DNA from: Bacillota bacterium
Lineage (GTDB): Bacteria; Bacillota; Sulfobacillia; Sulfobacillales; Sulfobacillaceae
Direction: 5' to 3'
Length of the DNA stretch: 47,946 nt
Assembly (NCBI GenBank): GCA_023475835.1
Contig: JAMCVM010000009.1
Location: 1 to 47,946, forward strand
Of the stretch, positions 1 through 47,946 are shown in pieces (position 1 is the stretch's first letter; the number at the start of each line of letters is the position of its first letter). Both the position numbers and the translations under genes were made by a program. The notes beneath the pieces were generated by a model. The model saw only the letters and a list, made by a program, of their open reading frames with translations. It was not told where the DNA came from and searched no databases.

Positions 1-152
1 GGGAACATCCCCGCCACGCAATCATTCACTAGCATACCCATATTATACACCTTATGATGCGATGTACATAGCTATCATGTGATTTGTTTTAGCAGTTATT
101 TACCCCGTGTGGATACAAAATGCCGAACATGCCGTTCTCGGTGCGAGAGTAG

Positions 153-374
153 ACCTGCCCCGTCTGTTGGGCACGTCTTGATCGGGAGATCAACGCGGCG
201 ATCAATCTAAAAAAGTCGTCGAGGCGGGCTATACAGCGAGTCCTGGGGATTCGGCGAGGGGCTCCTCAACCTCGTCTGCCTCCATGGCTGAGCATTGCGA
301 AGGCGAGGGCGGACCTGCTCGGGGAGCATTCTCCGGTGGGATGTCCTTGGAAAGCCCAGGGTGCCGGTCCTTGA
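153..374 (+). pseudogene. TnpB (IS200/IS605 OrfB) C-terminal remnant
   Basis: The reading frame from 153 to the stop at 372 encodes a fragment that begins with TCPVC and continues with LDREINAAINL. This is the second half of the TnpB zinc ribbon followed by the conserved D-R-(D/E)-x-N-A-A-x-N motif of the RuvC-like nuclease. A TAG at 150 closes the frame immediately upstream and no N-terminal or central TnpB domain is visible, so only about 73 codons survive. In the family this protein is the RNA-guided nuclease carried by IS200/IS605 elements. Here it is a dead 3' end. A different tnpB relic lies near 25 kb on the other strand, and the two fragments do not cover the same part of the protein. 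Confidence 0.7.
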
Positions 375-434
375 GACCCGACGACGAGCTCTACGGCCAG
401 TCCCTGAGGCGCCGTGACGCGATAAACTCGGAGT

Positions 435-716
435 TTGCAAACGCGAGGGCTCGTCACGCCAACCATTAGTAGATTTATCGGCATTCTTATCGCCATGCAT
501 TGGCAAGACGACCCGCCGCCCCATTTTCATGCTACCTTTGGTGAGGACGAAGCTCTAATGGATATCCTCCAAGCGGTCGTTTTGCGCGGACGCTTGCCGT
601 CGTCATGGCTAAAGTTGCTGTTGGTGTGGGCCGAAATCCACCGGGACGAGTCGCTAGACACCTGGCAACGAGCGCAGAACCATGAGGAGTTGTTGTCGAT
701 CGACCCATTGCGTTAA
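435..716 (+). CDS. DUF4160 family protein (possibly start-damaged)
   Basis: The protein contains PTISRFIGI near the N-terminus, then DDPPPHFHATFGEDEALMDI and a helical end with WAEIHRDE. This is the DUF4160 pattern, in which family members usually begin M-P-T-I-S-R-F. Here the expected initiator is ACG at 456, six bases after a good GAGGG ribosome site at 445-449. The codon has the look of ATG changed to ACG. The nearest upstream start in frame is TTG at 435, whose only purine-rich match sits too close to work well. DUF4160 genes are often paired with a DUF2442 gene, as here, and a toxin-antitoxin-like role has been suggested for such pairs. No function is proven. The gene may be silent or poorly translated. 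Confidence 0.65.
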   Translation: MQTRGLVTPTISRFIGILIAMHWQDDPPPHFHATFGEDEALMDILQAVVLRGRLPSSWLKLLLVWAEIHRDESLDTWQRAQNHEELLSIDPLR

Positions 717-740
717 GTCGGGAGGGGTTCCATGTGACCC

Positions 741-1004
741 ATGGTCGTACCAGTATATCCGGTGCAAAATACGCTCATCATTCAATTTGACGACGCCAAG
801 ATCGTCCAACGGGATGTTCAGCCATGGCGAGCGTCAGGCGGGATCTTTGCCAAGCTTAGGGACGATCGGGTGGTTGTCGATGAATTGACTGTTCTAAATG
901 GCACGGTCGCTTGGCGTCATGATTTCGACCCCGAACACGGCCTTGACCTCGATCCGCTCCGCCGTTTTTTGGAAGATCCGGAAATAACGAATCTGACGCG
1001 ATGA
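741..1004 (+). CDS. DUF2442 family protein (possibly start-damaged)
   Basis: This 87-residue protein has the DUF2442 layout: an N-terminal beta-hairpin with FDDAKIVQRDV, a central segment ending GIFAKLRDDRVVVDEL, and the G-T-V-A-W element before a short acidic tail (DFDPEHGLDLDPL). It follows the DUF4160 gene by 24 bases, the usual order of the pair. A strong GGGAGGGG ribosome site at 720-727 points to ATG at 732, but the second codon there is TGA at 735. Translation would have to start at ATG 741, 13 bases from the site, which is long. The function is unknown. Members are small DNA-binding-like or antitoxin-like proteins, and that is family inference only. Confidence 0.6.
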   Translation: MVVPVYPVQNTLIIQFDDAKIVQRDVQPWRASGGIFAKLRDDRVVVDELTVLNGTVAWRHDFDPEHGLDLDPLRRFLEDPEITNLTR

Positions 1005-1333
1005 CTATCGCATCCGCAACCATCGTGCAGGCATCGGGGCCTGCCAGGAGCCATGCATCTTTCGGTCAAGCCTCAACCAACCATGTATTGGCTCCTATAT
1101 CGTCCCCAAGTCCGCGCTATATTTCGCCCACGGCTTAAACCCCGTTGACGGGCAAACCGTTTAAGCCCTCGGCCTGTTCGCTCAGACATCTCCGGTCATC
1201 GAAAAAATCCTTGGTCGCCAAGTGACCACTCGGGATCACCGTTCAAAATCCGAAACCCAAGATCCGGGCCCATCCCCTCATGGCAGCGGCAATCTTTTGC
1301 AAAATCTCCCAGGCCCACAAAAAAGCGATGCGG
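1005..1333. other. Gene-free gap with a long inverted repeat
   Basis: No intact gene is seen in these 329 bases. At 1132-1167 the arms GGCTTAAAC and GTTTAAGCC are perfect inverted repeats around an 18-base centre. This could be a transposon end hairpin or a decayed terminator. From about 1160 to 1330 the plus-strand frame reads like an eroded coding segment (for example SPVIEKILGRQVTTRDH), but I cannot assign it to a family. Confidence 0.4.
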
Positions 1334-2725
1334 TTACGCTAGGAAATGCACCAATCGGTCTTGGATGACCTCCGTACGACATTCAACCACGGTCTTGGTT
1401 TCCGGAAGATCGAACAACTGTTCTATCTCTTTAGGGTAACCCTGAAGAATCCCTCTCAGGGCCAACGCCTCGTTAAACTTTGCGGGGTGGGCGGTCGCCA
1501 AAATGACCGTGGCCTCTCTCTCCGACCCTAACTTTTCAGCGGCCGCCGCTGCACAAGCAGTATGTGGATCGACCACGTACCCATAGTGCTGATGGTAGGC
1601 GGCGATAGTCTCTAAGCACTCTTCGTTCCCCACACTATAGGCTGAGAAGTCTGTCTGGACTTGTTGCACCGTTGACGGACTCGAAACGATTCGCCCATGA
1701 GCGCGAAATTCCGCCATGATCGAATCGACCGTTTCAGGATTTTCCCCATACAGATAATATAAGTATCGCTCAAAATTGCTAGCAATTTGAATATCCATCG
1801 ACGGGCTATAGGTTCGATGAAACTCGCTGGGCTGGTAGACGCCTTCGCGCACGTATCGCTCCAAGATGTTGTTCTCGTTCGTGGCCAAAATGAACCGATG
1901 AATGGGTAGGCCCATTTTCTTGGCCAGATAGCCGGCGAACAGATTGCCGAAGTTCCCGGTGGGGACGCTAAAGCTTACTTTTTTGCCTGGCTCCGCCTCA
2001 ACCAGCCGAAAATAGGCATAAAAGTAGTAGACCGTCTGCGCCAAAATTCGGGCCATATTAATCGAATTTACCGCACGGAGATGATAGCGGCGTTTAAACT
2101 CCACTTCAGCAAAAATCTCTTTGATGATTCTCTGACAATCATCAAACGTGCCTTGCACCGCTAAGTTGAGCACGTGAGAGTCATTCACCGTGGTCATCTG
2201 CAATTCCTGCACCCGGCTGACTTTTTGATGAGGATAGAGAATACAGATGCGTATCCCTGGTTTGCCCCGCACACCTTCGACCGCCGAGGCTCCCGTGTCC
2301 CCTGAGGTGGCCCCCAAGATATTGATGACGGAGTTCGTGCGGTGTGCCACGTATGCGTACAGGTTCCCTAAAAATTGCAATGCGATGTCTTTAAAGGCAA
2401 AGGTCGGGCCATGAAATAGTTCTGCCACATATCGATTCTCATCGAGTCGACCGAGCGGCGTCACCTGCTCATCGCGAAACCGTCGATAGCTATCGTCTAC
2501 CAACTCGGTGAGGTCTTTTCGTGAAATCTCTTGGTTGGCATACAACCAGAAAATCTCTACGGCCAGATCTCGGTACGATAACCCTGCCCATCGCCGCAAG
2601 TCTTCGGCTGACAGCGATGGAATCTGCTCGGGCACCAGCAAGCCACCGTCGTCGGCCATCCCCATTAACACGGCGTCGATAAACCCCATCGGAGCTACCT
2701 TTCCCCGCGTACTGATGTATCGCAT
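1334..2725 (-). CDS. thrC: Threonine synthase
   Basis: The enzyme converts O-phospho-L-homoserine to L-threonine with pyridoxal phosphate in the cytoplasm. The protein (463 residues from the chosen start) opens with MRYISTRG, typical of the long bacterial/fungal ThrC class. It carries HGPTFAFKD, with the PLP lysine at about residue 112, then ATSGDTG and the phosphate-binding SVPTGNFGN. The start at 2725 is set by AAAGGAGA a few bases upstream and by the conserved N-terminus; an open frame continues 26 codons further but lacks family support. The gene stands alone, with no homoserine dehydrogenase or kinase beside it. Its stop is followed by a T-rich stretch without a convincing hairpin. Confidence 0.95.
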   Translation of the reverse strand: MRYISTRGKVAPMGFIDAVLMGMADDGGLLVPEQIPSLSAEDLRRWAGLSYRDLAVEIFWLYANQEISRKDLTELVDDSYRRFRDEQVTPLGRLDENRYVAELFHGPTFAFKDIALQFLGNLYAYVAHRTNSVINILGATSGDTGASAVEGVRGKPGIRICILYPHQKVSRVQELQMTTVNDSHVLNLAVQGTFDDCQRIIKEIFAEVEFKRRYHLRAVNSINMARILAQTVYYFYAYFRLVEAEPGKKVSFSVPTGNFGNLFAGYLAKKMGLPIHRFILATNENNILERYVREGVYQPSEFHRTYSPSMDIQIASNFERYLYYLYGENPETVDSIMAEFRAHGRIVSSPSTVQQVQTDFSAYSVGNEECLETIAAYHQHYGYVVDPHTACAAAAAEKLGSEREATVILATAHPAKFNEALALRGILQGYPKEIEQLFDLPETKTVVECRTEVIQDRLVHFLA

Positions 2726-2919
2726 CACACAATCTCCTTTGTTGTTGACACTCACCGCCACTTCAGCCGCAGAGGCCCGGTGCATATGACAACCGAGCGT
2801 CAATAGTCGCGCGGAGCACTGACTCGTTTCCCAATGGCCGCCGTCCTGAGCGCGGCCCTGAACCGCCGAAATGGTTTCTTAACGCACTTGATTTTGCCGA
2901 TCTTTTCACGCTTTTCACA

Positions 2920-2952
2920 ATGAGCCCGAGGTGGGAGACCCCTCGGGCTCAT
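2920..2952 (-). terminator. Hairpin downstream of the SASP gene
   Basis: A perfect 12-bp stem (ATGAGCCCGAGG paired with CCTCGGGCTCAT) encloses a 9-base loop just after the SASP stop codon. There is no clear U-run on the minus strand, so it may act as a transcript-stabilising hairpin or a weak terminator between the SASP gene and thrC. Confidence 0.55.
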
Positions 2953-2965
2953 GAATTCGCGACGA

Positions 2966-3199
2966 TTAGGAAGGATCAGACTCTGGCGATTCCTTAGCCG
3001 CCATCGCATCTTCGCCCTGAGCCACCAAACGCTTCACCATATTCCCGCCGATTTGCCCAACTTCAGACGTAGTCATTTCAACAAATCCGCGGTCCCTGAT
3101 GTCATCATCCAGGCCCAAGTCCTTGGCCACTTCATATTTCAGACGATTCAACGTCCGCCGGCGAGCCAACCCCGCGGCTACTTTCGCTTTGGCCATCAT
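2966..3199 (-). CDS. Alpha/beta-type small acid-soluble spore protein
   Basis: SASPs coat and protect DNA in dormant spores and are degraded at germination. The 77-residue protein shows the family signatures: LKYEVAKDLGL near residue 20, and TTSEVGQIGGNMVKRLV, which contains the conserved T-T-S-x-x-x-G-x-I-G-G-x-(M/I)-V-K-x-L stretch. The acidic C-terminal tail (ESPESDPS) is longer than in Bacillus versions. Two adjacent ATG codons compete; GGGGGGTGG upstream fits either one. The gene lies between surE and thrC on the same strand with its own trailing hairpin. Expression in the forespore is expected from the family, but I did not find a clear sigma-G promoter. Confidence 0.88.
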   Translation of the reverse strand: MMAKAKVAAGLARRRTLNRLKYEVAKDLGLDDDIRDRGFVEMTTSEVGQIGGNMVKRLVAQGEDAMAAKESPESDPS

Positions 3200-3230
3200 G
3201 CCACCCCCCGATAGGTAGCCTTGGCCATCT

Positions 3231-4019
3231 TTACCCGGCGTTATCCGCCCCCACCGAAGTCGTGGTTAAATCCACGCCCGGAAGTTCGCTCAATCGGTCT
3301 CTAGCGGTCACATCCATATTCAGCGGCGTCGCCGTGATATGGCCCGATTCGAGTTCTGACACGTCGCTAGCGACTCCGTCCAATCGATCCCAAGGCTGGC
3401 CCGACAGCCAAAAATAGGTCTCACCTCGCGGGTTTTGGTAGCGATGGAATTCATCTCGGTATTCTCGATGGCCGAGTCCGACCCATACCAATTGACTCGG
3501 ATTTTGCTGAACGAGATCGGGAAAATTGATATTGAAAAACTCGCCCGCCAGGGGTTTGTGAAAGAGACTGGATCCCACCCACTGTCGCATAAATTGGGCA
3601 ATCCACTGCAATGAATCCAAGTCAAAGCTCTTAGCCGACAAGGCCATTGAGGCCACTCCTAAAAACATACCCTCCATGGCCGCCGACACCGTGCCGGAAT
3701 AAAAGACATCGCGGCCCAAATTAGACCCATGATTAATCCCAGCACATATCATTTCTGGAGGCTCGGGCAGCAGCGCTTCGACGCCAAGCTTGACACAATC
3801 GGCCGGCGTTCCGTTCACCTTCCACACCGACGCCACCTGGCTCGACCAGGTGACCGGTTTGGGGTAGATCGGTTTGTGCATGGTAATCGCGTGCCCGGTT
3901 GCGCTGCGTTCCCGGTCAGGTGCCACTACGTACACTTCGTGCGCTTCGGCAAGCACCGAGGCAAGCGTCATTAGGCCGCTTGCCTCGATGCCATCATCGT
4001 TCGTTACTAGGATGCGCAT
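3231..4019 (-). CDS. surE: 5'/3'-nucleotidase SurE
   Basis: SurE is a divalent-metal nucleoside monophosphate phosphatase of stationary-phase and stress physiology. The protein has the canonical start MRILVTNDDGIEASG, with the metal-binding Asp pair at residues 8-9, then VVAPDRERSATGHAIT and the GINHGSNLGRDVFYSGTVSAAMEG block that holds the catalytic Asn and Ser residues. The start at 4019 is preferred because GGGGAGG lies 9 bases upstream and the family begins at this Met. An upstream ATG at 4055 overlaps the dinG stop (ATGA), so the two genes are in any case transcribed together. The length of 262 residues is normal. Confidence 0.93.
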   Translation of the reverse strand: MRILVTNDDGIEASGLMTLASVLAEAHEVYVVAPDRERSATGHAITMHKPIYPKPVTWSSQVASVWKVNGTPADCVKLGVEALLPEPPEMICAGINHGSNLGRDVFYSGTVSAAMEGMFLGVASMALSAKSFDLDSLQWIAQFMRQWVGSSLFHKPLAGEFFNINFPDLVQQNPSQLVWVGLGHREYRDEFHRYQNPRGETYFWLSGQPWDRLDGVASDVSELESGHITATPLNMDVTARDRLSELPGVDLTTTSVGADNAG

Positions 4020-4051
4020 GGCGTCCGGCCTCCCCATCTGTCCTAAAGTTA

Positions 4052-6772
4052 TCATATCTCTTTCACTGCAACCACGGCTCCAATTTCAGCGAAGATGGAT
4101 TGAACGTCACCCACAACTAACGGAACCGGTTGCACTGCGCGAATGAATTGATGCCCGTAGCGTGTCTGACCAGGCAAGATCCGCGAATCGAGGACTGCAA
4201 CCGCCCCCCGGTCGCTGCGCCGACGAATCAGCCTTCCAAACCCCTGCTGAAACTTCAAAACAGCTTGCGGCAAGGTCCTTCGATAAAAAGGCAGACCGCC
4301 CTCTGCGCGAATTCGCTCCAGTCGCGCCTCTTCAATCGGATCCCCGGGAGTGGCGAATGGCAGCCTGCCAATAATCACTAGGGAGAGTGCGTCACCGGCC
4401 ACATCGACTCCCTCCCAGAGACTGGCCACGCCTAACAGAATGCTGCCGGGATGATCGCGAAATCGTTCCACCAACCCCGGCCCGGTGCCATCAATCCCCT
4501 GAGCCAAGGTGGCAATTCCTTGGGATTGCAGTCGCTCTCGCACCTTTTGGTCCAATTGTTTCAGCGTACGATACGAGTTCAATAGCACTAAGGTCCGCCC
4601 ATTTAGACGCACTGCGGCCTCGACCACAAAGTCTGCCATCTGCTGCAAGTGTTCGCTGCTGTCTACCGGGGCCAAGGACGAGGGCACCACCAGCCGCGCC
4701 TGGCGCTTGAGATCAAAGGGAGAAGGCAACACTAAGTGCCGAGCTCTGTCGGCAGGGACACCCAGCATCTCCTCCAGATACTCAAATCGTCCACCCACAC
4801 TTAATGTCGCCGACGTTAAGGCGGCGCTGTTGACCTTACTCCATAGGCGGTCACCGATGATGTCGGACACCGAGACCGGACCACGTCGCAGTCGGATGGC
4901 GACTTCGTCTTTACGCAAATGTCCTTCGAACCATGACACCCACTCGGAATCGGGAATTCCAAACGCGCTCAGCCCGTAGTCAATTTCTGTGATCTCTTCC
5001 AGCCATTTGCGATAACGAAGCCAGGATACCTCTTCCTCGGACGCATCTCCCCAAATGGCCTCAACTTCGGCTAGAATATCTCGACCCAACCCGAGCACCA
5101 AGTGCGCCTCATCCGTCAGCGCCGTCAGTTGCGCACGAACGCCGTTGGCACCCCATTTCGTCCAGACGGCTTCGGTAATCCGGACGGATTGCTGGGGGTA
5201 GTCATCAAAGTGGAGTTCTTCCGCCAGCACTCGGCTTAATTCCAAAGCCACCGTGAAGGTTTGATTGAGTTCGATCCGTAACCGGTCCAAAGCCGCCACC
5301 AATTCAGGATGCCCAGCGCGCGCCTGGTCCATGAGTACCGGGATTAACGTCCGATCCATCTCTTTGCCTTCGCGAGCCCATTCGCGCAGGGTCAAGTCGA
5401 AGCCAAAGCTGCGCTCCACCACTTCCGCAAAGCGATGGGCTTCGTCGATAATAACATGCTGAAATTCGGGGAGCACACCACCTTGAGCTAAATGCGCAGC
5501 TAACAGCGCATGGTTGATGATCAGGACATGCGAACTTTCCGCACTGCGTTTCGCTTGGCGCATAAAACAGGGGCCAGCAAAAACGCACTGGGGGCCGCGA
5601 CAGGCATTCCGGTCGGTGATAATGGCGTCTTTTAGGCGACGAGCCTCATCCCCTCGAGGATTCCACTCTTCGACATCCCCGCGTTCGGTGGTCGCTTGGT
5701 AGACAAGCGCCTCGGCTATCGCTAATCGCCAAGCTCGTTCATCGACCATAGGACTGGCGGTATTGACCACTTCGTCCAACTTTAACAGGCAGAGATATCG
5801 CCCCTTGCCCTTGAGCATCGTCGCCTGAACGGGAAGCCCCGCGCCTGCCGTTGGCCAATCCTTATGCCACAGTTGCTCTTGCAGGGCCAAAGTGTTGGTG
5901 GCAACCACCACCCGTTCTCCGGCCCTCGCGCTTTCCAACGTGGCCGGCACCAAATACGCCAAGCTTTTGCCGGTTCCGGTCCCCGCCTCGACCATTAAAA
6001 TGCCATGAGCCCGCCAATTGGCCAAGACTGCCGCCGCCATCTGAGTCTGAGCCGGTCTGGCTTCAAAATTGGGCACACTTTGCGCAATGGCCCCTTCAGG
6101 CGACAGATACTGCTCGGGCGAAGGAACCGCTTCGAACCGGGCTAAACGCCGATCAGAGGGTTGGGGTTCGGCTTGAGGGCGATATAACGGCGCTTCCGGC
6201 ACATGAGCGTCATGTTCTCCCGCTTGCCACCAATCCCACTCCGAGCCCAAAATCCTGGCTAAATCCCGTTTGACCGAGGACGGCAGACGAGATAATCGCC
6301 GCTGAATGCGTTGCATCAAGGCGACGGTGGCCTGAACATCGTCGCGCGCATCATGAAACCGAAAGCCCCTTTCGGCCATTAAATCGGAGAGACGGTAACT
6401 GCGCTCGCCCGGAAATGCAATCCGTGCCCACTCGAGGGTATCGACCCCCTGCGAGCATGAAATGCCGGCGCGTTCCAAAAATTCCTGATCAAATTTAATG
6501 TTATGACCAACCACCCAGCGGCCAGCCAAGAAACTTTTGATGTCAGCGTGAATTTGATGCAAACGCGGATATTGCGAGAAGTCGACGTCCGCAAAGCCGG
6601 TCAGCCTCCCGATCGCCGCCGGAATAGGACGCCCGGGATCCACAAACCAGTTGGCTACGGACAGACTTCCGTCCTCTTCGCTGCGGGCGGCAGCGACTTG
6701 AATTACCGCATCACGAACCGCATCCATTCCGGTCGTCTCTACGTCGACCACCACCCACGGCGCCAACACCAC
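4052..6772 (-). CDS. dinG: DinG-family helicase with N-terminal DEDD exonuclease domain
   Basis: This 906-residue protein joins a DnaQ-like 3'-5' exonuclease to an XPD/DinG superfamily 2 helicase. The exonuclease motifs are DVETTG at 10-15, HNIKFDQEFL near 90 and HDARDD at 140-145 (DEDDh type). The helicase part shows Walker A EAGTGTGKS at 262-270 and the DEAH box at 443-446. Four cysteines, C328, C391, C396 and C402, have the x4/x5 spacing of the Fe-S cluster ligands of E. coli DinG, so an iron-sulphur cluster is likely. The C-terminal helicase motif GFGRLIRRRSDRG is intact. DinG proteins act in DNA repair and R-loop or G4 resolution. The gene is upstream of surE and overlaps its open frame by four bases. 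Confidence 0.93.
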   Translation of the reverse strand: MVLAPWVVVDVETTGMDAVRDAVIQVAAARSEEDGSLSVANWFVDPGRPIPAAIGRLTGFADVDFSQYPRLHQIHADIKSFLAGRWVVGHNIKFDQEFLERAGISCSQGVDTLEWARIAFPGERSYRLSDLMAERGFRFHDARDDVQATVALMQRIQRRLSRLPSSVKRDLARILGSEWDWWQAGEHDAHVPEAPLYRPQAEPQPSDRRLARFEAVPSPEQYLSPEGAIAQSVPNFEARPAQTQMAAAVLANWRAHGILMVEAGTGTGKSLAYLVPATLESARAGERVVVATNTLALQEQLWHKDWPTAGAGLPVQATMLKGKGRYLCLLKLDEVVNTASPMVDERAWRLAIAEALVYQATTERGDVEEWNPRGDEARRLKDAIITDRNACRGPQCVFAGPCFMRQAKRSAESSHVLIINHALLAAHLAQGGVLPEFQHVIIDEAHRFAEVVERSFGFDLTLREWAREGKEMDRTLIPVLMDQARAGHPELVAALDRLRIELNQTFTVALELSRVLAEELHFDDYPQQSVRITEAVWTKWGANGVRAQLTALTDEAHLVLGLGRDILAEVEAIWGDASEEEVSWLRYRKWLEEITEIDYGLSAFGIPDSEWVSWFEGHLRKDEVAIRLRRGPVSVSDIIGDRLWSKVNSAALTSATLSVGGRFEYLEEMLGVPADRARHLVLPSPFDLKRQARLVVPSSLAPVDSSEHLQQMADFVVEAAVRLNGRTLVLLNSYRTLKQLDQKVRERLQSQGIATLAQGIDGTGPGLVERFRDHPGSILLGVASLWEGVDVAGDALSLVIIGRLPFATPGDPIEEARLERIRAEGGLPFYRRTLPQAVLKFQQGFGRLIRRRSDRGAVAVLDSRILPGQTRYGHQFIRAVQPVPLVVGDVQSIFAEIGAVVAVKEI

Positions 6773-6895
6773 CCATCACTCCTGCCCAAAATTCCAATGG
6801 TACCATCTTATCATGTCTTGCGTTGCAGGTTTAACCACCCCATCGTCTGGGTATGAAAACCTCAGAACCCGTACATCCTGGGGGTGGAGGGATGA

Positions 6896-7234
6896 ATGAT
6901 GTCTGACGAAGTGAACCTATCAGCCCAATTCACACTGCCCGAGCGCGCCGAGGCTTGCGCAGAGGCGCTTCGCGATGAGGGGTTTGATGTGATCCAAATT
7001 GACCCGGTGCGGTCTTTTCAGATGAACTCGCTCGAACCCCCCTCTTCTATCGCCGAATGGGGGCGCTATGCCTATCAACCCGATATTGTCGATGACAAGT
7101 GGACGCAGGCGACCGCGGAGAACGAGTCGGCAGACCTCATGGACAGCGAGGCGTGGCTGTTAACCGCCGTGGTCGAAACCGATGCCGTTGAAGAAGTCAG
7201 GACGATCATCCGACATCATGGCGGGTTTCTCTAA
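6896..7234 (+). CDS. Small protein of unknown function
   Basis: I do not recognise this 112-residue acidic protein. It has a strong start: GGTGGAGG just upstream of two adjacent ATGs (6896 and 6899). The two ends look like similar beta-alpha units (QFTLPERAEACAEALRDEGFDVIQID and WLLTAVVETDAVEEVRTIIRHHGGFL), suggesting a ferredoxin-like or ACT-like fold with a disordered centre rich in Glu, Asp and Trp. There is no signal peptide or membrane segment. It is divergent from dinG and convergent with the thioesterase gene, overlapping its 3' end by 29 bases. A stress or ligand-sensing role would be guesswork. Confidence 0.7.
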   Translation: MMSDEVNLSAQFTLPERAEACAEALRDEGFDVIQIDPVRSFQMNSLEPPSSIAEWGRYAYQPDIVDDKWTQATAENESADLMDSEAWLLTAVVETDAVEEVRTIIRHHGGFL

Positions 7235-7658
7235 GGATTCCCTCCGGAGCGGGCATGAATCGGCCTTCGCCGGCGGCCAGAATCTGGCCCTCGGCATTGA
7301 CGTGACGGATTTCTGCCTGAGCTCGGATTAACCGTTGATCCACCCGGTCCACCCAGCCAAAAACCCAGATCGGCTGTTCAATCTCTACCGGACGTTTGTA
7401 TCGGATGCGTATTTCGGCCGTCACTGTCCAACGTTGCGTGCGTTGATAAATAGCGTGCCACATGGCATCGTCTAACATCCCGGCGACGATGCCGCCGTGG
7501 ACAATAGCTTCATAACCTTGCCACTCTTCGGAGACGCTCAGCGATGCCTGAGCTCCCTGTTGATTGGCGATAAAGCTGACGCGCATTCCGATCGGATTGA
7601 CATCCCCGCAAATAATACACTGGCTGGTGCGGACATCAAATGGTGGAACTTTTGGCAT
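7206..7658 (-). CDS. Hotdog-fold thioesterase, PaaI type
   Basis: The protein (150 residues) carries HGGIVAGMLDDAMWHA, the PaaI/YiiD-type hotdog active-site helix with the catalytic Asp/Glu position, followed by the strand RIRYKRPVEIEQPIWVFGWV. An N-terminal pair of cysteines (CIICG) resembles the knuckle seen in several hotdog proteins. Such enzymes hydrolyse acyl-CoA thioesters in the cytoplasm; the substrate is unknown. It is the last gene of the operon with the deaminase, adenosylhomocysteinase and phosphorylase, starting 20 bases after the deaminase stop. Its role in nucleoside salvage is not obvious and co-transcription may be incidental. Confidence 0.82.
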   Translation of the reverse strand: MPKVPPFDVRTSQCIICGDVNPIGMRVSFIANQQGAQASLSVSEEWQGYEAIVHGGIVAGMLDDAMWHAIYQRTQRWTVTAEIRIRYKRPVEIEQPIWVFGWVDRVDQRLIRAQAEIRHVNAEGQILAAGEGRFMPAPEGILRETRHDVG

Positions 7659-7678
7659 GGTTGCCTCCTCGGATTTGA

Positions 7679-8953
7679 TTAGCCTATGAGATGTTGCGCT
7701 CTCAGCGTTGCCTCGGCCATCACTTCGCGCTCATCAAAAACCGAAATCATGCCCTCGGCCATCAGGATTTGACCATCGACCACGGTATAACGCACGTCAT
7801 GGCCGGAGGCTGCGTAGACCAAGTTGGCTATCACATCTTGTTCAGGGGTCATATGCGCCGATCGCGCCTCCACCATGATGAAATCGGCCGGGCAGCCGAC
7901 CGCCAACACCCCACCGGCATGCGCCAACACCTTGGCCGTGCCTTGGGTGGCCATGAGCAAGGCATCGAGTGCGCGAAACTGATCGGGCCGCCCTTCCCGC
8001 AGTTTCTGGAACCAGGCCATGGCTTTCATCTCTAAAAACATATCGAGGGTATTGGTAGAGGCTGCTCCATCCGTTCCCAACCCGACGGCCACACCAGCCT
8101 TCCTGAGCAACGGGTAGGGCATGATGCCGTTGCCTAACTTGGCATTGGAAATAGGGCAGGCAATAATCCCGCCGATGACGTGCTGCAGCACCGCGATATC
8201 CTCATCGCTCAAATGTACGCCATGGGCGATGACTGCCCAAGTCTCCAACAAGCCCGTTGATTTTGCCCAGGACACTGGGGACAGTCCCAAAGCCTTTAAA
8301 TCATCGACCTCCTTCAGACTTTCCGCCAAGTGAATGTGAATCCCCAGATGATTCGCCTGGGCCGCTTCGCCAATCGTGCGAGCCATCTCTGGACTCAGCG
8401 TGTAGGGAGCATGGGGCCCGAGCATCGGCGTGATTAGGCGGTGTCCACCCCAGCGTTCAGCGAACCCAAGACCATCTTCTAACGCCCCATTACCGCTCGA
8501 CCGGTCTCCGGTAATGCCGCGAGCTATCCATCCACGCAATCCAGACTGCACCACTGCCTTCGCCACCTGTTCCACGGCAAAGTACATCTCGACAAACCCC
8601 ACGGTCCCGGAGTGAATCATTTCGCTGCACGCTAACAACGTGCCGATATAAATATCCTCGGGACTTAATTTGGCCTCCATCGGAAAAATGTACTGAGTCA
8701 ACCATTCGTTTAGCGGACTGTCGTCCGCCACTCCCCGAAACAAGGCCATCGCCGCGTGATTGTGTCCGTTGAGCAATCCTGGCAAAATATACCCGTGCGA
8801 CACATGAATCACTTGATCGACGGGCTGTAAATCCGAATCGATGGGCCCTACGGAAACGATCGTTCCATCTTCCCAGGTCAGTTGCCCGTTCTCAAACTGG
8901 TCTCCTTGAGCGTTGAGGGTCAGAATGGATGCCCCTTCCATACGATAGCGCAC
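7679..8953 (-). CDS. mtaD: 5-methylthioadenosine/S-adenosylhomocysteine deaminase
   Basis: This amidohydrolase should deaminate MTA to methylthioinosine and SAH to S-inosylhomocysteine. Metal ligands are visible: H64 and H66 in NGHNHAAM, a His in GIHIHLAES near 206-208, with E211 of the same motif, H244 in AHGVHL, and D295 in GTDGAAST. The motif GPHAPYTLSPE is typical of the MtaD/TrzN branch. The start is GTG at 8953, chosen because AAAGGAGG stands five bases before it; an upstream ATG at 9004 has no ribosome site. The gene follows ahcY by 63 bases and precedes the thioesterase by 20. Length (424) is normal. The neighbouring genes for SAH hydrolase and an MTA/MTI phosphorylase support this assignment over cytosine or chlorohydrolase relatives. 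Confidence 0.88.
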   Translation of the reverse strand: MRYRMEGASILTLNAQGDQFENGQLTWEDGTIVSVGPIDSDLQPVDQVIHVSHGYILPGLLNGHNHAAMALFRGVADDSPLNEWLTQYIFPMEAKLSPEDIYIGTLLACSEMIHSGTVGFVEMYFAVEQVAKAVVQSGLRGWIARGITGDRSSGNGALEDGLGFAERWGGHRLITPMLGPHAPYTLSPEMARTIGEAAQANHLGIHIHLAESLKEVDDLKALGLSPVSWAKSTGLLETWAVIAHGVHLSDEDIAVLQHVIGGIIACPISNAKLGNGIMPYPLLRKAGVAVGLGTDGAASTNTLDMFLEMKAMAWFQKLREGRPDQFRALDALLMATQGTAKVLAHAGGVLAVGCPADFIMVEARSAHMTPEQDVIANLVYAASGHDVRYTVVDGQILMAEGMISVFDEREVMAEATLRAQHLIG

Positions 8954-9016
8954 AAAGTCCTCCTTTCGGTCGTTCCCTGGGTTCGATCGTTCTGTCTTAT
9001 CCACGAGGCTTTAGCA

Positions 9017-10252
9017 TCAGAAGCTCGCCAAGTAGCGCACTTGGTCGGCCGACAGGTGGTCGATTCCAATTCCCAATGCTTGCAGTCGGATGTCCGCCAC
9101 CCAACGATCCACCTCAACGGGAACCGGATAAACCCCTGGACTCATTCGTTGTTGAAGGAGCTGCTCCAAAGCCAACGCCTGCAGTCCAAACGTTAAATCC
9201 ATGATTTCCACCGGATGGCCGTCCCCCGCGGCCAGATTGACCAGCCTGCCTTCCGCCAACAACCAGAGTCGAGGACCGTTGGGCCAAAGGTAGCCTACGA
9301 CCGCCGCACTTCGTCCCGGAACCTGCCCCACGGCACCCTCTTTTAAGGCTTTGACATCAATTTCTACGTCGAAGTGCCCCGCATTGGCCAAGATGGCGCC
9401 GTCTTTCATTCGGCTAAAATGCCGGGCTCCAATCACATCCCGATTGCCCGTCACGGTCACAAAAATTTCTCCCAATTCCGCCGCCCGGTCCATTGGCATG
9501 ACCTGATAGCCATCCATCCACGCCTCATTCGCCCGCACCGGGTTGACCTCAGTCACAATCACCCGGGCACCCAGGCCTCGAGCCCTTTCGGCGACTCCCT
9601 TGCCACACCATCCATAGCCCGCCACGACTACGCTCTTGCCCGCAATGACCACATTGGTGCTGCGCATAATCGCATCCCAGGTGGATTGCCCGGTGCCGTA
9701 GCGATTGTCAAATAAATGCTTCATATCCGCGTCATTGACAGCGATCATCGGATAGCGAAGGTTCCCGGACGCCGCCAGAGCTTTGAGTCGAGTAATCCCC
9801 GTCGTCGTCTCTTCTGCCCCTCCCAGCACCTGGTCCGCCAGACTCTGACGATTGCCGTGGAGGCGTTGCGTCAACTCGCCGCCGTCATCGACGATCAACG
9901 TGGGCTCGATGTCCAAAACCTGCTGATGCAACCATTCAAATTCTTCTGGTGTTGCCTCAGCGTACGCATGCACCTCGACTCCGGTTTCCGCAAGCGCCGC
10001 CGCCACGTCGTCTTGCGCAGTCAAGGGATTCGAACTGGTCACGCTGACGGTGGCGCCCCCCTGGTGGAGCAGCTCCGCCAAAATCGCGGTCTTGGCTTCC
10101 AAATGCAACGAAATCGCCACACGCTGCCCCGCCAACGGCCTGTCTTCCAAATAACGCTGTCTAATCGCTTCGAGGACTGGCATCCGTGGACGCACCCAAT
10201 CCAATTTCGCTCGACCCGAACTGGCTAGCGCCTGGTTTCGTACTGTGGACAT
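9017..10252 (-). CDS. ahcY: Adenosylhomocysteinase
   Basis: The enzyme reversibly splits S-adenosylhomocysteine into adenosine and homocysteine and uses tightly bound NAD. It is the short type (411 residues): SNPLTAQDD near 75, EETTTG at 147-152, NDADMKHLFDNRYGTGQS near 173-190 and the dinucleotide fold VAGYGWCGKG at about 210-219. The C-terminus lacks the lysine/tyrosine tail of mammalian and many proteobacterial enzymes, as in archaeal and Thermotoga-like forms. The start at 10252 gives the usual MSTVRNQALA...DWVRPRMPVL opening, with AGAGGAAGG upstream. It lies in an operon between the phosphorylase and the deaminase. Confidence 0.95.
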   Translation of the reverse strand: MSTVRNQALASSGRAKLDWVRPRMPVLEAIRQRYLEDRPLAGQRVAISLHLEAKTAILAELLHQGGATVSVTSSNPLTAQDDVAAALAETGVEVHAYAEATPEEFEWLHQQVLDIEPTLIVDDGGELTQRLHGNRQSLADQVLGGAEETTTGITRLKALAASGNLRYPMIAVNDADMKHLFDNRYGTGQSTWDAIMRSTNVVIAGKSVVVAGYGWCGKGVAERARGLGARVIVTEVNPVRANEAWMDGYQVMPMDRAAELGEIFVTVTGNRDVIGARHFSRMKDGAILANAGHFDVEIDVKALKEGAVGQVPGRSAAVVGYLWPNGPRLWLLAEGRLVNLAAGDGHPVEIMDLTFGLQALALEQLLQQRMSPGVYPVPVEVDRWVADIRLQALGIGIDHLSADQVRYLASF

Positions 10253-10314
10253 TTTTGAACCCGCCTTCCTCTGCCTTTTCTCCATTCAAACCCGAAAATC
10301 TCGGGTGGCCTTCG

Positions 10315-11082
10315 CTAGTCGCGACGCTCTCTTAGCCCGGCCTGCAACATCGCCGTCAGCAAGCGCGTGGTACGTTGACTATTCGCTGCCATCAAGTCTA
10401 ATACCTCTTGGTGGCTTAAACCCGCATCCGTCAGCCCAGCCGCCCAGTTCGTGACCAAGGCCAAGGTTTGATACCCCATGGCCAGTTCTCCGGCTAAGAC
10501 CACTTCGGGCACCGCCGTCATCCCGACTAAGTCGCCCCCAAGCAGGCGATAGGCCCGAATCTCTGCCGGAGTCTCAAACCTTGGGCCTTCCGTACAAACG
10601 TACGTGCCGCCTTCAATCGGCCGCGCGATATCGATACGCTCCGCCGCGGCAACCAGGACCCTGCGCAATGCAGAAGAAAACGGATGGGTCATATCGGTAT
10701 GGACCACGCCTTGACCCAATCCCCCTCCGCCATCGAAGTACGTGGACTCCCGATTTTTGGTGAAATCTATGAACTGGTCGGGAAGCACGAGGGTGCCGGG
10801 TGCCATGGCCTGGTTCATCGAACCCACCGCGGCAGTCGCCACAATCATATCGGCTCCCAACTCTTTTAATGCCCAAATGTTTGCTCGGTAGTTTACACGG
10901 TGGGGAGGAATGTGGTGGTCCACTCCATGGCGATTAATAAAAAGACTGGTCGAATGCTCGTCCGATAGCCAGCCCCGAGTCACCGCCACGGCGCCGAAAG
11001 GCGTCGTCACGGTCTCGGTCGTCACCTGAGACAACCATACCGGATGATAAATTCCACTGCCGCCAATCACTGCTATCGTCAT
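10315..11082 (-). CDS. S-methyl-5'-thioinosine/thioadenosine phosphorylase
   Basis: This is a PNP/MTAP-family phosphorylase (255 residues) with GGSGIY near the N-terminus, RHG...PPHRVNYRANIWAL at 51-72, TAAVGS near 83, LVLPDQFIDFT near 98-108 and VCTEGPRFETPAE near 162-174. The base-recognition loop reads TNWAAG at 211-216. Adenine-specific MTAP normally has Asp here (TDYD-like), while enzymes for 6-oxopurines and methylthioinosine phosphorylase have Asn. The neighbouring mtaD would supply methylthioinosine, so I favour MTIP activity. The start at 11082 follows AAAAGGAG by seven bases. It heads the four-gene operon and a promoter-like pair lies upstream. The exact substrate cannot be settled from sequence. 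Confidence 0.87.
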   Translation of the reverse strand: MTIAVIGGSGIYHPVWLSQVTTETVTTPFGAVAVTRGWLSDEHSTSLFINRHGVDHHIPPHRVNYRANIWALKELGADMIVATAAVGSMNQAMAPGTLVLPDQFIDFTKNRESTYFDGGGGLGQGVVHTDMTHPFSSALRRVLVAAAERIDIARPIEGGTYVCTEGPRFETPAEIRAYRLLGGDLVGMTAVPEVVLAGELAMGYQTLALVTNWAAGLTDAGLSHQEVLDLMAANSQRTTRLLTAMLQAGLRERRD

Positions 11083-11150
11083 CGTATTGCTCCTTTTCTC
11101 GATGAGGGGCTTGAACGTGAAGGGAAGCATCCTCGACGGTTCTGAGTCGC

Positions 11151-11179
11151 ATCCTAGCATGCCTAAGGACGAAGGCCAA
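11151..11179 (-). promoter_or_regulatory. Candidate sigma-A promoter of the nucleoside salvage operon
   Basis: On the minus strand TTGGCC (11174-11179) and TAGGAT (11151-11156) are separated by exactly 17 bases, and the -10 is preceded by TGC, an extended -10 element. Transcription would begin near 11144, leaving a leader of about 60 bases before the phosphorylase start. Confidence 0.55.
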
Positions 11180-11305
11180 CCCCGATACTCAGCATGGTCT
11201 CGCTGCCGCCGACACGAAACTCACGGGATCTAACCATTCTTGGTCCGCAGGCGGGCCTCCTGCCTCGGTTGCCCTGATACCGTTCGAATTCTCGCGGATC
11301 CGGCT

Positions 11306-12133
11306 CTAAACCTCTTGCTGCCCGAGGTCCACGGGAACGGCTTTGGGATTAGCGTCCGCAGATTTCAGTACCACTCTCACCAACTCCGGTCGACATAAAA
11401 AGCGCATCGGCAATTCCGAAGTACCGAGCCCCCTCGACGTAATTAACACCGGCCCCTGCTCGACTTGGTGGCGGCCGGCGACGTAGCCGCCGCCAACATG
11501 GTTATGCTTCAGCAACGCACCCACCAATGGAAAGACAATTTGTCCCCCATGAGTGTGCCCTGACAACACCAGTTGAAAGCGTTTAGCTTCGGGCCTAATC
11601 GCCGCATCGGGGCGGTGGCTCAGTAAAATGGCGGGGCCCTCGCCAATTTGCGACAGCATCTTCGTCCAATCCGGTGCACCTAGGACTAAGTCGGGCAGCC
11701 CGGCAATCCATAAGCGCGCTTCACCGCGTATCAGCGCTATCCCCTGGTTGTCGATGAGCCAGTGGTCCGTCGGCAACGGATCCATAAACAAACGCCCGTG
11801 ATGATAATCATGGTTGCCACTGACCAAAAACGCGGTATGATCCTGGCGCAGGCGATCGAGCTCGGCGGCCAGGCGTGTTCGCCCCAATCCCGGTTGGTAC
11901 AAATCCCCGGTCACCGCAATCATATCCGCCTCATCGGCCCACTGACGAAACGTCCGATGAGAAAAAATCTCCACCCGTCCGTGCAAATCGGACAGGTGGA
12001 GAATGCTCAACCCATTAAATTCCTGTGGCAAGTTGGCAATCGCCACCTGATAGGTCACCGGTCTAATCCAACGAGACTCCAAAATCCCGTAGACTGCGGC
12101 CAAAACCAAAAGCGTCACCAACCCTATCCACAT
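11306..12133 (-). CDS. Membrane-anchored metallophosphoesterase (YkuE/YaeI-like)
   Basis: The protein (275 residues) starts with one hydrophobic helix (MWIGLVTLLVLAAVYGI), then carries the calcineurin-type motifs in order: LSDLHG near 47-52, VTGDL near 75, SGNHDYHHG near 105, LLSHRPDA, and SGHTHGGQ. These ligate two metal ions. YkuE and YaeI relatives are membrane-bound phosphoesterases that may act on lipid-linked or UDP-diacylglucosamine-type substrates; the substrate here is unknown. It begins seven bases after the ndk stop, so it is the third gene of the speD-ndk transcript. Confidence 0.88.
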   Translation of the reverse strand: MWIGLVTLLVLAAVYGILESRWIRPVTYQVAIANLPQEFNGLSILHLSDLHGRVEIFSHRTFRQWADEADMIAVTGDLYQPGLGRTRLAAELDRLRQDHTAFLVSGNHDYHHGRLFMDPLPTDHWLIDNQGIALIRGEARLWIAGLPDLVLGAPDWTKMLSQIGEGPAILLSHRPDAAIRPEAKRFQLVLSGHTHGGQIVFPLVGALLKHNHVGGGYVAGRHQVEQGPVLITSRGLGTSELPMRFLCRPELVRVVLKSADANPKAVPVDLGQQEV

Positions 12134-12139
12134 CGACGA

Positions 12140-12550
12140 CTAGCGATCTCTCGAAGGAAAATAGAGCGCGATTTCGCGCTCGGCAGATTCTTGGCTGTCG
12201 GAGCCATGAACCACATTCTGACTCAGATCCAACGCCAAATCGCCACGAATCGTTCCCGGTTCGGCTTTAGCCGGATCGGTGGCCCCCATCAATAAACGAA
12301 CCACACTCGGAGCTTCTCGACCTTCCCACACCATCGCGACCACCGGGCCCGAGGTGATAAATTGGATAAGCTCCCCGTAAAACCCCTTGTCTCGATGCTC
12401 ACGATAATGCGCGCTAGCCAACTCTGGATCGATGACCATCATCCGCATTGCGGCTAAAGTTAATCCCTTGTTTTCCAGTCGGCTCACAATCTGGCCGACC
12501 AGCCCGCGGCGTACGCCGTCAGGTTTAACCATCACAAAAGTCTCTGCCAC
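12140..12550 (-). CDS. ndk: Nucleoside diphosphate kinase
   Basis: Ndk transfers the gamma phosphate between nucleoside di- and triphosphates through a phosphohistidine. The 136-residue protein begins with [17 protein letters not shown], has the Kpn-loop region, and shows the active site NVVHGSDS with catalytic H115. Length and motifs are standard. Start is GTG at 12550, eight bases after GGAAGGGG. It lies 22 bases behind speD and directly before the phosphoesterase, so it is probably cotranscribed with speD. Confidence 0.96.
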
Positions 12551-12572
12551 CTCAAGGTCCCCTTCCTGTCGT

Positions 12573-12950
12573 CTAAACCGCAGCCTTTTGGTCAGCAGCC
12601 TCTACCAAAACACCACGGAGGGTCTCCGAGGCGGTAAAATTTTGGGCGCGGAACTGTTCGACGATGTAATCACAGGCATCCCAGGGGTCCACAGAGTCAC
12701 CGCAGGTGAATACATCAACCGCAGCATATCTGTGTTCGGGCCAAGTATGCACGGCCAAATGCGATTCCGAAATGACCACCACACCACTTACGCCCTGCGG
12801 ACTAAACTTATGGAAAGCCACCTCACGGACTTCGGCTCCCGCTTTCAAAGCGGCTTCTACCATAATTCGCTCGACGCCCACGCTATCGTTAAGCACGTTG
12901 GCATCACACCCATGAATTTCCGCCAGAATGTGGCGGCCCAATGCATTCAT
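12573..12950 (-). CDS. speD: S-adenosylmethionine decarboxylase proenzyme (short type)
   Basis: This enzyme makes decarboxylated AdoMet, the aminopropyl donor for spermidine; the by-product of that transfer is methylthioadenosine. It is the small pyruvoyl-type proenzyme (125 residues). The self-cleavage site lies in [14 protein letters not shown]: cleavage between E62 and S63 gives the pyruvoyl group, with H68 and C83 (in FTCG) as the partner residues of the family. The start at 12950 gives the common opening [24 protein letters not shown] lies about 11 bases upstream. No spermidine synthase gene is in the window. The next operon encodes enzymes that would consume MTA. Confidence 0.93.
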
Positions 12951-13016
12951 CGCATTACCAACCCCCTTTGTCCCCCGAGTAAATTCCCGCGGACCCAAGT
13001 CCGAAGGCCAGGACTT

Positions 13017-13044
13017 ATTGTACCAAAAAAGCGCCATATGTCAA
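13017..13044 (-). promoter_or_regulatory. Sigma-A promoter of speD-ndk-phosphoesterase
   Basis: A consensus -35 TTGACA (13039-13044) and a near-consensus -10 TACAAT (13017-13022) are 16 bases apart on the minus strand. The leader to the speD start is about 60 bases. This is the best housekeeping promoter in the window. Confidence 0.75.
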
Positions 13045-13151
13045 CAAAATAATCGGTTTAGCGTTCACCAGTCGCGAGTTCTCCTATCCTTCCTATCGCA
13101 CACTCAGTAAATCTCTGTCTTTTGCCGATTTACTATCGCACCTAGTAACAG

Positions 13152-13595
13152 CTAGCCGCTATGTGCGGCTAGCGCTTGTTGAATCCCTTGAACCATACTC
13201 CGGGCGTTTTGCCGAAGTGCATAACGGGCTACCGGATTTAATAGATTCGACAACATGGGCATGCCGAATTCAAACTCGGTGACGAAGGTCACCTGCGACC
13301 GCTGGCCATCGCTGACCACCCGCCACTCTCCTTGAAACACCTTCAAGTCGCCCTCGGTCTGGCGAAAGGTGATGCGGCGATGTTCGGGGAAGAACTCGTC
13401 ACGTTCCACCCAGCGAAAGCGTGCGCCTTGCAATTTCGCCACCCACTCGGACAGAGTATAGCCCTCCCCAGTTTCCTTAATGGTCACGGATTGTACATTG
13501 GCCATAATCGCGGGAAAATCTTCCATCCGCGATATTTTTGCGTAAACCTGATCCGGGTCAGAATCAATCCATTCCGTCACTTCAACCACAGGCAT
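13152..13595 (-). CDS. SRPBCC (START/Coq10-like) lipid-binding domain protein
   Basis: The 147-residue protein has the helix-grip pattern of the polyketide cyclase/Coq10 group: a first strand VEVTEWIDSDPDQVYAKISRMEDFPAIM, alternating strands with WVERDEFFPEHRRITFRQTEG, and the long C-terminal helix ALRQNARSMVQGIQQAL. Members bind hydrophobic ligands or serve in membrane-associated pathways; no catalytic residue can be named. Its ATG lies two bases after the stop of the aminotransferase gene, so the two are probably translationally coupled. Function unknown. Confidence 0.78.
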   Translation of the reverse strand: MPVVEVTEWIDSDPDQVYAKISRMEDFPAIMANVQSVTIKETGEGYTLSEWVAKLQGARFRWVERDEFFPEHRRITFRQTEGDLKVFQGEWRVVSDGQRSQVTFVTEFEFGMPMLSNLLNPVARYALRQNARSMVQGIQQALAAHSG

Positions 13596-13597
13596 CT

Positions 13598-14872
13598 CTA
13601 TTCCCCCAATTCATCCAAATATTGATCCACCGCAGCCATAGCTGCTTCCATCTCGGTCAAGGCGGTGTCTAATTGGTCTTCCGTAATCACCAGCGGCGGG
13701 ATTAGGCGGATCACTCGGTCATTATTCAGCGTGTAGACCGCTAAGATATGCCGTTGAAACAGTTCCGCCATCAGTGCCCCTGCGACTCCGGCATTAGCAA
13801 ACTCTAATCCGAGCATCAGGCCCATGCCCCGGACTTCCCGAATTACACCGGGATAACGAGCTTGCATTTGGTCAAGCCGCCTTCGCGCAATGTTTCCAAG
13901 CATCTCTGCCCGTTCCGGCAAACGCTCTTCGATGGTCACTCGTATAGCTTCTAAAGCCACAGCGGCAGCCAAGGGCGCTCCGCCAAAGGTGGAGGTGTGG
14001 ATTAGCGGTTGTACGGAAAAGATGTCCCATGCCGAAGGCCGACCCACCACTGCCCCGATGGGCATAATGCCTCCGCCCAATGCTTTGGCCAGGCACAAAA
14101 AATCGGGCACCACCCCGCTGTGTTCAATCGCAAACAATCGTCCAGTCCGGCCCATTCCGGTCTGCACCTCGTCGACAATCAAGAGCGTACCCGTCTGATC
14201 ACAAGCCTCACGGACTTCGGCCAAATAGTTGTCGGGAGGAACGATGATCCCTCCCTCCCCCTGGATCGGTTCTACGATGACTGCAGCCACTTGAGAGTGC
14301 AGGGCACGGCGAACCGCCGAGGCATCCCCGTAAGAGACATGCGTTACTCCGGGAACCAACGGCTGAAAGGGATCGCGGTAAGTATCCCGTCCCGACACCG
14401 TTAACGCTCCCATCGTCTTCCCGTGAAAGGCGCCTACGGTACTAATCCACTCTGATCGCCCCGTGGCCGCGCGAGCCAGTTTGAGCGCCGCCTCCACGGC
14501 CTCCGCCCCACTATTGCAAAAAAACGAGTAGGTCAGATCGCCGGGCGTCACCTGCTGTAATTCCTCGGCCAATTCCACCATCGGTCGATTCAGTAATACC
14601 CGCGAAGACTGGGCCAGCTTTTCTAATTGCCGATGCGCGGCTTGCAGTAATCGAGGATGGCGATAGCCATGCACCATCACTCCATAACCGCCGGCTAAAT
14701 CAATGTACTCGGTTCCGTTTTCATCTATCAAGAGCGCGCCATCACCGGTCGCCTCCGCGCTCTCCAGTCCCATGAAACGAAATACGCGCGCCAAACCAGG
14801 ATTTACCGAACGCTCGTAACGCGTTAGCAAATCCATCGCCATCATGGGATCAGACTCAGCCACATTTTCCAC
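13598..14872 (-). CDS. patA: Class III aminotransferase, putrescine aminotransferase-like
   Basis: This fold-type I PLP enzyme shows FFCNSGAEAVEAALKLA near 117-133, GAFHGKTMGAL near 147, EPIQGEGG near 201, DEVQTGMGRTG at 234-244 and the Schiff-base lysine K263 in LCLAKALGGG. The blocks LCLAKALGGGIMPIGA, TSTFGGAPLA and YTLNN..IRLIPPL match E. coli putrescine aminotransferase (YgjG) more closely than acetylornithine aminotransferase as I recall both. The likely reaction is putrescine plus 2-oxoglutarate to 4-aminobutanal. Start is GTG at 14872, with GGGAGG six bases upstream. Polyamine context (speD about 0.7 kb further) fits, but ornithine or another diamine is possible. Confidence 0.8.
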   Translation of the reverse strand: MENVAESDPMMAMDLLTRYERSVNPGLARVFRFMGLESAEATGDGALLIDENGTEYIDLAGGYGVMVHGYRHPRLLQAAHRQLEKLAQSSRVLLNRPMVELAEELQQVTPGDLTYSFFCNSGAEAVEAALKLARAATGRSEWISTVGAFHGKTMGALTVSGRDTYRDPFQPLVPGVTHVSYGDASAVRRALHSQVAAVIVEPIQGEGGIIVPPDNYLAEVREACDQTGTLLIVDEVQTGMGRTGRLFAIEHSGVVPDFLCLAKALGGGIMPIGAVVGRPSAWDIFSVQPLIHTSTFGGAPLAAAVALEAIRVTIEERLPERAEMLGNIARRRLDQMQARYPGVIREVRGMGLMLGLEFANAGVAGALMAELFQRHILAVYTLNNDRVIRLIPPLVITEDQLDTALTEMEAAMAAVDQYLDELGE

Positions 14873-14929
14873 AGGTGTCCTCCCTGAATTCGATTAAAAG
14901 TACTCGCTACTATATCCTTATTGTACACG

Positions 14930-15901
14930 TTATATCCACGCTTGGCGCTTGAACCAAACCAAGAGCCCAGCAGAAACCAAACCAACGAACCCCAGCACGC
15001 AGTAGAACCCATAAGACCAATGGATGCCGGGAGCATGATCAAAATTCATCCCATACAGCGCCGCTACTAATGAGGCGGGCAACATCACAGTGGTCACCAA
15101 GGTTAGAGTCTTGACGATTTCGTTCATCCGATTTGACACCGCCGACAAATGCAAGTCCATGACCGTGTCCAACATCGCCCGATAGCCGTCCACTAGCTCC
15201 ACCAACCGCAACACATGATCATAGAGATCAAAATAGTAGGGAACGGATGGCCCTTTAAATCGCCGAGACAGGCCATGGGCCATGTCGCGGGAGGATACGA
15301 GGACACTGCGGATAACCATGACCAGGTGCCTATAGGCCAGCACTCGACTTTCCAACACTTTGCGTTCCATCGTGGTCAGCGCATGGTGTTCGAGCTGCAC
15401 AATATATTCGTTAAGCTCGTCGAGAAGCGGAAACAAGGCGTGAAACAGGCCGTCTAATATGGCAAACACTAAGCCTGAGCAATCATTAATCCATTGCGGA
15501 TGCGCGAGAATCTTTCGTCGCAAGCCCTCGATATGGGTCACTGAGCGCGCGCTCCAAGAAATCACTCCGCGCCGATGAACGACCAAATGCAGCGCCTTCG
15601 CGGTAAGAGTTGGGGCGGCATCGGCCCGTTCCGCATCGTCGAGCCTCATATGGTAGGTTAGCAAATGAAAGAAGTCGCCATAATCTTCCACCAGCACGTG
15701 CCGAAGATGTGAGTTTTCGTGGTTCCAGGAATGAGGAAGCTCCACTCCCCAACGTTCCAGTTGTGCTTGAAGTGCTTGCCTTATCTGCTCTGAATCGTCA
15801 CTGTAGAGGTGGATCCATTGAAACCCGTCGACGTAGGCCCAATCATTTGACCCCGCGAGCCCCCTGTCGTTAAACCCCAGGGTAAACCCCTCCGCCTCCA
15901 C
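14930..15901 (-). CDS. corA: CorA-type divalent cation transporter
   Basis: The C-terminus carries the diagnostic YGMN motif at the end of the first membrane helix (TLVTTVMLPASLVAALYGMNF), a short periplasmic loop and a second helix (YGFYCVLGFVGLVSAGLLVWF), followed by a basic end. The N-terminal part is the cytoplasmic alpha/beta funnel domain. CorA proteins form pentameric Mg2+/Co2+/Ni2+ channels; some homologues export zinc. Start is uncertain. An open frame extends to a TTG at 15952, but that codon lies in the U-run of the tRNA terminator. GTG at 15901, preceded by GAGAGG, is preferred and gives 323 residues. The usual MPE after GMN is absent here (HAPGI instead). Confidence 0.85.
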   Translation of the reverse strand: MEAEGFTLGFNDRGLAGSNDWAYVDGFQWIHLYSDDSEQIRQALQAQLERWGVELPHSWNHENSHLRHVLVEDYGDFFHLLTYHMRLDDAERADAAPTLTAKALHLVVHRRGVISWSARSVTHIEGLRRKILAHPQWINDCSGLVFAILDGLFHALFPLLDELNEYIVQLEHHALTTMERKVLESRVLAYRHLVMVIRSVLVSSRDMAHGLSRRFKGPSVPYYFDLYDHVLRLVELVDGYRAMLDTVMDLHLSAVSNRMNEIVKTLTLVTTVMLPASLVAALYGMNFDHAPGIHWSYGFYCVLGFVGLVSAGLLVWFKRQAWI

Positions 15902-15950
15902 GATCCTCTCACCTCTCTCGCCTCTGAATGTCTCAAAGAGAGTGTGCCCC

Positions 15951-15980
15951 AAAAAAAATTCGGCCCTTCATAGGCCGAAC
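15951..15980 (-). terminator. Rho-independent terminator after tRNA-Pro
   Basis: On the minus strand TTCGGCC and GGCCGAA pair around TATGAAG and are followed by eight uridines. It closes the tRNA transcript six bases past the CCA end. Confidence 0.92.
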
Positions 15981-15985
15981 GAAAA

Positions 15986-16062
15986 TGGTCGGACTGGCGG
16001 GATTCGAACCCACGACCTCTACCACCCCAAGGTAGCGCGCTACCAAACTGCGCCACAGCCCG
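15986..16062 (-). tRNA. tRNA-Pro (anticodon GGG)
   Basis: The minus strand folds into a complete cloverleaf. The acceptor stem pairs CGGGCTG with CAGTCCG (one G-U). The D-arm holds GGCGCAGTTTGGTAGCGC. The anticodon stem CTACC/GGTAG encloses TTGGGGT, giving anticodon GGG. The T-arm contains GGTTCGAATCC. A discriminator A and an encoded CCA follow. It reads CCC and CCU codons. Confidence 0.96.
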
Positions 16063-16108
16063 TGGATTGATAATATCAAAATATGAAGAGAGAAGCAACC
16101 ACCTCATG

Positions 16109-16150
16109 GACGAGTGGGGCCCGCGCCTCCCTGCGCGGGCCCCACTCGTC
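16109..16150 (-). terminator. Long perfect hairpin at the end of spoIVA
   Basis: Eighteen base pairs, GACGAGTGGGGCCCGCGC with its exact complement, enclose a six-base loop. The stem reaches into the spoIVA stop codon at 16149. There is no U-run on the minus strand, so it may work as a very strong pause or as an RNA-stabilising end. Confidence 0.65.
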
Positions 16151-17627
16151 AGATAATGATGCAGATCAGCCCGCCCGAGCCCTCATTAATAATCCGCTGT
16201 AGGGTTTCTTGCAGCTTCTCCTGCGCGTTTTCGGGCATTTTAAACAACTTCGACTGAATGCCTTCGCGCACGAGGTCATGCAACGACTTGCCAAACAGAT
16301 TCGTTTCCCATAGGCGCTTCGGGTCGTCTTCAAACTGTTCCATCAGGTATTGGATCAGTTCTTCCGCCTGTCGCTCAGTGCCAATAATCGGGGTAATCTC
16401 GGTTTCAATATCCGCCCGAATCATGTGTATCGACGGCGCAGACGCCTTGAGCCGAACACCAAATTGCGCCCCTCGACGGATGGGTTCCGGCTCTTCCAAA
16501 TTGAGATCCAGAAGTTGCGGCGGCACCATGCCGTACCCAGTCGCTCTGACGTCTATCACCGCCTCTTCGACCCGGTCCCATTCTCGTTTGGCGTCCACGT
16601 ATTCTCGCCACAGACGAACAATGTCACCCTGTCCACCAACATGTCGATCGGCCATCTCTGCCAGAGCCCGATAGAACAATGCGTTGGGGGCATCCAAGCC
16701 AATTTCCGCCAACCCAGTGCCCAACTCCATTTTCTCCAAATGCACGTCACTAATATACTCGTGAGCCGCCAACACCTGAATAGCCCCATCGACGTCGCGA
16801 AGCCGCTGCACCTGACTTTCTACTTCGGTCGTCGCTTCGTCAAACTTGGCCCGAAGCCAGTGTTGTGGAGGCAGTGCTTCGATCCAGTCGACCAGATGAA
16901 ACTCCACAGCGCTTACAGGAAACTCATACAGTACTTGCTCTAAGATATCTACCAGGTCCTCTTGGCGCAGTTCGAGGCAGTTGACCGGAATGACGGGCAC
17001 ATCATAGCGGTCAGCCAGGTCCGTGGCTAAGGCCATCGCACGCTCATCGTACGGAGTGATCGAGTTCAAGATCATCACGAAGGGTTTGCCTAACTCCCGT
17101 AGTTCAGCAATTACCTGTTCTTCGGCGTCGACATATGCCTCGCGAGGAATTTCTCCAAAACTACCATCGGTGGTCACCACTAAACCGATGGTCGAGTGGT
17201 CGGCGATGACCTTGCGGGTGCCAATTTCGGCGGCCTGTTCAAACGTCATTTCCTCATCCGACCACGGCGTCCGAACCATTCGGGTACCTTCGTCTTCGGT
17301 ATATCCGAGGGCACCGGGAACACTGTAGCCGACACAATCAACCAAGCGCGCGCGAAAGGAAATTGCCTCGTTTAGGTGGATTTCCACGCCGTCGTCCGGG
17401 ATGAACTTTGGTTCAGTGGTCATCACCGTCTTTCCCGTACCACTTTGCGGCAAAGAATCGATGGCCCGTTCTCGCTCATTGGGGTCATCGATGACGGGCA
17501 GCACCATACGCTCCATGAATCGTTTAATAAACGTGGATTTGCCGGTGCGGACCGGGCCTACGACACCGATATAGATATCTCCTCCAGTGCGCTCGGCTAG
17601 ATCCTTAAAGAGATCAAACTTCTCCAT
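16149..17627 (-). CDS. spoIVA: Stage IV sporulation protein A (spore coat ATPase)
   Basis: SpoIVA is the cytoskeletal ATPase that polymerises on the outer forespore membrane and forms the base of the spore coat. The protein is 492 residues, the length of the Bacillus subtilis protein, and opens with MEKFDLFKDLAERTGGDIYIGVVGPVRTGKST; the Walker A is at about 24-32. LPQSGTGKTVMTTEPKF and LVDCVGYSVPGA are conserved switch-like blocks. The C-terminus ends INEGSGGLICIII, the membrane-targeting tail of the family. GGGAGGG lies ten bases before the ATG. A sigma-E-like promoter candidate is upstream. The gene stands alone, divergent from the RlmM-like gene. Confidence 0.98.
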   Translation of the reverse strand: MEKFDLFKDLAERTGGDIYIGVVGPVRTGKSTFIKRFMERMVLPVIDDPNERERAIDSLPQSGTGKTVMTTEPKFIPDDGVEIHLNEAISFRARLVDCVGYSVPGALGYTEDEGTRMVRTPWSDEEMTFEQAAEIGTRKVIADHSTIGLVVTTDGSFGEIPREAYVDAEEQVIAELRELGKPFVMILNSITPYDERAMALATDLADRYDVPVIPVNCLELRQEDLVDILEQVLYEFPVSAVEFHLVDWIEALPPQHWLRAKFDEATTEVESQVQRLRDVDGAIQVLAAHEYISDVHLEKMELGTGLAEIGLDAPNALFYRALAEMADRHVGGQGDIVRLWREYVDAKREWDRVEEAVIDVRATGYGMVPPQLLDLNLEEPEPIRRGAQFGVRLKASAPSIHMIRADIETEITPIIGTERQAEELIQYLMEQFEDDPKRLWETNLFGKSLHDLVREGIQSKLFKMPENAQEKLQETLQRIINEGSGGLICIII

Positions 17628-17689
17628 CCGTTGGTTACCCTCCCTTTTCTTTTGCTGGGTTGGCGCCGGTCCTCGCCTGTCCCGGGATC

Positions 17690-17718
17690 ACCCTATGAAT
17701 GACATTAGCAAGATATGT
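17690..17718 (-). promoter_or_regulatory. Candidate sigma-E promoter of spoIVA
   Basis: On the minus strand CATATCT (around 17712-17718) and CATAGGGT (17690-17697) are about 14 bases apart, resembling the sigma-E pattern ATATTT / CATACAAT. The position, about 60 bases upstream of spoIVA, and the known mother-cell control of spoIVA in Bacillus support it. The -10 match is imperfect. Confidence 0.35.
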
Positions 17719-18140
17719 GAAATGGTCGGAAACAATGCCAAGGGTTGGCAATGGAAACGATATAAAATTTACCAACGCACCAAGACCTCGGCGATTTCAG
17801 CACATGGCTTCATTCCTGCCCGCTTCCAAGACTTCAGACTGCGGACAGATCAACTATGACCGTCTGCGTCCCAAGCTGTGGGCGTCTCAAATCCTGGTTG
17901 CATACTGGGTTCCCACCCCCCGGTCTCCTCCGTGAATCTCGACCCCTGCCCAAGCCGCCCCCCTCGAATCAACGAGGCGGCAAGCGCCAACAGAAATACC
18001 CCATGGTTAACCCATCGCTGCCGGCATCACTCGATAGGCTGCTAATCGCTGTTCAAGTCAGCCACCGGGCCAGGGAAATGGATCTTGCGATTGCCTTTCA
18101 TTCTCTTGACTTTCGCCAAAGACCATCCCACACTGACAAC

Positions 18141-19199
18141 ATGAACGATCAGAACCTTCGGGACCATCTTCTTCCTCTTCGGTGGCAATACGTTGTCACC
18201 GCCGCTCCCGAATCCTGGGAGTTGGCATTTCAAGACATTATCAACGTGGATGCCTCGGCAAGAATTACCGCCAGTCTCTGCCCGGGCATAATTGTCGTTG
18301 AGTCGGCGTTGCGGTCCGTCGACTTAGCCCAACAGTTGCGAACATCAGGGATTTTTGTTCGCCATCTTTTTTTGCTGCTCGACGTGATTGTCCAGCGTTA
18401 TAGTCATGAACGCTTGGCAAAAATTGTCGACGTCAGCATCGGTCTTCGAAGACACTTAAATCCAGCCCAATCCTTTTCAGTCCAAACCCGGACTTTAAGT
18501 CAAGACGGCCCCGGCAATTTCGAGGTGAATACCCTCGTCTCCAATGCTTTTATGGCCTTAGGATTTCGGTTGGATGTAAAGCATCCCGACCAAGCCATCT
18601 CCATCGTCTGCACGGATTTTGCGGTGTATTTAGGAGCCTCTCCCATCGCTCATAACTTAAGCGACTGGGCTGGCGGGATGAGACGTTTTGCCCGAGACGC
18701 CAATCAGTTGAGTCGAGCCGAGTTCAAGCTATTGGAAGCGCTCGAGGTATTCCCCTTGGATCTCCCCTACCAAGGCACGGTCCTCGATTTGGGCGCTGCC
18801 CCGGGAGGTTGGACGCGTGTTTGTCGCCAAAGGGGCCTAAGCGTCGTAGCAGTCGATCCGGCGGTGCTAGACGCGCGTCTGACCAAAGACCGAGGAGTCA
18901 CCCACGTCCCGAGCACGGCTGAGACCTACCTGACAAAAACCTCGGGATCCGAAATATTCGATCTCATCGTCAATGACATGCGAATCGATACCACCCGCAG
19001 TGCGCGCCTGATGTGCAAGGCCGCTAAACTTCTTAAGCGCGACCAGTTCGCGCTGATGACGCTGAAACTTCCAGCGAAACACCAGCGCCGGCGAATCAGA
19101 GACACTCTGTCGGTGTTGTCTCAATCGTACCGAGTCGGTGGCGTCCGCAAACTCTTCCATAATCGAAGCGAGGTCACTGCTTTTCTGCAAAAGCGTTAG
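18141..19199 (+). CDS. RlmM-like SAM-dependent RNA 2'-O-methyltransferase
   Basis: The C-terminal half is an FtsJ/RrmJ-type Rossmann methyltransferase: a catalytic Lys in SRAEFKLLEAL, SAM motif LDLGAAPGGWT, the Asp in DLIVNDM, and a second Lys in LMTLKLPAKHQRRR, ending with LFHNRSEVTAFLQKR. The last two blocks and the order of domains match E. coli RlmM, which methylates C2498 of 23S rRNA. The N-terminal half, starting LRWQYVVTAAPESWELAFQDI, looks like the THUMP-bearing RNA-binding part. The start is unclear. The frame is open back to 17856, but similarity begins just after ATG 18141; neither that codon nor ATG 18003 has a good ribosome site. No partner gene is adjacent. Confidence 0.75.
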   Translation: MNDQNLRDHLLPLRWQYVVTAAPESWELAFQDIINVDASARITASLCPGIIVVESALRSVDLAQQLRTSGIFVRHLFLLLDVIVQRYSHERLAKIVDVSIGLRRHLNPAQSFSVQTRTLSQDGPGNFEVNTLVSNAFMALGFRLDVKHPDQAISIVCTDFAVYLGASPIAHNLSDWAGGMRRFARDANQLSRAEFKLLEALEVFPLDLPYQGTVLDLGAAPGGWTRVCRQRGLSVVAVDPAVLDARLTKDRGVTHVPSTAETYLTKTSGSEIFDLIVNDMRIDTTRSARLMCKAAKLLKRDQFALMTLKLPAKHQRRRIRDTLSVLSQSYRVGGVRKLFHNRSEVTAFLQKR

Positions 19200-19450
19200 C
19201 CCGGATCGAGCCATGGCATCAAGTTAAGGATGACGTAATGTTCGATGGATTCGCGGTATTCGCAGTGCCATAGGGTGTGAACGGTGGCAGGAGCGGATAA
19301 TCCGTGCCTGTGACCGGGTGGCATGCTCAGAGTGCCCATGGAGTTCAACGATTTCCGAGAATCACGTTGCGCCGACGAACGCGCCCCCGATCGTGGGTGC
19401 AGGAAATTTATGCCGGAAGCTTGTGAATTTCCGAACAGGAAGTCATCGTG

Positions 19451-19900
19451 TCACTCTGCGGCCCTTAACGGATGGGCGGGCTGGGGTTTGAGGGGTCTTC
19501 GCCGTTTCGTAGCATAACGATTAGCGGCTGGGCTTTGGTGAGTAGGAAGGGCCTCCATGAGCGAGGAAGTATCCCGTGCGACATTGGGTAGATGGTGGCC
19601 GCAAAAAGCGATGGATCTCGACCCAAGAAATCCGTCCACGCGATTCAAACCCATCGCGAGGACGGCCCGGAATCCGACTTTGCGCCCTTTGCGCTTTCGG
19701 GAAAAGTCTTGGCCGTTGACTACGGGCCGGGCGACACTCAGAAGATTTCCGTCGATCGGCAATCTGGGGAAAAATGCGCTGGGCTTCAGTGAACCTCTGA
19801 CAACCCCTCCTCGAATGTGAGATTGCAGACTACCATGCGAAACCCCGTCAAAAACGTTCAGGTTGTGCTTGCTCAGATTAGCTATTGCTCACTGGATTTA
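19451..19900 (-). pseudogene. Decayed DDE-transposase-like relic, copy A
   Basis: On the minus strand the sequence reads, with breaks, ...ANLSKHN.NVFDG...GSLQ, SLKPSAF, then IDGNLLSVARP...SRKRKGRKVGFRAVLAM and HHLPNVARDT. The central block resembles the D-G-T ... K-R-K-G-x-x-V beta strands of IS5/Tnp_4-type DDE transposases, but only weakly. The same sequence occurs in inverted orientation at about 25.37-25.60 kb, there lacking roughly 175 bases. The rest of 19200-20157 holds no gene I can support. Confidence 0.5.
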
Positions 19901-20157
19901 GCGTCCCCCACGAAAATTTAGTGGAGATCATGCCGCACCCTTGAAAAACGTTCTCACGATCGCGCAAATGCACTGCCCGTATATTCGAAGACGCCCAGTC
20001 CATGCCGCTAATGCCATCGAAACACGCTGGCCGCCATAGTATAGGCATCGCTCGACACACCACCGCCGACTGTGCCATGAAACCGGTCGACCGGGGCCGC
20101 TGCAAAGTCGTCCGCCCCAGAGGTTTTGAATCCGTGGCCCCACGCGGCATAGACGAA

Positions 20158-20192
20158 AGCCAGGGCCCTCTCACTGAAGGCTCTGGCTTTTT
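20158..20192 (+). terminator. Hairpin with U-run downstream of the Ig-like gene
   Basis: AGCCAGGGCC and GGCTCTGGCT form a ten-bp stem with one G-U pair, followed by five T on the plus strand. On the minus strand it follows the Ig-like gene stop by about 65 bases but has only three T, so it may be bidirectional. Confidence 0.6.
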
Positions 20193-20257
20193 GCGATTCG
20201 AGATTCGGCTAATCCGAGTTCTTGTTTATCGCCTATCCTCTAACACAGTGGCTATGG

Positions 20258-23200
20258 TCAGTAGTTAATCGTTACAGTCTGAGTCAAACTCGAACCCGTA
20301 GCTCCTTGACCTGGTACCGTCAATGTCACCGTCGCCGTACCCGAGCCCGATGAGGGCGCCGTGTAGCTGAAGCTGGCGGTGCCATTAGATCCAGTTGTCG
20401 TCGATGGAGTCACTGTTCCTTGACTGTTAGGCACTGACGCCGTCACGGACTGTCCGGCGACAGGATTTCCAGAACTGTCGGCGACGAGAACGTTAATCGT
20501 CTGGGTCGCCCCCGGGCTCACTGTATAGCTCAATGGTCCCACTACGCTCAGTTTGTCCGCGTCCAAGCTGGCTTGCGGGACATAGTTCCCTGCGGCCGCG
20601 TTGACGTAGTAGATAGTCACCGAAGTTTGACCGGCGGGAATGGTCACTGTATTTGTGGGGGCGCCGGTGGCACTCATGCGGAACGAACCTCCGTTGTTAT
20701 CGGTCAGGGCTACGACTTCACTACCGGTTGCAGGAACTGGATTCCCGGCGAGATCGGTAGACTCTAAAGTCAAGGCCACTGGCGTATTCGCACTCACCGT
20801 AAGCTTATTGCTGCCACTGATCATGGTCCCATTTTGGAAGAGACCGACATTGCTGGCCGTAGCCGCCTGGATGAAGATGGAAGCCTGCCCAGTCACTGGG
20901 CTACTGACCCCAGGAACGGAAGCTTGCAACGTCGTGGACCCCTCCGACCACGCTTCTAAGGGAATCGTCGCGGTCCCATTCGCACTCAAGTTCACGGTCA
21001 GATTGACGGTATTGGTGGCTCCTTGAGTCCAAGTCGAACTGTCGCTGGCCCCAGTGGGCTCCATCCCGCTTAATCCTGCCGGAATCGTTAGTTGGACGGT
21101 CTGGCTTCCGGTCATCGGTGCACCATATTGATTTTGCACGGTCACGGTCGCATCCACGGTGTCACCGGCCAGCGCATATCCCGAGGACTGGTAGTCGGAC
21201 CCAGTACTCTGATCCTGCAGAGTCACCCCAAGACTTTGGGCCACCGTGGACGAGACGACCATGGCCGCTGAAGGTGTCGTTTGCAGAGCCGCATTGACTC
21301 CCGTTTGCTCCGGGATCGTGGCGTCGAGCACCCACTGGGCTCCTTGGAATCCCTCGGCAGCCAACGTGACCGTGGCCTGCCCGCTACTGTTAGTCGTCAC
21401 CGTAATTGGCGAGCTCGAACTGGTCGCGGTACCGTTGACTGTGGCTTGCCCGTACGATGAATTATCACTCGACGATCCGGCAGCGTAGATTTCCACCGTC
21501 ACCCCGCTTTGGCTTAGGGGATTGCCAAACGCGTCCTCGAGTTGTAGGGTGTACTGCGCTTTAGGGTCCGTAATCGGCACCGTCAGCGTACTGCTGGGAC
21601 TTGTGAATTCCGCACCGGCCAAGGCTGCTGCGGTTTCCGTCAAGTTGAGGGTCTTGGCCGAAAAACTGTACTGGGCGCCTGATACCGAAGTTACAGTCAC
21701 GGTGTAGACGCCTGCGTTGGCCCCATGCCCGCTATCCGCCAACGTCACGGAAGCGGCGCCACTACTGTTGAGGGTCACTTGAGTCGAACTACTATCCGCC
21801 TGGCCGTTAACCAAGATGTTACTCGCTGGTGTCGTCGACCCTTGCTTGGTCACTAAGATCGACACTGGCGACGTGTAGTTGACCGGCGCCCCCTGGCTGT
21901 CTTCGGCTTGGAGATTCAAGGTTACCCCGGAACTGCCCTCGGCGAACGTATTCGCCGACAAGGACGCCTCCATCTGCGAAGGCACTCCGGCAATCACAGA
22001 CTGCACCGTCGATGTCGCCGTGGTCAAGCCGGAACTCGTGGCGGTGATGGTCACCGCGCCCGTCTTGCCTTGTTCGCTAGCCAATTCAAACGTAGCCGAA
22101 GTATTGGTAGTGCCTGCGGGTGCCGCGCCACCGTCGTAAGCCAAGGTCGTCTGATCGGTGCTACTGTCGACTAGCCCAGCCGGACCGGACACACTAACGT
22201 TGATGCTGTCTGTACCAGTCAACATCGGATACCCTGCTTGATCTTCGACGATAACCGCAATCGGGGAGGTTTGAGTGCCCTGGGTGTTGGCATCCAGATA
22301 GGTAGGGGCGTTGACAATCTTCAAGCTGGTGGCCTGTTGCGCGGCACTGGTAATCGTCGTGGTGCCATAACTGGGCGTGCTGGCAATCGTCTGCCCATTG
22401 CTGCTAGTCAGCCCACTCGAAGTCAGCGCGATGGAGATTCCAGGCACCGAGACTTGACCCACGTCGACGGTAGCCGTGCCGTTAGTCACCGCTACCGTGA
22501 CTTGCCCATTGGCCGGAGTCAAGGTGGTGCCGTTTTGACTGTAGGTCACCCCCGACATCGCATTAATATTCACGCTGCCGTTGAAGTCCCCAACCGGATT
22601 GCCATTTTGGTCGACCACGTTGACGGTGACTGCGTCGGTGGCTTGACCATCAGCAATCACCGTGGTGGCTGCAGGCGCAAGCGTCACCCCAGCCGCCTGA
22701 CCGTAGACAACCACGTGCGTCGTCGTGGTCTCGCCATCGACAGATGCCTGCACAGTGTATGTTCCACCGGCCGTGCCGACAAAGGTAGCGGTGTCCGTGG
22801 TACCAGAGACGAGCCCGGTCGAACTGTTGCTACTCACTACGGACCAGGTCACGGGAGCACTGGCAGGCACTCCACTCAAAGTTAAGGTGTCCGACACTCC
22901 AGTGGCGACGTCAGCCTGCGCTGCCGTAATCGTCGCCGGCACTGCGGGCGTGGGCACAGTCAAAGTCAAGCTTTGCTTGCGAGCCAGGCCATATTGTCCC
23001 CGTTGATACTGAGCCGGACCCAAGGACTCTACTAAGACCTGATAGGTGCCAGGCTGCAAATTGGTCGCGGTGTACGTGTCTTTGGTCGAAAAGGCTTGCA
23101 CCACGGACCCGTTGATTTCGAACTGGAAGTACGGAGCGCTGGTGGTGGCGTGGATGACCTGGGCGGTCAGCGTGGCCTGCCCATTCGTGGCCACGTCGTT

Positions 23201-23899
23201 GGTCGGTGCTGTGACCGTCAATTGTGGACTCACGGGTGGGGTCGGCACGTTCAAGGTCAGCGTCTGCTTTCGAGCGGAATAATACTCGTGGTTATGGTAC
23301 TGGGCAGGTCCCAGGGATTCCACCAAGATTTGGTAAGTGCCTGGCCTCAAATTCGTTGCGGTGTAGGTATTCTTGGTGGAATACGCTTGCATCGTCTTAC
23401 CGTCAATCACGAACTGATAATATGGCGTCGCCAACGCATCGACCACTTGCGCTGATACGGTCGCTGTGCCGTTTTTGGCCACGCCATTGGCGGGCCCGGT
23501 AACAGTCAAATGTGGGTTACCAACCGTGAAATGCAGTTGAGTCGACCGAAAGGCATTCCACTGACCTTGTCGCTGCTGATCCATGCCCAAGGACCGAACG
23601 GTGATCGTATATTGCCCCGCACTCAAATGATCGAGTATCAAGTGATTATTGGTAGAATATCGCTGAATAATACGGTTGCCCTCCCGGAACTGGTACATCG
23701 GGGTACCCGTCGCACCAGCTACCTGGGCCGAGAACGCAGCATTGGCACCGACGGAGAGAGCTCCGGTAGGCCCAGACATCACGAGATGCGGGGGATTGGC
23801 AGCAAAAGTCTGACTTAAGGGCAGCGCGCCCATCGCCAGTATGCTACCGGTGGCGGCAATGGCACCCAACAGAGCCAATTTCGAATGTTTTATGGACAA
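20258..23899 (-). CDS. Secreted Ig-like repeat surface protein
   Basis: The protein (1213 residues) begins with a signal peptide: MSIKHSK, a hydrophobic core, and cleavage after TFA near residue 33. Next come three related modules of about 93 residues (roughly 35-128, 129-222 and 226-320). Each holds YQF, a (Q/R)-(A/R)-(F/Y)-S-T-(K/N) strand, L-x-(P/A)-G-x-Y-x-(I/V)-x-V-x-S-L-G. The last two also share ESLGPAQY. The remainder is a chain of bacterial Ig-like (Big_1/invasin-like) domains with recurring DSxGxPV and xGxATVxL strands. It is rich in Thr, Ser, Val and Ala; I see no cysteine. No LPxTG, SLH or C-terminal membrane helix is visible. TTG at 23899 is chosen because AAGGAG lies eight bases upstream; the longer GTG start overlaps that site. 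Adhesion or S-layer-associated function is inferred. Confidence 0.85.
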   Translation of the reverse strand: MSIKHSKLALLGAIAATGSILAMGALPLSQTFAANPPHLVMSGPTGALSVGANAAFSAQVAGATGTPMYQFREGNRIIQRYSTNNHLILDHLSAGQYTITVRSLGMDQQRQGQWNAFRSTQLHFTVGNPHLTVTGPANGVAKNGTATVSAQVVDALATPYYQFVIDGKTMQAYSTKNTYTATNLRPGTYQILVESLGPAQYHNHEYYSARKQTLTLNVPTPPVSPQLTVTAPTNDVATNGQATLTAQVIHATTSAPYFQFEINGSVVQAFSTKDTYTATNLQPGTYQVLVESLGPAQYQRGQYGLARKQSLTLTVPTPAVPATITAAQADVATGVSDTLTLSGVPASAPVTWSVVSSNSSTGLVSGTTDTATFVGTAGGTYTVQASVDGETTTTHVVVYGQAAGVTLAPAATTVIADGQATDAVTVNVVDQNGNPVGDFNGSVNINAMSGVTYSQNGTTLTPANGQVTVAVTNGTATVDVGQVSVPGISIALTSSGLTSSNGQTIASTPSYGTTTITSAAQQATSLKIVNAPTYLDANTQGTQTSPIAVIVEDQAGYPMLTGTDSINVSVSGPAGLVDSSTDQTTLAYDGGAAPAGTTNTSATFELASEQGKTGAVTITATSSGLTTATSTVQSVIAGVPSQMEASLSANTFAEGSSGVTLNLQAEDSQGAPVNYTSPVSILVTKQGSTTPASNILVNGQADSSSTQVTLNSSGAASVTLADSGHGANAGVYTVTVTSVSGAQYSFSAKTLNLTETAAALAGAEFTSPSSTLTVPITDPKAQYTLQLEDAFGNPLSQSGVTVEIYAAGSSSDNSSYGQATVNGTATSSSSPITVTTNSSGQATVTLAAEGFQGAQWVLDATIPEQTGVNAALQTTPSAAMVVSSTVAQSLGVTLQDQSTGSDYQSSGYALAGDTVDATVTVQNQYGAPMTGSQTVQLTIPAGLSGMEPTGASDSSTWTQGATNTVNLTVNLSANGTATIPLEAWSEGSTTLQASVPGVSSPVTGQASIFIQAATASNVGLFQNGTMISGSNKLTVSANTPVALTLESTDLAGNPVPATGSEVVALTDNNGGSFRMSATGAPTNTVTIPAGQTSVTIYYVNAAAGNYVPQASLDADKLSVVGPLSYTVSPGATQTINVLVADSSGNPVAGQSVTASVPNSQGTVTPSTTTGSNGTASFSYTAPSSGSGTATVTLTVPGQGATGSSLTQTVTINY

Positions 23900-24681
23900 A
23901 TCAATCACTCCTTATACGCCTGAATTTCCGCAGGCGATTTCCTTGCATCCAAAATCCCAGACCATAAACATCGGGGTACCGTTTGGAACCAGGTTTGTGA
24001 GGGTCCAGTACGACCCGTCGCTCAATAGATTCGGAACTATTTTGGAAAAGGTGGGGGTCCTTTACTAATTTGATACCCGAGGGATTATTCTTTGAACCAT
24101 GGTTTCGTCGTTTGATGGCGCGATCTTATCGCCAGGCCACGCCGAACCATCCTCGCAAGCACCAGACCCTCACCATGCGCTAACAGATCTTCCTACAGAA
24201 ATACTTTTTTCGGATCGCAATGGATGGTATGAGTTGAGCAGCAAACCCACCCAATTCGCTCACAGAAGTGTCGCTAACCCTTACGAAATTTCTCCAATGG
24301 TTGTCCGCCGGGAGTATAGGAGAAAAGCCGCTTCGACCTGTGGCATGCTCCCTACCCACGTTCCCCCTCCCGGCGAAATAATTAGCACGGCCAGTCTGAC
24401 TGGTATGGCACCCGGATGCTTCGGAATTTCCCCCAGTTCGACAGGACGCCATCAGGCGACCACGCGGCCACGCCTTTCACCTCAGAGCTTCATATTGAAT
24501 TACCTGGGTTTGGTTCAACCAATGACTCGACCACCAACCTCACTGAAAAGCTAAACGCCAGGTTGTCTTGTTTGGCAGCGATGGGCTTGATTGGATGATC
24601 CCTTTGTTGTCAACCGGCGACAGCGTGTCCTACGCTTGGCGGTACCCGAAACTTGAGTCGATGGTGGGAACCGGTGACGGC
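23900..24681. other. Gene-free region upstream of the Ig-like gene
   Basis: I find no supportable gene here. Base composition resembles the degraded strips on either side, and no clear sigma-A promoter pair for the Ig-like gene is visible. Any promoter may be of another sigma class or lie nearer than expected. Confidence 0.4.
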
Positions 24682-24705
24682 TGCCCAAGGCTAAAGCTAG
24701 GGGCC
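24682..24705 (-). repeat. IS200/IS605 right-end / omega-RNA-type hairpin
   Basis: On the minus strand, downstream of the tnpB relic, the sequence GGCCCCTAGCTTTAGCC continues into TTGGGC. This matches the common IS605-group 3' end pattern CCCC...CTTTAG...GGG, which forms the subterminal hairpin and the 3' part of the guide RNA. It marks the former right end of the element. Confidence 0.55.
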
Positions 24706-24779
24706 TGACGACACCGACTAGTTCCCGAAGACTTCGTCCAAGCCCGTTTTCCTTACTCCGTAACCCACGCTCCCGACAA

Positions 24780-25343
24780 TTGACAGCCGCCTTGCTATCT
24801 CGACCAGAGAGGACGCCGCACGGTGGACCTGGCCCCGGACGTCTGGCTCCCGTCAAATCCGTATGGCGGGACGAGCCATTCGGCGTGGAGCACGCTTGGC
24901 TGGTATCCTTGCTTCGCACCGCATTCACGCATCGACCGGCGCTTTCAGCCTTCTTTTTCGCTACTTAGTGGGTCCCATCTCGCGCCACTAATACTCTTAG
25001 TAAGAGGGTGGTGCTCCATAAGAGGGTGGTGCTCCAACATCCCCGCGATGTTTAGCCCTGCAAAGGTAATCGTGGCGTACCGGTCCAGTCAGCGAGAAAT
25101 CTGACAGGCGTAATGCGGACGTTGATTAGCCACGTGCTCATGCATCCTAGCGAGTTCCCTCCCCGGGGAGGGCGTGGGGGTCGACCTCCCCGGAAAACCC
25201 CGTGTCGCAGCGCCCATTTTAGACAACCAGCGAACCCGTTTTGACCATTCCGAACCTGGATCATGGCGTGTAATTTTCACTGCTCCGATTTTCGCCCGAT
25301 AGGCTCGCCCATCATGCAGCGGGCATTCCCCTTCGGGATCCAT
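24780..25343 (-). pseudogene. tnpB (IS200/IS605 OrfB), ruined
   Basis: Minus-strand fragments, read across frames, follow TnpB order: YRAKIGAVKITRH (beta-barrel domain), ELARMHEHVANQR..YACQISR, then after an in-frame TGA RYATITFAGLNIAGML (the RuvC E-D-L-N-x-x-G-M strand, with the Glu changed), KSIS, and in a shifted frame KAESAGRCVNAVRSKDTSQACS. The zinc ribbon that should follow TSQACS is missing. The relic contains a 16-base palindrome (25157-25172) and an 18-base tandem duplication (25001-25036). Stops, shifts and a lost motif mean it is non-functional. Confidence 0.75.
25001..25036. repeat. Exact 18-bp tandem duplication inside the tnpB relic
   Basis: TAAGAGGGTGGTGCTCCA occurs twice with no spacer. 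On the tnpB strand it duplicates six codons (EHHPL plus one) just after the AGML motif, so it arose after or during decay. Confidence 0.85.
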
Positions 25344-25368
25344 GGTGTCAAGTTAAAGCCTATTAATA

Positions 25369-25600
25369 GTGGGAATCTACGCAATGGCTATTGCTAACCT
25401 GAGCAAGCACAACAGGAACGTTTTTGATGGTCTTTGGTATGGTAGTCTGCAATTTCACATTGGAGGACGGGTCGTCAGATGTTCACTAAAGCCCAGCGCT
25501 TTTGGCGATCACCATTTAGCCAATGTCGCACGGGATACTCCTCGCTCATACGAGGCCTATCCGGTCAATACGAGCGTCGCTTTTGGCCTCTCGAAGGACC
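25369..25600 (+). pseudogene. Decayed DDE-transposase-like relic, copy B
   Basis: Plus-strand codons read ANLSKHNRNVFDG..YGSLQFHI.GRVVR.SLKPSAF and then DHHLANVARDT. This matches the minus-strand reading of copy A at 19.5-19.9 kb, in the same frame. The DNA match includes CTGAGCAAGCACAAC and CCAATGTCGCACGGGATACT. Relative to copy A it lacks about 175 bases between GCCCAGCGC and the ACCAT segment; CGC-TTTT-like sequence at both edges suggests a short-homology deletion. The stretch 25600-25870 holds nothing else I can name. Confidence 0.5.
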
Positions 25601-25875
25601 AGGCTAGCCCGTCGTGTTCCCCGAGGATGCCGACGCTTTACGACGCATTGCACGCCACCCATCGCTCGGTCCGCCTCGTGGGCCATCGACGTTATCGGCC
25701 AGCGACCGCGCCGGTGCGGTCGAGTGGATGGAGTCCGGGGCACCCTGGCTACCCCCTAGCGGTCAGGTGAGCGTCAACCTATCCTGATAGCTCCCTTCCA
25801 TGGCCGAAGGAACGTGGCGAGTGGGGGGCAATCAGCTGTTTTGCCTCACATGCCCTGGTGGACAAATCTTATGGT

Positions 25876-25906
25876 GGGCGGGCCGTTTTTCTTTCACGGC
25901 CCGCCC
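25876..25906 (-). terminator. GC-rich hairpin downstream of the PBP gene
   Basis: GGGCGGGCCGT and ACGGCCCGCCC pair perfectly (11 bp) with a nine-base T-rich loop on the plus strand. It lies 114 bases past the PBP stop. No U-run follows on the minus strand. Confidence 0.55.
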
Positions 25907-26019
25907 CCCTGTGCCATCCCACCACCCTCCAATCACCTCAGCCATGGTCCATTATGGATCGCCGTCAGCGAACCGAACGCGTGAAACTCAAGCCATGCCG
26001 AAGCAGTTTAGGGCAAAGA

Positions 26020-27888
26020 TCACTGAGATCCGGTATATCCGAAGGGCCACGGCGCGTTGGTGAATACGTAATCAAAGGCGGCCTTGGCGGCCGGGTCCCT
26101 CACCTTAAAATACTGATCGAAAATGGCACGGGCTACGTACCCAGAATAGGCACCCCAGGTTCCGTTGTCGATGTAGGTATAGATAAGAATACTGGGGTGG
26201 GGCATGGGCCCTTCGCTCAGGAAGAACGCGTTGTTGTAGCTATCCGTCTTTTGTCCGGTCCCGGTTTTGGAAGCCAGGGGCAACGGGAATCCCTCAAGCG
26301 TCGGATATCCTGTTCCCGACGTCCCGGTATGGGCGATATCAGGATCTTGGGCCGACAGTTCCATTCCCTGATGCACAGCTTCCCAAATCGAGGCCGGAAG
26401 GTTGATCTTTCCTTGGATGACCGGATTAAAACGCTTCACCAACTTGCCCGATGGGGTCGTGATAGATGAGACCAGTTGCGGTTGGTAGAGAGTTCCTCCA
26501 TTGGCAATCGCGGCATACGCGCGGGCCAAGGCAATCATGGTGTACTGCGAAATGCCTTGACCGATGACCGTGTTGAGCGTCCAACCGACCGTCCAAGGCG
26601 TATTTTCTTCCTTTTCCAGCAAAGCCGGCGTGGGAATGCGCGACTTCGCCTCACCAGGCAGGGCAATGCCGGTCAATTGATTTATCATGAACCGTTTAAG
26701 CCACTCGTCGATGACATGAATCCCCATTCGATACCCTAACGTATAGAAAAAGGTATCGTCGGACAAACCAATCGCCTGTTTGAGGTTGAGCCAGCCAAAC
26801 GCATCCGGATACTCCCAACTGTGAAAACTAGGAATCAAAGGAAAATATCCCGGGTCGTAAATTTCCGAAGAAGGGGTAATCGTTTTCGACGCTAATGCAG
26901 CCACCGCCATGATCGGTTTAAAGGTCGACGCGGGGGCGACGAGCGCTTGAATGGGAATAATGCTAAACGGATCATTGGGGTTTTTGGACAGGCTGGTGAA
27001 ATATGAATCGCGCTCGGTTGGATTACTGGGAATTAACCGTTGCGGATTATACGAAGGATAGCTGGCCATGGCCAAAATGTGCCCGTTATTGGGATCGATA
27101 GCGATCACTCCGCCTGAATGCGCCCCTGGGGAATAGCCGATGTCGCCCGGCTTCTGCATTTCTTTAAGGACATAGGCTAAGGCCTGGGTCGCGGTCTCTT
27201 CAAGCCTCCAATTAATGGTCAGATGGACGGTGTCCCCCGGTTTCGCCGCGGCCTGTCCGACAATCTTGACGAGATGGCCGGTGCTGGTTACCTCCGCCTC
27301 TTCCCCCCCGCTGTGACCGGCCAGATAGGACTGATACTCTTCTTCCAGCCCAGCACTGCCGACCGTGTGACCTGGCGACGATTGGCTGATATAACCAATG
27401 ATGTTACCCATTACTGATCCGTACGGATAGTCGCGTTCGGCCACGGGCTGAATCCTTATGTTGGGCAATGAGGCCTGGTTGACATCAATTCGGGTAATTT
27501 GTTGCGCCGTTAAGTGAGACGCCAGCGGTATGGGATCGTAGGCGATAAGTTGCGTTTTTTCACTATCCATCTCGGCGGTCAGCGACGCCGCTGGAACCTC
27601 AAGCAAGTCCGCAATCCGCAATAATTCAGCCTTTGGCAACGGCGTCTCGGGACTCACGTCGAAAAGGGTCCATGACGGCTTAGAGGTGGCAATGGTGACG
27701 CCGTTCGCACTGACGATATTTCCACGGGGGGCCAAAACGGGCAGGACCCGTTCATAGTCTTGTTGCTGCAACTTCGAATAGTATTTTCCGCGGACCATCT
27801 GCAGATAATACAACTGGGTGCCAACAATGCTAAAAGCAAGACCGGTAGCGACAACCAGGGCCAGTGCCCGTCTCTCAAATTGACGCAT
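26020..27888 (-). CDS. Class B penicillin-binding protein (PBP2-like transpeptidase)
   Basis: The protein (622 residues) has one N-terminal membrane helix (ALALVVATGLAFSIVGTQL), the dimerisation domain with LAPRGNIVSANG and RDYPYGSVMGNIIGYIS, and a transpeptidase domain. Catalytic motifs are S321-T-F-K324, S376-D-D378 and K541-T-G543. It cross-links peptidoglycan on the outer face of the membrane, during elongation or sporulation. Length and the SxD second motif fit the MrdA/PBP2 group rather than FtsI; no C-terminal PASTA domains are present, so SpoVD is less likely. GGGAGG precedes the ATG by six bases. No rodA gene is adjacent. Confidence 0.9.
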   Translation of the reverse strand: MRQFERRALALVVATGLAFSIVGTQLYYLQMVRGKYYSKLQQQDYERVLPVLAPRGNIVSANGVTIATSKPSWTLFDVSPETPLPKAELLRIADLLEVPAASLTAEMDSEKTQLIAYDPIPLASHLTAQQITRIDVNQASLPNIRIQPVAERDYPYGSVMGNIIGYISQSSPGHTVGSAGLEEEYQSYLAGHSGGEEAEVTSTGHLVKIVGQAAAKPGDTVHLTINWRLEETATQALAYVLKEMQKPGDIGYSPGAHSGGVIAIDPNNGHILAMASYPSYNPQRLIPSNPTERDSYFTSLSKNPNDPFSIIPIQALVAPASTFKPIMAVAALASKTITPSSEIYDPGYFPLIPSFHSWEYPDAFGWLNLKQAIGLSDDTFFYTLGYRMGIHVIDEWLKRFMINQLTGIALPGEAKSRIPTPALLEKEENTPWTVGWTLNTVIGQGISQYTMIALARAYAAIANGGTLYQPQLVSSITTPSGKLVKRFNPVIQGKINLPASIWEAVHQGMELSAQDPDIAHTGTSGTGYPTLEGFPLPLASKTGTGQKTDSYNNAFFLSEGPMPHPSILIYTYIDNGTWGAYSGYVARAIFDQYFKVRDPAAKAAFDYVFTNAPWPFGYTGSQ

Positions 27889-28518
27889 GAGTTCCTCCCA
27901 TCCAATTGAATCTTTCTAAATCCTCGACTATCCACTACGCTCTTAGTCTAGCACGCCCAAATCTCTGAAGCATGAAACCTGGCGCCCCTCCCCGCATCCC
28001 GAAACCTCCGCCATCGAGCGGTTTGTTCAACCATAAACGATTTTAGGACTCACTTCTCTTTCCTGATAGCTGATTGCGCACGGCTTTTTTGTCCGCGTCC
28101 AGTTAGGCTCAACCCTGGATGATGCACGATCAGTCTACCGATATAACGATGCCTTGAGCGCATAGGTTACAAGCATTGGGGCCATGGTTTGATTGGCGGT
28201 TGGTCCAAGGACATCTTTAAAAAGAACATCGCAACAATCCGCGGCAAAACTTAGGTCCGTTGTTCAGGTTAAAGCTTCGATCGGCTCTAGCGATGATCTT
28301 GATCAGTGAGGGAGAAACGATGATCCTCGATGATGCGAATCCCGTCGCTCCATTCAACTGCCCCACTGAGTTTTAGCCCCATCGTCACCCCAACGACTCG
28401 CCCCTTGGGCGATCCCACCCCATGCGCTGGCGATGATTCCCATCGGCAAGCTCCATCGGGGCTCTGGTTCGGCAGACCACTTCCAAGAGTTACGGGTTTG
28501 GCGAAAATTCGTTATAGT
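27889..28518. other. Divergent intergenic region
   Basis: These 630 bases separate the divergent PBP and deacetylase genes. On the PBP side TGCTAGACT (near 27943-27951, minus strand) resembles an extended -10. On the other side TATAGT at 28513-28518 is a possible -10. A ribosome-site-like GGGAGAAACG at 28310-28319 precedes an 18-codon open frame. No gene is supported. Confidence 0.35.
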
Positions 28519-29241
28519 ATGGATGAGAGTTTTCACGATGCCGAAGAAAAGGGGACGACTGAGTTGTCGACACCTCGCCATACCAAAAAACACATTGCCT
28601 TCACCTTCGATGATGGACCGGACGATATTTTTTCGGTTCGGGTTCTGGATATCCTTCAACGATACGACGCTCGAGCTACCTTCTTTTGTCTGGGTCAACA
28701 GGTGCAACGATTTCCTGAAGTCCTCAAACGGATGGTCAGAGACGGACATAGCGTGGGCAGCCATAGTTGGAATCATCCCCATCTTTCGACCCTATGCCCG
28801 GAGGCCGTCGGCCAGCAGGTGAACGCCACCTTTCAACAAATCCAAACCGTCGTCGGTCGCGGACCCGTGTTGTTCCGTCCACCGTACGGCGACGTCGACC
28901 AAAGTCTCGCCGAATATTTGCAGTCGCTCGGATACCACCTGGTCCTGTGGGATGTGGACTCCCAAGATTGGCAAGGGATCTCAGGGCCTAAAATCGCAGC
29001 CAATGTTCTCGCTTCGCTCCATCATCGCGCCATCATCTTGCAGCACACGGGAGCCCACGCTCCCGGCACCATCGAGGCGCTACCGTACCTCATCGAGGTC
29101 TCCCGCGCTTTGGACTACGAGTGGGTGAGCGTAGACGAACTGCTGGCCGAGGCAGAGGATCAGCCTACATTGCCATCCACGGTCGCTGGCGCGGCGGGAA
29201 GCATCAATCAAGATCAAACTTGGAAGGAGAGCATGCCGTGA
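28519..29241 (+). CDS. Polysaccharide deacetylase (NodB domain)
   Basis: The NodB motifs run in order: TFDDGPDD (catalytic Asp and metal Asp), HSVGSHSWNHPHL (H-x3-H metal site), RPPYGDVD, VLWDVDSQDW and ILQHTGAHAPGT. The enzyme removes N- or O-acetyl groups from peptidoglycan or another surface glycan. No signal peptide is seen with either candidate start, so it may act on cytoplasmic or membrane-facing substrates or be released otherwise. Start is open. ATG 28519 lies next to a TATAGT box, and TTG 28561 after AAAAGGGGA would suit a transcript starting near 28525. Its stop overlaps the next start (GTGA), so the two proteins are probably made together. Confidence 0.85.
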   Translation: MDESFHDAEEKGTTELSTPRHTKKHIAFTFDDGPDDIFSVRVLDILQRYDARATFFCLGQQVQRFPEVLKRMVRDGHSVGSHSWNHPHLSTLCPEAVGQQVNATFQQIQTVVGRGPVLFRPPYGDVDQSLAEYLQSLGYHLVLWDVDSQDWQGISGPKIAANVLASLHHRAIILQHTGAHAPGTIEALPYLIEVSRALDYEWVSVDELLAEAEDQPTLPSTVAGAAGSINQDQTWKESMP

Positions 29242-30401
29242 ATGATGTCATTGTGGTCGGGGCGGGCCCAGCCGGGAGTACCGCCGCCCGAATATTAGCC
29301 CAATCCGGATTCGAGGTGACGGTGTTTGATCGGGAGTTCTTTCCCCGGGTCAAGCCTTGTGGAGGCGGTCTTACCAGCCGCGCCTTAAGTCTCTTGCCGC
29401 CCGGCTACTCAGACTACATCCACGCCCAGCCCACAGAGTGGATCTTCGAAGGCCGAGGCACCGAATCTTCGCGCTCCGTTCATACCGAGAGGCCATACAG
29501 CCATATTGTTCACCGGGCGTCGTTCGACCAATGGCTGGCCAGTCAAGCCGAGCGGGCGGGAGCCCACATCCATACCGGCGAAGCGGTCGTCGCTATCCAA
29601 GAGCACACCGACGCTTCCGGGTATCAGGTCCGCACCAGTCACGGCACCTACCAGGCCCGATATCTCATCGGTGCCGACGGTGGACGAGGTATCAGTGCAC
29701 GGTTGTTGGGTCTGAGTCGGCCTAAAAACGGGGCGGCACTAGAGGCAGAAATCGCGGTTGCGCCTGAGATTTATGAACAATGGAAGAACTCGGTGACGAT
29801 TAGCATCGCCCACTATCCCTGGGGATACGCGTGGGTCATCCCCCGTCGTCCGGTCTTAAATGTTGGCGTCGGCTCGTTCCGCGCCGCTCGTCTGCCCTTG
29901 CGCGCTTTACTCCAAGAGTGGATCCGTCAAAAATTGGGTGCTCAAGCGACGCCGATTGAGATTCTCGCGCACCCTCTGCCCTATCGACACCATTTCGCCA
30001 CTCTAACCAAGCCAAGGGCTCTGTTAGTCGGCGACGCCGCTGGGCTGATGGATACGCTGTCCGCCGAAGGCATCTATTCCGCCTTGCTCAGCGCGACACT
30101 CTCAGCCGAAGCAATCCGAGACGCGGCCGAAAATGACAGTCCACTCCATTTATATGATCAAAAGTTAAAGCAAACGCTGTGGCCTGAGCTAAGCTCCGCC
30201 GCCAAGATCGGTTGGCTATTTTACCCATTTCCAGGATTTTGGAGTAAGCTGTTTTTAGAGAATCCTTCCATTATCGAACAGTACCTCAAAGTTGCCCAAG
30301 GCACCGCTCCTTACTCCGCGCTGTTGCAATCCGGCCGCAATGTTTTTCTTCGCCACGCCCACCTTCGCTCTCGGATTGACAGGGCGGATCTGTCGGATTA
30401 A
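29238..30401 (+). CDS. Geranylgeranyl-reductase-family flavoprotein
   Basis: A p-hydroxybenzoate-hydroxylase-fold FAD protein (387 residues). It shows VIVVGAGPAGSTAARIL at the N-terminus, FPRVKPCGGGLTSRAL (the Cys motif of geranylgeranyl reductases), LIGADGGRG and GDAAGLMDTLSAEGIYSAL. Members saturate isoprenoid chains of quinones, carotenoid or membrane lipids. Start is GTG at 29238, overlapping the deacetylase stop by four bases, with AAGGAG eight bases upstream. A link to a lipid carrier for surface glycan is possible but unproven; a related oxidoreductase function is also possible. Confidence 0.85.
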   Translation: MNDVIVVGAGPAGSTAARILAQSGFEVTVFDREFFPRVKPCGGGLTSRALSLLPPGYSDYIHAQPTEWIFEGRGTESSRSVHTERPYSHIVHRASFDQWLASQAERAGAHIHTGEAVVAIQEHTDASGYQVRTSHGTYQARYLIGADGGRGISARLLGLSRPKNGAALEAEIAVAPEIYEQWKNSVTISIAHYPWGYAWVIPRRPVLNVGVGSFRAARLPLRALLQEWIRQKLGAQATPIEILAHPLPYRHHFATLTKPRALLVGDAAGLMDTLSAEGIYSALLSATLSAEAIRDAAENDSPLHLYDQKLKQTLWPELSSAAKIGWLFYPFPGFWSKLFLENPSIIEQYLKVAQGTAPYSALLQSGRNVFLRHAHLRSRIDRADLSD

Positions 30402-30889
30402 GCCATGCGAATGGCGGTACCCTGAAACATCGCGATCATGTCATCGTGTTGGTTAAACACTTTTACCGTATACACTGCGGTTCTTCGCCGAAGAACCGCT
30501 TCGTAGGCGGTTGCCGTCAACCTATCCCCCACTTTCGCGGAAGCGACAAAGGACGCACTCACATCGAGCGTGCTGGCGGCCACCCCATGGCTGTTGCTGG
30601 CTCGATCGAGTACCGCCTCCGCCATCGTAAACAATACGCCGGGATGCACGCTACCTTGGTAGTTCAGATGACGCGTCGCTACCACTAATTCAGCCGACAC
30701 CGCTTCTTCCGAAATAACAGTAAAGCGAATGCCCAGATGCTCGGCATACGGATCTTTCGGTCCCAAGTCTGACAGGCCGGAGGCCTCAACTGGTGCTTCA
30801 CGAACCATCTTAGCCCAGGCAGGACGGAGCCGCGCATCGAGAGTCTTCAACCATTTACCTGACCGATGTTCCTCATCCAACCGCTGCAT
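30398..30889 (-). CDS. PaaI/YbgC-like hotdog thioesterase
   Basis: The second hotdog protein of the window (163 residues) has an N-terminal helical extension, then HPGVLFTMAEAVLDRASNSHG, which is the PaaI active-site helix with G-x-x-x-x-x-x-E/D, and strands DVSASFVASAKVGDRLTATAYE. It probably hydrolyses aromatic or medium-chain acyl-CoA. It is convergent with the flavoprotein gene and overlaps it by four bases at the stop codons. AAAGGGGG lies upstream of its ATG. It differs from the 7.2 kb thioesterase in the N-terminus and is not a recent duplicate. Confidence 0.8.
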   Translation of the reverse strand: MQRLDEEHRSGKWLKTLDARLRPAWAKMVREAPVEASGLSDLGPKDPYAEHLGIRFTVISEEAVSAELVVATRHLNYQGSVHPGVLFTMAEAVLDRASNSHGVAASTLDVSASFVASAKVGDRLTATAYEAVLRRRTAVYTVKVFNQHDDMIAMFQGTAIRMA

Positions 30890-31222
30890 AGTGGCCCACC
30901 CCCTTTGTCTCTTATCTTATTTTAACAGCTAAACGCGCAAATCGGTCATCCAAACCTGACGACAACAATCTGGAAACTCCGTCAAAACTCGCCTCCCTCA
31001 CCTATTCGAAGCCACCGGCGCGATTATGGGGGGACGAGTGCGATCATCTTTTGTCGAATGACTACGGGAAATTTATTGGCATTTTAGAGGACGAGGCCCG
31101 CGTCACAGGCTCGTTCCTCTCACCCTTGACCGGCCTGCCCTTAGCATCATGCTCACGAAAACGGCCCTCAACAATATCCCGGGGTGCAGCGGGTGGGGGC
31201 TGATCCAGCCAGCCCGAATCAA

Positions 31223-31262
31223 GCCAAGGCCGCCCCTATCAAATCGTTGGGGAGGCCTTGGC
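31223..31262 (-). terminator. Hairpin after the prp operon
   Basis: GCCAAGGCCGCCCC and GGGGAGGCCTTGGC pair over 14 positions with one mismatch around a 12-base loop, 130 bases past prpB. The U-run is weak. The rest of 30890-31392 shows no gene. Confidence 0.5.
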
Positions 31263-31392
31263 CCCTTTCTATTCCGAGCGATTGCCCCAGCGGTTCGTTC
31301 TTAACCCATCCCCCGTCTTCGCCTCCCAGCCCGAAGCACCGACGCCGGTGTTCAAGGTCAACAAATCGCTAAAGGACGTGCTGCGAAATCTC

Positions 31393-32310
31393 TCAGTCAC
31401 CGCCATCGGGGGGCAGCACGCTCTGAGCGATATCGCGATCCAGTGCCTCATAGTGCTCATAGCCCAAGAGGTCATACAACTGGCGCCGGGTCTGCATCCG
31501 GTCAATCCAATCCTTTTGGCTGCCCGCTTGCTTTAGCGTCTGGTACAGCTCCCCCATGGCCAACGCAGCCACCCTGAGGGCAGTTACGGGGAAAATGACC
31601 AGCCGATATCCCAGGTCAGTAAACTGGTCGACACTAAGATATGGAGTGCGACCAAACTCGGTCATATTGGCCAATAAAGGTGCCGAGATTTTCTCGGCAG
31701 CTAACGCAAACTCTTCTCGGCTTTCGAGCGCTTCCACGAAAATAGCCTCTGCTCCCGCGGACTGATACTGTCGCGCGCGCTCTATGGCGGCGTCCATTCC
31801 CTCCACGCTGCGCGCATCGGTGCGGGCTACCACCACCAAGTCTGGCGCAATTCGGCGAATCATTTCTATCTTTTGACACATTTCCGCTGCCGACACCAAG
31901 CGTTTGCCACTTAAATGCCCACACTTTTTAGGCATTTCTTGGTCTTCGAGTTGGACCGCGGCCACGCCCGCTTCCACCATTTCAGACACGGCGCGGGCGA
32001 CGTTTAGCACACCCCCATAGCCGGTATCAATGTCCACCAGCAGCGGCACCTGACTGGCTCGAATCACTTCCCGGGCTCGGCGGCTGACTTCTTCGGACTC
32101 GATAATCCCTAAATCGGGCAAACCTTGGCTGGCGCTCAATGCCGCTCCCGATAGATAGAGCCCCTGAATAAAGCCCGCTTGACGGGCCAGCAATGCGCTA
32201 AGCCCGTCATAGACTCCGGGCAACACCAGAATCGGACCGGCCGTCATCCGTTCGCGAAATGCACTGGCAAGCTCCGTTTGCGTTTTGGCCTTCTCGATGA
32301 ACCAGGACAT
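31393..32310 (-). CDS. prpB: Methylisocitrate lyase
   Basis: PrpB cleaves 2-methylisocitrate into pyruvate and succinate, the last step of the 2-methylcitrate cycle. The isocitrate-lyase-superfamily barrel shows LPGVYDGLSALLA near the N-terminus, DIDTGYGG near 93-100 (metal site), and the signature PKKCGHL with KKCGH at about 128-132, then VARTDAR. Length is 305. ATG 32310 is chosen because GGAGGG lies five bases upstream; an open frame extends five codons further. It begins 20 bases after the prpD stop and is the last gene of the operon. Confidence 0.93.
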   Translation of the reverse strand: MSWFIEKAKTQTELASAFRERMTAGPILVLPGVYDGLSALLARQAGFIQGLYLSGAALSASQGLPDLGIIESEEVSRRAREVIRASQVPLLVDIDTGYGGVLNVARAVSEMVEAGVAAVQLEDQEMPKKCGHLSGKRLVSAAEMCQKIEMIRRIAPDLVVVARTDARSVEGMDAAIERARQYQSAGAEAIFVEALESREEFALAAEKISAPLLANMTEFGRTPYLSVDQFTDLGYRLVIFPVTALRVAALAMGELYQTLKQAGSQKDWIDRMQTRRQLYDLLGYEHYEALDRDIAQSVLPPDGGD

Positions 32311-32329
32311 CGCGTCCCTCCTCACTCTC

Positions 32330-33766
32330 CTAAGTGCTTTGGCCCCATACCGTGTTCGCAGGAATCCAAGTATCGACGAACGCCTCGACGCTCATCTCAG
32401 CCAGGCGTTTCGGATCTTCAGCCAAGGCCAAGATTTTTTGCTGCTGATCGGTTGGCAAGTGGCCCACGCTCTTCCCCAATTTCTCGAAAAGACGCGGCCA
32501 AGCTTCCTGCCGACGCTGACGATGGCCTAAAGGATATCGAATTTCTATGCGATCACTCGAAGTACCATCAGAAAAATGAACCTGGACCGCGTTCGCGATG
32601 GAACGGTGCTGAGGCTCCAAATATTCTCGGGAATACTCTGGCCGCTCCACCACCACCATCTTCGCCCGGAGCCTGTCAAGGCGAGGATCCGCCGCCACCT
32701 CTTGGCCGTAGGAGCGATCGGTCACTTCGCCGTACACGAGTCCTACCGCCACCATGTATTGCAACGAATGATCGCGGTCGGCGGGGTTTTTGAGCACCCC
32801 AGTCTTATTAATAATCCGCATCGCTGACTCTTGGGTTTCAATGTCGATTCGCTCTACCTGATCGAGGCGCGGGGCCACCTCGGGATACAAAGCGATAGCA
32901 CATTCAACGGCCGTCTGACCATGAAACTCGGCGGGATAGGCGACCTTGAAGAGGACATTTTCCATCACGTAATCTGAAAGCGGCCGATCCAGACGGAGAG
33001 TCTCCCCGTGCAAAACCACGTCCTCGAACCCCCACGTCGGCGCGCTGAGCGCGGTGGGATAGCCCATCTCACCCCGCATGCTAATCAGTGCCAAACGCAC
33101 TGCGCGAGCCACGGCATCCCCGGCAGCCCAAGATTTTCGGCTGCCGGTGTTGGGCGCATGGCGATAGGTGCGAAGACTGCCGCCATCGATGAATGCCTGC
33201 GATAACGCCTGCACTACCTGGGTCCGATCGGCGCCCAAGATCATCGCAACCACCGCGGTCGAAGCAACCTTAGTCCACCACACATGGTCAAATCCAACCC
33301 GGTTCAGGCCGACTGAAAGCGACAACACGCCTTGAATTTCATGGGCCTTCACCATCGCCCGAAGGACCTCTTCAATCCGCACTGGAGCCTCTCTTTGGGT
33401 GCGGCTCACCCAGTCAGCCACCGTCAAAATAGCCCCGATATTGTCACTCGGATGCCCCCACTCCAACGCCAGCCAGGTGTCATTATAATCTAGCCATCGA
33501 ATCATCGTGCCTAGATTGAACGCCGCTTCGACCGGATCGAGCACGAAGCGCGTTCCAGGCACTCGGGCTCCGTTCACCACCTCGACTCCTGGCGCCAAGC
33601 CTCCCAGCAGGTTGACGCACTGAGGATGGTTTAAAGCCAGCACCGCGCAACCTAAGGCATCCATCAAGACCCAGCCAGCCGTCTGCATGGCCAACTCGCT
33701 GAAGGTCCCTTCAGACAAGGTATAGTCGGCAATGTCTTGAATGACTTGGTCGTACTCCAGATCCAT
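32330..33766 (-). CDS. prpD: 2-methylcitrate dehydratase
   Basis: PrpD, of the MmgE/PrpD family, dehydrates 2-methylcitrate to 2-methylaconitate. The 478-residue protein has ALGCAVLAL near the N-terminus, IRWLDYNDTWLALEWGHPSDNIGA near 85-110 (the family's conserved D-x-N-D and H-P-S-D segment) and RAGWAAGDAVARAV-like SWAAGDA. The C-terminal lid holds YPLGHRQRR. ATG 33766 is preferred, since AGAGG sits seven bases upstream. It lies between prpC and prpB with short gaps on both sides, so the operon needs no acnD or prpF here. Confidence 0.92.
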   Translation of the reverse strand: MDLEYDQVIQDIADYTLSEGTFSELAMQTAGWVLMDALGCAVLALNHPQCVNLLGGLAPGVEVVNGARVPGTRFVLDPVEAAFNLGTMIRWLDYNDTWLALEWGHPSDNIGAILTVADWVSRTQREAPVRIEEVLRAMVKAHEIQGVLSLSVGLNRVGFDHVWWTKVASTAVVAMILGADRTQVVQALSQAFIDGGSLRTYRHAPNTGSRKSWAAGDAVARAVRLALISMRGEMGYPTALSAPTWGFEDVVLHGETLRLDRPLSDYVMENVLFKVAYPAEFHGQTAVECAIALYPEVAPRLDQVERIDIETQESAMRIINKTGVLKNPADRDHSLQYMVAVGLVYGEVTDRSYGQEVAADPRLDRLRAKMVVVERPEYSREYLEPQHRSIANAVQVHFSDGTSSDRIEIRYPLGHRQRRQEAWPRLFEKLGKSVGHLPTDQQQKILALAEDPKRLAEMSVEAFVDTWIPANTVWGQST

Positions 33767-33783
33767 CCCCTCACCTCTTCTAT

Positions 33784-34911
33784 TCAAATTGAACCGGATC
33801 CTGATTCCATTCTGAGTCCTCGTGGTCCCAGATAGCGAACCCGTGGCCGATAGAGTCTGTTATTGGCATACTGTTCGCGAATATGCGCGCAAAGCCCGGC
33901 TGTTCTGGCGGCAAAAAAGATGGGAGTAAACAACTCCGTGGGAATTCCCAACAAATGATAAACCGGGGCCGCATAATAGTCGAGGTTGGCAAAGAGCCCC
34001 TTTTCCTGACGCATCACGTCCTCCCCAATCTGGCACATCGCGAGCAGGTCGCTGCCGCCTTTTTCTTCCACTAACCGCGCCAACAAAGTCTTCATCATCA
34101 CTGCCCGTGGATCCGGGCGATGCATATAAACCCGGTGCCCGAATCCCATAATCCGATCTTTAGCCTGAAGACGCGCCTTTAGATAGGCTGCCATGGCTTC
34201 AGGGCGGCCCACCTTTTCCAGCATGTGCATCACTTCTTCGTTAGCACCCCCATGCAGCGGCCCCTTGAGAGAGGCTACAGCGCCAGTCATGGCGGCATAC
34301 GGATCGGCTAACGTCGAAGCAATAACCCGGGCACAAAATGTAGAATTTGGCATTTCGTGTTCGCTATAGAGGGTTAATAGCTTGTCAAATATCTCGCTGG
34401 CTAAGGCTGTCGGTTCCCTGCCGGTGATCTGCCACAGAAAATTCGCCGCATAATCGAGGTCAACACGCTCTGCGAGCAACGGCAAGTTCGCTTTGATGCG
34501 GTAGCTTTGGGCCACTAGCGTCGGCATTTTTGCCCAGAGACTCAGCAATTGTCGATCGCGATCGACGTTCTCGGCCCTGGCCACATCGGGATCTGAGGCC
34601 GCCAGGGCCGAAATCCCCGTGCGCAGCGCGTCCATCAAGTGGACCGCGGGTCCCAAGTGCCGGAAGATCTGAACTATCGCCTCGGGCACGGACTGGGCCT
34701 CAATCAACTCAGTGGCTAACTGTCGGTGTTGTTGCGGCGTCGGCAGTTCTCGGTGCCAGAGCAGATAGCCTACGTCGAGATACGACACTCGCTCGGCTAA
34801 TTCGATCAGGTCATATCCCCGAATCACAATGCTTTCTGCCTCGAGGTCTAAGTACGAGACCTCGGTTTCGGTAGCGATTACCCCATCCAAGCCTGGGTGG
34901 TACTCCTCCAT
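33784..34911 (-). CDS. prpC: 2-methylcitrate synthase / citrate synthase
   Basis: This type II citrate-synthase-fold enzyme (375 residues) condenses propionyl-CoA with oxaloacetate; activity with acetyl-CoA is common. Catalytic and binding blocks are GPLHGGANEEV (first His), MGFGHRVY (second His, with Arg), and NLDYYAAPVYHLLGIP with the conserved Asp. ATG 34911 follows GGAGGG by seven bases. Context with prpD and prpB assigns it to the methylcitrate cycle rather than to the TCA cycle. It is the first gene of the operon, and three 20-bp repeats lie just upstream. Confidence 0.92.
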   Translation of the reverse strand: MEEYHPGLDGVIATETEVSYLDLEAESIVIRGYDLIELAERVSYLDVGYLLWHRELPTPQQHRQLATELIEAQSVPEAIVQIFRHLGPAVHLMDALRTGISALAASDPDVARAENVDRDRQLLSLWAKMPTLVAQSYRIKANLPLLAERVDLDYAANFLWQITGREPTALASEIFDKLLTLYSEHEMPNSTFCARVIASTLADPYAAMTGAVASLKGPLHGGANEEVMHMLEKVGRPEAMAAYLKARLQAKDRIMGFGHRVYMHRPDPRAVMMKTLLARLVEEKGGSDLLAMCQIGEDVMRQEKGLFANLDYYAAPVYHLLGIPTELFTPIFFAARTAGLCAHIREQYANNRLYRPRVRYLGPRGLRMESGSGSI

Positions 34912-34950
34912 GGGCGTTCCCTCCATCTCTATTTGATCCGTCTCCTCTTT

Positions 34951-35010
34951 TCATCGATCAGTCTTTCTTGTAATCGATCAGTCTTTCTTGTAATCGATCG
35001 GCCTTTCTTG
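34951..35010. repeat. Three 20-bp tandem repeats upstream of prpC
   Basis: The unit TAATCGATCAGTCTTTCTTG occurs three times in a row. The first copy differs at its second base (C for A); the third has GG for AG..C at two positions (CGGCC for CAGTC). Each unit holds an ATCGAT palindrome, so the palindromes are 20 bp, two helical turns, apart. The array fills the space between the ABC1-kinase stop and prpC. This is the layout of a multi-site operator; the regulator is not in the window. Confidence 0.85.
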
Positions 35011-35016
35011 GTCGAA

Positions 35017-36741
35017 TCAGGGTCTGGATCTTGGATCTCGACCGATTCGCCGCGGCCGCATCCGTCTTCGCATGCGGATCAAACTCAGACTGGCTTTAAG
35101 CCAAAACACGGCCGCAACGATGCTCGCCGCCAACAACCAAGGAGTGATGGCCGCATGCGAGCGCGACCAAAATAGCCATCCCGAGAAAGCTACCCCCAAA
35201 AATACGGTGTCAATCAATAGCCGCATTTCTTGACTCAGCAGGTCTACCCGTCTTAACATCGGCGTCCACGCAGGTTCCGTTTTCACTCCACCAGCTTCAA
35301 TCTGATTTAACACCCGTTCCAAGCTGGCGGGAAGCCGTCCCAGCCTTCCCATTTCTTCGCCGACTCGACCCAAAACCACCCGCGTGGCGGTCTCGGCCTC
35401 CGCCCCCAACAGCGCACCGACCCACTCGCCGATCCGCGCCTGCCAACCCGACTCCGCAAAACTCTTGGCGTTAATCATCGGCAAGGCTTCTTTTTTGATC
35501 AGGTCCAGCCAATCCACGCTATCGTCCAACTGGCTGACCAGACTAAACAGCATGCCAATGGCCCGGCCCAAAAACATGTACTCGGCGGGGAACTCAAGAG
35601 GTTCTTGATATAAAAAGTCTTGGAAATCGGCCACCGCCTGATTCAACACCGGCCCCGGTTCCAATTGGACGCCGCCCACTTGCTGCAGTAAGACATTCAT
35701 CGAACGGACGAGCAAACGGGCATCTGCCTCGGGCCGAATAAAGCCGAGTCCTGCGATGGCCTGAACCACCTGCTGCGCGTCTTTAGCCAAGATCCCTTGA
35801 ATTAATTTAGCCGCATAGGGCATCTGTGTCGCCGGAATTTCTCCGCACATGCCAAAATCCAAAAGCACCAGTTGACCCTGTGCATCCGCCAAAAAGTTTC
35901 CAGGATGGGGATCAATTTGCACCAAGCCGTCGACAATGATCTGTTTAAAATATGTAGTCACCAAGGTTCGCGCCAAACGCTTGGGATCTAATCCATACGC
36001 CCTTAGGCCTTCGGCGTCGGTGAGCTTCACGCCCTCGACCAACTCCATCACCAGCACCTTGGGTCGGGTGTAATCCGGATAGGCTCTCGGTACCCGGACC
36101 TCGTCAATCGCAGCAAAATGCTGACTGAAGGCTTCTAGATTTTTCTGCTCATGCAGATAGTCTAGTTCTTGGCCCACCAGGCTTCGAAACTCTTCAAACA
36201 AGCGTTCGGCATTAATCCGTCGACCGACTTTGGTCCACCGCGAGATCGCCCGCATGATGTACCCCAACGCGCTCAGATCTGTCGCAGCTAGATCCAAAAT
36301 GCCTGGGCGTTGCACTTTCACCGCCACCCATTGTCCAGATTCCGCCAGGCGGGCCCGGTGCACTTGACCCAAAGAGGCGGCAGCCAAGGGGTCCGCATCG
36401 AACTCGGAAAACACCACCCTCCAACCGCCGCCATAGGCCGCATCCAGCAACGCTTCCACCTGAGGCCAAGGCGCGGCCGGGACTTGATCCTGCAGTACAG
36501 CCAACTCGCGGGTAAAGTCCAACGGCAATACGTCGGTCCTGGCACTCAAAAATTGACCCACTTTAATAATCAGACCGCCCAACCGAAATGCCTCGCGTCG
36601 AAATCTTTCACCGCCAGCGCGGTAAATGTCTCGCTCAGAGCGAGCCGCTTGCTCTGGATGCTGACGCCGTTTAGCGCGAGCGATCTTTCGAGAATCCTGG
36701 AAAAAGGACCAAGCCAAGGCAAAAACGGCCCAAGTCCTCAC
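35017..36741 (-). CDS. ABC1/UbiB-family atypical kinase
   Basis: The protein (574 residues) carries the UbiB/ADCK signature: LIIKVGQFLSAR (KxGQ extension), AAASLGQVHRA (Ala-rich loop replacing the Gly loop), VAVKVQ (ATP Lys), DPHPGNF and LLDFGMCG. Two hydrophobic helices at the C-terminus (VDLLSQEMRLLIDTVFLGVAFSGWLFW and WLLAASIVAAVFWL) anchor it in the membrane. The family supports quinone or lipid biosynthesis by ATPase or kinase activity on unknown partners. Start is GTG at 36741 with only a weak ribosome site, so it could be shifted. It lies 38 bases after the small membrane protein gene and is probably cotranscribed with it. Confidence 0.88.
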   Translation of the reverse strand: MRTWAVFALAWSFFQDSRKIARAKRRQHPEQAARSERDIYRAGGERFRREAFRLGGLIIKVGQFLSARTDVLPLDFTRELAVLQDQVPAAPWPQVEALLDAAYGGGWRVVFSEFDADPLAAASLGQVHRARLAESGQWVAVKVQRPGILDLAATDLSALGYIMRAISRWTKVGRRINAERLFEEFRSLVGQELDYLHEQKNLEAFSQHFAAIDEVRVPRAYPDYTRPKVLVMELVEGVKLTDAEGLRAYGLDPKRLARTLVTTYFKQIIVDGLVQIDPHPGNFLADAQGQLVLLDFGMCGEIPATQMPYAAKLIQGILAKDAQQVVQAIAGLGFIRPEADARLLVRSMNVLLQQVGGVQLEPGPVLNQAVADFQDFLYQEPLEFPAEYMFLGRAIGMLFSLVSQLDDSVDWLDLIKKEALPMINAKSFAESGWQARIGEWVGALLGAEAETATRVVLGRVGEEMGRLGRLPASLERVLNQIEAGGVKTEPAWTPMLRRVDLLSQEMRLLIDTVFLGVAFSGWLFWSRSHAAITPWLLAASIVAAVFWLKASLSLIRMRRRMRPRRIGRDPRSRP

Positions 36742-36779
36742 GACGCGAGCCCACCGCCCCGAGCGATTGCCAGATTCGC

Positions 36780-36992
36780 CTAGGATTCTTCATCCGGCGC
36801 CGGATTCTCTGCCGGCTCCTTCCAGACCATGAACGCTTCCCGAATCTTTTCCCGAAACCTTGCATTCTTCTCGGCCCACTCACCGGAAGCACCACTGTCC
36901 GCGGTCGTCCAACCGCGGACTACCTGGCGCAGCCCTAACAGCGCCAGCAACCACACCCACATCGGGGTCCTCGCTCGTCTTCGAAACAACAT
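36780..36992 (-). CDS. Small single-span membrane protein, unknown
   Basis: This 70-residue protein has a basic N-terminus (MLFRRRARTP), one membrane helix (MWVWLLALLGL), a short W-rich linker and an acidic, charged C-terminal half ending PAPDEES. AAGGAGGG seven bases before ATG 36992 fixes the start. It lies directly upstream of the ABC1-kinase gene, so it may be a partner or regulator of that membrane kinase. I recognise no family. Confidence 0.72.
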   Translation of the reverse strand: MLFRRRARTPMWVWLLALLGLRQVVRGWTTADSGASGEWAEKNARFREKIREAFMVWKEPAENPAPDEES

Positions 36993-37182
36993 AATCCATC
37001 CCTCCTTGATTTCATTATAATCCTTCTCAGCGGGCATCAAGGCTGGATGTCCCATCCTCATCGCCGGTTCTTACTACTCTATCCAAATCCTCGCTCAATT
37101 TTTGCGCATTTGAACCCAATGGGGGTCGTCGACCGGAAAACCCGTGCGGACGCAGCCGCGTTTTTTCCTGCCATCGGTTATA

Positions 37183-37704
37183 ATGGCCGTAGCAACACAG
37201 TTCCTGCGTTTCTTAACGCAAAAGGCGGCGGCTTTCATGGTGATTATTGCCATTGGACTCATTTTACTTATCGGGGCCGGCGTGTGGCGATCTGGACCCA
37301 GTGGTCCTCGACTACTCATTGCCTTTGTCGGCGGATCCGTCGTCATCACCGGAATCATTACCGCCCTTTCGCTGCCGGAATTGGCTGGGGGTCCTCAACT
37401 AGCTGCGGACGCGCCCACGCTTCGCATTCGCATCAGCGGCACTCCCGGCCTCCATTACCAGGGGGCGTGGGCAGTCACCACGTTAGGCGGGTCGGCGGCC
37501 AGCGCAAATATCCGTGGCACCACGCCGCATCTTTACACCATGTCGCAGCAAGGCGATCTGGACGTGCGCATCCATCGCTTATCCCCGTCGGGCCATCTGA
37601 TTCTCGAAATCTTAGTCAATGGCCAGGTCGTGGCCAAGCGCGAATCGAGCGGCCATTCCACCACCGTGTTTGCTTCCTATGAAACGAACGGGGTCAGCGG
37701 TTAA
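37183..37704 (+). CDS. Two-helix membrane protein with an extracytoplasmic tail, unknown
   Basis: The protein has two hydrophobic segments (AAAFMVIIAIGLILLIGAGVW and LLIAFVGGSVVITGIITAL) and then about 110 residues of beta-rich sequence with TLRIRISGTPGLHYQGAWAV and ending ESSGHSTTVFASYETNG. The start is uncertain. GTG 37144, ATG 37183 and ATG 37237 are all in frame, the last after AAAGGCGG; a TATAAT sequence overlaps the second. The gene is convergent with the glycosidase gene and their stop codons overlap by four bases. No family is recognised. Confidence 0.6.
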   Translation: MAVATQFLRFLTQKAAAFMVIIAIGLILLIGAGVWRSGPSGPRLLIAFVGGSVVITGIITALSLPELAGGPQLAADAPTLRIRISGTPGLHYQGAWAVTTLGGSAASANIRGTTPHLYTMSQQGDLDVRIHRLSPSGHLILEILVNGQVVAKRESSGHSTTVFASYETNGVSG

Positions 37705-39806
37705 AGCTGATTGAACCATGTCTTTAAGTGACTTAGCGCCTGGCCCTGACTGGGAACGGTCAGATAAGTAGGCTCGGCAGACACCAAGAGGGTTTTAGCC
37801 GACTCCACATCATCCATCCAGTTGACTTGCTGCAAGCCGGCAATCGTCGGAGACGAGACCGTTACCCGGCCTGTCTTATCATTCCACACCATCAGTCGGA
37901 GATCCTTGCCATTGGTCCAGACTTCGCCACTGTAGTTGCCATGACTCCAAATCAGGTCAGGATGGTAGCCGCGAATCATGCGGATGGCAGTCAACACCGC
38001 GGAAAATGCAGGTTTTGGCGTGAAGTTCAAGTGTTGGTCACCCATCCCGCTATTAAGAAAATTTTGGATGAACAAGTAGACTGGTCCGCTTCCCGCACTG
38101 AGACTCTCGAAACTGGCGCGAACCAGATATTCCGCTTGCTGGATCGGACTGACCAATTGCGTATTCCAACCGACTTCGGTCATCCACAAAATGGGCGGCA
38201 AACCTGCTTGATGGAGAAACGACAAATTGTGAAACACCGCATTGGTAATCGGGAAGGTGGTGTTTTCTGGTGCCGCTTTGCCAGGATAATAATGGATCGC
38301 CAAGCCGTTGAAAACATCTCCCGAGGCCTGGTAGACGGTCTTGTCATCATGGGCGTATTCCAACAAAAAGGCCTTGGGTTCAATGGCTCTTACCGTAGCC
38401 GCCGTGGCCTTGACCAACTCGCCATACTGGGTCATACTGCCGCCCCAGCGCGAGGGAATCGACGGCTCGTTCCAGATTTCCCAGTCGGTGATGCCATAGG
38501 CGCCCCATCCGTGTGCTTGGGCCAGCAACCCTCCCGGCCGATAGCGCTCGACAATTTGCCGCACTCCTGCTTCATAGGCCTTGACGGCGGCGGCAAAGGT
38601 AATGTGATCGGCAGGATCAAAGGGATTTTTCCCTGTTGGCCACGAATCTAAGATGCCGAGCACTTGCATGCCATGATGATGCGCAGCGGTCATCATGGGA
38701 TCGTAAATCGACCAATCGGGCAATAAATTGGTATTAAACTCCAGCCTCACGGAGCGCACCCCTTGGTCGGCCAAGGTCGAAAACTCCAGTGCAATGTCTT
38801 GTTGCCGAACCTTGGGGTTCAAATACCAGGAGACCACACTAATATTCATTCCGAGGCGAGTACTTCCCGGATTGAGCGCAGGGGGAATCAGAGCCAAGCC
38901 CATTTGCGGTAGAGATTCCAGCACCTGTCCGGTGTCCTGATTGATTAAATTGTACTGAACCCCATACCATCCCAAAAGGCTCACCGGCAACCGAACATTA
39001 AACGATTGACTGTGTCCGCGAGCGATATGAATGGCACGACGCACGGTCCAATGCTGTCCGTCCGCGTCGACTACCTGGCCGACCACAATGAAGTTTAAGG
39101 GCCGGTTTTCTCCATTTTCGACATGAATTTGATATGAAGGCGGATCGCTCGCCGCATACATGCCGGCCGCCGCGGTCGGGTCGGCGGTGACGACGGTTTG
39201 AAGCGGGTGAATCTGAAATTGGCGGAACTGAACATCGGCATGAGCCGCATATAGTCCCGCATCCGGCTGGGTTCGAGCTAAACCACGAAAAAACCGTCCG
39301 GTAATCTGCCACCCGGCAGGTGGTTTTGACCCTGTCCACACTCGTCCATCAAGTACATTGTCCGAAACCAACAGTTCCATTGACACCCAGCGATGCAATG
39401 GTACTTTATAAGGTATGCGGCTCACCACCTGAAAGCCGTCATTGATCAGTTCCAGTCCCTGGTTGGTCACATCCAAGGACCATTTGTATTGCCCGTTGCC
39501 ATTGGCCGCTGAGTGATCGACCAGACCCACCGTGTATTTCCCTGAATGCGGCAGCGCGCCGATATTAAACTCCACCGACAACAGGGTCGGATTAGGATAA
39601 TGATTCACTTGATAAGCATATTGATTCACCAAATTGGTGGTTTGATTGAGGTCGGTGGCGTCTATGATGCCATCCGAAGCGGTCCATTGGCCCGCGCTGG
39701 GAATCAACCCATCCACCGACCCCGGGGTGGCTTCGACGAAACTCCCGACACCTAGACTGGCCACCACAAGTAATCCTGCCGTCAACCATCGCGAAATCAA
39801 CCGCAT
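37701..39806 (-). CDS. Secreted clan GH-A glycoside hydrolase
   Basis: A signal peptide (MRLISRWLTAGLLVVASLGVGSFVEA) is followed by a beta-sandwich region of about 170 residues that looks like a LamG/GH-associated carbohydrate-binding domain, a middle beta-domain near 215-315, and a TIM barrel from about 318. Acid/base E447 lies in DWEIWNEPS and the nucleophile E544 in WMTEVGWNT. A C-terminal beta domain closes the 701 residues. The pattern fits GH39/GH5-like families of clan GH-A, but I cannot name the family or the sugar. It follows the GH5-type gene by 113 bases on the same strand, and the two probably act on one polymer or glycolipid outside the cell. Confidence 0.8.
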   Translation of the reverse strand: MRLISRWLTAGLLVVASLGVGSFVEATPGSVDGLIPSAGQWTASDGIIDATDLNQTTNLVNQYAYQVNHYPNPTLLSVEFNIGALPHSGKYTVGLVDHSAANGNGQYKWSLDVTNQGLELINDGFQVVSRIPYKVPLHRWVSMELLVSDNVLDGRVWTGSKPPAGWQITGRFFRGLARTQPDAGLYAAHADVQFRQFQIHPLQTVVTADPTAAAGMYAASDPPSYQIHVENGENRPLNFIVVGQVVDADGQHWTVRRAIHIARGHSQSFNVRLPVSLLGWYGVQYNLINQDTGQVLESLPQMGLALIPPALNPGSTRLGMNISVVSWYLNPKVRQQDIALEFSTLADQGVRSVRLEFNTNLLPDWSIYDPMMTAAHHHGMQVLGILDSWPTGKNPFDPADHITFAAAVKAYEAGVRQIVERYRPGGLLAQAHGWGAYGITDWEIWNEPSIPSRWGGSMTQYGELVKATAATVRAIEPKAFLLEYAHDDKTVYQASGDVFNGLAIHYYPGKAAPENTTFPITNAVFHNLSFLHQAGLPPILWMTEVGWNTQLVSPIQQAEYLVRASFESLSAGSGPVYLFIQNFLNSGMGDQHLNFTPKPAFSAVLTAIRMIRGYHPDLIWSHGNYSGEVWTNGKDLRLMVWNDKTGRVTVSSPTIAGLQQVNWMDDVESAKTLLVSAEPTYLTVPSQGQALSHLKTWFNQL

Positions 39807-39919
39807 GCTGGCAACACTCCATCGAATTGGCAGACCTTGCCGTTTTCGCTAGTGTATCATGACTACCGTCTACGTGCCGCACCTTCCTCCACTCCGATTG
39901 TCCCTGTCGGATGAATCGG

Positions 39920-41443
39920 CTAGTCGGCGGGGGTAATCGAAATCTGCACGATTCCATTGGTAGCAGGGATGGTTAGCCTCGTCGCCGGCAAGTTCAATTC
40001 GGAGTTCTTAAATGTTTGGACGCTCTGGGTCACGTGGAGATTGGCAGGGCTCACCGTCAGATGAAATCCATTGGGATAAGTCAGGCCGCAAAGATACACC
40101 GCCGTCGCTCCCTGGCTTTTTAGCGCTCGATATTGGAAGGTGTAGACCCGGTTGCTAAACTGAAATCGGCTTTTCATCGCCGTCCCGCCCACCGTCAAAG
40201 GATGTGGCGAGGCTATGATTTGCGCTCGTTCCGGGTCCGCTCCGAAGGTGCCGTCCGCCTCAACCAATCCCCAGGGATAACTGCCGCTACGGATTTGCCA
40301 AAGCCACAACAAGCCACCGACGGCATAGCGGTTTTGCAGGCGGATCTCGTCTTTTAGCCACGCGTTGCCGCCGGCGGTGGGACTGTCTCCAAACTCGCCG
40401 ACCAGCCACGGCACATCCTCCCTCGATGCCAGACCCTGCGCCTTTCGATACGCGATGGTCAGCGAAGCCAGGGTGCCATTCCACGGCGTCAAGTTCGCCC
40501 GAACCATGGGCGTGGCCAGATGCGCTCCCAGCGTGCTTAGAAAATGTGAGAGATTCAGTCCGCGATAGGTTCCGGTATACATATGAGGCTCGAATACGAT
40601 GCCTTGGCGAAGCCATCTCCGCTGAGGCCACGATTGGTAGCCCACCATCATCGAGACCACGTCCGGCTCCAAAAAAATCGGTTGCGAAGACGACACGGAC
40701 CGGATCGCAGCCACGGCCCGGTGGTAAAACGGAAAAAGGACCGTGCCGGCAAATGATAGCGGAGGGAAAAATCCTGGATTGGGCTCGTTCATCACATCAT
40801 ACCCGGCAACTGCTGGATTCTGGGCAAATTTCGAGGCCAATTGCTTGAGTGCCAAGTCATAGTAATATTGCAAGCCATGGCCGTCGACGGGGCGATCCAG
40901 CCAGAAACTGGTAAAGGCCCCTTGCACCGCTGGATCGGTGATATTGCCAAGTATCGGTGTGGTTTTGAGCCCGAACGTTTTCACCATCCACGAGGGGAAG
41001 CCATCGGATTCGCCGGGATATAAGCTAGCTGCATACCGATCTTGGTGCAAATCTAAAATCACCCAAATTCCATTAGCACTCGCCCAACCGACAACCTGAC
41101 TAATGGCGGTCAGATAGGCTTGGCTAAATTGGCCAGGGCGAGGTTCCAGCCGACTCAACGACAACGGCAGGCGCACCAAGTTGAAGCCTAACGCATGCAT
41201 CTCAACGAAGTCTCGGGCATGGATGCCTACAGCCTCCGGGAAATGCGGGTTGTACGCGACTAGAGCGTTGACATTGACTCCCCGAAACCAGGGCACTTGG
41301 CCTTCGGGTCCTCTGAGACTTCGGCCGGCGACATGGAGCGGGAACACCGTGGATGTTGTCACCGCGGAGGTCAGGGTGCCGAGCCGAGGTCCCAAGAAGA
41401 GACACGACGTCACTACCCACGGTAATTTCGCTAACCAATGCAT
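39920..41443 (-). CDS. Secreted GH5-family glycosidase (endoglycoceramidase-like)
   Basis: A signal peptide or N-terminal membrane anchor (LPWVVTSCLFLGPRLG) leads to a TIM barrel that opens with the GH5 phrase GPEGQVPWFRGVNVNALVAY. Barrel motifs include VRLPLSLSRLEPRPG, VILDLHQDRYA at 128-138, acid/base E220 in YDVMNEPNPG and nucleophile E350 in WLVGEFGDSP. A C-terminal beta-sandwich of about 90 residues (SRFQFSNRVYTFQYRAL onwards) is like the Glyco_hydro_5_C domain of endoglycoceramidases. Bacterial relatives release glycans from lipid. The substrate in this organism is unknown. GGAGGG nine bases upstream fixes the start. It lies between the orphan 499-residue gene and the second glycosidase. 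Confidence 0.82.
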   Translation of the reverse strand: MHWLAKLPWVVTSCLFLGPRLGTLTSAVTTSTVFPLHVAGRSLRGPEGQVPWFRGVNVNALVAYNPHFPEAVGIHARDFVEMHALGFNLVRLPLSLSRLEPRPGQFSQAYLTAISQVVGWASANGIWVILDLHQDRYAASLYPGESDGFPSWMVKTFGLKTTPILGNITDPAVQGAFTSFWLDRPVDGHGLQYYYDLALKQLASKFAQNPAVAGYDVMNEPNPGFFPPLSFAGTVLFPFYHRAVAAIRSVSSSQPIFLEPDVVSMMVGYQSWPQRRWLRQGIVFEPHMYTGTYRGLNLSHFLSTLGAHLATPMVRANLTPWNGTLASLTIAYRKAQGLASREDVPWLVGEFGDSPTAGGNAWLKDEIRLQNRYAVGGLLWLWQIRSGSYPWGLVEADGTFGADPERAQIIASPHPLTVGGTAMKSRFQFSNRVYTFQYRALKSQGATAVYLCGLTYPNGFHLTVSPANLHVTQSVQTFKNSELNLPATRLTIPATNGIVQISITPAD

Positions 41444-41527
41444 GATTCACATCCCTCCTCTACACCACTTCCCTCCCTTCCCCTCAATTCCCCGCCTTGC
41501 CAGGTTGGCAATGCTTGGCAGCGATGA

Positions 41528-43027
41528 TTATCCTTGGCTGTTCTCGGCCAAAAAGCGCTGTCTCAAATGCGCTATGACTCCGTTGTAATAGTTGTTGCCG
41601 ACCGATAAATACTCGATTTGATTCAGATAGTCCTCAATGGCCGACACGGCTCCGATTTCGGCTAATTCATCGAGCGTCCTTCCCCCTGCCCATCGATGAT
41701 GGGTTTGCACAATGAGAGTAATCAGCCATTCTTCGTCGACCATCGCGGTTTCTTCAGGGCTCAGCCTTCGTCCCAGCTTGGGAGCCTGAACCAGATAGCC
41801 CCGGCACTCCGCGTGGGTTTGGTAGATGGGTAAGCGCTGGCCCAGCTCCTGAACCTCGGCCACGGCTTTGGGCAACACCTGGCCCTTGGGTGCCAATTTC
41901 CGCAACAGGGGTTCTAACGTTTTGAAGATTCGCGGAGAAAAAACGCGCACAGACATTTGCACCGTGTTTTCAAACCGAATATCGGCTAAAATCGGATGAG
42001 CCTCAGCCTCAACATTCAGGCGTTCGGAAAAAAATTCAATGCCGTCTCCTCCATACCACCAGCCGAAGGATTCGCCTGCGCGATACAGTTGAAATTCCGG
42101 ACTTTCTGATAGGGCTTTGGCCCATGCCCCGGGATCGGTCAGAAAATACCGGTGGATGGTCTCTACCCCTGTGGCTGCACTTTTCACTCCGCCGAAGTGA
42201 ACCCCAGGACTTGGCCATTTGAAATCGGCCGGCACTTTAAACGGCCGGTCAAACCGTTCTGCCATCCTCGGTCCCAAATCGGCTCGCCCCAACGCGGGAA
42301 GATAGGTCGAAGACACGCCCTCCGGTCTCAATCCATTCAGCACCCGAATCGCTCCGCGAATGGCCGGTTCGTACCATCGCAAAAACTCCTCTTGACTCGA
42401 CACTAACCCTGCCGCTCGAGCCTGCAACTCACTGCGTGCAATGGCATCCAATAAAAATCCACGATCTCCGGGCTGGGCCAAATAGACCACGCCCACCGGC
42501 ACCAGACCCTCATCCACGGCAACCAAGTCCCCAAACAACAACCCGTGCAGCCGTCTCAGACCTTGATCGGACGGGCCCACCAGCACCTGACCCTGACGCC
42601 CGTCCAAAAGATTGACGACACCAAGCCACGCCGAGGAAGATTCCACATCCGTCACTTGCCATAACGAAGGGAACGTCTGAAGGCGATTTCGAGCTAAGAT
42701 CTGAGCCGACTCGGACAGATCGGCGCCCATTTCATCCAAATAGCGATCCTGAACGCTTCGACCCTCCTCATCGCGCAGCATGCGAAACAGGTAATCCGTC
42801 AGTTCATAGGTCTCATGCTGGTTTAACTGGACTGAACGCGCCGCCAGCTTGGAATCCGTCTCGGCGACCACCCTTTCCGAATCAAGCAAATAATGATGAA
42901 CTAGCGTGTCCAAGGCCTTATGGCCGCGAAGATGGGACGCACAATAGACATTTTCCGTGGAGAAATATTCTTGCTTGGCTTGATGATACCTAGATTCGCC
43001 CAGGACTTGGTTGCTGTTATCAGACAT
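41528..43027 (-). CDS. Orphan 499-residue protein, unknown
   Basis: I do not recognise this protein with confidence. It is soluble, without signal peptide or membrane helix. The stretch ARNRLQTFPSLWQVTDVESSSAWLGVVNLLDGRQGQVLVG...LLFGDLVAV weakly resembles the wing domain seen in SEC-C-associated and pRiA4b ORF-3-like proteins. A C-terminal helical part (GGRTLDELAEIGAVSAIEDYL) recalls MbcA/ParS-type antitoxin ends. Neither is enough to name it. AAGGATG precedes its ATG. It is the first gene before the two glycosidases on the same strand and diverges from the mannosyltransferase, so it could be a regulator of this block. That is inference. Confidence 0.72.
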   Translation of the reverse strand: MSDNSNQVLGESRYHQAKQEYFSTENVYCASHLRGHKALDTLVHHYLLDSERVVAETDSKLAARSVQLNQHETYELTDYLFRMLRDEEGRSVQDRYLDEMGADLSESAQILARNRLQTFPSLWQVTDVESSSAWLGVVNLLDGRQGQVLVGPSDQGLRRLHGLLFGDLVAVDEGLVPVGVVYLAQPGDRGFLLDAIARSELQARAAGLVSSQEEFLRWYEPAIRGAIRVLNGLRPEGVSSTYLPALGRADLGPRMAERFDRPFKVPADFKWPSPGVHFGGVKSAATGVETIHRYFLTDPGAWAKALSESPEFQLYRAGESFGWWYGGDGIEFFSERLNVEAEAHPILADIRFENTVQMSVRVFSPRIFKTLEPLLRKLAPKGQVLPKAVAEVQELGQRLPIYQTHAECRGYLVQAPKLGRRLSPEETAMVDEEWLITLIVQTHHRWAGGRTLDELAEIGAVSAIEDYLNQIEYLSVGNNYYNGVIAHLRQRFLAENSQG

Positions 43028-43237
43028 AGATAGTCATCCTTCTTTACTCACTGTAATGGATTGCAGTCAATACAACCCTTAAATCTCCCCCGATGGTAGC
43101 GAAATCTCGACAAAAATGCCACCCACGTCTGGCAACTGACTGAGATGTTTCGGATCCGGTCGATGCCGGCTGGGCCCCAAGAGCCGCATATAACCGTCAA
43201 CAGAGGACACTCTGATAGCCAAGGGAGGGAATCTCTG

Positions 43238-44443
43238 GTGGCCACTGGGAGAAGGCGGCGGCGTCATCATTGGGCAGAAACGTCCCTAGGCGGCAGACGC
43301 CTGTTCGCCATCATTGCGATGGCTATCAGCACACGTCTCAGCGACTGGCTCTTGGGCTACGTATGCTACCGACTCTTGCCCCACGCCTATCCGCGCATCC
43401 CTCGCGGCTTTCTTTCTGCCTCCTCCTGGATTCCCGGCCTTCGCCTATGGTCGAACTGGGACGGGCTTTGGTATTTATCCATCGCCCATTTGGGATATCA
43501 TGGCCGCGTCGAGGCTACGGCCTTTTTCCCGCTCTATCCCCTCTTGGTCTCGGGATTGGGGGCCACCGTCTTGGCCGGCGTTATTGTGTCCTGGGCCGCA
43601 TTTGGGGTGGGTCTGGTCTTCCTTTGGCAGATGACCTCGGACCGTGATGGGCCGCGCATTGCCTGGTACACCGTAATCGGTTGTATCACCTGGCCGACGG
43701 CGTTTTTCTACGGCGCGGTCTATACCGAGTCCCTCTTTTTTGCCTTGGCCACCGCCGCCCTTTATTGTGGGCAGCGCCGTGCATATGCGGCATCGGCGGT
43801 GCTTTCAGGCGTCGCCAGCGCCGTTTCTATCTACGGCATGCTGCTGGCCGTAGTCTTGGCCGGGACCATGATCCGCCATCGCCGAAAGGGCCTAACGCCT
43901 CCTCAACCCTGGTCCTATCTCTTGATGACCCCCTTGGGCTTATTCAGTTACATGGGGTTTTTGTGGCTTCGCTTTGGACACCCGCTGATGTTCGAACGGG
44001 TCCAATACCATTGGGGTCGACACCGCGGCTGGCCTTGGCTCACCCTGCTTCGAGGATTTCATTCGGCTTGGCGGGCACGAGCAGTCTTTGACACGGGCAA
44101 CGTGTGGCTCCCCTTCACTCATGCGGCCAACAACAGTATCAACATCTGGAATTTTCTGTTTTATGCCACCGCGATTGGCTTGGTCCTATTCATCGGCTGG
44201 CGGCTGCCCGTGGAGTGGTTGGCTTACACCGGGCTGTCTCTGATGCTTCCCTTATTCGACCCAGCCCGGGCCGAGCCTTTGATGTCGTTTCCCCGGCTGT
44301 TTCTTTCCAGCGTCCCGCTCTTTCCCGCCCTGGGTATGATACTCGCCCGCTCCCGCTTGGCCCGGGGCCTCTACTTTCTCCTCGCCATTCCCTTAGGACT
44401 ATGGATGCTCGCTCGCTTCGTCACTTTTCGCTGGGTCGGCTAA
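43238..44443 (+). CDS. PIG-V-like mannosyltransferase, multi-pass membrane
   Basis: The 401-residue protein has about ten hydrophobic segments. LWSNWDGLWYLSIAHLGYHGRVEATAFFPLYPLL is the PIG-V/Mannosyl_trans2 signature with the lumenal WD motif used to bind polyprenyl-phosphate sugar. In eukaryotes the family adds mannose to GPI anchors; bacterial homologues transfer sugars to lipids on the outer face. ITWPTAFFYGAVYTESLFFALATAALY is the next conserved loop. The start is GTG at 43238, where GGGAGGG stands eight bases upstream; the open frame extends to 43145 without such a site. It is followed by the MFS gene after 71 bases. Confidence 0.83.
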   Translation: MATGRRRRRHHWAETSLGGRRLFAIIAMAISTRLSDWLLGYVCYRLLPHAYPRIPRGFLSASSWIPGLRLWSNWDGLWYLSIAHLGYHGRVEATAFFPLYPLLVSGLGATVLAGVIVSWAAFGVGLVFLWQMTSDRDGPRIAWYTVIGCITWPTAFFYGAVYTESLFFALATAALYCGQRRAYAASAVLSGVASAVSIYGMLLAVVLAGTMIRHRRKGLTPPQPWSYLLMTPLGLFSYMGFLWLRFGHPLMFERVQYHWGRHRGWPWLTLLRGFHSAWRARAVFDTGNVWLPFTHAANNSINIWNFLFYATAIGLVLFIGWRLPVEWLAYTGLSLMLPLFDPARAEPLMSFPRLFLSSVPLFPALGMILARSRLARGLYFLLAIPLGLWMLARFVTFRWVG

Positions 44444-44479
44444 GGCGGGGCGGCACGCCTCTGCTTAGTTTACGATGGG

Positions 44480-44494
44480 TTACAATCATTGTAA
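44480..44494. promoter_or_regulatory. Palindromic operator candidate before the MFS gene
   Basis: TTACAATCATTGTAA is a perfect 7-1-7 palindrome located 20 bases before the MFS start codon. Its half-site resembles MarR/OhrR- and TetR-type operators. A bound repressor would block the promoter or start region of the MFS-esterase pair. No regulator gene is adjacent. Confidence 0.65.
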
Positions 44495-44514
44495 GCTGGT
44501 TTGGGGGGCCGATA

Positions 44515-45741
44515 ATGTCTCATAATTTATTTTGGCTGTATACCATCCGCGCTTTTCGTAGCTTCACCACAGCGTTTTTGACGGTGGCCTTTCCTCTTTA
44601 TCTGGCCGTCGGCGGATACTCGGCCGCACGCATCGGCTGGACGCTCACCTTTTCGGGCGTGCTGACGGCAGGCTTGGTAGTTGCAGTGGGTTTCGGCGGT
44701 GACCTTTGGGGACGTCGCACTATTATTATCTTATTAGGCCTGTTATCCGTTGTCGGCGCCGGCCTTTTGTCGTGGACGGATGCTCTTTGGGTAGTCGTCC
44801 TCGCCAGTGGACTCGGGGGAGTGGGTCGTGGCGGCGGTGCGGGCAGTGGGGGCTCGTGGGGGCCGGTGTTTCCGGCCGAGCAACCGTTACTGGCCGCGTC
44901 GGTTACGGCCGAACGGCGCACGGAGGCGTTCGGACGCATTTCCTTCATTGGCGTGATGGCTGGGGCTTTGGGATCGTTGGTGGCCGGATTGCCGGCAGTG
45001 CTCCATCGGCACGGTTGGGCCTGGCTACCGTCATACCATGTGCTCTTCGCCCTGGCCGCGGTGATTTCGTTAATCATGGTGGTTGCCAGTTTTTCTCTGC
45101 GAGAGACTCCTCCTTCCAAGAAACCGGCTGAAGATACCGCCAATGCTCCGCCGATCTCGCCCTGGCAACTGATTCGGCGATTGTCTCTGACCAACGCGCT
45201 CAACGGCCTTGGCTTCGGATTTCTGGGTCCTTTGTTGACCTATTGGTTCTATCGCCGATACCACGTAGGCCCCGGCGAGCTTGCCATTTTGTATGCGCTC
45301 ATCAATCTGGTCTCGGCCATTCCCTATCTCGGCGCGGCTAAGTTAAGCGCGCGCTTTGGTTCCGTCCGCACTGTGACTGTCACCCGTTCTCTTGGCCTGC
45401 TGATGCTCTTGGGCATGGTCTGGGCACCAACATTTGCCTGGGCGGGAGTCGCCTATGCGCTGCGCATGGCCTTCAATTCACTTGGTATGCCAGCCAGGCA
45501 ATCTTTTACCATGGCCGTCTCCAATGACCGCTATCGCAGCCGCATCTCGGCTTTTAGCCAACTGCCCTCGCAGGTGACCTCCATGATCTCGCCCGCCATA
45601 GGCGGATCGTTGATGGACGCCTTTTTAAATGTGCCCATTTTCGGTGCCGTCGTATTTATGGGAGCCAATGTCGTGGCCTATTGGTTTGCGTTTAGAAATG
45701 TGACCCCGCCCGAGGAACAAAAACAGGTTCTGACGTCCTAG
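44515..45741 (+). CDS. MFS transporter (probable drug/solute exporter)
   Basis: The 408-residue protein has twelve predicted hydrophobic segments and the MFS loop-2 motif A in the form GGDLWGRRT, typical of drug:proton antiporters. A glycine-rich stretch (GGVGRGGGAGSGGSWGP) lies in the fourth helix region. LGMPARQSFTMAVSNDRYRSR is the second-half motif. The ATG at 44515 follows GGGGGG by six bases and continues the mannosyltransferase transcript or an own one controlled by the upstream palindrome. Substrate unknown. The esterase gene follows after 19 bases, so the pair may handle the same compound. Confidence 0.85.
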   Translation: MSHNLFWLYTIRAFRSFTTAFLTVAFPLYLAVGGYSAARIGWTLTFSGVLTAGLVVAVGFGGDLWGRRTIIILLGLLSVVGAGLLSWTDALWVVVLASGLGGVGRGGGAGSGGSWGPVFPAEQPLLAASVTAERRTEAFGRISFIGVMAGALGSLVAGLPAVLHRHGWAWLPSYHVLFALAAVISLIMVVASFSLRETPPSKKPAEDTANAPPISPWQLIRRLSLTNALNGLGFGFLGPLLTYWFYRRYHVGPGELAILYALINLVSAIPYLGAAKLSARFGSVRTVTVTRSLGLLMLLGMVWAPTFAWAGVAYALRMAFNSLGMPARQSFTMAVSNDRYRSRISAFSQLPSQVTSMISPAIGGSLMDAFLNVPIFGAVVFMGANVVAYWFAFRNVTPPEEQKQVLTS

Positions 45742-45760
45742 ATACCAAAGGAGGATTGGG

Positions 45761-46747
45761 ATGTATCGCCTCACCAGTTTCTGGCATGTAAGCTCCGTCC
45801 TGGCTCACAATCCGCTATCCGATCCCGCTCGCCGAAGGACTTGGGTGCTTACGCCGGACGATTATCCCGACGATGCTCCCTTGCCCAGCATTTGGATGCT
45901 CGCCAGTTTTATGAGCACCGGCTCGGCATTTCTATCGTTTCGGCCCTGGCAAGAGAATTTCATGGATCGGGTCTCCCGCCTCCGAAAGTCGGGCGCACTG
46001 CTACCGGTTCGCTTCGTATTACCCGACGTCTTTACCGCGGTCGGCGGCAGTCAATTCATCGATTCTCCGGCTATCGGCCGTTACCAGACGTATCTCTGGC
46101 ACGAACTCCTGCCTGCCGTAGAGGCGCGCTATGCCACCGGTCGGCGGGGACTCGCCGGCACTTCGTCGGGAGGCTATGGGGCCATCATCACCGCCTTGCT
46201 CGGCCCGCCGCTGTTTAGCGGCGTTGCCGCTCACGCGGCCGATATGGGCTTTTCTTGGTGCTACCTCAGCGAATTTCCCAAACTACTGGACGTACTGCGC
46301 ACGTGCGGCGGGCTGGAAATTTTTTGGCATCGGTTCCAAAACGCGGCTCAAAAACCGCCGTCTTGGCTCTCCGCTATCAATCTCATGGCGATGGCTATGG
46401 CCTACAGCCCCAATTTGAACGCACCCCCGCCCCACGCCGACTTGCCTCTCGATCCCTTCACCTTAGAAATCCGACCAAGGGTCTGGACGCGGTGGCTGGA
46501 ATGGGATCCCATCTCCTTGATTGATCGTCCCGAAATCCAAGATCGGGCGCGCCAACTCCAATATTTCTACTTTGACGCAGGCCTCAGCGACCAGTATCAC
46601 TTGCAATACGGTGCTGAACTATTTCACCGCAAACTCAGTAATTATGCGATCGAGCACGACTTCGCTCCCTTCGAAGGTGATCATTTTGGCACCCAATCGC
46701 GTTTTGATCTCAGTCTTCCGCGACTAGCCGAAGCCCTGAGTGTTTGA
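45761..46747 (+). CDS. Putative esterase (alpha/beta hydrolase, Fes/EsteraseD type)
   Basis: The alpha/beta hydrolase (328 residues) has the nucleophile elbow GTSSGGYGA near 132-140, an acid site in YFDAGLSDQYH and a histidine in FEGDHFG, the triad order of the esterase D/antigen-85 group. The N-terminus lacks a secretion signal. AAAGGAGG lies six bases before ATG 45761, 19 bases after the MFS stop. Siderophore, acyl-sugar or formyl-glutathione-type esters are possible; the sequence does not decide. Confidence 0.8.
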   Translation: MYRLTSFWHVSSVLAHNPLSDPARRRTWVLTPDDYPDDAPLPSIWMLASFMSTGSAFLSFRPWQENFMDRVSRLRKSGALLPVRFVLPDVFTAVGGSQFIDSPAIGRYQTYLWHELLPAVEARYATGRRGLAGTSSGGYGAIITALLGPPLFSGVAAHAADMGFSWCYLSEFPKLLDVLRTCGGLEIFWHRFQNAAQKPPSWLSAINLMAMAMAYSPNLNAPPPHADLPLDPFTLEIRPRVWTRWLEWDPISLIDRPEIQDRARQLQYFYFDAGLSDQYHLQYGAELFHRKLSNYAIEHDFAPFEGDHFGTQSRFDLSLPRLAEALSV

Positions 46748-46800
46748 CAACCGTCCCCAGTTCAGAGATGATATAGCAAACATGTGTTTTGAGGTGGGTT

Positions 46801-47697
46801 ATGCGCGAGATATTAAAATGGCAAGCGCGGTCGCTGGTGAATCGGCAAAACCATTCACCCTATGGATTTGATGCGACCGTAAATCCTTATCGCGGCTGCG
46901 CCCACGCCTGCCACTATTGTTACGCCCGCGATACCCATTTGTTCCTTGACCTCAACATCGGCGAAGACTTTTCTCAAAAACTCTTTGTGAAGCAACGCTC
47001 GCCCGAACAAATTCGCCAAGAAGTAAACCGTCTGCCCTTGGATCGCGTGATTGCGCTGGGCACTGCCACTGACCCCTATCAGCCGCTGGAAGGACATCAT
47101 CGGATCAGCCGGCGCCTCCTTGAAATCATCGCGGATAGCGGCCACGCAGTCACCATTACCACGAAATCCCCCTTGATTTTAAGAGACATAGACCTCCTCG
47201 AAAGGTTAGCCAACCATCATCAGCTCCGGGTGCATATCAGCCTCATCTCCCTCAACCGCGACCTTTTGCGCGTTCTCGAACCCGGGGCGCCTCCGCCCTT
47301 GGTGCGACTCCAAACCATCGCCGAGTTAACTCAGCATGCCATTCCAACTCTTTTGTTTGCCGCCCCCATCCTGCCCTATCTGACCGACCAGGAAGAGCAG
47401 TTGGCGCGATTGTTCAAGGGTGCCAGCGAGGCCTTGGTCGATGGCGTGATGGCCTCTCGCCTGCGCCTAAGCCCTACGATGAAATCTTATTTTTTTGACT
47501 GGCTCGTCACCCACTATCCTGACCTCTTGGAACCCTACCGCAGCCTTTATCCTGGATCCTCGCAATATCCACTGGCCAGTTACAGTCAGGCGCTTAGCCA
47601 ACGAGTAGCCAAACTGCAGCAGCACTATGGCCTTTCCCAACCATATCCCACACCCAAAGCCTGGCGTCCCATCAGCCAACTTGAGTTCCATTTTTAA
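46801..47697 (+). CDS. Radical SAM protein, SplB/Rv2578c-like
   Basis: The 298-residue protein has the 4Fe-4S motif CAHACHYCYAR (CxxxCxxC with Tyr) in NPYRGCAHACHYCYA, then VIALGTATDPYQPLE and VTITTKSPLILRD. These three blocks mark the Rv2578c/SPL-like radical SAM group related to spore photoproduct lyase. True SplB has further cysteines that I do not see, so a repair function is not assumed. Start is ATG 46801, with GAGGTGGG a few bases upstream, not the TTG at 46789. It stands alone after the esterase gene. Confidence 0.83.
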   Translation: MREILKWQARSLVNRQNHSPYGFDATVNPYRGCAHACHYCYARDTHLFLDLNIGEDFSQKLFVKQRSPEQIRQEVNRLPLDRVIALGTATDPYQPLEGHHRISRRLLEIIADSGHAVTITTKSPLILRDIDLLERLANHHQLRVHISLISLNRDLLRVLEPGAPPPLVRLQTIAELTQHAIPTLLFAAPILPYLTDQEEQLARLFKGASEALVDGVMASRLRLSPTMKSYFFDWLVTHYPDLLEPYRSLYPGSSQYPLASYSQALSQRVAKLQQHYGLSQPYPTPKAWRPISQLEFHF

Positions 47698-47946
47698 ACC
47701 AATAAGGGTGTGGCTCTTCTGAAGGGAAGCAAAAAATCAATGCGTATCGGCTGAAAACCCGATGTCTCTTAGGAGAAAAATTCGGATTACAGGGAGAAGA
47801 TTCGAGGGCGTGTTCGTAACCCGGTCGACTAGACAGAGCGATGGTCCCTGTGACGGAAAACCGTCAAGGTAGGGGAACTCCTGCCCTCGGATCCTTCACC
47901 GAGGAGATTCGATCCTGGCAACAGACGGCGCGGACTCTGGGAGACC
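47698..47946 (+). other. Hairpin-rich non-coding tail, cut by the window end
   Basis: No gene is seen. Four short perfect stems occur in order: ATCGG/CCGAT (47746-47763), GACGG/CCGTC (47852-47865), GGTAGG/CCTGCC (47868-47885, one G-U) and CTCGG/CCGAG (47886-47903). GTGTG at 47708 would suit the 5' end consensus of a group II intron. The stems are on the plus strand, and the right part of the structure lies outside the window. A structured RNA is possible; the class is not decided. Confidence 0.35.

Follow-up and report, generated by a model that had tools for sequence, protein, structure and literature searches.

Genes at the locus

The window, i.e. the whole 47,946-nt stretch of DNA analysed here, makes up a single contig in the draft genome (3.8 Mb) of a Bacillota bacterium (GenBank assembly GCA_023475835.1). 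The genes of interest are listed in Table 1. Three of them, encoding an orphan protein, a GH5 enzyme and a GH39-like enzyme, form a co-directional run with gaps of 84 and 113 bases. All six genes that a preliminary description of this DNA had named (the two glycosidases, the then unknown protein, a transferase, a transporter and an esterase) are open frames at the positions given there; they are conserved, uninterrupted by stops, in a second species of this genus and also in other genera. Comparison with the sister species gave dN/dS values of 0.07–0.40 for nine genes (the eight of 37144–47697 plus the ABC1 kinase gene), and the three-gene run is under purifying selection. The MFS gene probably starts at the ATG at 44515 and not at 44104.

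Table 1. Genes at 37144–47697 of the window, with the basis of each annotation
Feature	Position	Strand	Basis
Small protein, two predicted membrane segments and a conserved C-terminal domain	37144..37704	+	genome comparison
Probably secreted GH39-like (GH-A) glycosidase, 701 aa	37701..39806	-	profile and structure model
Probably secreted GH5 endoglycoceramidase-like glycosidase, 507 aa, with GH5 C-terminal domain	39920..41443	-	Pfam, NCBIfam, solved relatives
Orphan protein, 499 aa, first gene of the run orphan-GH5-GH39-like	41528..43027	-	
PIG-V-like membrane glycosyltransferase, 432 aa, divergent from the orphan gene	43145..44443	+	Pfam, sub-threshold
MFS transporter, 408 aa, core gene of the family	44515..45741	+	Pfam
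Esterase (PF00756), 328 aa	45761..46747	+	Pfam
Radical SAM protein, Rv2578c/PA0069 type (below both cut-offs)	46789..47697	+	outside the finding

Elsewhere in the window, a 1216-aa open frame at 20258–23908 has a signal-peptide-like start, and prpB, prpD and prpC-like genes (labelled by eye) at 31393–36741 adjoin the ABC1 kinase gene; the order of these prp-like genes and the ABC1 kinase gene is unchanged in the relatives carrying the block.

Two glycosidases of known fold families

The GH5 protein passes the Pfam Cellulase profile (PF00150; 78.6 bits, cut-off 23.5) and also exceeds the cut-off for the Pfam GH5 C-terminal domain (33.3 bits). With the profile score above the curated cut-off and both catalytic glutamates present, it belongs to GH5 (PF00150). 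For the NCBIfam endoglycoceramidase I family (NF051847) it scores 112.6 bits, far below the cut-off of 700, and it is therefore endoglycoceramidase-like rather than a proven member. Among solved structures, the GH5 family profile found 6jyz as best match (6.6e-46) and Rhodococcus endoglycoceramidase II at 7.6e-30, followed by a putative beta-xylosidase (9ku5; 9e-10) and a sterylglucosidase (2.9e-8); the first plain endoglucanase ranked at 6.9e-6. Judged by sequence, the enzyme is closer to the endoglycoceramidases than to plant-polymer GH5 enzymes, in agreement with the endoglycoceramidase-like GH5 protein of the preliminary description; its best solved relatives are endoglycoceramidases. A literature search on 6JYZ turned up no paper. 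E220 (NEP) and E350 (GEFG) align with the glutamates of endoglycoceramidase II (where entry 2osx has S at the position of E350) and are the putative acid/base and nucleophile, respectively. The protein is probably secreted, as suggested by a signal-like start seen by eye in four orthologues; a hydropathy scan of it found no segment reaching its threshold. Two further families of the class have GH5 relatives, at 43–49% identity, that occur without the orphan, and thus such a GH5 enzyme can exist on its own.

The GH39-like protein on its own matched no Pfam family up to E 1 and lies outside the Pfam GH39 profile (PF01229), which 3 of its 21 relatives match (best 5e-5). A profile of these 21 relatives found 5jvk (6.3e-24) and PslG (1.8e-14) among solved structures. 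The structure model (mean pLDDT 82.9) superimposes on 5jvk, a GH39 protein of Bacteroides cellulosilyticus, with Z 30.0 (rmsd 3.1, 431 aligned), and on PslG with Z 23.2 (rmsd 3.3, 347 aligned). It consists of a predicted all-beta front, a middle beta-sandwich and a catalytic barrel at about 314–690. E447 and E544, invariant in all 21 rows, are the putative acid/base and nucleophile. By its barrel fold and the paired glutamates in NEP and TE motifs the protein fits GH39; the second GH-A glycosidase of the preliminary description is confirmed, with a GH39-type fold. It, too, is probably secreted. A promoter scan performed no better than chance level.

The orphan and the small protein

The protein of 499 aa is a real gene and matches no family, in line with its earlier listing as unknown: Pfam, NCBIfam, PADLOC and PHROGs gave no family, comparison by sequence with solved structures gave nothing usable, and by eye no signal peptide was seen. 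It was found in 5 of 61 genomes in the search of relatives; across the class, 5 of 154 genomes carry it, the same five in both cases and the window's genome among them. When 398 genomes of the phylum were scanned, the only match at E 0.001 or better was the window itself; matches at E 0.02–0.07 in five other genomes and at a second place in the window's genome are taken as chance. The fold matches of its model (mean pLDDT 70.7) are weak (best Z 7.3), and we therefore claim no function for it; the model contains a predicted OB/cold-shock-like barrel at 118–184. A resemblance to SEC-C domain proteins, which we had assumed, was rejected for the 13 SEC-C open frames compared (best E 0.19), which were picked out of many SEC-C matches in the family.

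The small protein, situated just outside the region covered by the preliminary description and unnamed there, is conserved, and its gene is convergent with and adjoins the GH39-like gene in all five genomes. Family searches gave no usable score for it, and our assumption that its C-terminal domain is of the MmpS type was supported by no search.

Neighbouring genes and gene order in relatives

The PIG-V-like protein reaches 20.1 bits with PF04188 (residues 102–233), below the curated cut-off of 22.4, and is thus no member of this family by that measure. Of the outer-face mannosyltransferase proposed earlier, the gene is present and the family match is sub-threshold. PIG-V-like genes occur in all 34 genomes of the family, with 1–6 matching places each. 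The MFS transporter and the esterase (PF00756), described before as a pair, are both confirmed above the Pfam cut-off. The transporter is found in 32 of the 34 genomes (in 24 of these at 60% identity or higher), and the esterase, in which no signal peptide was seen by eye, in 11 of 34, seven of which lie outside the five carriers and are without the glycosidase group. In several genomes the radical SAM gene comes after the esterase gene.

Three of the carriers (G000, G001 and G010) share one gene order all the way from the ABC1 kinase gene to the radical SAM gene. The arrangement differs in genus g4: in G004, the GH5 gene adjoins the orphan gene, the GH39-like gene is on a different contig and the esterase is missing; in G013, the orphan gene sits at a contig end, the GH5 gene was not found, the GH39-like gene lies 6 kb away in opposite orientation, and the PIG-V-like, MFS and esterase genes are on another contig. 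Frames for an AAA-type ATPase and a plastocyanin-like protein (by eye) lie between the orphan and GH39-like genes of G013 (L099, 1900–8200). The GH5 gene adjoins the orphan gene in four of five carriers, the fifth being interrupted by the contig end; the GH39-like gene is not adjacent to GH5 in two of five. The pair of orphan and GH5 is kept in three genera, and the GH39-like gene adds on in two of them.

As a set, the orphan, GH5 and GH39-like genes are confined to one clade of three genera, which probably consists of acid-loving bacteria. In a tree of the MFS protein with 24 rows, a branch supported at 100/100 separates the five carriers from the remaining rows (86/71 when one long row, G017, is included). 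Since the five carriers form one clade, their co-occurrence reflects one shared ancestry and not repeated, independent linkage, and with this single clade history the linkage of the glycosidase group to the core genes is not replicated. Moreover, the synteny extends equally to the prp-like and ABC1 kinase genes alongside; conserved order therefore marks no pathway here. Independent co-occurrence in relatives, as expected of a functional glycolipid block, was not found: the genes are core or independently distributed, and the carriers are one clade. What stands of the block proposed earlier is the orphan-GH5 unit, which in two of the three genera also takes in the GH39-like gene; it does not extend to the PIG-V-like, MFS and esterase genes. 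Plain plant-polymer enzymes without co-occurrence, the outcome named in the preliminary description as speaking against it, were not obtained.

Possible roles of the glycosidase group

We infer that the orphan, GH5 and GH39-like genes form an operon and that both probably secreted enzymes are retaining beta-endoglycosidases. The reading we prefer, and hold tentatively, is a clade-specific operon whose two enzymes act on glycolipid headgroups or extracellular polysaccharide, located beside unrelated core genes. In this reading, the GH5 enzyme would release a sugar headgroup from a ceramide-like or diacylglycerol lipid, hydrolysing the beta-glycosidic bond that joins them in a double-displacement reaction; E220 would serve as acid/base and E350 as nucleophile. 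An extracellular polysaccharide would be the target of the GH39-like enzyme, which would use E447 and E544 and act in the manner of PslG, shown to be a retaining endo-beta-glucosidase (PMC11912335). The orphan might be a cytosolic, perhaps regulatory, protein, and the PIG-V-like, MFS and esterase genes would be core or independently distributed neighbours outside the glycosidase pathway.

As for the substrate, the major polar lipids of Sulfobacillus harzensis are glycolipid, phospholipid and phosphatidylglycerol (PMC8489842), and the window's genome holds two places above cut-off for MGDG-synthase-type glycosyltransferases. Endogenous glycoglycerolipids are therefore a possible substrate. The published S. 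harzensis glycolipid also weakens the earlier remark that glycolipid chemistry is little described in acidophilic Firmicutes. A literature search with limited terms found no paper on the genes studied here.

Both enzymes might instead be scavengers that degrade glycans or glycolipids of fungi, algae or other bacteria for food, which we consider rather unlikely. Indeed, both look secreted, and the window's genome contains 8 open frames of the GH39-like family (nine match rows, two in one frame); five of the seven paralogue neighbourhoods (L110–L114), inspected by eye from open frames, showed nothing resembling a polysaccharide synthesis cluster, as expected of degradative enzymes. However, the block is without other saccharolytic genes, and its sole transporter is the core MFS protein. 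One of these neighbourhoods (L113, 2988–8732) contains another PIG-V-like gene, at a distance of about 1.7 kb from the GH39-like paralogue.

It is unlikely, too, that the two glycosidases are unrelated single enzymes and chance neighbours, GH5 pairing with the orphan only and the GH39-like enzyme with the small protein only. This would agree with genus g4, where the GH39-like and small protein genes are separated from the orphan gene (in G004 also from GH5), and with the adjacency of the small protein and GH39-like genes in five of five genomes, but in both other genera GH5 and GH39-like genes are adjacent and co-directional. The three-gene run could also represent inherited neighbours without common function.

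A single system for remodelling envelope glycolipids that spans the whole stretch, as put forward in the preliminary description, is very unlikely; in it the PIG-V-like protein would build, the glycosidases trim and the MFS protein and esterase export or deacylate. The shared order in G000, G001 and G010, the two MGDG-synthase-type glycosyltransferases and the S. harzensis glycolipid (PMC8489842) fit it, but nearly all genomes of the family have PIG-V-like and MFS genes, and have them without the glycosidases, the esterase occurs in seven genomes without them and is absent from G004, and the prp-like and ABC1 kinase genes share the synteny. Since transferase, transporter and esterase occur elsewhere without the glycosidases, the locus gives no good indication of a dedicated glycolipid pathway.

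Returning to the clade-specific glycosidase operon, a bolder version, to which we give little credence, is that an acidophile clade evolved its own operon for envelope-glycolipid turnover, comprising an endoglycoceramidase-like enzyme acting on bacterial glycoglycerolipids and not on ceramides, a partner resembling PslG and, in a controlling or sensing role towards it, the orphan with its OB barrel. The group is ordinary in kind, with two probably secreted glycosidases of known fold families and an orphan. The locus nevertheless provides two assayable enzymes, of which GH5 would show if bacterial glycoglycerolipids are substrates for endoglycoceramidase-like folds; for the rest, it illustrates how core genes and accessory enzymes can be taken for one pathway by adjacency.

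Comparison with known systems

The PIG-V-like protein resembles the PIG-V mannosyltransferases (PF04188) at a sub-threshold level and differs from the members of that family in missing the Pfam cut-off. For the GH5 enzyme, the endoglycoceramidases are the best sequence match among solved structures. It is like Rhodococcus endoglycoceramidase II (2osx) and 6jyz in having a Cellulase barrel and a GH5 C-terminal domain, and its catalytic glutamates align with those of the former, whereas it is set apart from endoglycoceramidase I by a score far under the NCBIfam cut-off. Endoglycoceramidases (EC 3.2.1.123) cut oligosaccharide from ceramide; nothing here indicates that ceramide glycolipids are produced or encountered by the host. 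The endoglycoceramidase subfamilies are GH5_27, 28 and 29; the GH5_28 enzymes are all from Actinobacteria but one, and the GH5_29 enzymes reported were from Rhodococcus (PMC3526467). GH5_28 and GH5_29 are bacterial subfamilies. PslG and 5jvk share the barrel fold and the position of both glutamates with the GH39-like enzyme, although the identity in the structural alignment is only 17–18%. PslG is encoded within an exopolysaccharide synthesis cluster (PMC11912335), whereas the GH39-like gene lies outside one, and the GH39-like enzyme has a longer beta-rich front than either PslG or 5jvk.
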